A DNA stretch of 59,977 nt. Source: Streptantibioticus silvisoli. Lineage in GTDB: Bacteria; Actinomycetota; Actinomycetes; Streptomycetales; Streptomycetaceae. This document shows positions 1 through 59,977 of the stretch, piece after piece; the stretch's first letter is position 1, and each line of letters starts with the position of its first letter. The notes beneath the pieces were generated by a model, which had not been told where the DNA came from, searched no databases, and saw only the letters and a program-made list of their open reading frames with translations. The stretch spans positions 1-59,977 of the forward strand of contig NZ_JAAGKO020000054.1 in NCBI RefSeq assembly GCF_027947535.2, in the 5' to 3' direction. Made by a program: the position numbers and the translations under genes.

Positions 1-42
1 AACGAACCCTTCGGGGACGACCCTTACCGAAACGCCCCCCGA

Positions 43-3000
43 TCAGTGCCCCACATCAGCCGCCGCAGGCGCCTCCCGTGCCGGCGGACGCCGCTCCCCC
101 ACCGGTGCCGGGAGGGCCGACAGCCAGTCGGACAGTTCGGCGGGCGTCAGCCGCTCGGTGCGGTGGATGGCGGCTCGTGACGCGGTGAGCCACGCGTCCG
201 ACTTGGTCTCGAAGGAGATGCCGAACAGCGGGGTCTCCTCGGCCACGGCGTAGATCTGCGCGTGCAGCCGCATGGCCACGACGCCGGACGCGGAGCCGGC
301 CAGTGCCTTGGCCACCGCGGGGTGCAGTCCCGGGCCGGCGAGCCGGGCGCGGGAGCCGGGTGCCGTGAGGTCGAGGCCCGCGCGTTCGGCCACCCGGCGG
401 GCGAGCGACGCGTCGGACACCGCCTCGCCCAGCCCGTAGTCGCCGCGGTCGGACAGGCACAGGAAGACCACCGGCCGGTCGTCCTGCCACGCTCGCAGGG
501 CGGCGGCGACCGTGTCGGTGACCCGGTGGAGCGCCGCCAGGTCGGGCATCGCCTTGAGGCTGACCACCAGGGGCCGGCGGGCGGGGTCGACGCCGGTCTC
601 GGCGCGGACCCGGTCGGGCGGCGCGGCGGTGAGGGACTCGGCGGGGTCGGCGACCAGCGAGGGCCGCGTCCAGCGGGCGGGACCGCTGGACAGCACCTGC
701 CGGGTGCGCGGATCGCGTACGGTCACGCAGGCCGCGCGACGGCAGACCGACTGGAGCAGCCGGCGGGTCGGCTGCGGCGTGTCGGGGTACGCCCCGATGG
801 CCACGATGTGGATCTCCTTGCCGAGCAGCCGGGCGGCCAGCAGGACCGCGGGCAGCACGCGCACCAGTGGAGGCAGGCCGCGCCCGAACATCCCGCCGCC
901 GCCCACCGCGATCGCGTCGGTCCGCAGGAAGGCGCGGACCCCTTCGGCCGACAGGGTGCGCACCGCGGCCAGGCCGTGCAGCCGGGCGATGGTGTCCGGG
1001 TCACGGCCGACGACGGTCAGCCGGTCGCGCCGGTCGCCGGCGAGTTCGGCGAGCCGGGCCAGGATGGACTCGTCGCCGGTGTTGCCGTTGCCGTAGTTGC
1101 CGATCAGCAGGGCGCGGCCCGGCCGGCGGCCGCGGTCGCGCAGCAGGTACCGGATCTGGCGTCCGGTGTCGGCCGGCCCGCTGAGCGCGGCGTCCGTCCC
1201 GCCCGCCGGGTCGTGCGGCGCGGGCTCGGTCATCGCGTCGGTGACGGGTCCCGACGCCGCGCGGTAGACGGCGAGTTGGGCCTCGGCGATCCGGTCCCAG
1301 TCGAGCCGGCGCACGGTGGCGGGGCCGGCGGCGCCCAGTGCGGCGCAGCGTTCCGGGTCGTTGCCGAGTGCGGTCAGCGCGTCCGCGTAACCGGTCAGGT
1401 CGCCGGTCGGCACCCGCTGTCCGACGGTGTCGCCGACCAGGGCGCTCAGGCACGCGATGTCGAAGGCGAGCACCGGGGTGCCGGTGGCCAGCGCCTCGGC
1501 GGCCACCATGCCGAACGTCTCGTACCGGCTGGGCATGCAGACCAGCCGGGCCCCGGCGAGCAGGTCGAAGCGGGCGTGGCCGTCGACCCGGCCGAGCCAG
1601 CGGACCCGGTCGGCGATGCCCAGTTCCGCCGCCAGCGCCCGCAGCGTCCCCTCGTCCGGGCCGTCGCCGGCGATGTGCAGGTCGGCGTCGAGGCGTCCGG
1701 CCGCCGACGCGTAGGCACGCAGCAGGAGGTCGAGGCCCTTCTGGGCGATCTCCAGGCGGCCGAGGTAGAGCAGGTGCTCCCGGGCGCCGCCGGGGCGCGG
1801 GTCGAACGCGGCCGGGTCGAGGCCGTTGGGCACCACGGTGACCCGGGCGGCGGGATTGCGCCGGGACAGTTCGGCGCCGAGGTCGTCGCTGACGGCGACG
1901 AGCGAGCGGTGCGAGCCGACCCCGAGGCGTTCGACGGCGCCGAACGGCAGCTTGTACTGCCGTGCCTTGTCCCGCGCGAACAGCCACTGCACGACCCCCA
2001 CCACCGGGCGCCGGGTCAGGTACGGCACGCAGGCCGACGAGATCGGCGCGGCGAAGTCCTCGACCACGATGTCGGGGTCGGTGCGCCGCACCAGCAGCCA
2101 CAGTCCGCCGAGCACGGTGGCGAAGTAGCCGAGCTGGGCGCTGAACCGGATCCGGCCCAGCGGTCCGAGGCGGGGGCCGACGGGCAGGTAGCGGACCTCG
2201 TCGACGACCGCGGGGGCGGCGCCCGGCCAGCGGGCGCAGACCACGGTGACCTCGATCCCGGCGGCGGCCAGCCGCCGGTTCACCTCGTGGGTACGGACCG
2301 AACCGCCGCCGGCGCCCGGCTGGCGCGGGTCCTCGAAGCCCAGGTGCAGCACCCGGTACGGTCCCGGCCGGCGCCGGCGCGGCCGGGCGGCCCGGCCGGC
2401 CAGCGCGCACACGACGACCGCGCCGAGCAGCCAGGCCACCGGGTGGTGGCGCAGCGCCGAGAGCGCGGCCCAGGCCAGCACGCCCGACGCCAGCGGAATC
2501 GCGGCTCCGGTGGCGGGTCCGAGCCCGGTCACCCGGCGGCGGACCAGCGCCAGCAGCACGAGGGCGGCGGCGCCGAAGACGGCCGCGGCCGACCAGGCGA
2601 GGGAGGCCGGGGCGGCACTGGCGGCGGCGAAGGCCGCACCGCCGAGCAGCGCGGCGCCGCCGAGCACGACCAGGGCCCGCCGGACCGGACCCCACGCCTG
2701 GAACAACGTGGTGACGAGGTTGACGGTGCCGGCCGCCAGCCCCGCCAGCCCGAGCGGCAGCAGCAAGGAGGCGGACGCGGCGTAGCGGGCGGGGAGCAGC
2801 AGTTGCAGCAACTGCTCCGGGCAGGAGGCCACGACGGCGGTGACGGCGAACGCGGTGACCCAGTGCAGGCGCAGCACGGCCCGGAAGTCGCCGCTGGGCG
2901 CCGGTCCCGGCCCGGTCGGCCGGGCGGCCGCCAGCCGGGGGAAGACGACCATGGCGAGCGCGGTGGCCAGGAAGACCGGCACCCGGGCCAGGACCAGCAG

Positions 3001-4242
3001 GGCCTGATAGGTCGCCAGGTCGGCCGAGGCGCCGCGTACCGCGGAGGCGACGGTGACGTCGAGGGTGATCAGCACCGACACCAGCGTCTGGATCCCGCCG
3101 ATCGTGGCGGCCTGCCGCCACAACTCCCGCCGGTGCCCTGCCGCTTCCGCCTCTTCCTCTTCTTGCGCGAGGTCGACCGCGCCCGCTTCTACGGTGGGGT
3201 GGGCGGCTTCTCGGGCGGGGTCCGGCTGCGCGAGGCGGTCCGCGGGGCCGTTCAGCTGACCGGGGCGCGGTGCCGGGTCGACGCGTGGCGTCGGCTCACC
3301 GGAGGACGTCAGGTCGCGGCGCATGGCGAGGAGTCCGGCGGTGGCCGCGACGCCGGCGCCGACGGCGAAGGCGCCGACCACTCCGGCGGCGCCCCAGCCG
3401 AGCAGGGCGGCGGTCACCGCGGCGGCGATCCGGACGGTGACCTCGGTGACGCGCAGGGCGCCGAGCCTGCCGAACTCCTGGCGGCCCTGGAGGTATCCGG
3501 CGCCGGCCGAGCAGAGCATGATCAGCCCGCAGGCGACTGCCAGGACCGCGAGCAGCGGCGTACCGGCGTACCGGCTGACGGCGGCGCAGGCCGCGGCGGC
3601 GCACACCGCTGCCAGGCCGAGGGTGAGCCGCAGGCAGGAGCGCAGGGCACGCCGGCGCCGCATGCTGCCGGGCCGGCTCACCACCACCTCCCGGGCCAGG
3701 ATCCACGGCACGGTGGCGCCGGCCAGCGTGCCGATGGTCAGCAGTACGGAGGCCACCGCGCCGTAGGTGGCGTAGACGGAGGTCGGCAGCAACCGCACCA
3801 GGACCAGCGACAGCCCGTAGTTGGCGGCGCCGACCAGCACCGTGGAGGCGGTGAGCAGCGCGGCGCCCCGGTTCAGGCGCGGCGGGACCTCACCGGTGGA
3901 CGGGACCTCGCCGGCGGACGGGACCTCACCGGTGGACGGGACCTCGCCGGCGGACGGGGTGGTGGCGGCCGGGGTGACGGAGGCCGCGGACGCGGCGCCC
4001 GGGTCCGCGGGGGCGGGGCCGGTGAACGCGGCGACCGGTGCGGCCTGCGGGGCAGCGGCCGGGGCGGTTCGCGGGCCGTCCGCCCGGTCGGCGGTGCGGC
4101 TCAACGGGGCTTGCGCGTACGGCGGTTGCCCGGTGCGCTCCTCGGCGGCGCCGGGCGCATCGGTACGGCCGGATTCGTAGGTGGACGCATCGGTACGGCC
4201 GGCGCCATAGGTGGACGGTTCGGTGCTGCGACCGGGCGTCAT
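43..4242 (-). CDS. Fusion: polysaccharide flippase-like / GT4 glycosyltransferase / polysaccharide pyruvyl transferase
   Basis: The 1399-residue product appears to join three functions of surface-glycan assembly. Residues 1-122 are a disordered Ala/Pro-rich region with a GEVPST/GEVPSA repeat. Residues about 124-615 are a multi-spanning membrane domain resembling Wzx/MviN-type lipid-linked glycan flippases. Residues about 627-1005 are a GT4 GT-B transferase: a GGGSVRTHEV nucleotide-loop start, YLGRLEIAQKGLDLLL, and the E-rich motif ending in MVAAEALATGTPVLA. Residues about 1043-1370 match the polysaccharide pyruvyl transferase (CsaB/WcaK) family, with IGNYGNGNTGDESIL and late HAQIYA and FGISFETK blocks. 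These parts are usually separate proteins. The ATG overlaps the stop of the upstream gene (ATGA), so it is the last gene of a coupled three-gene operon. The domain calls are firm; the glycan and the advantage of the fusion are unknown. Confidence 0.85.
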   Translation of the reverse strand: MTPGRSTEPSTYGAGRTDASTYESGRTDAPGAAEERTGQPPYAQAPLSRTADRADGPRTAPAAAPQAAPVAAFTGPAPADPGAASAASVTPAATTPSAGEVPSTGEVPSAGEVPSTGEVPPRLNRGAALLTASTVLVGAANYGLSLVLVRLLPTSVYATYGAVASVLLTIGTLAGATVPWILAREVVVSRPGSMRRRRALRSCLRLTLGLAAVCAAAACAAVSRYAGTPLLAVLAVACGLIMLCSAGAGYLQGRQEFGRLGALRVTEVTVRIAAAVTAALLGWGAAGVVGAFAVGAGVAATAGLLAMRRDLTSSGEPTPRVDPAPRPGQLNGPADRLAQPDPAREAAHPTVEAGAVDLAQEEEEAEAAGHRRELWRQAATIGGIQTLVSVLITLDVTVASAVRGASADLATYQALLVLARVPVFLATALAMVVFPRLAAARPTGPGPAPSGDFRAVLRLHWVTAFAVTAVVASCPEQLLQLLLPARYAASASLLLPLGLAGLAAGTVNLVTTLFQAWGPVRRALVVLGGAALLGGAAFAAASAAPASLAWSAAAVFGAAALVLLALVRRRVTGLGPATGAAIPLASGVLAWAALSALRHHPVAWLLGAVVVCALAGRAARPRRRRPGPYRVLHLGFEDPRQPGAGGGSVRTHEVNRRLAAAGIEVTVVCARWPGAAPAVVDEVRYLPVGPRLGPLGRIRFSAQLGYFATVLGGLWLLVRRTDPDIVVEDFAAPISSACVPYLTRRPVVGVVQWLFARDKARQYKLPFGAVERLGVGSHRSLVAVSDDLGAELSRRNPAARVTVVPNGLDPAAFDPRPGGAREHLLYLGRLEIAQKGLDLLLRAYASAAGRLDADLHIAGDGPDEGTLRALAAELGIADRVRWLGRVDGHARFDLLAGARLVCMPSRYETFGMVAAEALATGTPVLAFDIACLSALVGDTVGQRVPTGDLTGYADALTALGNDPERCAALGAAGPATVRRLDWDRIAEAQLAVYRAASGPVTDAMTEPAPHDPAGGTDAALSGPADTGRQIRYLLRDRGRRPGRALLIGNYGNGNTGDESILARLAELAGDRRDRLTVVGRDPDTIARLHGLAAVRTLSAEGVRAFLRTDAIAVGGGGMFGRGLPPLVRVLPAVLLAARLLGKEIHIVAIGAYPDTPQPTRRLLQSVCRRAACVTVRDPRTRQVLSSGPARWTRPSLVADPAESLTAAPPDRVRAETGVDPARRPLVVSLKAMPDLAALHRVTDTVAAALRAWQDDRPVVFLCLSDRGDYGLGEAVSDASLARRVAERAGLDLTAPGSRARLAGPGLHPAVAKALAGSASGVVAMRLHAQIYAVAEETPLFGISFETKSDAWLTASRAAIHRTERLTPAELSDWLSALPAPVGERRPPAREAPAAADVGH
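3884..3955. repeat. 18-bp minisatellite, four units
   Basis: Four 18-bp units alternate between two variants, so the array is also two perfect 36-bp copies. It encodes the GEVPST/GEVPSA repeat in the disordered N-terminus of the fusion protein. The unit is a multiple of three, so copy changes would keep the reading frame. Confidence 0.9.
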
Positions 4243-7200
4243 CGGGTACCGCCCTTCGCGTCGTGCACGGAGGTGGCGGCGACGATCGGGCGCACGTCGT
4301 ACACCCGCAACTGGCCGGTGGTCGGGCCGGACTCCGCGTGCAGCAGCCGGCCGCGCCGCTTCAGCTGTCCGAGCAGCGCCGGATCGATCCGGGAGTACCC
4401 CTGGTCGACCAGCTGGGTCGACATCAGCAGGTATTCGGCGTGATTGCGGTCCAGCGCGCCGACCGTTCCCCAGGTGCCCAGGTGGACGCCGTGCATCAGG
4501 AACTGGGCGCTGCCCTCGGTCACGTCCACCGTGCTGCCTTCCGGGATGTGGGTGCTGGTCCAGGCGATGGTGCGCCGGTAGGTGTCGTCCCGGCGGGTGT
4601 GCACCACCGCCCAGACCCCGCCGTCGACGGCCAGCGCCAGCGCCGCGACCACCACGGCCGCCACCACGGCCCGGGGCGCCCGCCGCCGGGACCGCGCGCC
4701 GTGACCGGCGCCGGTACGACCGGGGTCGGCGTGACCGGTGTGGACAGCACCGGTGTGGACGCGACCGGCCGCAACACGACCGCCGTCCGCGCGTCCCACC
4801 GGAAGGACGAGGTCGACCGCCAGGGCGAGGGCGGTGAGGCTGGTGACCACCAAGGGGTAGAACATCTGCTCCTCAAGGGTGCCGAACGCCCCCGCGTACA
4901 GCAGGAAGGCCAGCGCGCCGGCGGCCCAGGCCGTGATGACCGAGCGGACCGGCGCGTCGGCGAAGACCCACGGCCGGCGGACGCGCCGCACGAGCAGCCA
5001 GACGGTGGCGGCGGCCCCGACGACGATGACCGTGTAGGAGACGCCGAACTGGCCCAGGTCGGCCAGCAGCCGCGCGGAGAATCCGGCCGCCGGTGCGGCG
5101 CCCGCCTGGTGGAAGCCGGTGATCTGGCGGGTGCCGACCGCACGGGCGACGCCGGCGCTCTTCTGCGTCCACCACGCGGACCACTCGCCGCAGGCCGCGG
5201 TCACCGCCACGTACACCGCGTATCCGGCGACGGTGGTGGCCGCCGCGATCAGCCGCATCCGCCGCACCGGTCCGCGGCCGGCGAACGCCAGCAGGGCCAG
5301 CGGGGCGAAGGTGACGAGCGCGTACAGCTCCTTGGTGGTGATGGAGACGGCGAACATCAGGCCCGCCCCCACCGCGGTGCCGACGCGCGCGCGGGCGGTC
5401 GCCGGGGTGCGGGCGAGGATCAGCATGCCGATCGACGCGGCCGCGGTGGCCGGGGCCTCCAGCATCAGGCGGCTGTCGAACCGGTTGAGGAACGGGTCGC
5501 AGGCGAGCAGCAGTCCGGCGACGAGCGCGATCGGGGTGCGCACGGTGCGGCGCAGCAGGGCCGTGACGGCGACGACGGTCAGCGATCCGGCGACCGCGTC
5601 CACCGGCCGCAGGTCCATCACCAGGCGCAGGATGTCGCCGTGCTGACCGGTCACGCGCAGGACGGCGGCCAGCAGCGCGAAGAACGCCGGGGGGTGCAGC
5701 GCGAAGAGGTGGCCGTAGAGGGTGAGGCCGTGGCCGGTGGCCAGGTTGCGGCCGACGGTGGCGTAGGTGATCTCGTCGATGAACAGGTCGTAGGAACGCT
5801 GGACGAAGCACAGCCGCAACGCCAGGGCGAGCGCGAACAGACCGACCAGCGCGGCCGGTTGACGCATGCGGACGATCGCGGCGCCCGGCCCGGAGCGGGC
5901 GGTGGGCGCGCGGTGCGACGCGGGTGGGGGCACGGGCGGGGACGCCGGCTGGACCGCCGCCGGCCGGCCGTCGGTGCGGTCCTGCGGCGAGGCGCTGCGG
6001 GCGGGCGGGTGCTGTCGCCAGCCCAGGGCGTCGGAGTGCCGCGCGAGCCGGATGGCGACGAGGCCGTCCCGGCCCGCCCGGTCCGGCGCGTCGAACGCCG
6101 CTTCCCGCGACTCCCGCACATCGGCGGTCGCGTCGTCACGTACACCCACGTCAGCGGTCGCGCCATCGCGTATACCCACGTCAGCGCTCGCGTCGTCACG
6201 TATACCGTGGTCAGCCGTCACACCGTCGCGTACGCCAAGGTCAGCGGTCGCATCGTCACGTACACCGTGGTCAGCCGTCGCGCCATCACTTACACCCCGG
6301 TCAACGATCTCGTCGTCACGTATACCGTGGTCAGCCGTCACACCATCACGTACACGCAGGTCGGCGGTCGCATCGTCACGTACTGCCGCGTGGGTGCCGA
6401 GGTGCCCGGCGGGGACGCCGATGCGGGCGAGTACCGTCTCCGCGTCGTGTTCGTCGGCGCCCACCAGCAGCAGCGCGGCGTCCGGTCCCGAGGTGTCCAG
6501 CAGGTCGGTGGCGCGCAGGGAGCTGAGGTCGGCGGTCGCGAGGAGTGCCGCGGGCAGGGTGACCAGGGCGGAGGCGTCGGTGACCGAGCGGTGGTGCGCG
6601 GTCAGGTGCAGCAGCCGGTCGCGTTCGGCGGTGAGCGGGGCCAGCAGGTGGCCGGCGGTGGCGTCCCAGCCGTAGCGCGCGGCCCAGCGGCGGCAGCGAC
6701 GCGCCCATTCCTCCGCCCGGTGCGGCGTGTTCACCGCCCGCAGGGCCGTGGCGAGCGTGTCGGTGAGGTCCTCGCCGGGGGCCGCCAGCCAGCCGGTGTC
6801 GCCCGGCCGGATGGTGTCGCGCAGGCCGGGGACCGCGTAGGCCACGGCCGGTACGCCGAGCGCGGCCGCCTCCATGACCGACAGCCCCCACCCCTCGCCC
6901 ATGGACGCGGTGGCGGTGATGGCGGCGGAGGCGACGAGCCGGTCGCGTTCCTCGTGGGTGACGCGGCCGTGGAAGACGACGGCGTCCGTGATGCCCAGCT
7001 CCGCGGCGAGCTTCTCCAGCTCCGGCCGCGTCTCGCCGTCGCCCACGATGTGCAGGCGCAGGCCGGGGAACTCCGCCCGCAACGGCGGTACGCAGCGCAC
7101 CAGCCGGTCGACGCGCTTTTGCGGAACGAGCCGTCCCACGCAGACGATCCGCGGCCCGGGTTCCGGCGCGGCGGCCTCCGGAGTGGTCGGGGCGGCCGGA

Positions 7201-7796
7201 GTGGTCGGGCCCGGGGCGGGGAGGTGCTGGCCGCAGGGGGCGAGGTGGACCGGGCCGCGCAGCGAGAGCCGGGCGCGTATCTCGGCGCGGGAGGACGGCG
7301 AGACGGCGGCGATCGCCCGTCTGCCGTAGACCAGCCGGGCGCCGCGGTTCTCCAGCCACCGCCCGAGGGCCGCTGCCGGGCGGGGGAACCAGACCGCGAA
7401 CTGGTCCTGGTGGACGTGGTGGATCAGCAGCACGGTGGGGGTGCGCCGGCGCAGTGCGAGCGGCGCGAAGAAGGGGATGCCGTTCTGCGAGTCGATCACC
7501 CCGTGCACCCGTCCGCGGTGCAGCAGGAGCCACAGCAGGACGAAGGGGTAGACGGTGAACCGTCCCCCGCCGCGCACGACGGTGCCGAACCCGGTCTGTT
7601 CGCGGCGGACGGTGCCGCGCGGGCGGGCCGTCAGGTAGGTGACCGCGACTCCCGCCTCCCGCAGTTCGCGGGCCACCTCCTCGCAGTACAGCTCGGCCCC
7701 TCCCGCGTCGGGGTGCCGGCCGTCACGCCAGTTGCAGATCACGACGTGGCGCCCGCGCCACTCGGCGACGCGGGGGAAGGAGTCCGCCAGGGTCAC
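4239..7796 (-). CDS. Fusion: GT4 glycosyltransferase / GT-C (PMT/ArnT-like) membrane glycosyltransferase
   Basis: The 1185-residue product starts at a GTG that overlaps the upstream stop (GTGA). Residues about 15-380 are a GT4 domain: an N-terminal GGAELYCEEVARELREAG block, VGRLVPQKRVDRLV, and SMGEGWGLSVMEAAALG carrying the catalytic-region glutamates. Residues about 380-640 are a linker that includes nine 10-residue Asp-rich repeats. From about residue 645 a multi-spanning region begins with LFIDEITYATVGRNLATG, where the acidic DE pair in the first external loop is the hallmark of GT-C enzymes using polyprenyl-phosphate sugars. A soluble region follows the last membrane segment. The likely role is to add sugars on both sides of the membrane during assembly of the same glycan as its neighbours. 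The fusion order is unusual; the sugars are unknown. Confidence 0.82.
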   Translation of the reverse strand: MTLADSFPRVAEWRGRHVVICNWRDGRHPDAGGAELYCEEVARELREAGVAVTYLTARPRGTVRREQTGFGTVVRGGGRFTVYPFVLLWLLLHRGRVHGVIDSQNGIPFFAPLALRRRTPTVLLIHHVHQDQFAVWFPRPAAALGRWLENRGARLVYGRRAIAAVSPSSRAEIRARLSLRGPVHLAPCGQHLPAPGPTTPAAPTTPEAAAPEPGPRIVCVGRLVPQKRVDRLVRCVPPLRAEFPGLRLHIVGDGETRPELEKLAAELGITDAVVFHGRVTHEERDRLVASAAITATASMGEGWGLSVMEAAALGVPAVAYAVPGLRDTIRPGDTGWLAAPGEDLTDTLATALRAVNTPHRAEEWARRCRRWAARYGWDATAGHLLAPLTAERDRLLHLTAHHRSVTDASALVTLPAALLATADLSSLRATDLLDTSGPDAALLLVGADEHDAETVLARIGVPAGHLGTHAAVRDDATADLRVRDGVTADHGIRDDEIVDRGVSDGATADHGVRDDATADLGVRDGVTADHGIRDDASADVGIRDGATADVGVRDDATADVRESREAAFDAPDRAGRDGLVAIRLARHSDALGWRQHPPARSASPQDRTDGRPAAVQPASPPVPPPASHRAPTARSGPGAAIVRMRQPAALVGLFALALALRLCFVQRSYDLFIDEITYATVGRNLATGHGLTLYGHLFALHPPAFFALLAAVLRVTGQHGDILRLVMDLRPVDAVAGSLTVVAVTALLRRTVRTPIALVAGLLLACDPFLNRFDSRLMLEAPATAAASIGMLILARTPATARARVGTAVGAGLMFAVSITTKELYALVTFAPLALLAFAGRGPVRRMRLIAAATTVAGYAVYVAVTAACGEWSAWWTQKSAGVARAVGTRQITGFHQAGAAPAAGFSARLLADLGQFGVSYTVIVVGAAATVWLLVRRVRRPWVFADAPVRSVITAWAAGALAFLLYAGAFGTLEEQMFYPLVVTSLTALALAVDLVLPVGRADGGRVAAGRVHTGAVHTGHADPGRTGAGHGARSRRRAPRAVVAAVVVAALALAVDGGVWAVVHTRRDDTYRRTIAWTSTHIPEGSTVDVTEGSAQFLMHGVHLGTWGTVGALDRNHAEYLLMSTQLVDQGYSRIDPALLGQLKRRGRLLHAESGPTTGQLRVYDVRPIVAATSVHDAKGGTR
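6121..6390. repeat. 30-bp tandem repeat, nine imperfect units, coding
   Basis: Nine consecutive 30-bp units run exactly from 6121 to 6390. On the minus strand each encodes a 10-residue unit of the form VRDGVTADHG or IRDDASADVG. The units differ at several positions each, so the array is old or under weak constraint. It lies in the linker between the GT4 and GT-C domains. Confidence 0.9.
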
Positions 7797-8920
7797 CGGA
7801 CCACCTCGGCGGACAGCGGTTCGTGGAGGGGCAGGACCGGGTGCGGCACCGGGCGCAGGCGGGAGACCGAGCGGTGCAGCCGCCACAGTTCGCCGGCCAC
7901 CCGCAGCCCGTCGGAGACCGGCCGGAAGCTGGACCCCTGCTGGTCGCTCCAGGCGACCGGGAACTCCTCCAGGCTCAGCCCGAGCGCCCGGGCGCGGGCG
8001 ATCACCTCCAGGTCGAAGGCGAACCCGGCGGTGTTGATGTCGGAGAAGATCCGCCGGGCCGCGGCCGCCTCGAAGAACTTGAAGCCGCACTGGGTGTCGG
8101 CGACCGGACCGGAGAAGCGCCGGGTCGCCATCCGGAAGCCCGCGCCGCCCACCCGGCGCAGCAGCGGCTGACGGATCGTCAACTGGGCGCCGGCGCACCG
8201 CCGGGAGCCGATGGCGACGTGCCGGCCGCCGCGCAGCAGCGCGAGGGCGTCGTCGAGGGCGGCGGCGGGGGTGGCCAGGTCGGCGTCGCAGAAGCCGACC
8301 CAGCGGGCGCGGGAGGTGACCATGCCGCGGGCCACCGCGGCGCCCTTGCCCTTGCGCGAGCAGCCGGTGACGGTGACCGGGATGCCGGCGGCGGCCAGTT
8401 GGTCGGCGCACTCCGCGGTGCGGTCGCTGCTGCCGTTGTCGATCACCCGCAGGGCCGTGCGCAACGGCATCCGGCCCAGGTGGTCGGCGAGCGCGATCAG
8501 CGTCTCGGACAGCCGGTGTTCCTCGTTGTAGGCCGGGACGACCACTTCGAGGTCGGCCGGCGTGAGCCCCGCCCGGCGCGACGCGGCGCTGCGGACCTGG
8601 GCGCTCCGGACCGGCGCGACATGGACACGCCCGGCGGCGGCGCTCCACGGCGGGGGTACGGCACCCGGCGCGAGGGCGGGGTCCGGGGCGAGAACGGTGT
8701 CCGGAGTGGAGACGACGTTCGGCGCGAGGAGCGCGTCCGGAGCGACGGTGATGTCCGGGGCGACGGTGGCACCCGGGGCGAGAACGGTGTCCGGCGCGAA
8801 GGCGGTGTCCGACGCGAGGAGCGCGTCCGGAACGCGGACGGCGGCCGGGGTGGAGGCGATGTCCGGGGTGGAGACTGCGTTCTGTCGCGAGGGCAGGGTG
8901 GGGGGACGCAGTGAAGTCAT
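7793..8920 (-). CDS. GT2 family glycosyltransferase (dolichyl-phosphate sugar synthase-like)
   Basis: The 375-residue product has an N-terminal low-complexity region of about 100 residues built on Ala-Pro-Asp steps (for example APDTVLAPG). A GT-A domain follows with LEVVVPAYNEEHRLSETL, DNGSSDRTAE, the FCDADLATP metal/nucleotide motif and TQCGFKFFEA. This is the pattern of enzymes that move a sugar from a nucleotide to polyprenyl phosphate, a natural donor for the GT-C domain encoded next. I chose the ATG at 8920, which has a modest GGGA-type ribosome site. An in-frame ATG at 9223 would add 101 residues but has no ribosome site and a non-conserved, Arg/Pro-rich sequence. It appears to be the first gene of the operon, and its stop overlaps the next start by four bases. 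Confidence 0.82.
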   Translation of the reverse strand: MTSLRPPTLPSRQNAVSTPDIASTPAAVRVPDALLASDTAFAPDTVLAPGATVAPDITVAPDALLAPNVVSTPDTVLAPDPALAPGAVPPPWSAAAGRVHVAPVRSAQVRSAASRRAGLTPADLEVVVPAYNEEHRLSETLIALADHLGRMPLRTALRVIDNGSSDRTAECADQLAAAGIPVTVTGCSRKGKGAAVARGMVTSRARWVGFCDADLATPAAALDDALALLRGGRHVAIGSRRCAGAQLTIRQPLLRRVGGAGFRMATRRFSGPVADTQCGFKFFEAAAARRIFSDINTAGFAFDLEVIARARALGLSLEEFPVAWSDQQGSSFRPVSDGLRVAGELWRLHRSVSRLRPVPHPVLPLHEPLSAEVVR

Positions 8921-9986
8921 CGGTATCCCAGTTCCAGGTGAACGGGCGCGCCGAGGCACAGGCCGGAAATCGTCCTCCCGGTCCGGATACGCGCGTTGCA
9001 CGGGGTCGGGGTGCCATCCTCGTCGTGGGGAAGAGGGGCGGCTGGATGGTTGTCGGCTCTGCGGCGGGGCGTTGCTCTCCTCGTCACTCGACGCCCGTAC
9101 CACGTGATGGGGGTGACTGGCCGGCAGCCGGCGCCCAGCTGTGCCCGACTGCGGCGCGGCTTCCTGTCCTGCCCGCGCTACGTTAGCGAGCCCGCGCACG
9201 CTCAGACGATTCTCATGCGTCATTTTACTTATTGGTATTAATGCAGTTCTCTCCTGTAACGAACGAGCGCCGATAACCGGCCGACCGCCCGGTCGAAATC
9301 AGCGCCCACCGGCAGCTCGACAACGGCCGAGTGATCGAGAAATACCACCCGGAATACCGAAAAGAACGTCGCGTTCCATGTGACGCCGTGCCCGCGCTCT
9401 ACGAACTCTTCGTCACGCTTGAGGTTTTCCCGAGGTATCCGTGAATTTCTCGTGACCCTCCGGTGATCCGCCCACCGCGCGCACCGAACGTCCACGGGAA
9501 CGGCACCCGCCGGCTACGCCCGCACGCCGAACGGCTTCCACCCGGTGCGGTCGCCGGCGCGGACGTGGTCGACGGCGCGGACGTGGTCGACGGCGGGGAC
9601 GTGGTCGACGGCGCGGTGAAGTCGCCGCCTCCGTGCGGTCGCTGACCCGGTGCGGTCGCCGGCGCGACCGCGGTCACCGTCACCGTGAAGTCGCTGTCAC
9701 CGTGAAGGAGAAGGGCGGGACGGTCGCGGTTCCGGGGGTGGTGGGAGGGGGATCGGGCGCCCCGGAGGGAGGTGCGGGTCGGTGCTAACGTACCCGGGGA
9801 CCCGGCTGTGCGGGGGGATATATCGGCAACCGTCGCCATCTCGCACGTGGTTGCGCCGGTTCGAGAGCGACGCACGCGGGCGCTCCGCGAGCGGCGGGTC
9901 GTACGCTCCGGCAGCGGTGGTCAGAACGCTCCGCGGGCGCGGGCCCGGCCGCTGGGCGGGCGGACGGTCTGAGACGAGGGTTCGAG
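8921..9986. other. Intergenic region with AT-rich promoter zone, minisatellite and possible small ORF
   Basis: This stretch separates the minus-strand glycan operon from the plus-strand beta-propeller gene and should carry both promoters. Positions about 9205-9260 are strikingly AT-rich for this genome. Positions 9556-9609 hold an 18-bp repeat in three copies. On the minus strand, 9238-9495 could encode an 85-residue peptide starting with GTG; its last 60 codons have protein-like composition, but I see no convincing start or known relative. I do not see any established gene here. Confidence 0.5.
9556..9609. repeat. 18-bp minisatellite, three units, intergenic
   Basis: Three 18-bp units of the form ggcgcggacgtggtcgac follow each other directly; the third has one change. 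A partial fourth unit follows. Confidence 0.9.
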
Positions 9987-12650
9987 ATGACGATGTGCAA
10001 CATTGCCCCGCGCAGCGTGAACCTCCAGGGCATCTGCCTGGTGGACGGCGCGCACGGGTGGGCGGTCGGCGACGGCGGCATGATCCTCGTGACGCACGAC
10101 GGCGGCTCGCGGTGGATCCCGCAGGGGCGGACGGAGAAGGACCTGCGCGCGGTGTCGTTCGCCGACACCCGGCGCGGCTGGGTCTGCGGACGTGACGGAA
10201 CGATCCTGCGGACCGTGGACGGCGGTGAGCACTGGCAGGAGCAGGAGTCCGGCACCCCGAGGAACCTCTACGGGATCTCGTTCGCACCGTCCGGGCGGAC
10301 GGGGTGGGCGGTGGGCGACACCGGGACGCTGCTGGCGTCGTTCGACGGCGGAGTGACGTGGCAGCCGCAGGAGTCCGGTGAGGAGACCCACTTCACCCGG
10401 TGCGCGGCGGTGGACGACCGGGTGGCGTGGATCGTCGGCAAGCACGGGCGGATCCTCGCCACGACGGACGGCGGGGCGACCTGGGTGGCGCAGGACAGCA
10501 CCACGCGGACCGACCTGCGCGGCGTCTTCGCGGTCTCCGCCGACGTGTGCTGGGCGGTCGGCCGGGCCGGAACCCTGCTGTGCACGCGGGACGCGGGGAC
10601 CACCTGGGTGCGGGCGGACAGCGGGACCGGCCTCGACATCTACGGCGTGTGGGCCTCGCCGGACGGCCGGCGGGCCAGGGTCTCCGGTGACGACGGCCTC
10701 GTCCTCGGCTCCGACGACGGCGGCCGGACCTGGTCGCCGCAGCCCAGCGGCACCGGCAAGGACATCGTGTCCGTCGCCTTCACCCCCGACGCCCTCCAGG
10801 GGTGGGGGGTCGGCGACGACGGCATCATCCTGGCCACCGCGGACGGCGGGCGGACGTGGGCGCCGCGGCTGAACGGCATGCACCGCGACCTCGTCGGCCT
10901 GCACGGCGCCGGTTCGTCGCGGTGGGTGGTGGGGCAGCACGGCGCCGTCGTGGTCACCGCCGACGCGGGCGCGACCTGGCAGGGCGGCGGCACCGGGACC
11001 GAGGAACTGCTCTGGGGCGTGCACTGCCTCCAGGACGGCACGCGGGGCTGGGCGGTCGGCACCGGCGGCACGATCCTTGCCACCCATGACGGCGGCACCA
11101 CCTGGACGCGGCAGGACAGCACCGCCACCCAGCACCTGTTCGGCGTCCACTTCACCACCGACGGCGACCACGGCTGGGCCGTCGGCGCCCACGGAACCAT
11201 CCTCGCCACCCATGACGGCGGCACCACCTGGACGCGGCAGGACAGCACCGCCACCCAGCACCTGTTCGGCGTCCACTTCACCACCGACGGCGACCACGGC
11301 TGGGCCGTCGGCGCCCACGGAACCATCCTCGCCACCGACGACGGCGGCACCACCTGGACGCGGCGGCGGTCGCCCGCGGCGGTCAACCTGACGGGCGTGC
11401 ACGTCGTCGACGGCGACCGGGGGTGGATCGTCGGCCGGGAGGGCACGATCCTGGCGACCGGGGACGGCGGCGCGACGTGGTCGCGGCGGGACGGCGGGAC
11501 CGGCGCCGACCTGTGGGCCGTGTCGTTCACGGCGTCGGGGGACCGGGGCCTGGCCGTCGGGGAGTCGGGCACGGTGCTCGCCACGGCGGACGGCGGCGCG
11601 TCGTGGAGCGCCCGGGAGAGCGGGGGCTCCAACAGCCTGAAGGACGTGTGGATCTCGCCGGACGGCGTAAGCGCGGCCGCCGTCGGTGACGGCAGCCTGA
11701 TCCTCGCCTCCGCGGACGGCGGCGAGACCTGGCAGCCGCACGTCTCCGGCACCGGCAAGAACCTGTACGGCGTCCACGTCTTCGCGGACGGGCGGGATGG
11801 CTGGGTGGTCGGCGACGGCGGCACCGTCCTGTCCTCGCGCGGCGGCGAGCGGTGGACCGCGCGGCCGAGCGGGATCGCCACGAACCTCTACACGATCGCG
11901 GCGGCCGGCGAGGGCACGGCCTGGGCAGTGGGCCGGGGCGGCACCATCATGGTCACCCGGGACGACGGCGCCTCCTGGCAGGCGCAGGACAGCGGGACGG
12001 ACAAGGACCTGCTGTCGGTGCACATGCGCCCGGACGCCCGCACGGGGTGGGCGGTCGGCGACCACGGGACGATCCTCGCCACGCTGGACGGCGGCGCCAC
12101 CTGGCGGCCGCAGGAGTGCCCGCGATCCGGCATCTCCTTGTGGGCGGTGGACTTCGCGGACGAGCGGACCGGGTGGGCCGTGGGCACCGAGGGCAGCGTC
12201 CTGGCCACCCGGGACGGCGGCGCGACGTGGCAGTTGCAGGACAGCGGCAGCACGGACGACCTGCTGGGCCTGCACGTCGTCGACGCGCGGACCTGCTGGG
12301 CCGCCGGCGACCGCGGCACCATCGTGACCAGCCAGGACGGCGGCGGCAGTTGGCAGCGCCGCGACAGCGGGACGACGCAGAACCTCAACGCCGTGCACTT
12401 CGGCCCCGACGGCCGGCTGGGCCGCGCGGTGGGGCGCAGCGACACCGTCCTGACCTCGGGCGACGGCGGGCTCACCTGGCAGGCCGGCGCCACGGGTTCG
12501 GGCATGTCGCTGTGGGCGGTGCGCGTCGTCACGCCGACGACGTCGTGGATCGTGGGCGACGAGGGGACCGTGCTGTCGACGTCCGACGGCGGGGCCACCT
12601 GGGACCAGCACTTCTACAGCCCGGAGAAGGATTCCACCGTCCGCCGGTAG
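9987..12650 (+). CDS. Ycf48/BNR-like beta-propeller protein with 21 repeats
   Basis: The 887-residue product is almost entirely tandem repeats of about 42 residues with the pattern L..V.F....GWAVG..GTILAT.DGG.TW..Q.SG. I count 21 DGG-x-x-W units or close variants. Each should be one four-stranded propeller blade, as in the photosystem II assembly factor Ycf48/HCF136, whose propeller has seven blades. Twenty-one repeats would fit three seven-bladed propellers. There is no signal peptide, membrane segment or catalytic domain, so a cytoplasmic binding or scaffold role is possible. The ATG at 9987 follows a GAGGG-type ribosome site. Two neighbouring repeats are exact DNA copies. The next gene, an RraA-like protein, lies 80 bp downstream and may be co-transcribed. 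The function is unknown. Confidence 0.85.
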   Translation: MTMCNIAPRSVNLQGICLVDGAHGWAVGDGGMILVTHDGGSRWIPQGRTEKDLRAVSFADTRRGWVCGRDGTILRTVDGGEHWQEQESGTPRNLYGISFAPSGRTGWAVGDTGTLLASFDGGVTWQPQESGEETHFTRCAAVDDRVAWIVGKHGRILATTDGGATWVAQDSTTRTDLRGVFAVSADVCWAVGRAGTLLCTRDAGTTWVRADSGTGLDIYGVWASPDGRRARVSGDDGLVLGSDDGGRTWSPQPSGTGKDIVSVAFTPDALQGWGVGDDGIILATADGGRTWAPRLNGMHRDLVGLHGAGSSRWVVGQHGAVVVTADAGATWQGGGTGTEELLWGVHCLQDGTRGWAVGTGGTILATHDGGTTWTRQDSTATQHLFGVHFTTDGDHGWAVGAHGTILATHDGGTTWTRQDSTATQHLFGVHFTTDGDHGWAVGAHGTILATDDGGTTWTRRRSPAAVNLTGVHVVDGDRGWIVGREGTILATGDGGATWSRRDGGTGADLWAVSFTASGDRGLAVGESGTVLATADGGASWSARESGGSNSLKDVWISPDGVSAAAVGDGSLILASADGGETWQPHVSGTGKNLYGVHVFADGRDGWVVGDGGTVLSSRGGERWTARPSGIATNLYTIAAAGEGTAWAVGRGGTIMVTRDDGASWQAQDSGTDKDLLSVHMRPDARTGWAVGDHGTILATLDGGATWRPQECPRSGISLWAVDFADERTGWAVGTEGSVLATRDGGATWQLQDSGSTDDLLGLHVVDARTCWAAGDRGTIVTSQDGGGSWQRRDSGTTQNLNAVHFGPDGRLGRAVGRSDTVLTSGDGGLTWQAGATGSGMSLWAVRVVTPTTSWIVGDEGTVLSTSDGGATWDQHFYSPEKDSTVRR
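11085..11336. repeat. Exact 126-bp tandem duplication inside the beta-propeller gene
   Basis: Positions 11085-11210 and 11211-11336 are identical and each encodes exactly one 42-residue blade (HDGGTTWTRQDSTATQHLFG and onward). The other blades differ clearly, so this is a recent blade gain. Confidence 0.95.
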
Positions 12651-12730
12651 AGTCCCGCGGGCTCCGGACGTTCGAAACGACTGTGCCCGGCCCGCCTTCG
12701 CGCGGGAGGGGCACCGATGGAAGGAAGACC

Positions 12731-13354
12731 ATGAGCGACGTCAGCGGCTTCAGCAGCATCTCCCCGACCACCCTGGCCGACATCCTGGGCCGCGGGCAGG
12801 TCATGGACACCGGCATCCGGCCGCTGTGGTCCCCCACGCCGCGGGTCGCCGGCCCCGCGTTCACCGTGCGGTGCCCGCCGGGTGACAACCTCATGCTGCA
12901 CGCGGCCATCCACCGCGCGGAGCCCGGCTCGGTCATCGTCGTCGAGGCGGGCGACGTGGACTTCGCGCTCGCCGGGGGCAACGTCTGCGCGGTCGCCCAG
13001 CGCCGCGGGGTCGCCGCGTTCGTGCTCGACGGGGTGATCCGCGACCTGGCCGAGATCCGCGCGATGGGCTTCCCGGTCTTCGCCCGCGGCGTCATCCCCG
13101 TTCCCGGCACCAAGAAGGCCGTCGAGCCGCTCAACGCCCCGGTGACGGTGGGCGGGGTGACAGTGAACGCCGGTGACGTCGTGGTGGCCGACGAGGAGGG
13201 CATCGTCGTCACACCGCACGCCCGCCAGGAGCAGGTGCTGCTCGACGCGCGGAAGAAGGCCGCCAAGGAGGCCGCCGAGACGCTCGACATGTGGGAAGAG
13301 GCGCACAACACCCGCATCAACGAGCTGCTGAGCGCGAACGGCTTCGAAGGCTGA
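12731..13354 (+). CDS. RraA family protein (HMG aldolase / oxaloacetate decarboxylase-like)
   Basis: The 207-residue product has the RraA-like fold signature: a Gly-Gly (AGGNVCAV) followed about 20 residues later by RDLAEI, giving the G-x20-R-D-x2-E/D pattern of metal-dependent 4-hydroxy-4-methyl-2-oxoglutarate aldolases that also decarboxylate oxaloacetate. A later VVVADEEGIVV block is also typical. The same fold includes the RNase E regulator RraA, so family membership alone does not prove enzyme activity, although the R-D-x2-E residues favour it. The ATG has a strong GGAAGGAAG ribosome site. It lies 80 bp after the propeller gene and is convergent with the MFS gene of the biosynthetic cluster. 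Confidence 0.8.
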   Translation: MSDVSGFSSISPTTLADILGRGQVMDTGIRPLWSPTPRVAGPAFTVRCPPGDNLMLHAAIHRAEPGSVIVVEAGDVDFALAGGNVCAVAQRRGVAAFVLDGVIRDLAEIRAMGFPVFARGVIPVPGTKKAVEPLNAPVTVGGVTVNAGDVVVADEEGIVVTPHARQEQVLLDARKKAAKEAAETLDMWEEAHNTRINELLSANGFEG

Positions 13355-13659
13355 CGCGACGCTCACAACGACCGGGCCGGCGAGCACGCGACACCCCGCG
13401 GCGCCCGCCGGCCCCGTCCGCTTTCCGGGGCCGGCCGGCCCCGGACGCGCCGATGGCCCCGTCGGCCCCGGCACTCGGCACCGGCGACCGGCTGCACACC
13501 TCCGGCCCCGGCCCGCTGGAACCCGGCTGCCCCGGCCGCTCGTACGCCGGACGCCCCGGCCGCACCGGACGCCGGACGCCACGACACCCTCCGCCCGGCC
13601 GGCGCCGACCGCGCCCCGGCCGGTGTTGCGCCGTCAACTCCCCGTTCGCAGCGCGGAGT
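13355..13659. other. Convergent intergenic region
   Basis: This 305-bp stretch lies between the 3' ends of the RraA-like gene and the minus-strand MFS gene. It contains a 20-bp perfect GC palindrome (13425-13444) and otherwise GC-rich sequence with no recognisable gene. Confidence 0.6.
13425..13444. terminator. Candidate bidirectional terminator hairpin
   Basis: The sequence ccggggccggccggccccgg is a perfect 20-bp palindrome placed between two convergent genes. There is no U-tract, as is common for actinomycete terminators. Termination is inferred from position and symmetry only. Confidence 0.45.
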
Positions 13660-14901
13660 TCACCCGGGTGCCGTCATCTCCTCCGGGGCGGCCGGTTCCG
13701 CGGTGCGGGCGCGCATGCGCAGGCCGCGGGCGACGATGGGCGGCATCGCGGCGCCGAGCAGGGCGAATCCGACGGCCAGCACGATCCACCCGGTCGGCCC
13801 GTGCCCCAGCACCAGCCAGGTGAACAGCGCCGGAGCGAACATCTTCCCCAGGTCGGCACCCATCGCCTGGGTGCCCTGGTACTGGCCCTGGGCGTCGTCG
13901 GGGGCGAGGTCGAAGGAGATGCTCCAGCTGCCCGCCGACTGCCGCACCTCGCCGAACGCGTGGGCCACCGCGCCCAGCACCAGGCACAGGCAGGAGACGA
14001 AGAGCGAGGCGCCGCTGCTCAGGGCGTAGACGACGCAGCCGACCGCGATGAACACCGCGCCCTGGAAGGTCACCCGCGCCGCGGCGGTCGGGGTCTCGGT
14101 GCCGCGGGCGGCCCTGGTCTGGACGACCACGACGAAGAGCGTGTTGACGATGAGGATGACCGCGCTCATCCAGCGCGGCGCGCCGGTGTGGTGCAGCACC
14201 CACAGCGGCAGCACCACGTCGAGCAGGCTGCCGTGCGTGGTCAGCATCCCGTCCAGGACGGTGAAGAGCAGGAACGGCTTGTCGCGCAGCACCGCCAGCG
14301 CGGGGCCGGGCTTGGGCGGGACCGGCGGGACGGCGGGTTCGAGGATGGTGAGCAGGCCGGTGGCGAGGAAGGCCAGGGCGCTGATCGCCACGGCCCCCTG
14401 GTAGCACAGCCGGGTTCCCACCGCGAGGGACAGGCCGGCCACCAGCGCGCCGACCGTGTAGCCGCCGTTGCTGGCGGACCGCACGAAGGCCATGATCCGC
14501 ACCCGGTCGTCGGCCGGGACGAGGCCGGCGATCATCGCCTTGCGGGCGCTGCGGCCGCACCGGTAGGCGATGGACTGGACGGAGACGGCGGCCAGGTACG
14601 TCCAGAAGCCGTTGGCCAGCAGCACGCACAGGGTCAGCGGGGTCAGCACCAGGTACGACCACATCTGCACGGTGCGCGGGCCGGCCCGGTCGGCGAGGTG
14701 GCCCAGCGGGATGCTGCACAGCAGCACGATCGCGGCGGCGACGCTCACGCTGAGACCGAGCTGGCTCGGCGTCAGGTGGACGACGGTGACCGCGTAGATG
14801 GCGCTGATCGCCAGCCACAGCCCCTGTCCCACCGACATGACCGTGGTGATGACGGTGAGCAGCCGGGCGGGGCCGGGTGGGGGAAGAATACGGTTCAGCA
14901 C
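13660..14901 (-). CDS. MFS transporter, probable product exporter (copy 1)
   Basis: The 413-residue product has about 12 membrane segments in the major facilitator pattern, with the loop 2-3 motif HLADRAGPRT as a variant of the DRxGRR signature. It is homologous to the second MFS protein of the cluster (26499-27719): both have the HTxAPR loop and a related C-terminal half. The GTG start at 14901 lies 33 bp after the stop of the upstream ATP-grasp gene and follows an AGGAT-type site. It is the last gene of the four-gene minus-strand operon. Export of, or self-resistance to, the cluster product is the likely job; the substrate cannot be read from sequence. Confidence 0.8.
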   Translation of the reverse strand: MLNRILPPPGPARLLTVITTVMSVGQGLWLAISAIYAVTVVHLTPSQLGLSVSVAAAIVLLCSIPLGHLADRAGPRTVQMWSYLVLTPLTLCVLLANGFWTYLAAVSVQSIAYRCGRSARKAMIAGLVPADDRVRIMAFVRSASNGGYTVGALVAGLSLAVGTRLCYQGAVAISALAFLATGLLTILEPAVPPVPPKPGPALAVLRDKPFLLFTVLDGMLTTHGSLLDVVLPLWVLHHTGAPRWMSAVILIVNTLFVVVVQTRAARGTETPTAAARVTFQGAVFIAVGCVVYALSSGASLFVSCLCLVLGAVAHAFGEVRQSAGSWSISFDLAPDDAQGQYQGTQAMGADLGKMFAPALFTWLVLGHGPTGWIVLAVGFALLGAAMPPIVARGLRMRARTAEPAAPEEMTAPG

Positions 14902-14934
14902 GGAACATCATCCTGTCGCATCATGCCGGCCGCG

Positions 14935-16191
14935 TCACACCGTTCCGCTGATGTGGGCCCGGGAGCGCACGTGGAACCCGAGGTGCCCGACGCCCTGCTG
15001 GGCCGCCGCCACCGCCTCGCGCGGGGTGGCCGCCAGGGCCCGTACCGCCGCGACGCGGGAGTCCGACGACGCCAGGCCGCCCAGGGCGGTCCCCGGCCGG
15101 GCGGTGACCTGCACGTCGGTGACACCGGCGGTGGCGCGTGCCTCGGCGGTGCCGGAGACCTCTTCGAGCACCCCGGTTCCCGGCAGCGCGGCGAACCAGA
15201 TCGCCGAGGCGACCCGTTCACGCGGTGCGGCCAGCAGTGCACGGACCCCGGGCAGCACCTTGTCGCCCAGCGTCTGGCGCACGACGCAGTCCGACAGGTC
15301 GACGCCGGTGACGTCGAGGGTCAGGCCGGGTATCTCGTCGCCGCCGACCCGGACGTGGGTCTCGATCAGCCGCGGGCCGTGGTCGCCGAGCACGATCTCG
15401 GTGTGGGTGGCGCCGAACTCGACGCCCAGGGCGTCCAGTACCCGCGTGACGTACGCCTCGGCCGCCGCGCGCTGCGCGTCGCTCAGGCCGGCCGGCACCA
15501 CGTGGCCCAGTTCGACGAAGGTGGCGGGGTCGGAGAACTTGCGGGTGATGGAGACGATCACGTGCTCGCCCGCCTCGGAGAGGCCCTCGACGCTGAACTG
15601 GTCGCCCTCGTGGTACTGCTCGACGATCACCCCGGCGCCGGTGATCCCGGTGTGGTCGCCGCTGGCCCGCCGCCACGCCGCCGGGACGTCCGCCTCGGTG
15701 CGGGCCAGCGCCACGCCGACGCTGCCGGCGCCGGAGACCGGTTTGACCACGCAGGGCCCGCCGTGGGCGCGCAGGAAGGACCGCACGTCGTTCTCACCGG
15801 TGGCGATCGTGTGGGCGGTGGAGTCCAGGCCGGCCGCGACGAGCCGGTCCCTCATGAGGTTCTTGTCGTGCACCAGCGCCACGGTCTCGGGGCTGTGGGT
15901 GGGCAGGCCCAGCGCGGCGCCGATGGCGGCGCACCGGTCCTGGTCGCGCTCGCCGACGGTGGCGATCCGGGTGAACGGCTGGTGGGCGTGGACGGCGGCC
16001 GCCAGCGCGATCCACTCCTCGTCGTCCGCGCGTTCGCGCAGGGCGATGACCCGGGCGTTCTCGTGGGCGTCCCGCACCTTGTGGACGTACTCCACGCGGC
16101 ACATGACCGTGGTGACGGTACCGGGGCTCGCCGCGCGGACTCGGCCCGGGAACTCCCGGCCGGTACCGACGACGAGGACATGTTCGGGCAC
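14935..16191 (-). CDS. ATP-grasp ligase (type A, copy 1)
   Basis: The 418-residue product has an N-terminal Rossmann-like part (EHVLVVGTGREFPG), a pre-ATP-grasp domain, and an ATP-grasp core with VVKPVSGAGSVGVALA as the nucleotide-binding lysine and glycine-rich loop. Metal-site acidic residues lie near HTEIVLGDHGPRLIETHVRV. This family couples ATP hydrolysis to amide formation through an acyl phosphate, often joining amino acids in peptide antibiotics. It resembles the ATP-grasp protein at 28667-29947 (shared ELGHV.PAGL and PRLIETH blocks). I chose the GTG at 16191 because the conserved protein begins there; the frame stays open a further 48 bp. It sits between the PanE-like and MFS genes in the minus-strand operon. 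Confidence 0.82.
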   Translation of the reverse strand: MPEHVLVVGTGREFPGRVRAASPGTVTTVMCRVEYVHKVRDAHENARVIALRERADDEEWIALAAAVHAHQPFTRIATVGERDQDRCAAIGAALGLPTHSPETVALVHDKNLMRDRLVAAGLDSTAHTIATGENDVRSFLRAHGGPCVVKPVSGAGSVGVALARTEADVPAAWRRASGDHTGITGAGVIVEQYHEGDQFSVEGLSEAGEHVIVSITRKFSDPATFVELGHVVPAGLSDAQRAAAEAYVTRVLDALGVEFGATHTEIVLGDHGPRLIETHVRVGGDEIPGLTLDVTGVDLSDCVVRQTLGDKVLPGVRALLAAPRERVASAIWFAALPGTGVLEEVSGTAEARATAGVTDVQVTARPGTALGGLASSDSRVAAVRALAATPREAVAAAQQGVGHLGFHVRSRAHISGTV

Positions 16192-16205
16192 AGCGGTCTC
16201 TTCTC

Positions 16206-16265
16206 TCACTGGTCGGGGGTCACTTGGTCGGGAGGTCACTTGGTCGGGAGGTCACTGGTCGGGGG
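16206..16265. repeat. 14-16-bp tandem repeat between ATP-grasp and PanE-like genes
   Basis: Four units of tcacttggtcgggagg or its shorter form tcactggtcggggg run head to tail just upstream of the ATP-grasp start. More degenerate copies continue toward 16320. The array could be a binding site series or simply a minisatellite; nothing in the sequence decides this. Confidence 0.8.
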
Positions 16266-16320
16266 CCACCTGGTCACCGGCCGGGGGCGCCGGCCGGCGG
16301 GGTACCGGCCGGGGGCCGGG

Positions 16321-17331
16321 TCACGAGCCGGCCCGGGGGCCGTCGAGGAGGGCGGCCAGCGCGGCGGCGGTCACGGCGCCGGGCTCGCGGTGGCCGCGGG
16401 CGCTGTCGTTGGCGGCGCGCTGCAACAGCTCGTTGACCGGGGTGGGCACCGCGTGCTCGCGGCCGAGCAGGACGATCTCGCCGTTGAGGTGGTCGGTCTC
16501 GATCGATCCGGCGCCGCGCACCAGGCTCTGCCACGACGAGCCGAGCGCGCGTTCGCCGTCGCCCAGCGGCCGTACCTCGACGGCGTCGCGGCGCAGGTCG
16601 GCCAGTTCCGCCCCGCCGGTCGCGGCGATCCCGGCGGCGGCCAGCACGGCGGCGCCCTCCGCCTTCGCACGGGCGGTCAGGTCCCGCGCCTCGGCGCCGG
16701 TGTCGCGGCCGCAGACGGCCTCGACGGCGTTGGCGAGGTTGCCCAGCAGCTTGCCGTACTTCCAGCGCATGACGTCCGGTACGACCGGGGCAAGGAAGGC
16801 GGACTTCTCCAGGCCGGCGGCGATCCGCCGGGCGGTGTCGTCCGCGCCGGCCGGGTAGCGGCCGAGGACCAGCGCGCCGGTGTACGGCCCGCAGGGCGCG
16901 GCGATCGCCCCGGGCGTCAGGAAGGTGGAGGGCAGCACGACGCACATGCCGTACACCTGCCGGAAGCGGCGCAGCGCCAGCCGCTCGTTCTCCACGCCGT
17001 TCTGCGCGCAGACCACCGGCAGCCGTTCACCGGCGGTGCCGCCGCCGGCGACCGGGCGGGCGGCCCAGGTATCCAGCGCGGCCACGCTGTCCTGGGTCTT
17101 GACGGCGAGGACGAGCACGTCGCCGTCGCGCAGGCCGACGTCCTCGGGGCGGTCCACGACGGGCACGTCGAGCTGGAGCGTCCCGGCGGGGGTGGTCAGC
17201 CGCAACCCGTGCTCGCGCAGCGCCCGGTGGTGCGCGCCGCGTGCGACCAGGACGACGTCCTGGCCGGCCTCGTGCAGCCGGCCGCCGATCGAGCCGCCGA
17301 CCGCGCCGGCGCCGATGATGATGTAGCGCAT
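16321..17331 (-). CDS. 2-dehydropantoate 2-reductase (PanE/ApbA)-like enzyme
   Basis: The 336-residue product begins with the NAD(P)-binding motif IIGAGAVGGSIGG (residues 4-16) and carries CAQNGVEN and the RWKYGKLLGNLANAVEAV block, where Lys194 aligns with the catalytic lysine of ketopantoate reductase. The family reduces ketopantoate to pantoate with NADPH. Within this cluster, a KPHMT-like enzyme on the other strand could supply an analogous hydroxymethyl keto acid, so a role in product formation rather than vitamin synthesis is more likely. The ATG has a GAGGTAAGGGA leader. It is the second gene of the minus-strand operon, between two ATP-grasp genes. The true substrate is unknown. Confidence 0.83.
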   Translation of the reverse strand: MRYIIIGAGAVGGSIGGRLHEAGQDVVLVARGAHHRALREHGLRLTTPAGTLQLDVPVVDRPEDVGLRDGDVLVLAVKTQDSVAALDTWAARPVAGGGTAGERLPVVCAQNGVENERLALRRFRQVYGMCVVLPSTFLTPGAIAAPCGPYTGALVLGRYPAGADDTARRIAAGLEKSAFLAPVVPDVMRWKYGKLLGNLANAVEAVCGRDTGAEARDLTARAKAEGAAVLAAAGIAATGGAELADLRRDAVEVRPLGDGERALGSSWQSLVRGAGSIETDHLNGEIVLLGREHAVPTPVNELLQRAANDSARGHREPGAVTAAALAALLDGPRAGS

Positions 17332-17420
17332 TCCCTTACCTCACTCGTTGCCCGGCCGGCCGGGCGCGGCCGCGGACCGCGCCCGGTGCCGGCTTCGGCC
17401 GCCGTCTCGTCCGGCCGTCG

Positions 17421-18650
17421 TCATGTGGTCCAGCGGACCCCGGCCGCGTACCAGTCGGCGAGCCGGCCGGCGTTGCGTTCCACCTCGCCGGCGTCGGCTC
17501 CGGTCACCGTGTAGCCGGCCAGGTACATGCCGGACTTCTCGCCGGCCCGGTACGCGCTGCCGACGGTACCGCGCAGCCGTTGCTCGGCGACGAAGGACGG
17601 CGGATCGCCGGGCAGGGCCGCCAGGGTGCCGGTCTCGGGGTAGAAGACGACCCAGCCGGCGGTGCGGCCGGGTTCGGCGCCGTCGAAGCCGCGGGCGGTG
17701 GCGGGCTCGCCGACCTGGGCCCTGAACCACTCCTGGTCGAGGTCGTAGCCGGTGGCGGCCCGGATCGCGGCGGTGGTCAGCGCGCCGCCGGTGCGGCTGG
17801 CGACCTCGCACAGCACGAGCTCGTCGCCGGGGGTGCGGAAGACCTCCAGGTGGATGGTGGTGCACCGCGGGGTCGGCAGGGCGGCGAGCACCCGGCGGGC
17901 GTAGCCGGTCAGCCGGGCCACCAGCGGGTCGTCGCGGGTGAGCTGGACCGAGCCGAGGTGGGTGCCCGAGCGGTAGGACAGGCAGTCGTTGAGGTAGCGG
18001 GAGGCGAAGGCGTCGACCAGTTCACCGTCGGCGACCAGGCCGTCCACCACGTACATGGCACCGTCGACGAAGCGTTCGACCTCGGCGTGTTCGGGCAGTC
18101 CGGCCCGCAGCAGGTCCGCCAGGTCCGCCGGGCCGCGCAGCACCTGGGTGCCGGTGGAGCCGGAGCCGTAGGCGGGCTTGACCACCACGGGGTAGCCGTT
18201 CTCGCGGACGAACGCGAGCAGGTCGAACACCACGCGCACCGGGGCGAACCGCGGCACTGCGAGGCCCTGGTCGCGCAGCAGCGTCTTCATCAGCACCTTG
18301 TCGCGGAAGGCCAGGGCGCCGGCGAAGTCCTGCCCCGGTACGCCGAGCAGTTCGCGCAGCCGGGCGGCCCGCAGCACGTCGCTCTCCATCCGGGCGAGCA
18401 CGGCGTACGGCCGCCGGCGGCCGGCGCTCTCCAGCGCGGCCTGCTCCACCGCGCCGCCGTGGGCGTAGTCGGCGAAGGACCGCGCGCCGGGCACGTGGCG
18501 GTACTGCGGGAACTTCGCCTGCGACACCAGCAGGTGCAGCCGCACCCCGGTGCCGGCCGCCCACGTGTCGTAGGGGGTGTCGGCGTGGTCGCTGTTGACG
18601 AAGACCAGGACGTCGCGCGGGCCCGCGGCCTGCTCCGATTGCGTTGTCAC
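17421..18650 (-). CDS. ATP-grasp ligase (type B, copy 1)
   Basis: The 409-residue product is an ATP-grasp ligase of the carboxylate-amine type. The N-terminal region has SDVLRAARLRELLGVPG, followed by FRDKVLMKTLLRDQG, then the ATP-binding block YPVVVKPAYGSGSTGTQVL, and a C-terminal metal site around LVLCEVASRTGGAL. It is homologous to the protein at 40072-41304, which shares the SDVLRAARLRE, RDKV.MK and GYPVVVKP blocks. The GTG start at 18650 has a strong AAGGAGAAG ribosome site and heads the minus-strand operon, divergent from the two-component regulator genes. It is expected to join amino or carboxylic acid units of the product; substrates are not predictable. Confidence 0.82.
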   Translation of the reverse strand: MTTQSEQAAGPRDVLVFVNSDHADTPYDTWAAGTGVRLHLLVSQAKFPQYRHVPGARSFADYAHGGAVEQAALESAGRRRPYAVLARMESDVLRAARLRELLGVPGQDFAGALAFRDKVLMKTLLRDQGLAVPRFAPVRVVFDLLAFVRENGYPVVVKPAYGSGSTGTQVLRGPADLADLLRAGLPEHAEVERFVDGAMYVVDGLVADGELVDAFASRYLNDCLSYRSGTHLGSVQLTRDDPLVARLTGYARRVLAALPTPRCTTIHLEVFRTPGDELVLCEVASRTGGALTTAAIRAATGYDLDQEWFRAQVGEPATARGFDGAEPGRTAGWVVFYPETGTLAALPGDPPSFVAEQRLRGTVGSAYRAGEKSGMYLAGYTVTGADAGEVERNAGRLADWYAAGVRWTT

Positions 18651-18988
18651 CGGCGCTTCTCCTTGAACCAGCGGCTCCCTTTCGCCCGGCGGGGCGACTC
18701 GGTTGCAGGCTAGGTCAGCGCGCCCGGACCGGCGGCGTTCTGGCCAAACTTCGGCTTTACCGGGAAAAGATTGTTCTGCTCATTTTGAGCGTGGTACACA
18801 GGGCCGGTCCGCACTGCGGCGCAGCCGTGGCGCAGGACACATGGGCGCAACGTTGATCTCACTCAACGGCAATGGTTTTGTTACCCCTTTGGGGACGAAG
18901 CGAGCACGGGGGCGCAAATGGGGATTCCATGACCGATTCGCCTCCTCGGCCGGCCCACAGGCCGTTCAACTGTTGACGAATTCCGGCG
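18651..18988. promoter_or_regulatory. Divergent control region between the two arms of the biosynthetic cluster
   Basis: This 338-bp region separates the minus-strand operon from the regulator pair and must hold promoters for both. Positions about 18745-18800 and 18855-18900 are relatively AT-rich. I could not identify a convincing operator or -35/-10 pair. It does not encode the missing sensor part of the downstream kinase: the kinase frame has a stop at 18974-18976. Confidence 0.5.
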
Positions 18989-19690
18989 TTGCCGGGCGGA
19001 TTCCGCACGCAACCAGAGCCATGGATCACAAGGTTGGACACCCACCGCATTCTCGCCGGGCCCCCGCGTCCTCACGGCCACGAGCACGAGTACGCCAACT
19101 TCCTGCACACCCTCGCAGGGCTGCTCGAACTCGAGATGTACGACCGGGCACGCCAGTTCATGGACGACGTGGCCGGCGCCCGCGCCCGCCCGGCCGGCGG
19201 GCTGACCGAGCGGGTACGCGAACCGCTGGTCGGCGCCCTGCTGCTCGGCAAGAGCGCCGTCGCCGCCGACCGCGGCGTCACGCTGCGCATCGCCGAAGGA
19301 ACGTATCTTCCGCACACCGCTGCCGCCCCCCGCGACCTGGTGACCGTGGTGGGCAACCTGGTCGACAACGCGCTCGACGCGGTGGCCGCGCACCGGGCGG
19401 CCGACCCCTTCGTGGAGGTCGAACTGCGGGCGGAGGGCCGCACCGCCGTCGTGCGCGTCGCGGACAACGGCCCCGGCGTGCCGGCCGGCCGGCGCGAGTC
19501 GGTGTTCGCCGAGGGCTGGTCGACCAAGCCGGCCGCGTGCCCGGCGGGACGCGGGCTGGGCCTGGCCCTGGTGCGGCGGGTCGCCGAGCGGTACGACGGC
19601 GAGGCCACCGCGTGCGACCGCGCCGGCGGCGGCGCCGAGTTCACCGTGGTGCTGCCACGGGCACTGGTACCCGACGGAGGCAACCGATGA
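18989..19690 (+). CDS. CitA/DcuS-type histidine kinase lacking its sensor domain
   Basis: The product is at most 233 residues and consists only of the kinase core. The dimerisation/phosphoacceptor helix is HEHEYANFLHTLAGLLEL (His33 is the likely phosphorylated residue). The ATPase domain has the N box NLVDNALDAV, the G1 box VADNGPGVPAG and the G2 box GRGLGLALV. Full-length family members carry a membrane-bound extracytoplasmic PAS/Cache sensor and a second PAS domain of roughly 300 residues before this point; here there is none. A stop codon at 18974-18976 limits the start to TTG codons at 18989 or 19034, neither with a clear ribosome site. It overlaps the response regulator gene by ATGA. It may be a decayed gene, or a cytosolic kinase that takes its signal from a partner. 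Confidence 0.72.
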   Translation: MPGGFRTQPEPWITRLDTHRILAGPPRPHGHEHEYANFLHTLAGLLELEMYDRARQFMDDVAGARARPAGGLTERVREPLVGALLLGKSAVAADRGVTLRIAEGTYLPHTAAAPRDLVTVVGNLVDNALDAVAAHRAADPFVEVELRAEGRTAVVRVADNGPGVPAGRRESVFAEGWSTKPAACPAGRGLGLALVRRVAERYDGEATACDRAGGGAEFTVVLPRALVPDGGNR

Positions 19691-20364
19691 TCGACGTCCT
19701 CATCGTGGATGACGACTTCTACGTGGCGGAGATCAACTCGGCGTACCTGTCGCGCATCCCCGGCTTCCGGGTCGTCGGCCAGGCCCACACCGCCGCCGAG
19801 GCGCTCGCGGTCATCGAACGCGGCGGCACCGACCTGGTGCTGCTCGACCACTACCTGCCGGACGAGACCGGCCTGTCGCTGGTGCGGCGGCTGCACCAGC
19901 ACCACCACGAGGTCGACGTGATCATGGTGACCGCCAGCCGGGACGCCGCCGACGTGCGGGCGGCGCTGCGCTGCGGGGTGCTGCAGTACCTGCTCAAGCC
20001 GTTCACCTTCCAGACCCTGCGCGCCAAGCTGGAGGCGTACGCGCAGCTGCGCACCGCCCTGGACGGCATCGAGGAGTCCGAGGAGCTGGGGCAGGACAGG
20101 ATGGACGGGATCTTCGGCACCTTCCGCGCCCCGGCACGCGTCACGCCCCGCTCCAAGGGTTTTTCGGCACCGACCGCCGAACTCGTGCGCCAGGTGCTGC
20201 TGCGCGCGGCGCAGCCGCTGTCGGCGCGGGAGGTCGCCGACCGCGCCGGACTGAGCCGGTCCACCGCGCAGCGCTACCTCAAGCACCTGGAGAAGACCGG
20301 CTGCGCCCGGCTGACCCTGAAATACGGGGACGCCGGGCGACCGGAACACCACTACGAGTGCTGA
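19687..20364 (+). CDS. CitB/DcuR-family response regulator
   Basis: The 225-residue product has a receiver domain (residues 1-115) with the acidic pocket VDDD (residues 7-10), phosphoacceptor Asp54 in VLLDHYLP, Thr82 and Lys104 in YLLKPF. A linker follows, then a winged-helix DNA-binding domain around residues 160-215 (PLSAREVADRAGLSRSTAQR). This is the layout of CitB/DctR regulators, which usually control uptake or use of citrate and C4-dicarboxylates. Its place at the centre of the cluster, translationally coupled to the kinase gene, marks it as the likely pathway regulator. A link to citrate-type metabolites is tempting, because the downstream genes include citrate synthase and aconitase homologues. 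Confidence 0.88.
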   Translation: MIDVLIVDDDFYVAEINSAYLSRIPGFRVVGQAHTAAEALAVIERGGTDLVLLDHYLPDETGLSLVRRLHQHHHEVDVIMVTASRDAADVRAALRCGVLQYLLKPFTFQTLRAKLEAYAQLRTALDGIEESEELGQDRMDGIFGTFRAPARVTPRSKGFSAPTAELVRQVLLRAAQPLSAREVADRAGLSRSTAQRYLKHLEKTGCARLTLKYGDAGRPEHHYEC

Positions 20365-20677
20365 GCAGCGCTCGTATACACTTTCGGCGGCGATCGGCTC
20401 ACTGTCCGTAGCGAAATCAAAAGAAGCAAAACGGGATTTCCGCTATGAAGCCGCAATGTGCTCACAACGGTGGCACGGCCCCCGCCCTCATCTAGTGTCC
20501 TTTTCGAGCCGCCCGGGGGGGTGGGCGGATGGGACCGAGGGGAACGACAAAACCGACTCCCGGCCAGGTTTTCCGTGGCCGGTATGTGCTGCTGCCCAGC
20601 GCCGCCACGGCCCCGGCCGTCGTCCACCGCGCCGAGGCGCCAGCGAGTACGCCATCACCAGCGAGGGGATTCCCATC
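20365..20677. promoter_or_regulatory. Leader of the main biosynthetic gene series
   Basis: This 313-bp region between the response regulator and the first monooxygenase gene contains an AT-rich zone at about 20405-20450. There gcgaaatc and gatttccgc form an imperfect inverted repeat (20411-20418 and 20435-20443). This is a plausible but unproven operator or promoter element. No gene is visible. Confidence 0.35.
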
Positions 20678-22036
20678 ATGGGCGCGAACCGCCGCATGCT
20701 CCGGCTCGGAGCCTTCCTCATAGCACCCGGCTACCACGTCGCCTCCTGGCGCCACCCGACCGCCCACGCGGACGGCGGCACCGACTTCGCGCACTACCGC
20801 GACCTGGTACGGACCGCGGAGCGCGGCAAGTTCGACATGGTCTTCCTCTCCGACGGGCTGGGCATCCGCACCCCGTACCGGGACGAGGAGGAACTCAGCC
20901 GCTGGGGCCGGTTCGCGCAGTTCGAGCCGCTGAGCCTGCTGTCCGCGCTGGCGGTGTCCACCGACCGGATCGGGCTGGCCGCGACCGCCTCCACCTCGTA
21001 CAACGAACCGTTCCACCTCGCCCGGCAGTTCGCCTCGCTGGACTTCCTCAGCGGCGGGCGGGCCGGCTGGAACGTGGTCACCTCCGTCACCGACGCCGAG
21101 GCCCGCAACTTCAACCGCGACACCCAGCTGGACCACGAGACCCGCTACCACCGGGCCCGGGAGTTCATGGACGTCGTCACCGGGCTGTGGGACAGCTGGG
21201 AGGACGACGCGTTCCTCTACGACAAGGAGTCGGGCCGCTTCTTCGACCCGGCCAAGCTGCACATCCTGCACCACAAGGGCGAGCACTTCTCGGTACGCGG
21301 CCCGCTCAACGTGGCCCGCCCGCCGCAGGGCTACCCGGTGCTGGTCCAGGCCGGCGCCTCCCCCGACGGCCAGGACTTCGCCGCCCAGTGGGCCGAGGTG
21401 GTCTTCACCGCCAACCAGCGGCTCGACCAGTCGCAGGCGTTCTACCGCGGCATGAAGGAGCAGGTCGCCGCGCACGGGCGGGACGCGGAGCAGATCAAGA
21501 TCATGCCGGGGGTCTTCCCGGTGATCGGCCGCACCCGCGCCGAGGCCGAGGACAAGTACGCCGTGCTCCAGGAGCTGGTCGACCCGGTGGTGGGCCTCGG
21601 CCTGCTCACCCAACTGCTGGGCGACGTGGACATCTCCGGCTACCCGCTGGACGGCCCGCTGCCGGAACTGCCCGCCACCGAAGGCTGCACCAGCCGCCAG
21701 CAGCTCGTCTGGGACAAGGCGCGCCGCGAGGGGCTCACCATCAAGGAGCTGTACCGGTCGGTGTCCGGCGGCCGCGGCCACCGCATCATCATCGGCACCC
21801 CCGGTGACGTGGCCGACGAGCTGGAGGAGTGGTTCACCGCCGGGGGCGCCGACGGCTTCAACGTCATGCCGCCGGTCCTGCCCGACGGGCTCGACGACTT
21901 CGTCGACCTGGTCATCCCCGAACTCCAGCGCCGGCAGCTGTTCCGCACCGAGTACGAGGGCGGCACGCTCCGCGAGAACCTCGGGCTCGACCGGCCGGCC
22001 CACCGGGCGGCCTCCTCCGCGCCGGCCGGGCACTGA
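20678..22036 (+). CDS. NtaA/SnaA/DszA-type flavin-dependent monooxygenase (copy 1)
   Basis: The 452-residue product belongs to the FMNH2-using bacterial luciferase-like group that includes nitrilotriacetate monooxygenase NtaA and pristinamycin synthase SnaA. Typical blocks include KLGAFL-like LRLGAFLIAPGYH, FDMVFLSDG, DFLSGGRAGWNVVTS, FFDPAKLHILHHKGEHF and VQAGASPDGQDFAAQ. Such enzymes oxidise amines, C-N bonds or sulfur compounds using reduced flavin made by a separate reductase; a reductase gene is present at 39572-40069. The ATG at 20678 has a GAGGGG ribosome site. The protein closely resembles the one at 38226-39575. It opens the plus-strand gene series and is followed 16 bp later by an aminotransferase gene. 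Confidence 0.88.
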   Translation: MGANRRMLRLGAFLIAPGYHVASWRHPTAHADGGTDFAHYRDLVRTAERGKFDMVFLSDGLGIRTPYRDEEELSRWGRFAQFEPLSLLSALAVSTDRIGLAATASTSYNEPFHLARQFASLDFLSGGRAGWNVVTSVTDAEARNFNRDTQLDHETRYHRAREFMDVVTGLWDSWEDDAFLYDKESGRFFDPAKLHILHHKGEHFSVRGPLNVARPPQGYPVLVQAGASPDGQDFAAQWAEVVFTANQRLDQSQAFYRGMKEQVAAHGRDAEQIKIMPGVFPVIGRTRAEAEDKYAVLQELVDPVVGLGLLTQLLGDVDISGYPLDGPLPELPATEGCTSRQQLVWDKARREGLTIKELYRSVSGGRGHRIIIGTPGDVADELEEWFTAGGADGFNVMPPVLPDGLDDFVDLVIPELQRRQLFRTEYEGGTLRENLGLDRPAHRAASSAPAGH

Positions 22037-22052
22037 AGACAGGAGCCGCACC

Positions 22053-23222
22053 ATGCCGTCCTTCGGTAGGACGTTGCGGGAGATCCCGCCTTCGCCACTC
22101 GTCACGGTCGAGCGGCTGCTGCGTTCCGGCGCCCACGAGGCACCGGTGGGACTCCAGCAGGGCAGGACCGTCTTCGAACCGTGCGCGCGACCGCGCGCCT
22201 GGGAGCGGGCCGAGTTCGGGATCAGCGCGCACGAGCACGCGCCGCCCGGCGGAGTACCCGCGCTGCGCCGGGCGTTCGCCGAGGCGGCGACCGCACGGCG
22301 CGGCACCCGCGTCGACCCCGAACAGGTCCTGGTGACCTCCGGCGCCACCCACGCCATCGCGGTGGTGCTGCACGCGGTGCTGCGGCCGGGCGACGAGGTG
22401 CTGGTCCTCTCCCCACAGTGGCTGTTCGCCACCGGCCTGGTGTGGGCGGCCGGCGGCGTACCCCGGGAGGTCCCGGTCTTCCTGGAGCTGTCGCGCGACC
22501 CGGGGTTCGACTTCACCGCCGCCATCGAGCGGGCGGTGGGCCCGCGCACCCGGGCCATCTACTTCAACAACCCCAACAACCCGACCGGCTTCCGGCTGGA
22601 CGAGCCGGCGCTGACCCGGCTGGCGGAGCTGGCCGAGCGCCACGACCTGTGGCTGATCGCGGACAACGCCTACGAGAACTACGACTTCTCCGACGGCGGA
22701 TTCATCGACATGGCGACCGTCGGCACCGCCGCGGAGCGCACCTTCTCGGTGCACAGCTGCAGCAAGACGTACGCCATGCCCGGCACCCGCGCCGGGCATC
22801 TGATCTCACCGCCGGGTTCGGAGGAGGTGCTGACCAAGTGGTCGCTGCACACCCTGTACTCGGTCTCCACCGCCGCCCAGTTCACCGCGTTCGAGGCGCT
22901 GGCCACCCCGGCGGCCGAGCTGGCGGCGCGCCGCGAACGGGCGGCGCACGCCTGGGCGCTCGCCGACGAGGCCCTGGAGATCCCGCACACCGCGGTCGCC
23001 GGCGGGCTGTACACCTTCGTGGACCTGCGGGCGTACGGCGACGGTGAGGAGTTCGTCCGCCGGTGCGCGCGGGCCGGTGTCGGGCTCGCGCCGGGCCGGG
23101 TGTTCGGCGAGCACTGCGCGGACTGGGCCCGGATCTGCTTCACCGCGGCGGCACCGCGGTCGGTGGTCGAGGCGATCGGCCGCGTCAACACGATCTACCG
23201 GGAGGGCAAGGGTGAGCGCTGA
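22053..23222 (+). CDS. Class I/II PLP-dependent aminotransferase
   Basis: The 389-residue product has the fold-type I aminotransferase pattern: VTSGATHAIAVVLHAVLRPG, YFNNPNNPTGF, LIADNAYENYDFS, and the Schiff-base lysine Lys238 in HSCSKTYAMPGTRAG. The C-terminal arginine region is ARICFTA. The family moves an amino group between an amino acid and a keto acid; the substrate cannot be deduced. The ATG has an AGGAG ribosome site, and the last 11 bp overlap the start of the PanB-like gene. In this cluster it could aminate a keto acid formed by the aldolase or by the citrate/aconitate-type enzymes. Confidence 0.86.
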   Translation: MPSFGRTLREIPPSPLVTVERLLRSGAHEAPVGLQQGRTVFEPCARPRAWERAEFGISAHEHAPPGGVPALRRAFAEAATARRGTRVDPEQVLVTSGATHAIAVVLHAVLRPGDEVLVLSPQWLFATGLVWAAGGVPREVPVFLELSRDPGFDFTAAIERAVGPRTRAIYFNNPNNPTGFRLDEPALTRLAELAERHDLWLIADNAYENYDFSDGGFIDMATVGTAAERTFSVHSCSKTYAMPGTRAGHLISPPGSEEVLTKWSLHTLYSVSTAAQFTAFEALATPAAELAARRERAAHAWALADEALEIPHTAVAGGLYTFVDLRAYGDGEEFVRRCARAGVGLAPGRVFGEHCADWARICFTAAAPRSVVEAIGRVNTIYREGKGER

Positions 23223-24180
23223 GGTGACCGCGCCGGCGCCGGGCTCCACGCTTTCGCCGTACCTGTGGCGGTACGACGCGCCGGCGCAGATCGGGCTGAA
23301 GGTCAACGTCTACCGGGGCTTCGAGGTGCGCGGGCTGGCGCAGGCGCTGCGCACCCCGGACCTGGCGGCCAGCCCGGTGGAGTGCCTGATGGTCGGCGAC
23401 TCGTACTTCATGACCCACCTGGGCCGCCCCTCCACGGCGATGGACGGCCGCGGTGAGCAGGAGTGGGCGCTGCACACGCTGACCGGCCTGGTCGGCGAGG
23501 TGCGCGAGGCGATGGACGCCGAGTTCCCGGCGGACCGGCGGCCGTTCCTGCTCGCCGACCTGCCCGACGGCGCGACCCGCGACAGCGGCGCGGCCCGTGA
23601 GGCGGCCGACCGGTTCGTCGCGGCCGGCGCGGACGCGGTGAAGATCGAGGTGGCCGGCGCGCGCGAACTGGACTGCGTCGCGGCGGTGGCCTCCAGCGGG
23701 GTGCCGACCCTGGCGCATCTCGGCTACACCCCGCAGCGCGGGGTGCTGGGCCGGCACGGCGACGCGGTGGACGAGGCGTTCGCGCTGTTCGCCCAGGCAC
23801 GCCGGGTCCGCGACGCCGGGGCGTGCGGGCTGATCATCGAGATGGTCAGCGAGGCGGTGAACCAGGCGCTGAGCACCCCGCACCCCGAAGGGCTGCCGCT
23901 GTACTCGGTGTTCAGCGGCCGGGCGCGCTGGGGCGGCCAGAGCCTCAACCTGTGGGACGCCGTCGTGCGGCCGTCCCGCGGCGCGAAGTACTTCCCGCCG
24001 ACCTCGGTGCTCGACGCCGCCGAGGTGCCCGCCTGCTACGGCCCCGAACTCATCGCCGACCGGATGCGCGAACTGATCCGACTGACCCTGGCGGGCTGGT
24101 TCCCGCTCACGCCGCGCACCGCGCTGAGCCCGCGCGAGTTCGGGCAGGTCGCCGACGCCGATCCCTGGAGCACCTCATGA
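23212..24180 (+). CDS. Ketopantoate hydroxymethyltransferase (PanB)-like aldolase
   Basis: The 322-residue product keeps the four key residues of KPHMT: Asp63 (CLMVGDSYF) and Asp116 (LADLPDGA) for metal, Glu146 (AVKIEVAGA), and the base Glu210 (LIIEMVSEA). The order of these motifs matches E. coli Asp45, Asp84, Glu114 and Glu181. KPHMT adds a hydroxymethyl group from methylene-tetrahydrofolate to 2-ketoisovalerate. The C-terminal part (YSVFSGRARWGGQSLNLW) departs from the usual GxGxxCDGQ motif, suggesting a different keto acid. GTG start with a GGGAGGG ribosome site; it overlaps the aminotransferase gene by 11 bp and the EctB-like gene by ATGA. With the PanE-like reductase it suggests a pantoate-like building block. 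Confidence 0.82.
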   Translation: MSAEVTAPAPGSTLSPYLWRYDAPAQIGLKVNVYRGFEVRGLAQALRTPDLAASPVECLMVGDSYFMTHLGRPSTAMDGRGEQEWALHTLTGLVGEVREAMDAEFPADRRPFLLADLPDGATRDSGAAREAADRFVAAGADAVKIEVAGARELDCVAAVASSGVPTLAHLGYTPQRGVLGRHGDAVDEAFALFAQARRVRDAGACGLIIEMVSEAVNQALSTPHPEGLPLYSVFSGRARWGGQSLNLWDAVVRPSRGAKYFPPTSVLDAAEVPACYGPELIADRMRELIRLTLAGWFPLTPRTALSPREFGQVADADPWSTS

Positions 24181-25532
24181 CTGTCACCGAGCCGGACACC
24201 ACCGTCTTCGACGACCTCGAATCGGCCGTCAGGACCTACTGCCGCCGGTTCCCCGCGGTCTTCACCCGGGCGAGCGGGCACCGGATGTGGGACGAGGAGG
24301 GCCGCGAGTACACCGACTTCCTGTCGGGTGCCGGCGCCCTCAACTACGGGCACAACCCGCCGGCCGTGCGCGGCGCCGTCGTGGACTACCTGCTCGCCGA
24401 CGGCCCGGTGCACGGCCTGGACCTGCACACCACCGCCAAGGCCGCCTTCCTGCGCCGCCTGCGCGACGTGGTGCTGCGGCCGCGGGGGCTGGACTACCGG
24501 GTGCAGTTCACCGGCCCCACCGGCACCAACGCGGTCGAGGCGGCGTTCAAAACCGCCCGCCGCGTCACCGGGCGCACCGACGTCATCGCGTTCACCGGCG
24601 GCTTCCACGGCCTGTCGCTGGGCGCGCTGGCCGCCTCCGCCACCTCCTTCAAGCGCGGCGCCGCCGGCGTTCCGCTCGGCCACGTCACGCGGATGCCCTA
24701 CGAGGGGTACGCCGGGGACGGGGTCGACACCGTCGACTACCTCACCCGCATGCTGGACGACCCGGGCAGCGGCGTCGACCTGCCCGCCGCGATCGTGGTG
24801 GAGACCGTGCAGGGCGAGGGCGGCCTGGCGGTGGCGAGCGCCGAGTGGCTGCGCCGGCTGGCGCGGGCCGCCCGGGAGCGGGGCATCCCGCTCATCGTCG
24901 ACGACATCCAGGCCGGCTGCGGCCGCACCGGAACCTTCTTCAGCTTCGAGGAGGCCGGCATCGTGCCGGACCTGGTGTGCCTGTCGAAGTCGATCAGCGG
25001 CTACGGCCTGCCGATGGCGCTGGTGCTGGTCCGGCCCGAGCTGGACCAGCTCGGCCCCGGCGAGCACAGCGGCACCTTCCGCGGCAACAACCTGGCCTTC
25101 GTGGCCGCCGCGGCCTGCCTGGACTTCTGGGCCGACCCGCGGTTCGCCGAGGGCGTGCGGCGCAACGCCGCCGAGCTCGACGCGCTGCTGACCGGCCTGG
25201 CCGCCCGGTTCACCGACCTGGGCTGCGTGCCGCGCGGTCGCGGGATGATCCGCGGTCTGGCCTTCACCGACGAGGCGCTGGCGGACCGGGTCTCGCGGGC
25301 CGCCTTCGACCGCGGGCTGCTGGTGGAGACCTCCGGGGCGCGCGGGCAGGTGCTGAAGATCATGCCGCCGATCGTCACGGGCGCGGCGGAACTCGCCCTG
25401 GGCGTCGCCACACTCGCCGACGCGATCGCGTCGGCGGCGCGGCAACCGGCACGGGAAGCAGCACCGGAACCGGCACCGGACACAGCACCGGAACCGGCAC
25501 AGCGAGCAGCACAGGAGGAGGGACACAAGTGA
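24177..25532 (+). CDS. Class III aminotransferase, diaminobutyrate-2-oxoglutarate transaminase (EctB)-like
   Basis: The 451-residue product is a class III PLP enzyme close to EctB/DABA transaminases: DFLSGAGALNYGHNPP near the N-terminus, FTGPTGTNAVEAA, GGFHGLSLGAL, IVDDIQAGCGRTG and the PLP lysine Lys271 in CLSKSISGYG. EctB turns aspartate semialdehyde into L-2,4-diaminobutyrate using glutamate. No ectA or ectC accompanies it, so ectoine synthesis is unlikely; supplying diaminobutyrate or aminating another semialdehyde is more plausible. The last about 30 residues are a low-complexity Ala/Pro/Glu tail encoded by short repeats at about 25440-25510. It overlaps both neighbours by four bases, so expression is coupled. 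Confidence 0.85.
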   Translation: MTVTEPDTTVFDDLESAVRTYCRRFPAVFTRASGHRMWDEEGREYTDFLSGAGALNYGHNPPAVRGAVVDYLLADGPVHGLDLHTTAKAAFLRRLRDVVLRPRGLDYRVQFTGPTGTNAVEAAFKTARRVTGRTDVIAFTGGFHGLSLGALAASATSFKRGAAGVPLGHVTRMPYEGYAGDGVDTVDYLTRMLDDPGSGVDLPAAIVVETVQGEGGLAVASAEWLRRLARAARERGIPLIVDDIQAGCGRTGTFFSFEEAGIVPDLVCLSKSISGYGLPMALVLVRPELDQLGPGEHSGTFRGNNLAFVAAAACLDFWADPRFAEGVRRNAAELDALLTGLAARFTDLGCVPRGRGMIRGLAFTDEALADRVSRAAFDRGLLVETSGARGQVLKIMPPIVTGAAELALGVATLADAIASAARQPAREAAPEPAPDTAPEPAQRAAQEEGHK

Positions 25533-26497
25533 GCGTCACCGATCACGAGGGCAGCCACGGGTCCGGACACGACAGCGTCATCGACGAGGCGGTGCTGCGC
25601 CGGATCGCCGACTCCTGGCCCCGGCGCGCCACCATCCGCACCGACATGGACCGGATCGCCGAGCCGGAGGAGTACGACCACGCGCTGCCGGACTACCCGG
25701 TACGGCTGCTGCCGTTCGCCGAACACCCGCTGTTCCTGGCGGCCTCCCCCGAGCAGCGGCAGCAGGTGCTCACCATGGCCTGGCTGGTCTACAACGAGCG
25801 GGTCGTCGCGGCCGAGGAGCGGGTCGCCAACCCGACGTTCGCCATGGTCATCCGCGGCGACTTCCCCGGCGCCGAGGGCGTCCACCTCAAGCGGGCCGTC
25901 CAGCAGACCCACGTGGACGAGGTGTGGCACACCTACATGCACATGATCGCCATGCAGCGCACCCGCGAGGTACGGCAGGTCACCGGTGAGCCGGAGTACC
26001 CGCACACCGTGATCTACCGCAGGCTGCTGGAGGCGGAGGCGCGGACCACCGAGAGCTGGGAGCGCGACCTGCTCAAGCTGGTGTGGACGACCGTCTCCGA
26101 GGTCAGCGTCAACGCCTACCTGGAGCTGCTGTCGCGCGACGAGACGGTCCAGCCGCTGCACGCCCTCGTCCCGCGGCTGCACGCCAGGGACGAGTCCGCG
26201 CACTCCTCGGTGGTGGTCGAGGTCGCCAAGGCGCTGTACGTGCACATGAACGCCGAGCAGCGCCGGGTGTTCGTCGACGCGCTGCCCAAGGCGCTGAACG
26301 CCTTCGTGGCCCAGGACTTCGCGGTGTGGCCCGGTGTGCTGCGGGCCGCCGGCTTCGAGCGGGCCGACGAGATCGTCGCCGACTGCCGCGCGCAGGCGGG
26401 CAACAACCTGCTGGTGCGCGACTTCTCCGGGGTGCGGCGCATCGTGCGCGAGATGGAGCTGGACGACCTGGTCGACTTCGACTTCGGGGCGGAATGA
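25529..26497 (+). CDS. AurF-type non-haem di-iron N-oxygenase
   Basis: The 322-residue helical protein carries the full AurF ligand set: Glu96 (VAAEERVANP), Glu131 and His134 (HVDEVWH), Glu191 (TTVSEVSV), His218, Glu222 and His225 (LHARDESAH). Their spacing equals that of AurF (Glu101, Glu136, His139, Glu196, His223, Glu227, His230) with a constant shift of five residues. AurF oxidises an aromatic amine to a nitro group; relatives oxidise other amines, for example on the way to N-N compounds. The GTG start overlaps the EctB-like gene stop. An amine from that transaminase, or a carrier-bound amino acid, is a reasonable substrate guess. The chemistry call (N-oxidation) is well supported; the exact product is not. 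Confidence 0.87.
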   Translation: MSVTDHEGSHGSGHDSVIDEAVLRRIADSWPRRATIRTDMDRIAEPEEYDHALPDYPVRLLPFAEHPLFLAASPEQRQQVLTMAWLVYNERVVAAEERVANPTFAMVIRGDFPGAEGVHLKRAVQQTHVDEVWHTYMHMIAMQRTREVRQVTGEPEYPHTVIYRRLLEAEARTTESWERDLLKLVWTTVSEVSVNAYLELLSRDETVQPLHALVPRLHARDESAHSSVVVEVAKALYVHMNAEQRRVFVDALPKALNAFVAQDFAVWPGVLRAAGFERADEIVADCRAQAGNNLLVRDFSGVRRIVREMELDDLVDFDFGAE

Positions 26498-26498
26498 C

Positions 26499-27719
26499 GT
26501 GCGGCTGGACATGAAGCTGACCGCCGGTGGCCGCCGGCTGGCCGTCGCCGCGCTCGTGCAGTCCGTCGGCATCGGGCTGTTCATGGCCAGCTCCATGGCG
26601 TTCTACACCCTGAAGATCGGCCTGAGCGCCAACCAGGTCGCCCTGGGCCTGGCCACGGCCGGCGCGGTGGCGCTGGGCATCTCGCTGCTCGGCGGTGTGC
26701 TGGCGGACCGCTACGGCGCGCGCCGGGTGGTCGCCGCGGTCTACCTGGGCCGGGCGGTGTGCTTCGGCGCGTACGCGTTCGTGCGGACGTTCTGGGAGTT
26801 CCTGGTGGTGACGCTGTTCGCCGTGGCGTGCGACCGGGCCGGGCCGCCGGTGCTCCAGGCGCTGGTCGCCGCCGCGGTGCCGGAACCGCACGAGCGCACC
26901 CGGCTGCTGGCGGTGATCAACGCGGTGCGCAACTTCGGCACCGGGCTGGGCGCGATGGCGGCGGGCGTCGCGCTGACCACCAACACCATGCTGGCCTACC
27001 GCGTCACGCTCAGCGGCATCGCGGTGGCCTTCATCGGCGGCGCGGTGCTGGTACTGCGGGTGCCGGAGGAGGCGCCGGCCGAGCCGGTCCCCCCGCAGCC
27101 GGGCGAGCGGCGCTCCGCGCTGCCGGACCGGCGGTACCTGGTGCTGACCGGCCTGAACTTCCTGCTGTCGTTCTTCGACGGACTGCTGCTGGTGGCGATG
27201 CCGGTGTGGGTGCTCCAGCACACCGACGCGCCGCGGGCGACGGTCTCGGCACTGTTCGCCTCCAACACGGTCCTGGTCCTGCTGCTCCAGATCCCGGTGA
27301 GCCGGTTCGCGGTCGGGCGCCGCAGGACCGCGCGCATGGTGACGTACGGCGGCGGGGTGATGGCGGTCTCCAGCCTGTTCTTCGCCACCGCCGGCGGCAC
27401 GGTGGGCTGGTACGCGGTGGGCTGGCTGTTCGCCGCGGTGGTGGCCCTGTCGCTGGGGGAGGTCGTCATCAACTCCGCCGTGTGGGACCTGTCGATCTCC
27501 CTGGCGCCGCCGGCGGTGCGCGGCCGCTACCTGTCGTTCTTCAACCTGGGCATGGCCGGGCAGCGGGTGCTGGGGCCCATCGTGATCACCGGGCTGCTGC
27601 TCGGCTCGGGCACCGTGGGCTGGGTAGGAGCCGCGGTGGTGTTCGTGCTGGCCGGGGTCGCCACCGAACGGGTGGCGCTGGGCGCCGGCTCGCGCACCGC
27701 GACGCTGGTCGATGCCTGA
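26499..27719 (+). CDS. MFS transporter, probable product exporter (copy 2)
   Basis: The 406-residue product has about 12 membrane segments with GGVLADRYGARRV as the conserved loop 2-3 motif. It is homologous to the MFS protein at 13660-14901. The GTG at 26499 starts one base after the previous stop, with a GGGGCGGA site; an ATG at 26511 is the alternative. A central cytoplasmic loop contains Pro/Glu-rich sequence (EEAPAEPVPPQPGE). Two related exporters in one cluster may handle different intermediates, or one may serve as self-protection. Confidence 0.82.
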   Translation: MRLDMKLTAGGRRLAVAALVQSVGIGLFMASSMAFYTLKIGLSANQVALGLATAGAVALGISLLGGVLADRYGARRVVAAVYLGRAVCFGAYAFVRTFWEFLVVTLFAVACDRAGPPVLQALVAAAVPEPHERTRLLAVINAVRNFGTGLGAMAAGVALTTNTMLAYRVTLSGIAVAFIGGAVLVLRVPEEAPAEPVPPQPGERRSALPDRRYLVLTGLNFLLSFFDGLLLVAMPVWVLQHTDAPRATVSALFASNTVLVLLLQIPVSRFAVGRRRTARMVTYGGGVMAVSSLFFATAGGTVGWYAVGWLFAAVVALSLGEVVINSAVWDLSISLAPPAVRGRYLSFFNLGMAGQRVLGPIVITGLLLGSGTVGWVGAAVVFVLAGVATERVALGAGSRTATLVDA

Positions 27720-27797
27720 CCCGCGCGGCGCCCGGGCCGGCCGGGCGGCGAACGCCGGGGAGCCGGCCGGCACATGACGAGAGAAAGGGACCGGAAC

Positions 27798-28670
27798 GTG
27801 CGTGTGGGATTTGCGGGACTCGGAGCCATGGGGGGCGGCATGTGCCGCCGGCTCGCGGACAGCGGATTCGAGGTGCTCGCCTTCGACCTCGACCCGGACG
27901 CCGTGCGGGCGGCCGGTGAACACCCCGGTGTCACCGGCGTCCCGGACGCCGCCTCGCTGGCCGCTCCGGTCGTGGTCACCATGCTCCCCGACGGCTCCGC
28001 GGTGCGCCGGGTGGCCGACGCGCTGCTGCCCTACCTCGCACCGGGATCGCTGCTCGTCGACTCCGGGTCCAGCGCGCCGGACGGCACGGTCGAACTGGGC
28101 CGCGCGGCGGCCGCGCACCAGGTCGACGTGGTGGACGCGCCGGTGTCGGGCTCCCCGGCCGCGGCCCGCGCGGGGGAGCTGACGCTGATGGCGGCGGGCG
28201 CGGCGGGGCCGCTGGACCGAGCGGAGCCGGTGCTGTCGGCGCTCGGCCGGGTGCACCGCGTCGGACCGGCCGGCGCCGGCCACGCGCTGAAGGCGCTCAA
28301 CAACCTGCTGTCGGCGATCAACCTGGCGGCGGTCGCCGAAGTCATGCTCGCCGGGCGGGAGTTCGGGCTGGAGCCCGGCGTGATGCTGGCGGTGATCAAT
28401 GCCTCCACCGGCCGCAACCACGCCTCCGAGACCAAGCTGCCGGACCACGTGCTGTCCGGCACCTTCGACTCGGGCTTCGCCCTGCGGCTGATGCTGAAGG
28501 ACATCCGGATCGCCACCGCGCTCGAACGGGCGGCGGGCGGCCCGGCGTCGTTCGGCCGGGCCTGCCAGGAGCTGTGGGAGAAGGCGGGGGCCGAACTGCC
28601 CGGCACCGCCGACAACGTCGAGGTCGTGCGCTGGCTGGAGCAGGCCGCGGGACAGGAGTTGCGGGCATGA
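27798..28670 (+). CDS. 3-hydroxyisobutyrate dehydrogenase-family enzyme
   Basis: The 290-residue product has an N-terminal Rossmann motif (VGFAGLGAMGGGMC), the substrate loop VVDAPVSGSPAAARAGELTLM, and the catalytic lysine Lys165 in HALKALNNLLSA. Family members oxidise or reduce beta-hydroxyacids with NAD(P). The substrate would be a 3-hydroxyacid such as the product of hydroxymethylation by the PanB-like enzyme. I chose the GTG at 27798, which follows AAAGGGA; an ATG at 27774 in frame would add eight residues that precede the conserved start. A gap of 78 bp separates it from the MFS gene, and it overlaps the following ATP-grasp gene by ATGA. Confidence 0.84.
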   Translation: MRVGFAGLGAMGGGMCRRLADSGFEVLAFDLDPDAVRAAGEHPGVTGVPDAASLAAPVVVTMLPDGSAVRRVADALLPYLAPGSLLVDSGSSAPDGTVELGRAAAAHQVDVVDAPVSGSPAAARAGELTLMAAGAAGPLDRAEPVLSALGRVHRVGPAGAGHALKALNNLLSAINLAAVAEVMLAGREFGLEPGVMLAVINASTGRNHASETKLPDHVLSGTFDSGFALRLMLKDIRIATALERAAGGPASFGRACQELWEKAGAELPGTADNVEVVRWLEQAAGQELRA

Positions 28671-29947
28671 CCACCACCCCCTCACCGCGGATCGCGGTCA
28701 TCGGCGGCACGGTCGCCACGTTGCGCAAGGCGCGCGCCGCCGGGTTCGACGTGGTCTGGATCCACGGCCCCCACGAACTGGACCGGGCCGGCCTGGAGTT
28801 CGTGGCCGAGGCCCACCTGACGGACTACCGGGAACCGCGGGCCGTCGCGGACCTGCTCACCGCGGTCCACCGCATCAGCCCGCTGGTGCGCGTGGTGTCG
28901 ATGATCGAGGACGGCCTGGAGTCCGCCGCCGCCGCGACGAGCGCGCTCGGGCTGCCGGGCAACGGGCTCGACGTCGTGCGGGTGCTCCAGGACAAGCTGG
29001 CCTTCCGCACGCTGCTGGAGGAACGCGGCGTCGAGGGCGTCACCGCGCGGCTGGGCCACACCGAGCAGGACATCCGCGCGTTCGTCACCGAGTTCGGCCC
29101 GGCGGTGATCAAGCCGCGCTACGGCTCGGGCAGCATCGGCGTGCGCATGGTGCCCGGCTTGGCCGCCGTCACCGAAGTGGCCGCCTGGGCGCGGGAGTTC
29201 GGGCTGCATACCTTCTTGATGGAGCGGTACCTGCGGGGCGCCGAGCTGAGCGTGGAGACCTTCACCTTCGGCGGCCGGCACACGGTGATCGCGCACACCG
29301 CCAAGGAGATCCTGGACTCGTTCGTGGAGATCGGGCACGTCCAGCCCGCCGGCCTCGACCCGGCGGTCGCCGCCGAGGTCGACGCGCTGGTCGTCCGGAT
29401 GCTCGACGCGGTCGGCTTCCAGGACGGTCCCGCCCACACCGAGGTGATCGTGACCGACGACGGACCGCGGCTGGTGGAGTCGCACAACCGCCGCGGCGGC
29501 GACCGGATCGCCGACCTCGTCAACGTGGTGCACGGCGTGGACACCGACGCGCTGGCCTTCCTGTGGTACGCGGGCCGCACCGCGCCGGTGACGCCGGGTC
29601 CGCCCCGCGGCGGCGGGGCCATCCGGTTCCTGACCGCCGAGCCGGGGATCGTGGAGAGCGTGGAGGGCGCCGAGCAGGTGCGCGCCGACCCGCACGTGGT
29701 CGACCTGCAGATCGGCGTCGCACCGGGCGACACGGTCTCCCCCATCGCCTGGTCCTACGACCGCTCCGGGCTGCTGCTGGTACGCGGCACGGACGCGCAG
29801 GACGCCCGGCGGCGGGCCGTCGACCTGGTGTCGCGCATCACCATCCGCACCCGGCCCGACGAGAACGGGCCCCGGGTGCGCACGATCGCGGCCGTGGCGC
29901 CCCGACCCGACCGGCTGCTCGGCGCCGCCCCCGAGCCGACCCTCTGA
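28667..29947 (+). CDS. ATP-grasp ligase (type A, copy 2)
   Basis: The 426-residue product starts with IAVIGGTVATLRKARAAGF, an N-terminal nucleotide-like fold. It contains VLQDKLAFRTLLEERG, the ATP-binding loop AVIKPRYGSGSIGVRMV, FLMERYLRGAELSVETF and the metal-site strand HTEVIVTDDGPRLVESHNR. It is a paralogue of the protein at 14935-16191 (shared EIGHVQPAGL/ELGHVVPAGL and HTEV/HTEI blocks). It should form an amide or ester through an acyl phosphate. It overlaps the dehydrogenase gene by ATGA and directly abuts the adenylation gene, whose GTG follows its stop immediately. Confidence 0.83.
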   Translation: MTTTPSPRIAVIGGTVATLRKARAAGFDVVWIHGPHELDRAGLEFVAEAHLTDYREPRAVADLLTAVHRISPLVRVVSMIEDGLESAAAATSALGLPGNGLDVVRVLQDKLAFRTLLEERGVEGVTARLGHTEQDIRAFVTEFGPAVIKPRYGSGSIGVRMVPGLAAVTEVAAWAREFGLHTFLMERYLRGAELSVETFTFGGRHTVIAHTAKEILDSFVEIGHVQPAGLDPAVAAEVDALVVRMLDAVGFQDGPAHTEVIVTDDGPRLVESHNRRGGDRIADLVNVVHGVDTDALAFLWYAGRTAPVTPGPPRGGGAIRFLTAEPGIVESVEGAEQVRADPHVVDLQIGVAPGDTVSPIAWSYDRSGLLLVRGTDAQDARRRAVDLVSRITIRTRPDENGPRVRTIAAVAPRPDRLLGAAPEPTL

Positions 29948-31555
29948 GTGACGGACGACATGACGACTGCCACGAGTGCCACGACCACCGCACCGCACCG
30001 GAGCCTGGGCGCCGGTTTCCTCCAGCACGCGCGCACCCGTCCCGACCGGATCGCGCTGACCATCGGCAAGCGCGCGTACACCTACGCCGAGGGCGCCGAC
30101 ATCGCCCTGCGGTGGGCCGCGCGGCTGACCGACGCGGCCGGCGGGCGGCCCCGGCGGGTCGGGGTCTTCGCCCACCGCAGTGAGGCCTCCTACTTCGGCA
30201 CGCTGGCCGCGCTGTTCGCCGGCGCCGCGTTCGTCCCGCTCAACCGGCGCTTCCCGGTGGAGCGCACCCGCACCATGCTGGAGCGGGCCGACCTGGACGC
30301 GCTCATCGTCGACGAGAAGTCGCTGCCCCAGCTTCCGGAGCTGCTGCGCGGGCTGGCCCGGCAGCCGGCGCTGCTGCTGCCGTCCGCCGACGGGGAGTCC
30401 CTCGCCGTCGCGGGCGGCGGGCCGGTGTTCGGCGCGGCCGACCTGGCCGCCGCCGCACCGCTGGGGCAGCCGCCGGCCGTCCCGCCCGGCGACCCGGCCT
30501 ACCTGCTGTTCACCTCCGGCAGCACCGGGGTGCCCAAGGGCGTGCCGATCACCCACGCCAACGTGCGGGCCTTCCTCGACGTCAACCAGGACCGCTACCG
30601 GCTGACGGCCGCCGACCGGCTGTCGCAGACCTTCGACCAGACCTTCGACCTGTCGGTCTTCGACCTGTTCATGGCCTGGGACGCCGGGGCCCGGGTGTGC
30701 TCCATGGACCCCATCGAACTGCTCGCGCCCTACTCCTACCTGGAGCGTGAGGAGATCACCGTGTGGTTCTCGGTGCCGTCGGTGGCGGCCGTGCTCGCCC
30801 GGCGCGGCAGCCTGGCGCCGGGGAGGATGCCGACGCTGCGCTGGAGCCTGTTCTGCGGCGAGGCGCTGCCGTGCGGGACCGCGCAGGCGTGGCAGGCCGC
30901 CGCCCCGCACTCGGTGCTGGAGAACCTGTACGGGCCGACCGAACTCACCATCGCCTGCACGGTGTTCCGCTGGGACCCGGTCACCGGCCCGGCGGACTGC
31001 GTGCACGGCAACGTGCCGATCGGGCAGCCGTACCCGGGGATGAGCGCGCTGGTCGTCGGCGAGGACCTGGCGCCCGTCGCGGACGGCGGGACCGGTGAGC
31101 TGTGCATGGCCGGGCCGCAGACCTCGCCCGGCTACTGGCGGGCGCCGCAGCTGACCGCCGAGCGGTTCTTCGAGCGGGACGGGCGGACCTACTACCGCAC
31201 CGGCGACCTGGTGCGCCGGCAGCGCGACCACTACGTCTGCCTCGGCCGCGACGACCAGCAGGTGAAGGTCGGCGGGTACCGGATCGAGCTGGGCGAGATC
31301 GAGGCCGAACTGCGCCGGGCCGGCTGCGAGCAGGCCGTCTGCCTGCTGTGGCCCGACCCGGCGACGATCACCGCGGTGGTGTGCGGCGCCGACGGCGATC
31401 CGCAGGAGCTGGCCGGGGCGGCCGCCGGGCGGCTGCCGGCCTACATGGTGCCGAAGTCGGTGCGGGTCATCGACGAGATGCCGGTCAACGGCAACGGCAA
31501 GACCGACCGCAACGCGCTGCGCGCCTGGCTCGACGACCGGGCGGCCCTGGTATGA
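29948..31555 (+). CDS. Stand-alone adenylation enzyme (NRPS A-domain type)
   Basis: The 535-residue product is a complete acyl-adenylating enzyme: A3 motif LLFTSGSTGVPKGV (about residues 185-198), A4 region FDQTFDLSVFD, A5 NLYGPTE (about 325), A7 YRTGDL, A8 GRDDQQVKVGGYRIELGEIE (about 430-450) and the A10 lysine in NGNGKTDR (about 518). The FDxS-type A4 motif with an aspartate is typical of amino-acid-activating domains, so an amino acid is the likely substrate. It has no attached carrier domain; the next gene, 57 bp downstream, begins with one, which makes that the natural acceptor. GTG start at 29948; an ATG at 29960 is an alternative. Specificity cannot be assigned reliably by eye. Confidence 0.86.
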   Translation: MTDDMTTATSATTTAPHRSLGAGFLQHARTRPDRIALTIGKRAYTYAEGADIALRWAARLTDAAGGRPRRVGVFAHRSEASYFGTLAALFAGAAFVPLNRRFPVERTRTMLERADLDALIVDEKSLPQLPELLRGLARQPALLLPSADGESLAVAGGGPVFGAADLAAAAPLGQPPAVPPGDPAYLLFTSGSTGVPKGVPITHANVRAFLDVNQDRYRLTAADRLSQTFDQTFDLSVFDLFMAWDAGARVCSMDPIELLAPYSYLEREEITVWFSVPSVAAVLARRGSLAPGRMPTLRWSLFCGEALPCGTAQAWQAAAPHSVLENLYGPTELTIACTVFRWDPVTGPADCVHGNVPIGQPYPGMSALVVGEDLAPVADGGTGELCMAGPQTSPGYWRAPQLTAERFFERDGRTYYRTGDLVRRQRDHYVCLGRDDQQVKVGGYRIELGEIEAELRRAGCEQAVCLLWPDPATITAVVCGADGDPQELAGAAAGRLPAYMVPKSVRVIDEMPVNGNGKTDRNALRAWLDDRAALV

Positions 31556-31612
31556 CGCGCTCCGCCGACCGCCCGACCCATCGCAAGACCGACTGCCTGC
31601 CGGAGGGGAACC

Positions 31613-33007
31613 ATGAGCAGCGTTGACCAGCTCATCGCCCGCACCCTGGGGATCGACGAGGGGAGAGTCACCGAGGACCTGGAGTACCAGTCCATCAGGG
31701 AGTGGGACTCGCTCGGCCACGTGTCGCTGATGGTCGCGCTGGAGGGCGCCTACGGGGTGACCGTCGACGACGAGCTGACGCTCGCGCTGCGCACGGTCGG
31801 CGCGATCCGGGAGTTCGCCGGCGGCGACCGCTCCCCCGGGCCGCCGCCGGCCGACGCGGAGAGCGCCAGGACCGTTGTGCACCGCGGGCTGGAGGGCATC
31901 CGCTTCGACCACACCACGGTCACCCGCATCGACGGCGCCGAGGGCGTCCTGGAGTACCGCGGCTACAGCATCCACGACCTGGCCGAGCACGCCTGTTTCG
32001 AGGAGGTCGCCCACCTGCTGGTCAACGGTGAACTGCCGGACGCCGCCGCCCTGGAGGCGTTCGGCAAGGAGCTGCGCGCCCACCGCGAACTGCCCGCGCC
32101 GGTGCTGGAGCTGGCCCGTTCGCTGGCGCACGCCCACCCGGTGGAGGCGCTGCGCACCTGCGTGTCGGCGCTCGGGGCGTTCGGGCCGGCCCGCGCGCGC
32201 GGCACCGACGAGAGCCAGGAGGAGGCGCGCGCGGCGGGCGTCGCGCTGATCGCCCGGATCCCGATGCTCGTCGCCGCCCACCACGCCTTCCGCAGCGGGC
32301 GCGAACCGCTGGTGCCGGCCGAGGACAGCTCCTACGCCGAGGCGTTCTTGACCGTGCTGCTGGGCGAGCGGCCCACCCCGGCGGCGGTGCGGTTCATCAA
32401 CAAGGGCTTCATCGTGCACGCCGACCACAGCTCGAACGCCTCGGCGTTCACCGCGCGGGTCGCCATCGGCTGCCGGGCCGGGATGACCGCGGCGCTGACC
32501 GCCGCCATCGCGGCGTTCGCCGGCTCGGTGCACGGCGGCGCGGCCGAGCGCGTCGTCGGCCTGATCGACGCGGTGGGCTCGGCGGACCGGGCCGAGGAGT
32601 ACGTCGCGGCGTTGCAGGCCCGCAACGAGCCGGTGATGGGCTTCGGCCACCGGGTGTACCGCACGGAGGACCCGCGGGTGCGTCATCTGCGGTCCACCGT
32701 CGTGGAGTTGAGCCAGGAGCGCGGCGACACCGCCGGCCTGGACATCCTGGACGCGGTGGCCGCCGCCATGCGCCCGTACGGCCGGCACGGCGTCGCGCCG
32801 AACGTCGACCTGTACGCGGGGCTGGCCTACCGGCTGCTGGGGCTGCCGGACGACCTGTCGGTGGCGATGTTCGTGGTCGGCCGGACCGCGGGCTGGGTGG
32901 CGCAGGCGCTGGAGCAGCAGGCGAACAACGTGCTGATCCGGCCGCTGCTGGACTACGTCGGCCCGCGTTCGCGCCCCTACCCGGGGGCCGCCGGGGCCGG
33001 CGCGTGA
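31613..33007 (+). CDS. Carrier protein fused to citrate synthase
   Basis: This 464-residue protein joins an acyl/peptidyl carrier domain (residues about 1-70) to a citrate synthase (about 88-455). The carrier has the phosphopantetheine serine Ser33 in WDSLGHVSL. The synthase keeps its catalytic residues: His307 (GSVHGGAAE), His346 (VMGFGHRVYRTEDPR) and Asp399 (PNVDLYAG), with the HADHSSNAS block at 269-277 where standard enzymes often have HADHEQN. Citrate synthases condense the enol of acetyl-CoA with a keto acid. Here the acyl group may instead be loaded on the carrier by the upstream adenylation enzyme and presented in cis. ATG with a GAGGGGAA ribosome site. An aconitase gene follows. I know of no characterised enzyme with this architecture; the domain calls are strong, the reaction is inferred. 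Confidence 0.88.
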   Translation: MSSVDQLIARTLGIDEGRVTEDLEYQSIREWDSLGHVSLMVALEGAYGVTVDDELTLALRTVGAIREFAGGDRSPGPPPADAESARTVVHRGLEGIRFDHTTVTRIDGAEGVLEYRGYSIHDLAEHACFEEVAHLLVNGELPDAAALEAFGKELRAHRELPAPVLELARSLAHAHPVEALRTCVSALGAFGPARARGTDESQEEARAAGVALIARIPMLVAAHHAFRSGREPLVPAEDSSYAEAFLTVLLGERPTPAAVRFINKGFIVHADHSSNASAFTARVAIGCRAGMTAALTAAIAAFAGSVHGGAAERVVGLIDAVGSADRAEEYVAALQARNEPVMGFGHRVYRTEDPRVRHLRSTVVELSQERGDTAGLDILDAVAAAMRPYGRHGVAPNVDLYAGLAYRLLGLPDDLSVAMFVVGRTAGWVAQALEQQANNVLIRPLLDYVGPRSRPYPGAAGAGA

Positions 33008-33109
33008 GCGGTCGCCCGCCGCTGGGGGCCGCGCGGGCCCGGTGCGACGGGCGGTGGTGGGCGCCGGAGGGGCGGGACGTTTTGCCAGGACGAGGAAAGT
33101 GAGTTCCAC

Positions 33110-35671
33110 GTGATCAGCTGGGAGCAGCTCGCCGGGCGCGAGTGCGGGTTGTACAGCCTGCCGCGGTTCGCCGCGGACAGCGGGCTCGACCTCGCCGCCG
33201 TGCCGTACACCGGCCGGGTCCTGCTGGAGTCGCTGCTGCGGGCCGGTGAGCCGGAGCGGGCCGCGCTGCTGGGCGAACGGCTGGCGCGCGGTGCGGACCC
33301 CGACCTGGAGATGGCGTTCCGGCCGGCCCGCGTCCTGGTGCAGGACTACACCGGCATCCCGCTGCTGGTGGACCTGGCGGCGTTGCGCAGCCGGGTGGCG
33401 CGGCCGGGCCGGGTCAATCCGGCGCTGCCGGTCGACGTGGTCGTGGACCACTCGGTGCAGGCGGACTGGGCGGGCCGGCCGGACGCGCTGGCGCTCAACG
33501 AGGCGCTGGAGCTGGAGCGCAACCAGGAGCGGTACGCGTTCTTGAAGTGGGCGCGGCACGCGTTCGACGGGCTGCGGGTGATCCCGCCGGGCCGCGGCAT
33601 CGTCCACCAGGTGAACCTGGAGCAGTTGGCGACGGTGGTGGCGACCGGCCCGGACGGGCTGCTGTCGCCGGACACCGTCATCGGCACCGACAGCCACACC
33701 ACGATGGTCAACGGGCTCGGTGTGCTGGGCTGGGGCGTGGGCGGCCTGGAGGCGGAGGCGCTGATGCTGGGCCTGGCGCAGCCGATCCGGGTGCCGCCGG
33801 TCGTCGGGGTGCGGCTGACCGGCGCGGTACGCCCCGGCACCTCGCCCACCGACGTGGTGCTCACCCTGACCCGCCGGCTGCGCGAGGAGAACGTGCGGGG
33901 CGTGCTGCTGGAGTTCACCGGTCCCGGGGTGGACCAGCTGTCGGCGCCCGACCGCTGCACGGTGGCCAACATGGCCCCGGAGTACGGCGCGATGGCGGCG
34001 TTCTTCCCGGTGGACGGCGAGACGCTGCGCTACCTGCGGCAGACCGGCCGCCGCGAGCGGGACGTCGCGCTGGTGGAGGCGTACTGCGCGCACCAGCGGC
34101 TGCTGCGCGAGGGCGACGGGCCGCGCTTCGGCCGGACCATCGAGTTCGACCTGGGTGGGGTCGGGCCGAGCCTGGCCGGCCCGAGCCGCCCGGACCAGCG
34201 GATCTCGCTGAGCGAACTGCCCGGCTCCTTCGCGGAGTTGAGCCCGCGGCCGCCGCGCGGCACGCCGCTGGTCGCGGAGGGCGACATCGTCATCGCGTCC
34301 ATCACCTCGTGCACCAGCACCTCCAACCCGAAGGCCATGCTGGCGGCCGGGCTGGTGGCCCGCCGGGCCGTCGAGCGCGGCCTGACGGTGCCGGGACACG
34401 TCAAGACCAGCCTGTCGCCCGGGTCGCGGGCGGTCACCGAGTACCTGCGGAACGCGGGCCTGCTGGCGGACCTGGAGACGCTGGGCTTCCACGTGGCCGG
34501 CTACGGCTGCATGACGTGCAACGGCGGCAGCGGCCCGCTCAACGAGGGGGTCGGGGAGGCGGTCGACCGGGAGGGGCTCGCGGTGTGCGCGGTGCTCAGC
34601 GGCAACCGCAACTTCGAGTCCCGGGTGCACGCCCAGGTGCGCGCCGGGTACCTGGCGTCGCCGGCCCTGGTCGTGGCGCTCGCGCTGGTCGGCCACGTCC
34701 GCGTCGACCTGGACCGCGAGCCGCTGGGCCACGACCGCGACGGCGTGCCGGTGCTGCTGCGCGACCTGTGGCCGGACGCCGCCGAACTGGCCGCGCTGGA
34801 GGCCCGGTTCATCACGCCGGAGCTGTTCGCGGCCGGGCCGGGGCCGGAGGCGGGCTGGGAGGCGATCGGCGCGCAGCAGGGCGAGGTCTTCGACTGGGAC
34901 GAGGCGTCCACCTACATCCGCAACCCGGTCTACGTCGACGCCGCCGCCACCGGCGCGCTGCGCGGGGCCCGGGCGCTGCTGGCGCTCGGCGACGACATCA
35001 GCACCGACCACATCTCGCCGGTCGGCGCGATCGCGGCGGACTCCCCCGCCGGCCGGTACCTGAGCGAACGCGGGGTGCGCGACTTCAACTCCTTCGGTTC
35101 GCGGCGCGGCAACCACGAGGTGATGGCGCGCGGCACGTTCGGCAACCCGCGGCTGCGCAACCACCTGCTGGACGACGGTTCGGGCCCCGGCGACAGCGGC
35201 GGCGCGACGCTGCACGTGCCCAGCGGTGAGCGGCTGCCGGTCTTCGAGGCGGCCGAGCGGTACGCGCGGACCGGCACGCCGCTGATCGTTCTGGCCGGGC
35301 GCAGCTACGGCATGGGCTCGTCGCGGGACTGGGCGGCGAAGGGGCCGTGGGTGCTGGGGGTGCGGGCGGTGCTGGCCGAGAGCTTCGAGCGCATCCACCG
35401 CGCGAACCTGTGCGCGATGGGCATCCTGCCGCTGCTGCTGCCGGCGGGCCGGTCGTGGGCGTCGCTGGGCCTGACCGGGCACGAGGAGTTCGACCTGGCG
35501 CTCGACGGGATGCGTGACAGCGGCGAGGTGGGGGTGCGGGCCGGCGCGGTGGCCTTCACCGCCCGCGCCGAGGTGCAGTCGGCCGGTGAGTGGGACGTGC
35601 TGCTGGCCGGCGGTTCGCTGCCGTACCTGCTGGGCCGGCTGGACAAGCTGGAGAAGGAGGAGCAGCGGTGA
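33110..35671 (+). CDS. Aconitase-family hydratase
   Basis: The 853-residue product has the aconitase A/IRP layout: a large N-terminal catalytic part, then a swivelling C-terminal domain starting near ALLALGDDISTDHISPVG with the substrate-binding AGRSYGMGSSRDWAAKG. The 4Fe-4S ligands are present: Cys401 (SITSCTSTSNP), Cys467 and Cys470 (GYGCMTCNGGSGPL). GTDSHTTMVNGLGVLGWGVGG is also conserved. It is somewhat shorter than typical AcnA proteins of about 890-900 residues. Placed straight after the carrier-citrate synthase gene, it would move the hydroxyl of the citrate-like product, as phosphinomethylmalate isomerase does in the bialaphos pathway. GTG start; it overlaps the next gene by GTGA. A housekeeping role is unlikely in this setting. 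Confidence 0.87.
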   Translation: MISWEQLAGRECGLYSLPRFAADSGLDLAAVPYTGRVLLESLLRAGEPERAALLGERLARGADPDLEMAFRPARVLVQDYTGIPLLVDLAALRSRVARPGRVNPALPVDVVVDHSVQADWAGRPDALALNEALELERNQERYAFLKWARHAFDGLRVIPPGRGIVHQVNLEQLATVVATGPDGLLSPDTVIGTDSHTTMVNGLGVLGWGVGGLEAEALMLGLAQPIRVPPVVGVRLTGAVRPGTSPTDVVLTLTRRLREENVRGVLLEFTGPGVDQLSAPDRCTVANMAPEYGAMAAFFPVDGETLRYLRQTGRRERDVALVEAYCAHQRLLREGDGPRFGRTIEFDLGGVGPSLAGPSRPDQRISLSELPGSFAELSPRPPRGTPLVAEGDIVIASITSCTSTSNPKAMLAAGLVARRAVERGLTVPGHVKTSLSPGSRAVTEYLRNAGLLADLETLGFHVAGYGCMTCNGGSGPLNEGVGEAVDREGLAVCAVLSGNRNFESRVHAQVRAGYLASPALVVALALVGHVRVDLDREPLGHDRDGVPVLLRDLWPDAAELAALEARFITPELFAAGPGPEAGWEAIGAQQGEVFDWDEASTYIRNPVYVDAAATGALRGARALLALGDDISTDHISPVGAIAADSPAGRYLSERGVRDFNSFGSRRGNHEVMARGTFGNPRLRNHLLDDGSGPGDSGGATLHVPSGERLPVFEAAERYARTGTPLIVLAGRSYGMGSSRDWAAKGPWVLGVRAVLAESFERIHRANLCAMGILPLLLPAGRSWASLGLTGHEEFDLALDGMRDSGEVGVRAGAVAFTARAEVQSAGEWDVLLAGGSLPYLLGRLDKLEKEEQR

Positions 35672-37047
35672 GCGAGCGCATCCTGCGGGAACTCGGCCTG
35701 AGCGCGGTCGCCGGCACCGACGAGCTGGCCGCCCGGGCCAAGAGCTTCTCCCCGGTGCACCTGGGCACCCAGGACGTCCGCATCGGCACGCTGCTGGACC
35801 TGGTGCACCGCGAGGAGGGACTGCTGCCGCCGCGCACCGGGCACCTGGGCAACTGGGAGGACATCGCGCTGGGGCGGTCGGGGCCGATGGACTTCAACAC
35901 CGCGGTCTGCGGCGCCGGCCACGGCTACCCGCTGATCTACGGCTTCACCCGCACCGAGGCGGACACCGAGGGCGGCGACGACGTGTACCTGCCGGGTTCG
36001 CTGGTCGAGGGGGGCGTGCGGCGGATGCTGCCGCTGTACACCTGGGACGGGCGCCGGTTCGCGCTGCGCGACCGCGGCCGGCCGCTGTTCTGCCCGCTGG
36101 TGCAGACCGACGTCGACGGGCAGCTGACCCCGCTGGTCGACGTGCACTGGCAGCGCATGGTGTCGATCACCGGCTACCGCTTCGAGCAGTGGGCCACCTC
36201 GCTGGTCGCCAACGCCCCGCTGCTGGTCGACATGCTCTGCGCGCTGTTCGCGCAGGCGGCCGCCGAGGACAACCCGGCGCGGCTGCTGTCGGAGCTGATC
36301 AGCCACGCGGTGCGGCTGGACGGCGAGGTGGGCCGCTGCGACCTGGTGCCGGACGGCGACGGCTACCTGCTCGACGGCCACCGCTACCCGTCCGCCCGGG
36401 CCCTGGCGGAGGCGGTCCTGCTGCCGCTGCGGGCGCTGACGGAACCGCGGTGGTTCTTCTCGCAGATCGCCACGATGCCGCCGGTGCTGCCGGTGGTGTC
36501 GCTGCTGCTGACCAACGTGCTGTTCGCGCTGTTCGGCGACCACCGCCCGGACGAGAGCGGCATCCCCGCCGAGGGCCCGTTCATCACCCATCTGCACTGG
36601 GGCGCGCGGGCGATGGCGGGCTGCCCGCCGCGCCGCAGCGGCTACTTCGGGCGGCGTTCGCGGGTGCGGCCGATGCGGTCGATCACCACGCCGCTGGTGC
36701 GCGACTTCCCCGAGGTGAGCCCGATCTGCTTCGTGCTGCTGCCGGCACCGGTGTTCATGCTCTGCCCGCCCAGCACGTCCCCGAAGGACGCCGAGCTGCT
36801 GGCGGGGCTGTTCCGGTCGGTGCGCGCGGTGCGGCCCGAGGCGGCCTACGACACGGCGCTGGCGCAGCTCGCGTCGCTCGGTGGTCTGTCGGACTACCTG
36901 CTGGGCCGGTTCCGCACCGGCAGCGGCGTGCCGCACACCGGTGAGCCGCGCGAGCCGGCGGTGCCCGTGGAGCCGGAGGGCTTCCGCGATCTGACGTTCC
37001 GTCAGGCGTCGTCGATCGTCGCCGCGTTCGAGGAGGTGACCGCGTGA
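35668..37047 (+). CDS. Protein of unknown family, conserved in cluster context
   Basis: I do not recognise this 459-residue protein. It appears soluble, with no signal peptide; short hydrophobic stretches occur near residues 295-320 (VLPVVSLLLTNVLFALFG) and 370-390. Conspicuous segments are PRTGHLGNWEDIALGRSG (55-72), MDFNTAVCGAGHGYPLIYG (74-92) and HLHWGARAMAGCPPRRSG. It contains at least seven cysteines and many His/Trp residues, so a metal or cofactor site is conceivable but not shown. It overlaps the aconitase gene (GTGA) and the enolase-superfamily gene (GTGA), so it is tightly coupled to the citrate/aconitate-like steps. It could act on the isomerised product, for example in decarboxylation or oxidation, since no isocitrate-dehydrogenase homologue is present. 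That is a guess from position. Confidence 0.8.
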   Translation: MSERILRELGLSAVAGTDELAARAKSFSPVHLGTQDVRIGTLLDLVHREEGLLPPRTGHLGNWEDIALGRSGPMDFNTAVCGAGHGYPLIYGFTRTEADTEGGDDVYLPGSLVEGGVRRMLPLYTWDGRRFALRDRGRPLFCPLVQTDVDGQLTPLVDVHWQRMVSITGYRFEQWATSLVANAPLLVDMLCALFAQAAAEDNPARLLSELISHAVRLDGEVGRCDLVPDGDGYLLDGHRYPSARALAEAVLLPLRALTEPRWFFSQIATMPPVLPVVSLLLTNVLFALFGDHRPDESGIPAEGPFITHLHWGARAMAGCPPRRSGYFGRRSRVRPMRSITTPLVRDFPEVSPICFVLLPAPVFMLCPPSTSPKDAELLAGLFRSVRAVRPEAAYDTALAQLASLGGLSDYLLGRFRTGSGVPHTGEPREPAVPVEPEGFRDLTFRQASSIVAAFEEVTA

Positions 37048-38060
37048 GGTTCGCCCACCGCCCGCTCACGGTGACGCTGGCCGAGCCCTTCGTCAGCAAC
37101 CGCGGGGTCGTCACCGAGGTGCGCCAGTCCCTGGTGACGCTGTCCTGGCAGGGCCTGACCGGCTACGGGACGGCGCTGGCCGCCGAACCGGCGGAACTGG
37201 ACGCCTGCGCGCCCGCGCTCGACGGCGCCTCACCGCACGCGCTGCGCGGCGTGCTGGCCCGGCTGGCGGCGGCCCGGGTGCGGCCGAACGTGGCGGCGGC
37301 GGTCGACATGGCCCTGCACGACCTGCTCGGCAAGGCCGCCGGGCAGCCGCTGCACCGGCTGCTGGGGCTGGCCGGCCTGCCGCTGGCGCCGACCGCGCTG
37401 TCCATCGGCGCCTGCCCCGACGACGAACTCGCCCGCCGAGGACGGCAGTTGGCGGACTGGCCGGTGCTGAAGCTCAAGATGACCCCGGCGGACGACGGCA
37501 GCCGCGCCGGGGTGCTGCGTTCGGTCTACGGCGGGCGCATCTGGGTGGACGGCAACGGCTCCTGGTCCCCCGAGGGGGCGGTGCGGGTCGCGCGGGAACT
37601 GCACCGGCACGGCGTCGAACTCCTCGAACAGCCCATCGCCCCCGGCGCCCTGGACGACCTGCGCGGCGTGCACGAGCGGTCGCCGGTGCCGGTCTTCGCC
37701 GACGAGGACTGCGCCGGACCGCAGGACGTCCTGCGGCTGCGCGGGCGCGTCGCGGGGATCAACGTCAAGCTGACCAAGTGCGGCGGGCTGCACGCCGCAC
37801 GGGAGATGATCACCCTGGCCCGGCACTGCGGGCTGCGGGTCATGCTCGGCTGCAAGAACGAGAGCGCGCTGGGCGTGACGGCCATGGCCCAACTGGGCGG
37901 CCTGGCCGACCACCTCGACCTCGACGGCCATCTCGGCCTGGCGGACGACCCGTTCACCGGCACCACCGTCACCTCGGGGGCGATCACCGTGCCGGACGGC
38001 CCCGGCCTGGGCGCCAGCACCGGCGAGGCCCGCCCGGGAGAGCCGGGGGCGCTGCCATGA
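37044..38060 (+). CDS. Enolase-superfamily enzyme (muconate lactonising / dipeptide epimerase subgroup)
   Basis: The 338-residue product has the two-domain layout of the mandelate racemase/MLE group. Catalytic elements are visible in order: the KxK motif in LKLKMT (Lys143, Lys145), metal ligands in WVDGNGSW and LLEQPIAP, the third acidic site ADEDCA, and the second lysine in GINVKLTKCGG. This arrangement, with lysines on both sides of the active site, is typical of dipeptide epimerases and o-succinylbenzoate synthases, which abstract a proton next to a carboxylate. In a cluster with four ATP-grasp ligases, epimerising an amino acid or dipeptide is plausible; dehydration of a hydroxyacid is another possibility. 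GTG start overlapping the previous stop. Confidence 0.83.
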   Translation: MRFAHRPLTVTLAEPFVSNRGVVTEVRQSLVTLSWQGLTGYGTALAAEPAELDACAPALDGASPHALRGVLARLAAARVRPNVAAAVDMALHDLLGKAAGQPLHRLLGLAGLPLAPTALSIGACPDDELARRGRQLADWPVLKLKMTPADDGSRAGVLRSVYGGRIWVDGNGSWSPEGAVRVARELHRHGVELLEQPIAPGALDDLRGVHERSPVPVFADEDCAGPQDVLRLRGRVAGINVKLTKCGGLHAAREMITLARHCGLRVMLGCKNESALGVTAMAQLGGLADHLDLDGHLGLADDPFTGTTVTSGAITVPDGPGLGASTGEARPGEPGALP

Positions 38061-38225
38061 GACCGCGCCGCGCCGCACCGGCCGGCTTCCGGCCCGCGGC
38101 TGCCCCGGCCGGGCGGCCACCCCTCACGGCCGCCGGGGGCATCGCGGCCCGCCCGGCGGGCTCCCCCGTCCGCCGTCCCCGCTGACCCCGTCCGCCCCAC
38201 CTCGTACGATCGGAGAGAATCCACC

Positions 38226-39575
38226 GTGAGCGCGCACCGCCGCATGATGAAACTCGGCGCCTTCCTGCCCGCGCCGGGCCACCACGTCGCCGCCTGGCGG
38301 CACCCCAACGCACGCCCGGACGGCGGCCTCGACTTCGACTACTACCGCTCGATCGTGCAGACCGCCGAACGCGGCAGGTTCGACATGGTCTTCCTGTCCG
38401 ACGGCGCGGGGGTGCGTACCCACTACAAGGACGCCGACGAGCTGAGCCGGCAGGGCCGCATGGTCCACTTCGAGCCGCTGACCCTGCTGTCCGCGCTGGC
38501 GGTGCACACCACCCACATCGGCCTGACGGCGACCGCGTCGACCACGTACAACGAGCCGTTCCACATCGCGCGCAAGTTCGCCTCGCTGGACTTCCTCAGC
38601 GGCGGGCGGGCCGGCTGGAACGTGGTCACCTCCGTCACCGACGTCGAGGCGCAGAACTTCAACCTCGACAAGCAGCCCGACCACGCGGCCCGCTACCACC
38701 GCTCGCGCGAGTTCATGGACGTCGTCACCGGGCTGTGGGACAGCTGGGAGGACGACGCCTTCCTCTACAACAAGGAGTCGGGCCGCTTCTTCGACCCGGC
38801 CAAGCTGCACATCCTGCACCACAAGGGCGAGCACTTCTCGGTACGCGGCCCGCTCAACGTGCCCCGCCCGCCGCAGGGCCACCCGGTCATCGTGCAGGCC
38901 GGCTCCTCCCCCGACGGCCAGGACTTCGCCGCCCAGTGGGCCGAGGTGGTCTTCACCGCGCAGCAGACGCTGGAGCAGGCGCAGACCTACTACCGCGGCA
39001 TGAAGCAGCAGATCGCCGGCCACGGCCGCAACCCCGACGACGTCAAGATCCTGCCCGGCGCGTTCATCGTGGTCGGCCGGACCAGGGCGGAGGCGGAGGA
39101 CAAGTACGACACCCTCCAGTCGCTGGTCGACCCGGTCGTCGGGCTCGGCCTGCTCACCGGCCAGCTCGGCAACGTCGACATCTCCGGCTACCCGCTGGAC
39201 GGCCCGCTGCCGGAACTGCCCGCCACCGAGGGCAGCACCAGCAAGCAGCAGCTGATCTACCAGCAGGCCAAGCGGCAGGGCCTGACCATCCGCGAGCTGT
39301 ACCTGAAGGTGTCGGCCGGCCGCGGCCACCGCTTCCTGCTCGGCACGCCGGAAACCATCGCCGACGAGCTGGAGGAGTGGTTCGTCAACGAGGGCGCCGA
39401 CGGGTTCAACATCCTGCCGGACTACCTGCCCGACGGTCTGGACGCCATCGTCGACCTGCTCGTGCCGGAGCTCCAGCGGCGCGGGCTGATGCGCACCGAG
39501 TACGAGGGCCGCACGCTGCGGGAGAACCTGGGCCTGCCGCGGCCGTCGTTCACCACGACCCCGGTCGAGCCGTGA
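38226..39575 (+). CDS. NtaA/SnaA/DszA-type flavin-dependent monooxygenase (copy 2)
   Basis: The 449-residue product is a close paralogue of the monooxygenase at 20678-22036 with the same blocks (FDMVFLSDG, DFLSGGRAGWNVVTS, FFDPAKLHILHHKGEHF). Parts of the two genes are identical at DNA level over tens of bases, for example 38776-38860 against 21228-21312. GTG start with GGAGAG upstream. It overlaps the flavin reductase gene by GTGA, forming a classic two-component monooxygenase pair; the same reductase probably also feeds copy 1. The likely reaction is oxidation at nitrogen or of a C-N bond; the substrate is unknown. Confidence 0.88.
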   Translation: MSAHRRMMKLGAFLPAPGHHVAAWRHPNARPDGGLDFDYYRSIVQTAERGRFDMVFLSDGAGVRTHYKDADELSRQGRMVHFEPLTLLSALAVHTTHIGLTATASTTYNEPFHIARKFASLDFLSGGRAGWNVVTSVTDVEAQNFNLDKQPDHAARYHRSREFMDVVTGLWDSWEDDAFLYNKESGRFFDPAKLHILHHKGEHFSVRGPLNVPRPPQGHPVIVQAGSSPDGQDFAAQWAEVVFTAQQTLEQAQTYYRGMKQQIAGHGRNPDDVKILPGAFIVVGRTRAEAEDKYDTLQSLVDPVVGLGLLTGQLGNVDISGYPLDGPLPELPATEGSTSKQQLIYQQAKRQGLTIRELYLKVSAGRGHRFLLGTPETIADELEEWFVNEGADGFNILPDYLPDGLDAIVDLLVPELQRRGLMRTEYEGRTLRENLGLPRPSFTTTPVEP

Positions 39576-40069
39576 CCATCGACGGGCCGGCGCTGCGCGG
39601 CGTGCTGAGATCGCACGCCGCGGGCGTCGCGGTGCTCACCGCCGCCGGCCCCGACGGGCCCGCGGGGGTGACCATCACCTCGTTCACCTCGATCAGCGCG
39701 ACCCCCGCGCTGGTCTCCTTCGCGCTGGCCGACACCTCCACCACCTGGGCCCGGATCAAGGACAGCCGGTGGTTCGGCATCCAGCTGCTCGGCGCGGACC
39801 AGGCCGAACTGGCCGCGCGCTTCGCCACCTCCGGCGCCGACCGGTTCGCCGCGCCCACCCGCTGGCACACCGGGCCGCAGGGCGTGCCGCTGCTGGACGG
39901 CTGCCTGTCGTGGCTGGTGTGCTCCCGGCACGACCAACTCCGGCTCGGCGACCACCACCTGGTCGTCGGTGCCGTGGAGCACGCGCAGGCCGGCGAGCCG
40001 GGCGACAGCCTGGTGCACCTGCACGGCGCGCTGCGGCCCGTCGCAACCATCCATCCCGCGAGGACCTGA
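39572..40069 (+). CDS. Flavin reductase for the two-component monooxygenases
   Basis: The 165-residue product is of the NtaB/HpaC flavin reductase type, with AGVAVLTAAGPDGPAGVTITSF replaced by small variants of the TGVTVVT..GPGG.TAS.F pattern, followed by SISATPALVSFALA and the late LVVGAVEHA strand. These small FMN/FAD-binding proteins reduce flavin with NAD(P)H and hand it to the oxygenase. The GTG start overlaps the stop of the monooxygenase gene, which fixes the partnership. Confidence 0.86.
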   Translation: MTIDGPALRGVLRSHAAGVAVLTAAGPDGPAGVTITSFTSISATPALVSFALADTSTTWARIKDSRWFGIQLLGADQAELAARFATSGADRFAAPTRWHTGPQGVPLLDGCLSWLVCSRHDQLRLGDHHLVVGAVEHAQAGEPGDSLVHLHGALRPVATIHPART

Positions 40070-40071
40070 CC

Positions 40072-41304
40072 ATGCCCAAAGTTCTGCTGTTCTCCCGCCA
40101 GCCGCTGGCCAAGCGCCCGCTCCACGAGTGGCTGGACGCCACCGGGGACAGCGTCGTGCTGATCACCACGCCCAAGGCGGTCGCCGGCTGCGAGGACCTG
40201 CTGGCCGAGCGCTTCCTCGGCCACCGGCTGGTGGACGACTACCACTCCTGGGCGACCGAGCGGATCGCGGAGGAGGCCGCCCGGACCCACGGCGTGGAGC
40301 TGATCGCCAGCACCAGCGAGAGCGACGTGCTGCGGGCCGCCCGGCTGCGCGAACGCCTGGGCCTGCCGGGCCAGCACGGCGACTCCGCGACCGCCTACCG
40401 CGACAAGGTCGCCATGAAGCGGCTGGCGCGCGCCGCGGGGCTGGGCGTGCCGTCGTTCACCGCCGTCGACGGGCCGATGGACCTGCTGGACTTCGTCGAG
40501 GCCGAGGGCTACCCGGTGGTGGTCAAGCCGCGGGCCGGCTCCGGTGCCGAGGACGTCGCCATCCTGCACGGCCCGCGGGACCTGGACGCCTTCCTCGGCC
40601 GCCAGCGGCAGTCGCCGGTGCTCTACCTGCCCGGCCAGTGGATGGCCGAGGGCTTCGTGCGCGCGCCGTTCTTCCACGTGGACGGCATCATGGCCGGCGG
40701 CCGCGTCGTGCACGGCTGGCCGTCGCAGTACAACGGCGGCATGGCGGAGTACGCCCGCGACGAGTCGGTGCTCAGCACCCAGCTGCTGGCCCCCGGCGAC
40801 GAACGCCGCGCCACGCTCATGCGGCTGACCGGCGACCTGGTGGCCGCGCTGCCGGCGTCCCCGCTGCCGATCGCCTTCCACCTGGAGGCGTGGATCGGCG
40901 AGGACGGCCGCGCGGTGCTGTGCGAGATCGCCTGCCGGGCCGGCGGCGGGCTGATCGCCGACACCTACGAGCGGGCGTTCGGGGTGCACCTGGCCAAGGA
41001 GGGGCTGCGCGCCCAGTGCGGCTCGGCGCTGTCGCTGGCCGAGCAGCCGCCGGCCCCGGCGCGTCTCGGCGGCTGGGCCTACTTCCCGCCCGGCCACGGC
41101 ACCTTCGTGGCGCCCGCCGAGCGGTGCCCGGTGCCGGGCGCCGACCTCACCGTCCACCGGGAGTCCGGCGCGCGCGGCGACGGCATGGCCAGCGTGGTCG
41201 ACGCGGCGGCCAGCGTCCTGGTCACCGGGGACAGCGCCGGCGAGGTGCGCGAGCGGATGGCCGCCGCCGTCACCTGGTGGCACGGCAACGCCCGCTGGGT
41301 CTGA
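40072..41304 (+). CDS. ATP-grasp ligase (type B, copy 2)
   Basis: The 410-residue product begins with KVLLFSRQPLAKRPLHEWL and contains SDVLRAARLRERLGLPG, YRDKVAMKRLARAAG, the ATP-binding block YPVVVKPRAGSGAEDVAIL and the metal-site sequence AVLCEIACRAGGGLI. It is a paralogue of the protein at 17421-18650, with which it shares SDVLRAARLRE and GYPVVVKP. The ATG starts two bases after the flavin reductase stop. It is the last gene of the plus-strand series: a hairpin follows at 41338-41378 and the next gene belongs to a common housekeeping-like family. Confidence 0.83.
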   Translation: MPKVLLFSRQPLAKRPLHEWLDATGDSVVLITTPKAVAGCEDLLAERFLGHRLVDDYHSWATERIAEEAARTHGVELIASTSESDVLRAARLRERLGLPGQHGDSATAYRDKVAMKRLARAAGLGVPSFTAVDGPMDLLDFVEAEGYPVVVKPRAGSGAEDVAILHGPRDLDAFLGRQRQSPVLYLPGQWMAEGFVRAPFFHVDGIMAGGRVVHGWPSQYNGGMAEYARDESVLSTQLLAPGDERRATLMRLTGDLVAALPASPLPIAFHLEAWIGEDGRAVLCEIACRAGGGLIADTYERAFGVHLAKEGLRAQCGSALSLAEQPPAPARLGGWAYFPPGHGTFVAPAERCPVPGADLTVHRESGARGDGMASVVDAAASVLVTGDSAGEVRERMAAAVTWWHGNARWV

Positions 41305-41337
41305 CCCCGCCGCCGCCTCCCCGGCGGACCCGCCGAT

Positions 41338-41378
41338 CCGGGTTCCGGGACCCCGCCGTCCGGCGGCCCGGGACCCGG
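41338..41378 (+). terminator. Hairpin after the biosynthetic cluster
   Basis: The arms ccgggttccggg (41338-41349) and cccgggacccgg (41367-41378) pair with a single G-T position and a 17-base loop, 34 bp after the last biosynthetic gene. It is a likely terminator without a T-tract. Confidence 0.5.
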
Positions 41379-41418
41379 CCGCCCCGAAGCCGTATCCGAA
41401 CGGGAAGCGAACCAGCTC

Positions 41419-41997
41419 ATGGGCAAGTTCTACGACGTCCTCACCCCCGCCCTGCGGGAGTTCATCGCGCGGGCGCCGCTGTTCTTCACGGCCACCGCAC
41501 CGCTCGCGGCGGACGGCAGGGTCAACGTCTCGCCCAAGGGCGGCATGGACACCTTCGCGGTCCTCGACGACCGCACGGTGGCCTACCTGGACCTGATCGG
41601 CTCGGGCGCGGAGACCATCGCCCACCTGCGGGAGAACGGCCGCATCACGCTGATGTTCTGCTCGTTCGAACGGCAGCCGAAGACCCTGCGGCTGCACGGC
41701 CGGGGCCGCTGCGTCTTCCCCGGCTCCCCCGAGTGGGACGCGCTCATCGGCCGGTTCGGCGACCACCCCATCCCGCGCTCGGTCGTCGTCGTCGACGTCA
41801 CCCGCATCACCGACTCCTGCGGCTTCACCGTGCCGGAGATGACGCTGGTCAAGGAGCGCGACCTGCAGGACCAGTGGGGTGCCCGCAAGTCCCCGCAGGA
41901 ACTGGAGGACTACATGCGGCTGAAGAACACCCGCAGCATCGACGGCCTCCCGGCCCGCCCGCACCGGCCGGTGACCTCCCCGGCGCCGCTGAGCTGA
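41419..41997 (+). CDS. Pyridoxamine 5'-phosphate oxidase-family (split-barrel flavoprotein) protein
   Basis: The 192-residue product fits the putative PNPOx/FMN-binding split-barrel family: FFTATAPLAADGRVNVSPKGG near the start (shown here in full as one 21-residue block split between residues about 22 and 42), then LDLIGSGAETIAHLREN and GRITLMFCSFERQPKTLRL. Relatives bind FMN or F420 and are mostly uncharacterised. It begins 114 bp after the cluster, beyond the hairpin, and is probably not part of it. An ATG at 41419 starts the conserved sequence. Confidence 0.78.
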   Translation: MGKFYDVLTPALREFIARAPLFFTATAPLAADGRVNVSPKGGMDTFAVLDDRTVAYLDLIGSGAETIAHLRENGRITLMFCSFERQPKTLRLHGRGRCVFPGSPEWDALIGRFGDHPIPRSVVVVDVTRITDSCGFTVPEMTLVKERDLQDQWGARKSPQELEDYMRLKNTRSIDGLPARPHRPVTSPAPLS

Positions 41998-42141
41998 CGC
42001 GGGCGCGGGGAGGCGCCGGTGCGGCGGGGCCGCTTCGTTTGGGGCCGGGCGGGGCCGGTCCCGGGGCGGTCGGTAGCGTGGCGCGGGACGGGTGGGCGGA
42101 CCTGCGGCGGGCCGCCCGGCGGACAGTGAGGAGCGTGCGCG

Positions 42142-42624
42142 GTGGATGCGCAGTGGGCGGTGTTCGACCTGGACGGGACCCTGGCCGACACCCGGCACCG
42201 GTTGCGGTTCGTGGCGGGCGCCGCCCGGGACTGGGACGCGTTCTTCGCGGCCGCCCCGGACGACCTGCCGCTGGCCGAAGGCGTCGCCCTGGTGCGGCGG
42301 TTCACCGGGGACGGCCACCGGATCGCCTACGTCACCGGCCGGCCGGAGCGCTGCCGCGCCGACACCGTCGACTGGCTGCGCCGGTACGGCCTGCCCGACG
42401 GCGACCTGGTGATGCGCGGCGCACGCGACCGCCGGCCGGCCCGCGAGACCAAGCTGGAACTGCTGCGCCGGCTCGGCGGCCCGGCCCAGGTCGCCGTGGT
42501 GGTCGACGACGACTCCCAGGTCTGCGACGCCTACGAACGCGCCGGCTTCAGCGTGGTGCGCGCCACCTGGATGACCGCGTCGGCCACCTTGGCCCGCGCC
42601 CAGCACGACGACGGCCGCACCTGA
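42142..42624 (+). CDS. HAD-superfamily phosphatase, PNKP 3'-phosphatase-like
   Basis: The 160-residue product has HAD motif I FDLDGTLAD (with the Asp nucleophile), motif II Thr in IAYVTGRPERCR, the conserved lysine region RETKLELLRR and motif IV VVVDDDSQVCDAY. Small HADs of this type resemble the phosphatase part of T4 polynucleotide kinase and also acid phosphatases; the substrate is uncertain. GTG start with a GAGGAG ribosome site. It is convergent with the GH3 gene. Confidence 0.78.
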   Translation: MDAQWAVFDLDGTLADTRHRLRFVAGAARDWDAFFAAAPDDLPLAEGVALVRRFTGDGHRIAYVTGRPERCRADTVDWLRRYGLPDGDLVMRGARDRRPARETKLELLRRLGGPAQVAVVVDDDSQVCDAYERAGFSVVRATWMTASATLARAQHDDGRT

Positions 42625-42640
42625 CGCGCCGGGGACGACC

Positions 42641-42684
42641 GCGCCCCCGGTCCGGCCGCCGTGACGGGGCCGGGCCGGGGGCGT
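42641..42684. terminator. Hairpin between convergent HAD and GH3 genes
   Basis: Two 17-base arms (42641-42657 and 42668-42684) pair with one or two mismatches around a 10-base loop. Placement between convergent stop codons suggests a bidirectional terminator. Confidence 0.5.
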
Positions 42685-42699
42685 CGCGCTGACGGTGCG

Positions 42700-45513
42700 T
42701 CAGGACTCCGGTTTCCAGGACTGGTTGGCGCTGCCGGTGCAGGACCAGATCTGGGTCTGGGTGCCGTTGGTGGTGGACTGGCCGGTGTCGTCGAGGCACT
42801 TGCCGGACTGCGGGTTGAGCAGGGCGCCGTCGGACTGGGGCTGCCAGACCTGGGCCCCGGTGCCGTTGCAGGTGTAGAGGTCGACGAGGGCGCCGTTGGC
42901 GGTGCCGCCGCTGACCACGTCGAGGCACTTGCCGTCGGCGTGGATCGCGCCGTTGGTCTGCTCGCTCCACTGCTGGCCGTTGGTGCCGTTGCAGCTGTAG
43001 ACGGCGACCGCGGAACCGTCGACGTTGCTGTCGGAGGTGACGTCGAGGCACAGGCCCTGGTAGCCGACCAGCGGGGTCGCGGTGGCCCCGGTCGGGGTGG
43101 GCGCCACCGTCCACAGGAAGGTGGCGGTGTCGAGCGCGCCGGCCGCGTCCTTGGCGGTGACGGTGACGGTGCTGGTACCGGCGGTCTTCGGGGTGCCGGT
43201 GATCAGGCCGGAGCCGGAGATCGAGGTGCCGGACGGCAGGCCGGAGGCGGTGAAGGCCGGGGTCTGCCCGGACGTGGTGTCCTTCGCCGCCACCTGGAGC
43301 GACACGGCGGTGCCGGCCAGGCCCTCCTGCGCGCCGGGGCTGGTGACGGTCACCGGGTGGCCGAGCTGCGCCGAGGTGACCGACAGCGTCCCGGACAGCG
43401 GCAGGGAGGTCTCGGAGTCGCCGACCTGGACGGTGTACGAACCGGTGCTGGTGGCCCAGGCGTTGCTGGTGGCGTCGTAGTACCGCAGGTTCTGCTGGGT
43501 CAGCGGGAAGGTGACCGTCCGGCTCGCGCCGGCCGCCAGGGTGACCCGGCTGAAGCCCTCCAGCTGCCGAGACGGCTCACCGGACGCCGCCGGGTCGGTG
43601 ACGTACAGCTGCGCGACGTCCGAGCCGGACCGCGACCCGGTGTTGGTGACGGTGGCCGTCACCGTGGCCTGCCCGCCGGCGGTCAGCGGGTTCACCTGGA
43701 GGTTGCTGTAGGAGAAGCTCGTGTACGACAGGCCGTAGCCGAACGGGAAGAGCGGGGTGAGGTTCTTCGCGGTGTACCAGCGGTAGCCGACGTCGAGGCC
43801 CTCGGAGTACTGCACGGTCCCGCCGGTCCCCGGCCACTGCGCGGTGGTGCTGGCCGGCACCTGGGAGATCGAGGTGGGGAAGGTGACCGGCAGGTGGCCG
43901 GAGGGGTCGACGTCGCCGTACAGCAGCGCGGCGGCCGCGGTGCCGTCCTCCTGGCCCGGGTACCAGCCCTCGATGACGCCCTTGACGGACGACAGCCACG
44001 GCATGGTGACCGCGGAACCGGTGTTGAGCACCACGACCGTGTTCGGGTTGGCCGCGGCGACGGCGGATATCAGCGAGTTCTCGGCGCTGGGCAGCACGAT
44101 GTCGCTCAGGTCGCTGCCCTCGGACTCGAAGTCGCTGACGAACACCACCGCGACGTTCGACGCGGCGGCCAGCGAGGCGGCCGACGAGGTGGACGAGCCG
44201 TTGTCGTAGCTGACGGTGACCCCGGAGCCGGCCCGCGCGGTGATGCCCTGCAACGGGGTCACCGTGCCGCTGGAGTCGACGCCGGCGCTGCCGCCGCCCT
44301 CGGTCTGCGGGCTGTCGGAGGCGTCGGCGCCGATGACCGCGATGGAGTGGGTGGCCGACCCCAGCGGCAGGACGTTGCCGCTGTTCTTCAGCAGGACCGC
44401 ACCCTCCTCGGCCAGTTGGGTGGCGTCGCTCTGGTGGGCGGAGCTGGTCGCCGGCTCCTTGGGCGAACCGGTGGGCTCCTTGTCGAACAGGCCGAAGGCG
44501 AACATCTCGGTGAGGATGGGGGTGACCATCGAGTCCAGGGTGGCCTTGCTGACGGACCCGGCGGTGACCGCGCCGCCGAGCGCGCTGCCGAAGTAGCCGT
44601 CGTCGCCCGGCATGTCCTGGTCCAGCCCGCTGTTGGCGGACGGCGCGGTGGAGTGCGTGGCGCCCCAGTCGGAGGTGACGAAGCCGGCGAACCCGAACTG
44701 CTGGCGCAGCACGGTCTGGAGCAGGTACGGGTTCTGGCAGGCGTAGCTGCCGTTGACGGTGCTGTAGGAGCACATCACCGAGGAGGCGGCGCCCTGCTGG
44801 ACGGAGTCCTGGAAGGCGGGCAGGTAGATCTCCTGCAAGGTGCGGTCGCTGACCACCGCGTTGTCGGAGCTGGTGTTGCGGCTGGTCTCCTGGTTGTACG
44901 CGGCGTAGTGCTTGACCTGCGCCATCGTGCCGGTCGACTGCACACCGACGATGTCGGCGGCGCCCATCGTGCCGTTGAGGTAGGGGTCCTCGCCGATCGA
45001 CTCGAACGCCCGGCCCCAGCGCGGGTCCCGCACGATGTTGATGGTCGGGCCCAGGTCGACGGTGGTGCCCTTGGCGGCCTGCTCGGCGCCGATGGTCTGG
45101 CCGTAGAGCTGCTCGGCGCCGGTGTCCCAGGTGGCGGCGATGTCGACGGGCGCGGGCAGCTGGGTGACGTCCGGCAGGCCGTCGCCGACGCCGGCCGGGC
45201 CGTCCTGGAGGTTGACCGCCGGCACGCACAACGAGCCGATGGCCGGGGTGAAGCCGACATAGCTGGAGCCGCCGGAGCCGGTCAGCAGCGAGATCTCCTG
45301 GGTGTTGGTCATCTTCGCCAGCAGCTGGCTCACGCGCTGGGCGACCGGGGCGGTGGAGTCCACCCATGGACAGGCGGCGGGCGCGGCCCGCGGGGCGGGC
45401 GCGGCCTGCGCGGCGGCCGGCAGGCCGGTCGCGCCGATCGCCGCGGCCGCGGCGGCGAACACCGCGAGCAGCCGTGTTCTTCGTTGACGTGCCGACGTGA
45501 TGGAACAGCGCAT
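42700..45513 (-). CDS. Secreted GH3 beta-glycosidase with Ig-like and CBM13 domains
   Basis: The 937-residue protein has a signal peptide with an Arg-rich n-region (residues about 1-35, RQRRTRLLAVF then an Ala-rich core). The GH3 N-terminal barrel follows, with the nucleophile Asp282 in FVTSDWGATH, then the GH3 C-terminal domain, a fibronectin-III-like domain (about 600-740), an Ig-like putative domain around ASGLPSGTSISGSGLITGTP, and a C-terminal ricin-type lectin (about 815-937) with repeated CLDV/CLDD and QxW units. It would hydrolyse beta-linked glucosides or xylosides outside the cell. The ATG at 45513 has GGGAGG six bases upstream; a start 24 bp earlier is possible. No regulator lies next to it. 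Confidence 0.9.
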   Translation of the reverse strand: MRCSITSARQRRTRLLAVFAAAAAAIGATGLPAAAQAAPAPRAAPAACPWVDSTAPVAQRVSQLLAKMTNTQEISLLTGSGGSSYVGFTPAIGSLCVPAVNLQDGPAGVGDGLPDVTQLPAPVDIAATWDTGAEQLYGQTIGAEQAAKGTTVDLGPTINIVRDPRWGRAFESIGEDPYLNGTMGAADIVGVQSTGTMAQVKHYAAYNQETSRNTSSDNAVVSDRTLQEIYLPAFQDSVQQGAASSVMCSYSTVNGSYACQNPYLLQTVLRQQFGFAGFVTSDWGATHSTAPSANSGLDQDMPGDDGYFGSALGGAVTAGSVSKATLDSMVTPILTEMFAFGLFDKEPTGSPKEPATSSAHQSDATQLAEEGAVLLKNSGNVLPLGSATHSIAVIGADASDSPQTEGGGSAGVDSSGTVTPLQGITARAGSGVTVSYDNGSSTSSAASLAAASNVAVVFVSDFESEGSDLSDIVLPSAENSLISAVAAANPNTVVVLNTGSAVTMPWLSSVKGVIEGWYPGQEDGTAAAALLYGDVDPSGHLPVTFPTSISQVPASTTAQWPGTGGTVQYSEGLDVGYRWYTAKNLTPLFPFGYGLSYTSFSYSNLQVNPLTAGGQATVTATVTNTGSRSGSDVAQLYVTDPAASGEPSRQLEGFSRVTLAAGASRTVTFPLTQQNLRYYDATSNAWATSTGSYTVQVGDSETSLPLSGTLSVTSAQLGHPVTVTSPGAQEGLAGTAVSLQVAAKDTTSGQTPAFTASGLPSGTSISGSGLITGTPKTAGTSTVTVTAKDAAGALDTATFLWTVAPTPTGATATPLVGYQGLCLDVTSDSNVDGSAVAVYSCNGTNGQQWSEQTNGAIHADGKCLDVVSGGTANGALVDLYTCNGTGAQVWQPQSDGALLNPQSGKCLDDTGQSTTNGTQTQIWSCTGSANQSWKPES

Positions 45514-45946
45514 GATGCCTCCCGACACCCGCCGCACCGAAGCGCCTCCGGCACGGTCGCGCCGGTGCGCCTGACAGCCTCGCGCCGCCGGCGTGAGGTC
45601 CGTTCACCGTCGGGCCGCCGCGTCCGCCGTGGTGGGCGGCTCGGCTGCTCACGGGCCGATCATGTCTCCCCGGGGCACCGCGCACACCGCTGACCGTGCG
45701 GGAAGTGCCTCCGTCGTGCCGTGCGTGGAGCGCCCGGGCACCAGTGCCGGGAATGTCATCCGGAATCCGTACGTTCCCGGATGTCGTCCGGGATCCAACA
45801 CCTGAGGAGCCGTCACTGTCAATGCTCCCGACCGGATCGGCCCGGCCGGGTGAGGCTGCGGTGACATGCCGCGTTCGGCGCAATGGGACGGACGGGGGCC
45901 GCCACCGGGACAGACTGGGGCATCGGGATCGGCTCAGGGGCGTGGT
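45514..45946. promoter_or_regulatory. Divergent promoter region, GH3 and TMEM175-like genes
   Basis: This 433-bp stretch contains no convincing gene. At 45775-45793 the arms tcccgga and tccggga form a 19-bp inverted repeat with a 5-base spacer, a plausible operator for the GH3 gene or its neighbour. The promoters themselves are not identifiable by eye. Confidence 0.4.
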
Positions 45947-46594
45947 GTGGCGGAGAACAGGCAGTCCCTGGACCGGCTGACGGCGTTCAGCGACGGTGTC
46001 TTCGCCATCGCCTCGACGGTACTGGTCCTGCAGATCACGGTGCCGGGACTGGGCGACCACACCTCCGGGGCCCGGTTGCGGTCGGAACTTGCCGGGCAGT
46101 CGGGGCAGTTCCTCAGCTACGCGGCCACCTTCGTCGTCATCGCGGCGTTCTGGCAGCAGCACCGCCGGCTGTTCCGGCTGGCGGTCCGGCACGACGAGTG
46201 GGCGGCGCGGCTCAACTCCGCGTTCCTGCTGCTGATCGCCTTCCTGCCCTTCCCGTCCGCCCTGGTGGGCCGTTACGGGACCAACACGACCGCGGTGGTC
46301 TTCTTCGACCTGTCCGTCATCGCGGTCGGCTGCGTCTTCGTGGTGCTCCTGCTGCGGCTGCACTTCGCCGGGCACCTGGGCGGCCGGCTGCCGCCCGCGT
46401 ACCGCGACTGGATCATGGTGCGCACCCTGTCGGTGTGCGGGGTGCTCGCCGCCTCCGCCGCGGTCGCCCTCGTCAGCCCGAGCGCGGCCACCTACCTGTG
46501 GCTCGCCATTCCGCTCGTGCTCGTCGGCGTCAACCTCCGCTACCGGTCGGTGATCCGCCGGGCCGCCGTGGCGCAGGACGATCCGTCGGGGTGA
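45947..46594 (+). CDS. TMEM175-family potassium channel-like membrane protein
   Basis: The 215-residue product has about six membrane segments. The first contains FSDGVFAIASTVLVLQI, the FSD signature of the TMEM175 family, whose bacterial members form tetrameric potassium-permeable channels. The usual HDEW-type sequence after helix 3 is also present. GTG start at 45947 with AGGGG upstream. Confidence 0.8.
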   Translation: MAENRQSLDRLTAFSDGVFAIASTVLVLQITVPGLGDHTSGARLRSELAGQSGQFLSYAATFVVIAAFWQQHRRLFRLAVRHDEWAARLNSAFLLLIAFLPFPSALVGRYGTNTTAVVFFDLSVIAVGCVFVVLLLRLHFAGHLGGRLPPAYRDWIMVRTLSVCGVLAASAAVALVSPSAATYLWLAIPLVLVGVNLRYRSVIRRAAVAQDDPSG

Positions 46595-46924
46595 CCCCGG
46601 GCGCCGGGTGATGGCGTCAACGGTACGGCGGCGGGGCGAGGTCGGCCGACGGCGTCCGGTGATCCGCTCCCGGGGCCGGCGCGGGTTCGCCGGGCGCCGC
46701 GGGTTCGACGAGCGCCGCGGGCACGACAGGCGCCGCGGGCACGACAGGCGCCGCGGGCACGACAGGCGCCGCGGGCACGGCAGCGGTCTCCCCCGGCGCC
46801 GTGCGCAACGAACGGCATTCGCGCGGCGCGGCCCGGGGTGCCGTACGCGGGACCGCCGCCGGGCGTCCCCGTCGCGCGGGTCCGTGCCCGGCGGCGGGGA
46901 CGCGTACGCGGCGTCCTGGGGGCG
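46595..46924. other. Intergenic region dominated by a minisatellite
   Basis: Between the channel gene and the 3' end of the oxidoreductase gene there is only GC-rich sequence with the 18-bp array at 46695-46783. Open frames through the array on both strands encode simple Pro/Val/Ala or Arg/Gly/His repeats and look like by-products of the repeat. Confidence 0.6.
46695..46783. repeat. 18-bp minisatellite, about five units, intergenic
   Basis: Units of cgccgcgggcacgacagg occur three times exactly, flanked by one variant unit on the left and a nearly complete one on the right. Confidence 0.9.
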
Positions 46925-48043
46925 TCAGCCGGTGTAGTCGACGATCTCCTGGGCCCGGCCGCCGGTGGCCTTCGCGACCCAGGCGGGGTCGCCGAGCAGG
47001 GCGCGGCCCAGGGCGATGACGTCGAAGTCACCGCGGTCGAACTGCTCGGCCAGCAGGCGCAGCCGGTGCGCCCGGGAGTCGGCCAGCGGGGCGCCGTCGG
47101 AGCGGAACTCGGTGTCGACGCCGACCGATCCGACCGCGATCACCGGGGCGCCGGTGAGCTTCTTGACCCAGCCCGCCAGGCCCAGCCGGGCGTCCTCACC
47201 GGTGAACTCCGGCTGCCAGTGCCGCCGGGTGGACGGGTGGAAGACGTCGACGCCGGCCTCGTGCAGCGGCCGCAGGAACCCCTCCAGCTCGGCCGGCGTC
47301 CGCACGATGCGGGCGTCGTAGTGGCCGGGCTTCCACTGCGAGAAGCGGTAGACGACCGGGAAGCCGGGGCCGACCGCGGCGCGGACCGCCTTGACGACCT
47401 CGACGGGGAAGGTCATGCGGGCCGCGCTGCCGTAGCGGTCGGTGCGGCGGTTGGTGCCGGACCAGACGAACTCGTCCAGCAGGTAGCCGTGCGCGCCGTG
47501 CAGCTCCAGGCCGTCGAAGCCCCACTGCTTGGCCAGCGCGGCGGACTCGGCGAAGTCGGCGATGATCGAGTCGATCCCGGCGGTGGTCAGCTCCTCGCCC
47601 AGCGGCGCGCCGTCCAGGTCCACGCCGGAGGGGCTCTTGGACGGCACGTCCGGGTGGCTGTCCGGCGACGCGCCGCGCAGGACGCCGTTGTGCCACAGCT
47701 GCGGGATGATCGCGGCGCCCTCGGCGTGCACCGCCTCGACGACCGTGCGCCAGCCGGCGCCGGACTGCTCGCCGTGGAAGCGCGGTATGCGGCTGCTGAC
47801 GCTGGAGGCGGGGTCGCGGACCACCGTGCCCTCGGTGATCAGCAGCCCGGTGCCGCCGGCCGCCACCGCCCGGTAGTGATCGACGCTCCACGGGCCGGGC
47901 ACGCCGTCGGGCGAGCGCTGCATGGTCATCGGCGCCATGGCGAAGCGGTTGCGCAACGACAGGCCGGCGGCGGAGAACGGGGTGAGCAGCGGCGCCAGGG
48001 CCTCGGCCGTACCGGCGGCTTCGGCTGCGGAGTACGCGGACAT
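46925..48043 (-). CDS. NADH:flavin oxidoreductase, old yellow enzyme family
   Basis: The 372-residue product is a single FMN-binding barrel: LRNRFAMAPMTMQRS at the first strand, PQLWHNG, FDGLELHGAHGYLLDEF, NRRTDRYGS and the late phosphate-binding VIALGRALLGDPAWV. Old yellow enzymes reduce activated C=C bonds with NAD(P)H. I chose the ATG at 48043 (GGGACC upstream); an ATG at 48058 in frame would add five residues. It is transcribed alone, facing the channel gene. Confidence 0.86.
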   Translation of the reverse strand: MSAYSAAEAAGTAEALAPLLTPFSAAGLSLRNRFAMAPMTMQRSPDGVPGPWSVDHYRAVAAGGTGLLITEGTVVRDPASSVSSRIPRFHGEQSGAGWRTVVEAVHAEGAAIIPQLWHNGVLRGASPDSHPDVPSKSPSGVDLDGAPLGEELTTAGIDSIIADFAESAALAKQWGFDGLELHGAHGYLLDEFVWSGTNRRTDRYGSAARMTFPVEVVKAVRAAVGPGFPVVYRFSQWKPGHYDARIVRTPAELEGFLRPLHEAGVDVFHPSTRRHWQPEFTGEDARLGLAGWVKKLTGAPVIAVGSVGVDTEFRSDGAPLADSRAHRLRLLAEQFDRGDFDVIALGRALLGDPAWVAKATGGRAQEIVDYTG

Positions 48044-48474
48044 CAGTGACGGTCCCATCGGTTCGACAAGTGAGCTACGGCATCGTGCGGCGGGCGGGGC
48101 CCACCAGGGACGACGCTCCGGGACCCGCCGGTATTCCGCGCCGCCGAGCCGTTCGCACAGCGTTCATGTACGACCACCGGCCGCCGTGCAATCGCCACCG
48201 CTGCGGCGGCCTCGCCGCCGCGTTCCTGCCCCGGCGCTCCCGCCGCGCTCCCGTCCCGGCGCTCCCGCCGCCGCTGCCGCCGCGCCCTCGCCACCGCGCG
48301 CTCGCCGCCGTGCTCCCGTCCCCGTGCGCTCGCTCCGACCGCCCTACGGCCCGGCGGCCCGCGGTCACCGGGCGCGGGCGTGCCGGAGAACCGACCGCAA
48401 GCGGGCCCGGAGAACGACCGCGGGCCGGCCCGGCGGCCGTGAAGGCGCCGGACCGGCCCGCGGGCCGGGCTGTG
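48044..48474. other. Intergenic region
   Basis: This 431-bp region upstream of the oxidoreductase gene holds a GC-only imperfect repeat of gctcccgccgcgctcccg type (about 48235-48330) and a 16-bp palindrome at 48453-48468. No gene is convincing on either strand. Confidence 0.5.
48453..48468 (-). terminator. Candidate terminator of the small secreted-protein gene
   Basis: The sequence ccggcccgcgggccgg is a perfect 16-bp palindrome seven bases after the stop codon of the minus-strand small gene. Confidence 0.4.
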
Positions 48475-48846
48475 TCAGTTGCTGCTGACCTTGCCGGCCG
48501 GGCCGGTGGCCAGCGCGGCGCCGGGCGTCTCCAGGGAGACGGCCTTGACGATGCCGGCGTGCAGGTCGGCCGCGGAGATGCGCGTCGCGGAGCACAGCGG
48601 CTTCGCGGCGGCGTTGGCCGCGGGCGCGCCGGCCGGGCCGGTGGCCAGTACGGCGCCGGGCGTCTCCAGGGAGACGGCCTTGACGATGCCGGCGTGCAGG
48701 TCGGCCGCGGAGATGCGCGACACGGAGCACATCGGCTTCGCGTCGGAGTGGACGGTGGCGGCGTCGGCGGAGCCCGCGGCCACGATTCCGGCGGCCAGGA
48801 CGGTGGCGGCGACGACGGCGGCGCGTGCGCCGGTGGAGTGCTTCAT
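48475..48846 (-). CDS. Small secreted protein with an internal 45-residue duplication
   Basis: The 123-residue product has a signal peptide (MKHSTGARAAVVAATVLAAG, likely cleavage near ADAA at 27-30). The mature part is two nearly identical copies of a 45-residue unit: KPMCSVSRISAADLHAGIV and KPLCSATRISAADLHAGIV, each followed by KAVSLETPGA and LATGPAG. Each unit has one cysteine, so a disulfide within or between molecules is possible. I do not recognise a family. The ATG at 48846 has AGGGA upstream. The duplication is also visible at DNA level with a 135-bp offset. Confidence 0.75.
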   Translation of the reverse strand: MKHSTGARAAVVAATVLAAGIVAAGSADAATVHSDAKPMCSVSRISAADLHAGIVKAVSLETPGAVLATGPAGAPAANAAAKPLCSATRISAADLHAGIVKAVSLETPGAALATGPAGKVSSN

Positions 48847-48996
48847 GGTGTCCCTCACAATGTCGGTGAGATCAACTCAGCTGACCGGTGCCGTCTGCCG
48901 GCCCGGGTGGAACCGTCGGACACGAACCGGGCGCCCGTTCGAACGGGCCCCCGGCACGGCACTGTAGAAGAAGCCGTCCCCGGCCGCGAGGCTCCT

Positions 48997-49033
48997 GGCC
49001 CCAACCTGCCAGCAGCGGCGCCCGGTTGGGGCC
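48997..49033. terminator. Hairpin, 10-bp perfect stem
   Basis: The arms ggccccaacc (48997-49006) and ggttggggcc (49024-49033) are perfectly complementary with a 17-base loop. Together with the hairpin at 49103-49149 it isolates the GH92 transcript from the next gene. Confidence 0.4.
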
Positions 49034-49102
49034 CGTATCGCCGCCGCGGGGGCCGTGGCGCCGGGCGCAGGAGGGCGGGTGGCGCGGTGCGCCGGCAGGC
49101 CG

Positions 49103-49149
49103 GCGCCCGCCCGTTCCCCGGTCGTGCGCGCCGGGGAACGGGCGGGCGC
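49103..49149 (-). terminator. Terminator hairpin of the GH92 gene, 19-bp perfect stem
   Basis: The arms 49103-49121 and 49131-49149 are fully complementary over 19 bp with a 9-base loop. The hairpin lies about 80 bp after the stop codon of the minus-strand GH92 gene. The length and perfection make termination likely despite the absence of a T-tract. Confidence 0.65.
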
Positions 49150-49227
49150 GGTGTCACGGCCCGACGGCCGCGCGGCGGTGGGGCGGCAACGCGGTGCTGC
49201 CGTGCCGCCGTTGTACTTGACGTGCCG

Positions 49228-52200
49228 TCAGGTCAGCGTCCAGCGCTGGGCGGTGGACGCGTTGCAGGTGTAGAGCTGGAGCTGGGTGCCGGTGGTGGTG
49301 GAGGAGTTGGGGTCGTCGAGGCACTTGCCCGACTCGGGGTTGACGAAGGAGCCGTTGTTGCCGGGGTTCCAGACCTGGGCGCCGCTGCCGTTGCAGGCGT
49401 ACCACTGGACCTTGGTGCCGTCGGCGGTACCGCTGTTGGCGGCGTCCAGGCAGCCGCCGAGGGTGCGCAGGGTGCCGTCGGCGCCGGGGGTCCAGTTCTG
49501 GGCGGCGGAGGCGTTGCAGGTCCAGATCTGCACCGGGTTGCCGCTGGTGGTCGAGGAGTTGGCGTCGTCGAGGCAGAGGGTGGAGGCCAGGCCGGAGACG
49601 ACCGGGCCGGCCGCCGGGGTGCCGCCGAAGCCGACGGCGAACACGTGCAGTCCGCCGGCGGAGGCGTCGGAGGGCAGCCGGACCGACGACACCGTCTTGC
49701 CGGAGGCCAGGGCGACCGGCGCGGTGGCGAACAGGTAGGTCTTGACGCTGTCGGAGGACGCGCCGGCCTGGTTGCGGTAGGCGGCGGTCGCCGCGACGGT
49801 GTTGCCGGCCGCGGCGGACGAACCGCCGCCGTTGAGCGTCCAGTCGGACAGCGTGAACTGGACGTTCTGCGTCGTGCCGTCGGTGTAGGTGACGGTCGCG
49901 GTGCCGGTGGAGGGGCCGTTGTTGGCGGCGCCGAGGAAGGAGATGGCCCCGGTGCCGGAGGCGGTGACGGTCTGGCCGTTGGCCTCGTAGTTGTCGGGCT
50001 TGCCGGAGGCGACGTTGGGCCAGGTGAAGCTCACCCCGGCCGCGCTGACCTTGCCGCCGGGGGTGACGCCGGCCGCGGACAGCGCCTGCGCGGAGTAGCT
50101 GAAGCCGCCGCCGTCGAAGTTCGCCGCCGAGGAGTTGCTGTCGTCGGAGACGCCGGCGTCGCTGTAGCCGGGGTTGCCGGCGTAGGACGGCGGGGCGGCC
50201 GACGTGGCGGACGCCCACGAGGTGTTGGCGCTGGTGCCCAGCGTGAAGCCGAGGGTGCCACCGGAGGTGACGGCCGCGGCGGGCGCGTAGGCGTTGTTCC
50301 AGGCCGAGCCGTTCCAGCTGGCGGACTGCACGTAGGGGGCGTTGTCAGCGGCGTTGGTGCCGTTGACGGTGAGGGTGTTGCCGGACGGCAGGGTGACCAC
50401 CGACTGGGTGAACATCGGGCTGCCCAGGGCCAGATCGGCGGTGCCGGGGGTCTCGGGGTACATGCCCAGGGCCGACCAGACGTACCAGGAGCTCATCTCG
50501 CCGAGGTCGTCGTTGCCGGCCAGGCCGGACGGGGAGTCGGTCCAGATCTGGTCCTGCACCTGCCGCACCACGCCCTGGGTCTGCGACGGGTGGCCGATGT
50601 AGTCGTACTCCCAGGGGATGTTGAGGCTGGGCTCGTTGCCGAGGTCGGTGTAGCCGTTGGCGCCGGTCAGCGAGGACAGGTCGGTGTTGAGGAAGGTGTC
50701 CAGGGCCGCGTTGCCGCCCATGGCGCTCGACAGGCCGTGCAGGTTGAACGGCACCATCGGGGTGTACTGCCAGGAGTCGCCCTCGACGAAGTTGTCGCCG
50801 GAGGTGGCGGAGAAGCCGGAGGTCCAGGCACCGGAGGCGTCACGCGGCTGGATGAAGCCGCTGGCGCTGTTGTAGAGGTTCTTCCAGTCCTGCGCGCGGG
50901 AGGCCAGCGCGCTCTGGTCGGCGGTGTCGCCGAGCGAGCCGGCCAGCGCGGACAGCGCGAAGTCGGCGCTGTCGTACTCCAGCGTGGTGGAGGCGGGACC
51001 GTAGAAGTTGCAGCAGCCGTAGGAGCCGTTGGACGGCAGGTAGCCGACCTGTTCGAGGTAGTTCAGGCCCGGCCGGTTGTTGTTGGTGTTGTTCGCCTCC
51101 TTGACCAGGTCGGTCAGGGCGGTGGCGGTGTCGAAGTTGCGCGCGCCGAACGCGTAGTAGTCGGCGATGATCTCGTCGGCCGGGTCACCGACCATCACGT
51201 ACGACTCGCCGTTGTCCTCCGACCACTTGGGGAACTGGCCGGTCTGCGTGTAGTCGTCGACCATCGACTGCGCAGTGTCGGAGGCCACCGTCGGGTCGAC
51301 CAGCGCCTCCAACTGGGCCTGGGAACGGTAGATGTCCCAGCCGGAGTAGTTGGCGTACGCCGCGGTGTGACCGGAGTCGACGGTGTGGGTCTTGCCGTCG
51401 AAGCCGTAGTACTGGCCGTTGGTGTCGCTGATGACGTTGGGGTGCAGCAGCGAGTGGTAGAGCGCGGTGTAGAAGGTGGTCTGCTGGGCCGCGGTGCCGC
51501 CGCCGATCTGGACCTTGCCGAGCAGCGAGTTCCAGGAGGTCTGCGCGGCGGTGCGGGTGGAGTCGAAGTTCCAGTTCGGGTTCTCCGCCGTGCGGTTGGC
51601 GACCGCGTTGGCCGTCGAGACGTAGGAGACGCCGACCTTGGCCTGGACGACCTGGTTGCTGGTGGTGTTGAACGTCAGGTAGCCGTTGTTGGCGGCCGTG
51701 GCGGGCTTCACCGACTTGGCCGACTTCGCCGCCTTCGGCGAACTGCCGTGCAGTACCGGCTTGTTCGCCTTCTCGGCCGCGTTCTTGGACACGCCCGTAC
51801 GGTGGGCCGCGGGTGAACTCTTCACCGCCGCCGTGCCGTTGGAGCTGAACGGCTGGTCGAAGACCATGTCGAAGTAGACGGTGTAGGTGTTGCCGGCGCC
51901 GCAGAACTTGCCGCTGGTGACCTGACCGCTGACCTCGGTGTTGCTGGCCACGTTGAACTGCGTGTTGGAGTCGCCGTTCTGACTGCCCGCCAGCTTGAAG
52001 ATCAGGTTGGCCTGGGTGGTCGACGGGAACGTGAAGCGGGCCATGCCGCTGCGGGTGGTCGTGGTCAGCTCGGTCTTGACGCCGTTGTTCAGCGACACGG
52101 TGTACGCGCCCGGGCTGGCGGACTCGTTGCTGTGCGAGAACGCGTCCGTGGCACCGGTGTTGACGCTGCCGACAGTGGGCAGCACCGGCACGTCGCCGCC

Positions 52201-52527
52201 CGCGCCGCAGCCGGGGCCGGCGATGTGGGTGAGGCTGAAGCCGGTGATCGAGGAGTCGTTGTACTCGTAACCGCCGCCGGACGGGCGGGAGGGGGTGTCC
52301 GGGCTCCACTGCACCATGCCGAACGGGCTGTCGGCGCCGGGGAAGTCGTCGGCGGCGTGCGAGGTGCCGATGAACGGGTTCACCAGCGACGCCGGGGAGG
52401 TCACCAGCGCCGGTTTCGCGTGGGTCGCGGCCAGCGCCGGGACTCCGGCGGCGCCGGTCACCGCCATCGCGGCGGCGGTCAGCAGGGTCAGCAAACCTGT
52501 GCGGTACGGACGTCTCAGCCGTGCCAT
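49228..52527 (-). CDS. Secreted GH92 alpha-mannosidase with CBM13 domain
   Basis: The 1099-residue protein starts with a signal peptide (MARLRRPYRTGLLTLLTAAA, cleavage near ALAATHA). The GH92 domain begins with VNPFIGTSHAADDFPGADSP and GMVQWSPDTPS, contains GWDIYRSQ, the catalytic-region block WSEDNGESYVMVGDPADEII, and NEPSLNIPWEYDYIG. GH92 enzymes are calcium-dependent, inverting exo-alpha-mannosidases. An insertion around residues 240-290 is Lys/Ala-rich (SSPKAAKSAKSVKPATAA). A beta-sandwich region follows, then a ricin-type lectin at about 980-1099 with CLDDAN/CLDDPN and QxW repeats. The ATG has AGGTAGGA upstream. It likely removes mannose from fungal or plant glycans. Confidence 0.9.
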   Translation of the reverse strand: MARLRRPYRTGLLTLLTAAAMAVTGAAGVPALAATHAKPALVTSPASLVNPFIGTSHAADDFPGADSPFGMVQWSPDTPSRPSGGGYEYNDSSITGFSLTHIAGPGCGAGGDVPVLPTVGSVNTGATDAFSHSNESASPGAYTVSLNNGVKTELTTTTRSGMARFTFPSTTQANLIFKLAGSQNGDSNTQFNVASNTEVSGQVTSGKFCGAGNTYTVYFDMVFDQPFSSNGTAAVKSSPAAHRTGVSKNAAEKANKPVLHGSSPKAAKSAKSVKPATAANNGYLTFNTTSNQVVQAKVGVSYVSTANAVANRTAENPNWNFDSTRTAAQTSWNSLLGKVQIGGGTAAQQTTFYTALYHSLLHPNVISDTNGQYYGFDGKTHTVDSGHTAAYANYSGWDIYRSQAQLEALVDPTVASDTAQSMVDDYTQTGQFPKWSEDNGESYVMVGDPADEIIADYYAFGARNFDTATALTDLVKEANNTNNNRPGLNYLEQVGYLPSNGSYGCCNFYGPASTTLEYDSADFALSALAGSLGDTADQSALASRAQDWKNLYNSASGFIQPRDASGAWTSGFSATSGDNFVEGDSWQYTPMVPFNLHGLSSAMGGNAALDTFLNTDLSSLTGANGYTDLGNEPSLNIPWEYDYIGHPSQTQGVVRQVQDQIWTDSPSGLAGNDDLGEMSSWYVWSALGMYPETPGTADLALGSPMFTQSVVTLPSGNTLTVNGTNAADNAPYVQSASWNGSAWNNAYAPAAAVTSGGTLGFTLGTSANTSWASATSAAPPSYAGNPGYSDAGVSDDSNSSAANFDGGGFSYSAQALSAAGVTPGGKVSAAGVSFTWPNVASGKPDNYEANGQTVTASGTGAISFLGAANNGPSTGTATVTYTDGTTQNVQFTLSDWTLNGGGSSAAAGNTVAATAAYRNQAGASSDSVKTYLFATAPVALASGKTVSSVRLPSDASAGGLHVFAVGFGGTPAAGPVVSGLASTLCLDDANSSTTSGNPVQIWTCNASAAQNWTPGADGTLRTLGGCLDAANSGTADGTKVQWYACNGSGAQVWNPGNNGSFVNPESGKCLDDPNSSTTTGTQLQLYTCNASTAQRWTLT

Positions 52528-52943
52528 CGTGGTCCTACCTTCGTGGGCGGGGGATGTGGCGGGTCGAACGGCGGAACGCGCGCTGTTCGGATGCCGTCCG
52601 CGGCGTTGCGCTGGTGCGGGCGGTGCGGTGCCTGACGGTGCGGGGGGTGCCGTGCCCCGGGTGCGGGGCGCCGTGCCTGGTGGTGCGGGCGGTGCCGTGC
52701 CTGGTGGTGCGGGGGTGCGCTGCCGTGCGATCGGTGCGGTGGCCCGGCTGGGCCCGGAGGGCTTGCGGCGCGGGCCTGACACCGTTGTCGGAACGGTGGC
52801 TTTCCGCACTTTCGCGGTGCCGCGCCGGAGTGTCAAGGGAGTGGGCGGCGTTGATGCCGCCGACCGGCGGACACCGCAGAGATTGACGGGTTCTGGTCAC
52901 CCGGGAGGGGACGCGGCGGGGCCGGCGGGGGGAGGATGGCCGG
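52528..52943. promoter_or_regulatory. Divergent region, GH92 and DUF885 genes, with minisatellite
   Basis: This 416-bp region carries promoters for both flanking genes. Positions about 52640-52735 contain an imperfect tandem repeat of about 24 bp built on gtgccgtgcctggtggtgcgg. No gene is visible. Confidence 0.5.
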
Positions 52944-54626
52944 ATGTCGGACGAACAGATGACGCCGCGACACGTCGCGGACGGGTACGTGGACCGGATG
53001 GCGGCACTGGACCCGGAGACCGGGCTCGCGCTGGGGATCGGGGCGGTCGACGACCGGCAGCCGGACCTGACGCCGGACGGGTTCGCGGCCCGGGAGGAGG
53101 TGGCGCGGCAGACGCTGGCGGCGCTCGACGCCCTGCCGGCCGCGGCGGCCGACGCGCCGCAGGAGGCGGCCTGCGCGCGCCTGCTGCGCGAGCGGCTGAC
53201 CGCGCGACTCCAGTGGTACGAGGCCGGCGAGCACTACCGGCAGGTGCAGAACCTGTCGTCGCCGGTGCACGGCGTGCGGCAGGTGCTGACGCTGTCGGCG
53301 ACCCGGACCGACGAGGACTGGGCGCTGGTGGCCGGCCGGCTGCGCAACGTTCCGGCCGCGCTGGACGGCTACCGCGTCACGCTGGGCGAGGGGATCGGGC
53401 GGGGCCTGCTCGCCGCGCCCCGGCAGGCCGAGGTGATGCGCGAGCAACTGGCCGCCTGGACCGGGCTGGACGACGGCGGCCCGGGATGGTTCGCCGGCCT
53501 GGTCGCGCCGGGCCCGGAAGGCATGCGGGCCGAACTCGACGCCGCCGCGGCCCGGGCGACCGAGGCGGTCGTGGCGTTCCGCGCCTGGCTGGGCGAGGTG
53601 TACGCGCCGGCCGCCGAGGGCACGCCCGACGCGGTGGGCCGCGAACGCTACCGGCGGCACGCCCGCCAGGCGACCGGCGCCGACCTGGACCTGGACGAGG
53701 CGTACGGGTGGGCGTGGGCGCAGTTCCACGAGAACCTGGAGCAGATGCGCGGCGAGGCCGGGCGGGTGCTGCCCGGCGCGTCACCGCTGGAGGCGATGGG
53801 CCACCTCAACGCCCAGGGGCACGCGATCACCGGCCGGGAGAACGTCCGCGTCTGGCTCCAGGGGATCATGGACGAGGCGGTCGGGGCACTGGACGGCGAG
53901 CATTTCGACATCACCGGGCCGCTGCGCCGGGTCGAGTCCTGCCTGGCGCCGCCCGGCACCGCCGCCGCGCCGTACTACATGGGCCCCAGCCTCGACTTCG
54001 CCCGACCCGGCCGCACCTACCTGCCGGCGATGGGCCGTGAGCGGTTCCCCACCTGGCAGCTCGTCAGCACCTGGTACCACGAGGGCGTGCCCGGCCACCA
54101 CCTGCAGATCGCGTCGTGGACCGCGTCGGCCGGCTCGCTGTCGCGCTACCAGGTCACGCTGGGCAGGATCAGCGCCGACGTCGAGGGCTGGGCGCTGTAC
54201 GCGGAACGGCTGATGAACGACCTGGGCTACCTCACCGACCCGGCGCGCCGGCTGGGCTACCTCGACAAGCAGATGCTGCGGATCATCCGGGTCATCGTCG
54301 ACATCGGCATGCACCTGGAACTGCCGATCCCCGCGGACTCCGGCTTCCACCCGGGCGAACGCTGGACCCCGGCGCTGGCCGAGGCGTTCATGGCCGCCCA
54401 CCACGGCAGCCCGGCCGGGCGGCGCAGCAGCGAGATCATCCGCTACCTCGGCCGGCCCGGCCAGGCCATCGGCTACAAGCTGGGCGAACGCGCCTGGCTG
54501 ACCGGCCGCGAGGCGGCCCGCCGCCGCCACGGCGCCGCGTTCGACCTCAAGACGTGGCACATGAAGGCACTCGTCCAGGGCTCGTTCGGCCTGGACGATC
54601 TGGCGGACAACCTGGCGTCGCTGTAG
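52944..54626 (+). CDS. DUF885 family protein, metallopeptidase-like
   Basis: The 560-residue cytoplasmic protein belongs to the DUF885 family. It carries the zinc-like motif WYHEGVPGHHLQ (His379, Glu380, His385, His386) and a downstream glutamate Glu414 in VEGWALYAERL, the gluzincin-like arrangement conserved in this family. Members are thought to be peptidases, but few have been tested. Most of the protein is helical. The ATG starts the conserved sequence; no signal peptide. Confidence 0.82.
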   Translation: MSDEQMTPRHVADGYVDRMAALDPETGLALGIGAVDDRQPDLTPDGFAAREEVARQTLAALDALPAAAADAPQEAACARLLRERLTARLQWYEAGEHYRQVQNLSSPVHGVRQVLTLSATRTDEDWALVAGRLRNVPAALDGYRVTLGEGIGRGLLAAPRQAEVMREQLAAWTGLDDGGPGWFAGLVAPGPEGMRAELDAAAARATEAVVAFRAWLGEVYAPAAEGTPDAVGRERYRRHARQATGADLDLDEAYGWAWAQFHENLEQMRGEAGRVLPGASPLEAMGHLNAQGHAITGRENVRVWLQGIMDEAVGALDGEHFDITGPLRRVESCLAPPGTAAAPYYMGPSLDFARPGRTYLPAMGRERFPTWQLVSTWYHEGVPGHHLQIASWTASAGSLSRYQVTLGRISADVEGWALYAERLMNDLGYLTDPARRLGYLDKQMLRIIRVIVDIGMHLELPIPADSGFHPGERWTPALAEAFMAAHHGSPAGRRSSEIIRYLGRPGQAIGYKLGERAWLTGREAARRRHGAAFDLKTWHMKALVQGSFGLDDLADNLASL

Positions 54627-55083
54627 GGAGCGTCCCCCCGGGGGTACGCGGGCGGAGGCGGCGGGGCTGCTGCGGTTGCGGCTGCCACCGCAGGATGCGC
54701 GGGCGGACGCGGCGGGGCGGCGGCCGTGCGGGGGCGTGGCTCCCGGCGGGGCTGCTGCCGCACGGGCACGCGGCCCCCGCCGTGCGCGGCCCCCGCCGGG
54801 TCGGGCGCCGCGGGCCGCCGCACGGGTGCCGCCCGTTCCGGCTGACGGCGCCGGCCGCCTCCGGGGGGGCGTGGTCAGTCGCCGCGGGCCACCGCCGCAC
54901 GGGTCGGCCACGGCCGGGTCGGGCGTCGGCGGTACGGGGGATGCCCCCAGGCGGACCCCGACGGGCGTGGCGGGGCCATCGCCGCACGGGTGCGCAGCCA
55001 CCCGCCGGGTCAGGCGTCCGCGGTACGGCGGCTCACCCCGGCGGACGCGGCGTCGACCGCCGCACGTGCGCTCCCCCGCCGGG
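54627..55083. other. Convergent intergenic region with degenerate repeats
   Basis: This 457-bp region between two convergent genes contains several degenerate copies of ccgccgcacgggt and of gccgggtcaggcgtcc, spaced about 75-95 bp apart. The last copy forms the 3' end of the RNase H gene. It looks like a decayed tandem repeat. No gene is visible. Confidence 0.45.
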
Positions 55084-55791
55084 TCAGGCGTCCACCGTGC
55101 GGCAGGCGGGGTGGCCCCAGCCCTGCGGGTTCTTCGCGATCTGCTCGCCGGCCGCGTAGGGGGTGCCGCAGCGGCAGCGGCCGGGGAACTTCGCCTTGAG
55201 GGTGGCGCCGCCGGACCCGCCGGACTTCGCGGCGGAGCCGGTGGCCGCGCGCTTGGCGGGGCGCTTGGCGGCGGCCGGGCGGCCGGTGGCGGAGGCCGGA
55301 TCGGGCACGGGGGGTTCGGCGGCGCCGTGCCGGGTGCCGGCGGCCCGCTGGGTGACGGCGGCGTCGCTGGCGGCCTGGTCGGCGACCGCGTTGAGCGGGT
55401 CGCCGCCGACCTGGTGGGCCGCGACGTGCACGAACTCCACCGGGCGGCCGGTGAGGGCCTCGTCGATGCGCACGATGAGGTCCTGGTTGGCGACCGGGGA
55501 GCCGGAGGAGGTCTTCCAGCCCTTGCGCTTCCAGCCGGGCAGCCACTTGGTGACGGCGTTCATCGCGTACTGCGAGTCCATCCGGACCTGGAGCGGCGCC
55601 GAGGGGTCGGTCGAGTCCAGCAGTTCGGCCAGCGCGGTCAGCTCCGCGACGTTGTTCGTGGCCGTGCCGAGCGGGCCGGCCTCCCACCTGCCGGGGCCGC
55701 CGTCGGGTCCGGCGACCACCCAGCCCCAGCCGGCCGGTCCCGGGTTGCCCTTCGACGCGCCGTCGCACGCGGCGATGATCTGTTCCACCAT
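55084..55791 (-). CDS. RNase HI with C-terminal cationic linker and Cys-rich tail
   Basis: The 235-residue product has a complete RNase HI domain (1-145): Asp10 (CDGASKGNPGP), Glu50 (NNVAELTALAE), Asp72 (RMDSQYA) and Asp138 (AVADQAA) form the catalytic set, with His126 nearby. It cuts RNA in RNA-DNA hybrids. Residues about 160-200 are an Ala/Lys/Arg/Pro-rich linker (AAAKRPAKRAATGSAAKSG), and the end carries FPGRCRCGTPYAAGEQI and HPACRT, a Cys/His-containing element that could bind zinc. I chose the ATG at 55791; one at 55803 is also possible. Confidence 0.85.
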   Translation of the reverse strand: MVEQIIAACDGASKGNPGPAGWGWVVAGPDGGPGRWEAGPLGTATNNVAELTALAELLDSTDPSAPLQVRMDSQYAMNAVTKWLPGWKRKGWKTSSGSPVANQDLIVRIDEALTGRPVEFVHVAAHQVGGDPLNAVADQAASDAAVTQRAAGTRHGAAEPPVPDPASATGRPAAAKRPAKRAATGSAAKSGGSGGATLKAKFPGRCRCGTPYAAGEQIAKNPQGWGHPACRTVDA

Positions 55792-56023
55792 GGCCCCGAT
55801 CATGCCAGCCCCGGCCGGGAGCGCCGAACGGCGCGGCGCCGCCGCCGTCGACGCCGCACACCACCGCACGTACCCGCACCCGCACACCGCACACCGCACG
55901 TACCCGTACCCGCGCGCGTACCCGCGCCCGCCGCCGACGTGCCGTGGGGCGGCGGCCGGTACCGCTACCGTGGTCGGCGACAGTCGGTGGGCGCGGGGTC
56001 ACAACGAGCACGGGGGTGCGGCG
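55792..56023. repeat. Short tandem repeats in the RNase H / STAND divergent region
   Basis: Positions about 55855-55935 are a run of 6-bp-like units built on cgcacc and cgtacc. The rest of this 232-bp divergent region should contain the promoters of both genes. Confidence 0.5.
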
Positions 56024-58135
56024 ATGGTGGACGTCATGTCGGTGACGGCGATCAGCACGGTGCTGGGCGCGGTCGGGTCGAGCGTGGCGAACGAGGCCGG
56101 CCGTGCGGTGTGGGAGTCGGCCGGGTCGGTGGTGCGCCGGATCGCCGGGCGGGAGGTGCCGGCGCCGCGTGACGCGGACGAACGCGCCGACGTGGCACGG
56201 CTGGTGGCCGACCGGCTGCGGCAGGACCCGGCGCTGGCCGGGGTGTGGGCGCGGTTCGCCCGCAGCGTTCCCGAACCGCGCCCGGGGCTGGCGGAGCCGG
56301 ACCTGCTGCCGGCCGCGACGCGGTTCTTCAGCGACCGGCAGGACCCGATGCGGGTGATGGACCGGGAGTTGGGCCGCCGGGCCGACGGCACGCCGCGCAT
56401 CGTGCTGCTGTACGGGCCCGAGGGCATCGGGACCAGTGAACTCGCCGTGCACTGGGGGCAGTTGACAGCCCTGAAGTTCCCGCACGGCCGGCTGTACGCG
56501 GACCTGCGCGGCGGTTCGGCGGGCGAGGCGGTCGACCCGGCGTCGGTGCTGCGCCGCTTCCTGCGCAAGCTGGGGGTCGGCGACGACGGCATCCCGCCGG
56601 GCCGGGCGGACCTGGCGGAGCGCTTCCGGGCCGAGGTGGCCGGCCGGCGGCTGCTGGTGGTGCTCGACCACGTCCACTCGGCCGCGCAGGCCCTGCCGTT
56701 CCTGACCTCGGCGCCCGGGGTCTTCACCGTGGTGGTCGCGCGGCGGCCGCTGACCGGCCTGGACGCGGTACCGGTGCCGGTCGGGCCGCTGACCGACCGG
56801 GACGCCAAGCGGCTGCTGACCGACTTGGCCGGCCGGCCGGCGGTCGCGGCGGCGAAGGCCGCGCTGCCGTCGGTGCTGGCCCGGTGCGGCGGTTCGCCGT
56901 ACGCGCTGCGCGCCGCGGTCCCCCGGCTCGCCGATCCGGTGCGGCCGACCGCGGCGGTGGACGGCGACCCGGTGCGCGCCGCCGCCGAGGACGCCTACCG
57001 GGCGCTGGCACCGGACGCCGCGCGCTGCTACCGGCTGCTGGCCTGCCGCCCCTGGCCGCGGATCACGGCCGGTCCGGCCGCCGCCGCGCTCGGGGTGCCG
57101 GCGGCCGAGGCGGACCGGCTGCTGGCCGCGGTGGCCGGCGCCGGGCTGCTGGAGGCGGTCGCGGCGGGCGGTCACCGCTACCGTCCGGCGGTGCGCCGGC
57201 ACGCCGAACTGGCGGCGGTGCGGCAGGACGGCGTGGCGGTCTGCGCGGCGGCGGCCGGGCGGATGGTCGCGTGGTACCTGGAGTTCGCGGTGGCGGCGGA
57301 CCGGGCGGCGCACCCGGACCGCTGGTGGCTGGGCCCGCGCTACGCCTCGGTCGCGCCCGGCCCGTACGCCGGGCAGAGCGAGGCGCTGGCGGCCGCGGTG
57401 TCCGAGGTCGACTGCGTGGTGGAGGCGGTGCGCACCGCGGACGAACTGGGCGACCGGGACACCGTCTGGCAGCTGTGCGAGGCGCTGTACGCCGCCCAGT
57501 TGCGGGCCGGGCGGCACGACGAGGTGCTGCCGGCGCTGCGGATCGGGGTGCGGGCGGCCGACGCGGTCGCGCCGGGCACGGAGATCGCCGGGCGGATGCA
57601 CACCCAGCTGGCGATGGCGCTGACGGAACGGGCCGAGTGGGACGCGGCGGAGAGCGAACTGCGGGCGGCGGCGCGGGCCGAGCGGCGGGCGGGGCACGCG
57701 CGCGGGCAGGCGACCGCGGTGGAGACCCTGGGGCTGCTGCGGCTGCGGCAGTGGCGGTTCGCCGAGGCGTACGACCTGTTCGGCGAGGCGTACGGGCTGC
57801 TCGACGGCGTACGGGACGCCGCCCGCGGTGCCGCCGACGCGCCGCGGGCCCGCGCGCTGCTGGAACGGCACCGCGGCCGGGCGCTGTCGGGCCTGGGCCG
57901 CTGGGCGCAGGGCCGGGAGCGGGCCGGCGTGGCGCTGGCGTTCTTCCGCGAGCACGGGGACGTCTACAACACCGGCCGCACGCTGAGCGACCTGGCCCGG
58001 CTGGAGTGGCAGGCCGGGCGGCCGGACGCGGCGCTGCCGCTGATCGACGAGGCCGTCGGCGTGCTGACGCCGCTGCGGGCGACGTTCCACGTGGAGCGGC
58101 TGCGGCTGCTGCGCGAAGCGGTGGTCAGCGCCTGA
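56024..58135 (+). CDS. STAND/NB-ARC-like protein with TPR repeats and degenerate P-loop
   Basis: The 703-residue product has an N-terminal helical region (1-100), an NB-ARC-like module (about 105-330) and a C-terminal half of helical hairpins resembling TPRs (about 470-700, for example ETLGLLRLRQWRFAEAYDLF). The Walker A position reads GPEGIGTSEL (131-140): the usual lysine is replaced by Thr137. The Walker B position reads LLVVLDHVHSA, with Asp retained. Such proteins usually act as signalling switches; loss of the lysine argues for weak or no ATP hydrolysis. No effector domain is recognisable. The last 11 bp overlap the 3' end of the convergent gene. Confidence 0.7.
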   Translation: MVDVMSVTAISTVLGAVGSSVANEAGRAVWESAGSVVRRIAGREVPAPRDADERADVARLVADRLRQDPALAGVWARFARSVPEPRPGLAEPDLLPAATRFFSDRQDPMRVMDRELGRRADGTPRIVLLYGPEGIGTSELAVHWGQLTALKFPHGRLYADLRGGSAGEAVDPASVLRRFLRKLGVGDDGIPPGRADLAERFRAEVAGRRLLVVLDHVHSAAQALPFLTSAPGVFTVVVARRPLTGLDAVPVPVGPLTDRDAKRLLTDLAGRPAVAAAKAALPSVLARCGGSPYALRAAVPRLADPVRPTAAVDGDPVRAAAEDAYRALAPDAARCYRLLACRPWPRITAGPAAAALGVPAAEADRLLAAVAGAGLLEAVAAGGHRYRPAVRRHAELAAVRQDGVAVCAAAAGRMVAWYLEFAVAADRAAHPDRWWLGPRYASVAPGPYAGQSEALAAAVSEVDCVVEAVRTADELGDRDTVWQLCEALYAAQLRAGRHDEVLPALRIGVRAADAVAPGTEIAGRMHTQLAMALTERAEWDAAESELRAAARAERRAGHARGQATAVETLGLLRLRQWRFAEAYDLFGEAYGLLDGVRDAARGAADAPRARALLERHRGRALSGLGRWAQGRERAGVALAFFREHGDVYNTGRTLSDLARLEWQAGRPDAALPLIDEAVGVLTPLRATFHVERLRLLREAVVSA

Positions 58136-59900
58136 CCGGCCCCCGCGCGACCCGCACCCGGTGCACCACCGCGCCGGTGCGCACCGCCAGCCCGCCGGCC
58201 AGCGCCTCGCCGCCGCGGCCGGCCGCCAGCAACGCGTACAGCGCCGAGGCGTACGCCGCCGGATCGGCACCGCCGCCCGCCGCGTGCTCCAGGGTGAACA
58301 GCGCGCCGCCGCGGGCCCGCACGACGCAGACGTCCGGGCCGGTGACGTAGGCGGCCAGCGCGCACTGCGGGTGCAGCGCCAGCACCTCCGCGCCCCAGAC
58401 CTGCGGCGGTCCCAGCCGCGGATCGTCCGGCTCGCCGTACCGCACCACCACGTCCGCCAGCGCGAGCCGGCCCGGGTCGAGGGTGTCCTCGTGCACCGCG
58501 GTGTGCGCCTCGCCGGCGCCGCCGGGTTCGTAGCGGGGGTCGGCGTACCGGGTGACCGTCACCGCGCCGGGCCCGGTGATCTCGGTCAGCACCCGCAACG
58601 GCGCGGTACGCGACGGCGGTTGGTGGGCGGGCAGCGGCAGCGGGTCGAGCAGCGCGGGGCCCGCGGGTTCGGGGATGCCGATGAGCCGGTAGAACGCGGC
58701 GCGCAGCAGGGCGGCCGAGTCGCCGGGCGCGGAGGTGGTCAAGGTGGCCGGCCCGTCGAGCGGGCGGTGCGCGTCCAGCAGCGCCTCCAGGCCGCCGGGC
58801 AGCGGCCCGTACGGGTCGAGGCGGGGGGCGCGGCGGACGAAGTCGGCCACCGGGGAGCCGGGTTCGAGGCCGTGGCGGGTGGCGGCGGCGATGAGGACCG
58901 GCAGGCCGAGCGCCGCGGCGTAGTAGCTGACCGAGCCGTGGTCGCCGATGACCGCGTCGGCCGCGATCAGCGTCTGGCGCCAGGAGCCGAGCGGGTCGAT
59001 GCGGGTCAGTCCGCGCCGGCCTGCCCGGTCCAGCCAGCCGTCGAGGGTGCCCGGGCCGTGCGCGTTGCCGATGTTGGGATGCAGGACCGCCGCCAACCGG
59101 TAGGTGTCGACCGGCAGTTCGGACATCAGGCGGTCCAGCAGCACCGGCAGCACGTCGTGGTCGCGATCGTCGCCGCCGTCACCGAACAGCGAGTCGGGGT
59201 TCCAGGTGGAGTTGAGCACCACCAGGCGCTGGCCGGCCCGGACGCCGAGGGCCCGGCGGTAGCGGTCGCGGTACCGCCGGGCGGCGAGCAGCCGGTCGAA
59301 GCACGGGTCGCCGGCCAGCACCGCGGTGGGCACGGCCTGCGGGCAGGACCGGGCGAGGCGTTCGAGCTGTTCGGGGTGGGACAGGACGAAGGCGTCGGCG
59401 ACCGGGGTGCCGTCGGGCCGCAGCATCCAGGAGGCCGACATGAAGGCGGGTGCCACCTCGGGGTGCGGGTCGCCGGGGGTGGCCAGCCGCTTGTTGTAGC
59501 CGGCACCGTGCGACAGGACGATCAACGGCCCGTCGATCGCGTGGAGTTCACCGCCGAGGCTGGCGGAGACCGCCAGGTCGACCGGGGTGGCCTTGGCCTG
59601 CTCCCAGGGCAGCACGGGCAGACCGGTCCGGGCCAGCAGCTCCGGCACGCCGTACCGGAACGGCGACGAGCCGGTGCACGTCACGAGCGGCTGGACCCGC
59701 AAGTCGTCCCGGAACAGCGGCAGTACGTCGAGCAGCCGCGTCGCGGAGGTGACGTTGTGCACGACGAACAGCACCCGGCGGCAGCGCCCCCGGGTGGCCC
59801 ACCGGGCGGCGTCGGCACCGACCGGCACCCTGATCCAGCCGTCGCGGGGCCGGGAGGCGGCGGGCACGGCGTGGGGAACGGACGGCGCGAGGGCCGGCAC
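58125..59900 (-). CDS. GT-B-fold transferase-like protein (CDP-glycerol glycerophosphotransferase-like)
   Basis: The 591-residue product begins, after a Pro/Ala-rich stretch, with RRVLFVVHNVTSATRLLDVL, followed by IVLSHGAGYNKR, LVVLNSTWNPDSLFG, LHPNIGNAHGPG and AVIGDHGSVSYYAAALGLPV. These segments resemble the C-terminal GT-B domain of TagF-type enzymes, where a His-Gly motif and an aspartate-Ser region hold the nucleotide-linked donor. The C-terminal about 170 residues look like a separate domain. The frame remains open upstream of the ATG at 59900 toward the window end, so the true start could be earlier. The function is uncertain; a cell-wall or surface polymer role is possible. Confidence 0.6.
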   Translation of the reverse strand: MPALAPSVPHAVPAASRPRDGWIRVPVGADAARWATRGRCRRVLFVVHNVTSATRLLDVLPLFRDDLRVQPLVTCTGSSPFRYGVPELLARTGLPVLPWEQAKATPVDLAVSASLGGELHAIDGPLIVLSHGAGYNKRLATPGDPHPEVAPAFMSASWMLRPDGTPVADAFVLSHPEQLERLARSCPQAVPTAVLAGDPCFDRLLAARRYRDRYRRALGVRAGQRLVVLNSTWNPDSLFGDGGDDRDHDVLPVLLDRLMSELPVDTYRLAAVLHPNIGNAHGPGTLDGWLDRAGRRGLTRIDPLGSWRQTLIAADAVIGDHGSVSYYAAALGLPVLIAAATRHGLEPGSPVADFVRRAPRLDPYGPLPGGLEALLDAHRPLDGPATLTTSAPGDSAALLRAAFYRLIGIPEPAGPALLDPLPLPAHQPPSRTAPLRVLTEITGPGAVTVTRYADPRYEPGGAGEAHTAVHEDTLDPGRLALADVVVRYGEPDDPRLGPPQVWGAEVLALHPQCALAAYVTGPDVCVVRARGGALFTLEHAAGGGADPAAYASALYALLAAGRGGEALAGGLAVRTGAVVHRVRVARGPVRR

Positions 59901-59926
59901 GGCGGGGGTCGGGGAGGCGAGCGGCT

Positions 59927-59977
59927 GTTTCGGGGGCGGGGCCGCGACCGGGCGGACCGGGGCCCCGCCCCCGAAAC
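59927..59977. terminator. 17-bp perfect inverted repeat at the window edge
   Basis: The arms gtttcgggggcggggcc (59927-59943) and ggccccgcccccgaaac (59961-59977) are fully complementary around a 17-base loop. The A/T at both outer ends suits a bidirectional terminator for a gene beyond the window. If the minus-strand gene starts at 59900, the hairpin lies in its leader. Confidence 0.5.

Follow-up and report, generated by a model that had tools for sequence, protein, structure and literature searches.

Citrate synthase is a textbook CoA enzyme, and in 2-oxoacid elongation (FrbCAB of FR-900098, LeuABCD and the citrate cycle) a Claisen condensation with acetyl-CoA as the donor is followed by an aconitase-type isomerisation and a hydroxyacid dehydrogenase step. 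The natural product literature describes several related enzymes. BolR of the bolagladin pathway converts acetyl-CoA and oxaloacetate to citrate in assay (PMC7756342), while in the AFC-BC11 cluster AfcS, an adenylation enzyme and a carrier are encoded as separate genes (PMC12186527). Assays of the fungal enzymes TstI and BfL2 used CoA thioesters, and of the forms tested with BfL2 only the CoA thioester was accepted (PMC9890510). VinM, an adenylation enzyme with the carrier VinL as its partner, can activate Ala, Ser and Gly and joins alanine to the amino group on an aminoacyl carrier (PMC11284099). We found no description of a carrier-fused citrate synthase in the open-access literature (subscription papers fall mostly outside that scope), in agreement with a preliminary description of the present locus, whose author knew of no enzyme of this type. 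The explanation we favour, as somewhat more probable than its alternatives taken together, is that an aminoacyl thioester on the fused carrier is the enol donor and that citrate-cycle-like steps lead from it to a small peptide.

A carrier–citrate synthase fusion conserved in three phyla

The window (the whole stretch of 59 977 nucleotides of Streptantibioticus silvisoli DNA that was analysed) encodes the fusion in a single uninterrupted ORF, which starts with ATG and specifies 464 amino acids without an internal stop (table 1). The GC content at the third codon position is even across the carrier (residues 1−70, 0.97), the linker (71−90, 0.95) and the synthase (0.97), which points to one reading frame throughout. 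Searches of Pfam with hmmscan matched PF00550 (PP-binding) over residues 4−65 (22.0 bits, cut-off 20.8, E = 2e-4) and PF00285 (Citrate_synt) over residues 92−444 (353.7 bits). The two domains that the preliminary description had placed on one polypeptide, a carrier with Ser33 and a citrate synthase with His307, His346 and Asp399, are thus both present in an intact frame. In the AlphaFold2 model (mean pLDDT 82), the synthase domain is mostly confident, the carrier forms four helices (residues 3−12, 34−47, 53−58 and 62−69) and the linker falls below a pLDDT of 50 at residues 77−98. Foldseek returned Thermus citrate synthase (1ixe) as the top solved match of the synthase domain (TMt 0.91).

Twelve other genomes, from Actinomycetota, Bacillota and Pseudomonadota (L035−L040, L042, L043, L063, L064, G178 and G174), have the same unbroken, in-frame joint, with a lowest identity of 38%, so that the frame error or misassembly raised as a concern at the outset is ruled out. 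Hosts are Streptomyces, Kitasatospora, a Lysobacteraceae MAG, Paenibacillus polysaccharolyticus and Vibrio tubiashii, plus G174 and G178 (Streptomycetaceae). A thirteenth genome, L041, has a run of Ns at the joint and was excluded from the counts; G092, G324 and G347, whose contigs equal those of L036, L037 and L039 in length, were counted as the same genomes as these, giving a total of 13 other genomes. Among 394 sampled genomes of the family, 217 match the fusion at E ≤ 1e-60, but in only five, its own genome aside, does the match begin at residue 1 or 2 (identity 75−82%). A scan of genome contigs gave 28 matching loci, nine of which (L035−L043) cover the carrier too, and among the best 20 of 214 records two plasmids of Vibrio tubiashii align from residue 6 onwards (38% identity). 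The search for the architecture and its gene neighbours that had been proposed with the preliminary description shows that the fusion and a core gene set recur in three phyla, over an identity range of 38−82%.

Structurally, the synthase domain belongs to the citrate synthase superfamily by its fold, its catalytic His/His/Asp and its keto-acid arginines. It lies under the curated cut-off of every NCBIfam citrate or 2-methylcitrate synthase model among the best 25 of 28 families, the top one being TIGR01800 (364.3 bits against 421.3). The S. silvisoli genome carries three members of the family, the fusion and two others, so a different one of them may serve the citrate cycle; the Paenibacillus genome has two members and the Lysobacteraceae MAG four.

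To compare residues, we aligned 13 fusion proteins (the window protein and the 12 others) with 40 other synthases, having left out L041 (N run), L020 and L028 (short readings) and L060−L062 (weak or partial matches) before counting. In the carrier, Ser33 sits within a WDSLGH motif, and Trp31, Asp32 and Ser33 are invariant in all 13 fusions, as are other carrier residues. This bears on the reading of the protein as a housekeeping citrate synthase of the usual kind, whose N-terminal extension has decayed or has no meaning. The PF00550 score, a mere 1.2 bits over the cut-off, would suit such an extension; the invariant WDS motif, the two further citrate synthase family members in the same genome and the position of the fusion gene within a recurring cluster all speak against it, and we consider it scarcely credible. 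For the identity of the carrier, the WDS motif, the other invariant residues and the four-helix model carry more weight than the marginal Pfam score. With a four-helix domain and an invariant serine, the fused domain is a predicted phosphopantetheine carrier, and the S. silvisoli genome has six matches to PF01648, the phosphopantetheine transferase family.

In the synthase, His307, His346, Asp399, Arg355 and Arg443 are present in 13 of 13 fusions and Arg424 in 12. By correspondence with pig citrate synthase, we take His307, His346 and Asp399 to be catalytic and the three arginines to bind oxaloacetate. The description of the synthase as catalytically intact holds up, as the three catalytic residues lie in columns conserved with the 40 other synthases. 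Two nearby positions differ. Pro305 (GPLHGG), beside catalytic His307 and proline in 40/40 other synthases, is replaced in every fusion, and Asn311 (HGGANE; Asn in 35/40) is Ala or Ile in every fusion. A check for lost CoA-binding residues found the putative CoA-binding arginines still in place: Arg91 in 11/11 and position 350 as Arg in 12/13 and Lys in the other, which we presume to be the equivalents of the CoA-binding pair.

On the synthase-domain tree, the fusions form one clade with L044 and L045 (support 100/99). The fusion state requires two label changes on the best tree, which has several long branches, and may have had a single origin. L044 (10007−11149) and L045 (9998−11140) are betaproteobacterial synthases without a fused carrier and are the closest unfused relatives, at 51−53% identity; they have Ala at position 311 like the fusions but retain Pro305. 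A split version, with a stand-alone carrier beside these sister synthases, was considered and rejected: a profile of the fused carrier found no separate carrier of that type in either locus, and tblastn found no adenylation enzyme there. The same profile recovered the fused carrier in six of eight sources, namely those holding the fusion, and detected no second carrier in the window, L035, L042, L043, L063, L064 or L096. ORFs near the L044 and L045 synthases were judged by eye to be phosphotransacetylase-like or acetate-kinase-like. Lacking a carrier and lying near phosphotransacetylase-like ORFs, that branch may accept acyl-CoA.

These sisters lend some weight to a reading in which two activities share one chain, the synthase working on free acyl-CoA and the carrier keeping an amino acid ready for another step, either amide formation or tailoring. 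The catalytic and keto-acid residues of the synthase are ordinary, which suits that reading, and the carrier-less sisters, the retained putative CoA arginines and the Asn311 change common to the sisters all count against the aminoacyl donor that we favour. Described relatives point the same way: BolR takes acetyl-CoA (PMC7756342), TstI and BfL2 take CoA thioesters, and BfL2 turned over the CoA thioester alone among the forms tested (PMC9890510). Set against this, the carrier is fused wherever an adenylation enzyme was found next to such a synthase, no carrier-dependent condensation enzyme is annotated in the Vibrio operon (where the gene table is incomplete), and acetyl-CoA with oxaloacetate would merely regenerate citrate. 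We regard the two-activity reading as unlikely, though it is the alternative to be taken most seriously.

The adenylation enzyme and the predicted load of the carrier

The stand-alone adenylation gene that had been noted directly upstream is confirmed, ending 57 bases before the fusion. Its product scores above the cut-off for amino acid adenylation (TIGR01733, 328.3 bits against 317.4), while its C-terminal domain lies slightly under the Pfam cut-off (23 against 24.5). In an alignment of 13 copies, which are not independent since two Vibrio rows are near copies, and from which L040 (cut) was left out, the pocket code is identical from Streptomyces to Vibrio, Asp235 and Lys517 are present in 13/13, and the invariant columns number 138 of 535. 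Even the Vibrio copy, with an overall identity of 39%, has the pocket unchanged. Pocket positions, Asp235 and Lys517 are given in what we take to be GrsA numbering.

Asp235 binds the alpha-amino group and is typical of enzymes for alpha-amino acids, not keto acids. That rule weighs against a keto-acid acceptor tethered to the carrier with free acyl-CoA as the enol donor, as do the retained arginines that would bind a keto diacid in free form. In a citrate synthase both substrates enter one active site, and such an arrangement is compatible with the sequence, yet we rate its probability as very low. The nearest solved relatives of the adenylation enzyme are 8k4r and 6akd, presumably VinM and IdnL7, which makes a small alpha-amino acid the likely load of the fused carrier; glycine is the best candidate, and alanine or serine may be loaded instead.

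The structural relatives of the carrier itself are of little help here. All 48 matches among solved structures are named acyl carrier proteins, with no peptidyl carrier protein among them, and although this could be held against the aminoacyl reading, together with the C-terminal domain score of the adenylation enzyme, we give the acyl-carrier likeness no clear weight for or against an aminoacyl load. A related alternative has the carrier deliver an acetyl, malonyl or other acyl donor from another loader, with the adenylation enzyme adding its amino acid to an amine in the manner of the enzyme we take to be its nearest solved relative. VinM makes an amide on an aminoacyl carrier (PMC11284099), so the adenylation enzyme may do something other than just load the fused carrier, which makes loading uncertain under our preferred explanation; the likeness of the fused carrier to fatty-acid-type acyl carrier proteins fits this alternative too. 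Since the core genes showed no recognisable acyltransferase or second loader, and a further carrier of the fused type was not found, we think it improbable. A purely acetyl-based elongation module was also considered and is less likely, because an amino acid adenylation enzyme adjoins the fusion.

The preliminary description had proposed that an acyl or aminoacyl group held on the carrier is the enol donor. A donor on the carrier, and an aminoacyl one in particular, is the best supported version of this, given the invariant pocket, Asp235 and the conserved synthase residues; the use of the thioester in preference to free acyl-CoA is something that we infer.

Gene neighbourhood and proposed chemistry

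The genes of the window were compared with the other fusion loci by tblastn (L040, L041 and L042 end at contig ends). The recurring core consists of the adenylation enzyme, the fusion, an aconitase, a DUF6025 protein, an enolase homologue and an FMN monooxygenase, along with an MFS transporter, usually a flavin reductase and usually at least two ATP-grasp ligases (table 1). The smallest version is the Vibrio operon, which encodes a D-2-hydroxyacid dehydrogenase, the adenylation enzyme, an ATP-grasp protein, an MFS protein, the fusion, aconitase, monooxygenase, DUF6025, a second ATP-grasp protein and the enolase homologue.

Table 1. Positions of the genes of the fusion cluster and its surroundings in the window.
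Feature	Position	Strand	Remarks
BNR/YCF48-repeat protein	9987..12650	+	Beside the core in L035, L036, L037, L066 and L073
MFS transporter	13660..14901	-	Recurs with the core
ATP-grasp L-amino acid (dipeptide) ligase homologue	14935..16239	-	Recurs with the core
ApbA/PanE-family oxidoreductase	16321..17331	-	In minus-strand group with core ligase and MFS genes
ATP-grasp-like protein	17421..18650	-	Homologues beside the core in L074 and L043
Stand-alone adenylation enzyme	29948..31555	+	Pocket DLFFLCLIAK, the same in 13/13 aligned copies
Fusion protein	31613..33007	+	Carrier residues 1−70 (Ser33), disordered linker approx. 77−98, citrate synthase residues 92−456 (His307, His346, Asp399)
AcnA-type aconitase	33110..35671	+	Fe-S cysteine and substrate arginine motifs kept
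DUF6025 protein	35668..37047	+	Start inferred (ORF 35590−37047); unknown function; recurs with the core
Enolase-superfamily protein, L-Ala-D/L-Glu (dipeptide) epimerase type	37044..38060	+	KxK, D, E, D, K and DxD motifs
FMN-dependent monooxygenase, NtaA/DmoA family	38226..39575	+	Recurs with the core
Flavin reductase	39572..40069	+	Presumed monooxygenase partner
ATP-grasp-type ligase	40063..41304	+	Under curated cut-offs

Motifs of the aconitase and the enolase homologue were checked in the window copy and six other loci per family. The aconitase is of the AcnA type (TIGR01341, 977.7 against a cut-off of 945); its cysteine motifs and NRN..R arginines are kept in 7/7 cluster copies, and SSRDWAAK in all six that extend that far (L042 is truncated). 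The position following the last Fe-S cysteine is occupied by Asn or Ser in all seven (Asn in the window) and by Ile in the AcnA of the same genome, in a comparison with two reference proteins, a difference that is possibly an adaptation to the substrate. The enolase homologue retains KxK, Asp, Glu, Asp, Lys and DxD in 7/7 copies, as expected of a dipeptide epimerase; we take KxK and Lys to be the acid-base pair, Asp/Glu/Asp to bind the metal and DxD to bind the dipeptide amine. It has dipeptide epimerases among its solved relatives and scores below the NCBIfam equivalog cut-offs. Together with the L-amino acid ligase homologues, an enolase of this type points to a peptide product.

A homologue of the D-2-hydroxyacid dehydrogenase occurs in 12 of the 13 other genomes, the exception being L042 (Lysobacteraceae), whose contig ends first. 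None was detected on the window contig (best tblastn E = 5.3), and the nearest one elsewhere in the genome, 49% identical, lies among other genes. ApbA proteins act on the same 2-keto/2-hydroxyacid pair, so we read the ApbA-type gene of the window as a possible non-homologous replacement. With an aconitase, a putative 2-hydroxyacid dehydrogenase and dipeptide-type enzymes, none of which the preliminary description mentions, the pathway looks like a mimic of the citrate cycle.

The FMN monooxygenase family is common (615 plasmid records match at E = 1e-100) and is not diagnostic. DUF6025 is present in 4/391 genomes of the order and, in a class-level search, in S. silvisoli alone (1/394). Its model is poor (pLDDT 65), Foldseek gave no match at E ≤ 0.001, and a search of the open-access literature found no paper on it.

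Several further observations concern the surroundings of these genes. G510 is the one genome of those four whose DUF6025 gene lies outside such clusters (L078/L079, G510:C26:26188-27531), with an enolase homologue (32%) about 8 kb away, nearby ORFs that by eye resemble a phosphonate-type pathway and, within 38 kb, no match to the fusion, the aconitase or the adenylation enzyme. Among the loci searched, the BNR/YCF48-repeat protein is absent outside the five named in table 1. In L063 and L064 the cluster is carried on large Vibrio tubiashii plasmids; the genes downstream differ between the two, and in one a zonular occludens toxin domain protein and a replication initiation factor are annotated there. 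In Streptomyces lilacinus (L041 4941−6375), the fusion and the aconitase are separated by stretches matching the L-amino acid ligase, on a scaffold that contains N runs. Positions 20456−29947 and 41419−41997 of the window form a second block; among the loci searched, L070 and L073/L074 alone have its homologues, similarly arranged. It comprises a luciferase-like monooxygenase, a PanB-like protein, an EctB-like aminotransferase, an AurF-type diiron oxygenase, an MFS protein, a 3-hydroxyisobutyrate dehydrogenase-type protein, an L-amino acid ligase and a PNPOx-like protein, and probably makes up a module of its own that supplies a second building block.

On the simplest account, the amino group comes in with the donor. 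In keeping with this, no aminotransferase is annotated in the Vibrio operon (an incomplete gene table), and none was noticed in the Paenibacillus cluster. The EctB-like type, the only one sought in the Streptomyces loci, occurs in the window, L070 and L073, and its presence in the neighbouring block of the window counts against our preferred explanation.

Under that explanation, the adenylation enzyme would activate glycine (possibly alanine or serine) and load the phosphopantetheine of the fused carrier at Ser33, and the flexible linker would bring the aminoacyl thioester to the synthase. There, Asp399 and His307 would deprotonate its alpha carbon, which would attack the keto group on oxaloacetate or a related 2-oxo diacid, and the synthase would hydrolyse the thioester to release an amino-citrate. 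The aconitase would then shift the hydroxyl group, and the 2-hydroxyacid dehydrogenase (ApbA type in the window) would oxidise the product; in the case of glycine and oxaloacetate, loss of CO2 would give 4-oxoglutamate. We judge the chances to be even that amino-citrates from a carrier-held aminoacyl donor are converted in this way, by synthase, aconitase and 2-hydroxyacid dehydrogenase, to glutamate-like amino acids without a transaminase. ATP-grasp ligases could join such an amino acid into a dipeptide, the enolase homologue could epimerise it, the FMN monooxygenase and DUF6025 could tailor the product and the MFS protein could export it.

The carbon skeleton expected from glycine and oxaloacetate would equal that of the hydroxamate amino acid in alahopcin, a dipeptide antibiotic, a match that makes alahopcin-like antimetabolites candidate products. 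We keep this idea as speculation. The one open-access paper found to mention alahopcin, as a cyclic hydroxamic acid, concerns enzyme inhibition and not its genes (PMC9712658).

We place the fusion, as a variant, among the citrate synthases of secondary metabolism, with a fair chance that it represents new donor chemistry. If so, Claisen chemistry would extend to carrier-held aminoacyl thioesters, with a one-step route to beta-branched amino tricarboxylic acids. The gene set, scattered over Streptomyces, Kitasatospora, Paenibacillus, a Lysobacteraceae MAG and Vibrio, is small enough to clone (about ten genes in Vibrio) and would mark a route to unknown peptide antimetabolites.

Comparison with described systems

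BolR and AfcS of Burkholderia are, like the fusion, citrate synthase homologues recruited to natural product biosynthesis, and the AFC cluster shares with the window an adenylation enzyme and a carrier protein. Those are separate proteins, and the accessible text of the two reports mentions neither a carrier fusion nor an aconitase-type step, whereas the window protein and 12 others are carrier-fused. The fungal maleidride alkylcitrate synthases are likewise citrate synthase homologues, which condense a longer acyl thioester with oxaloacetate ahead of a dehydratase; unlike for the window protein, no carrier fusion is mentioned in the accessible part of that report (PMC9890510).

VinM also differs from the window enzyme in its setting, as the accessible text on its pathway mentions no citrate synthase (PMC11284099). 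Type II citrate and 2-methylcitrate synthases share the fold and catalytic residues of the fusion, which departs from them in the replacement of Pro305 and in its fused carrier, and lies below the NCBIfam cut-offs (best 25 of 28 families). VinM and IdnL7 of macrolactam pathways, presumably 8k4r and 6akd, are stand-alone adenylation enzymes and the closest solved relatives of the window enzyme, whose pocket differs from theirs at several positions when the alignments are inspected by eye. With FrbCAB, LeuABCD and the citrate cycle the window would share the order of the chemistry; what sets it apart is a condensing enzyme that is fused to a carrier and paired with an amino acid adenylation enzyme.
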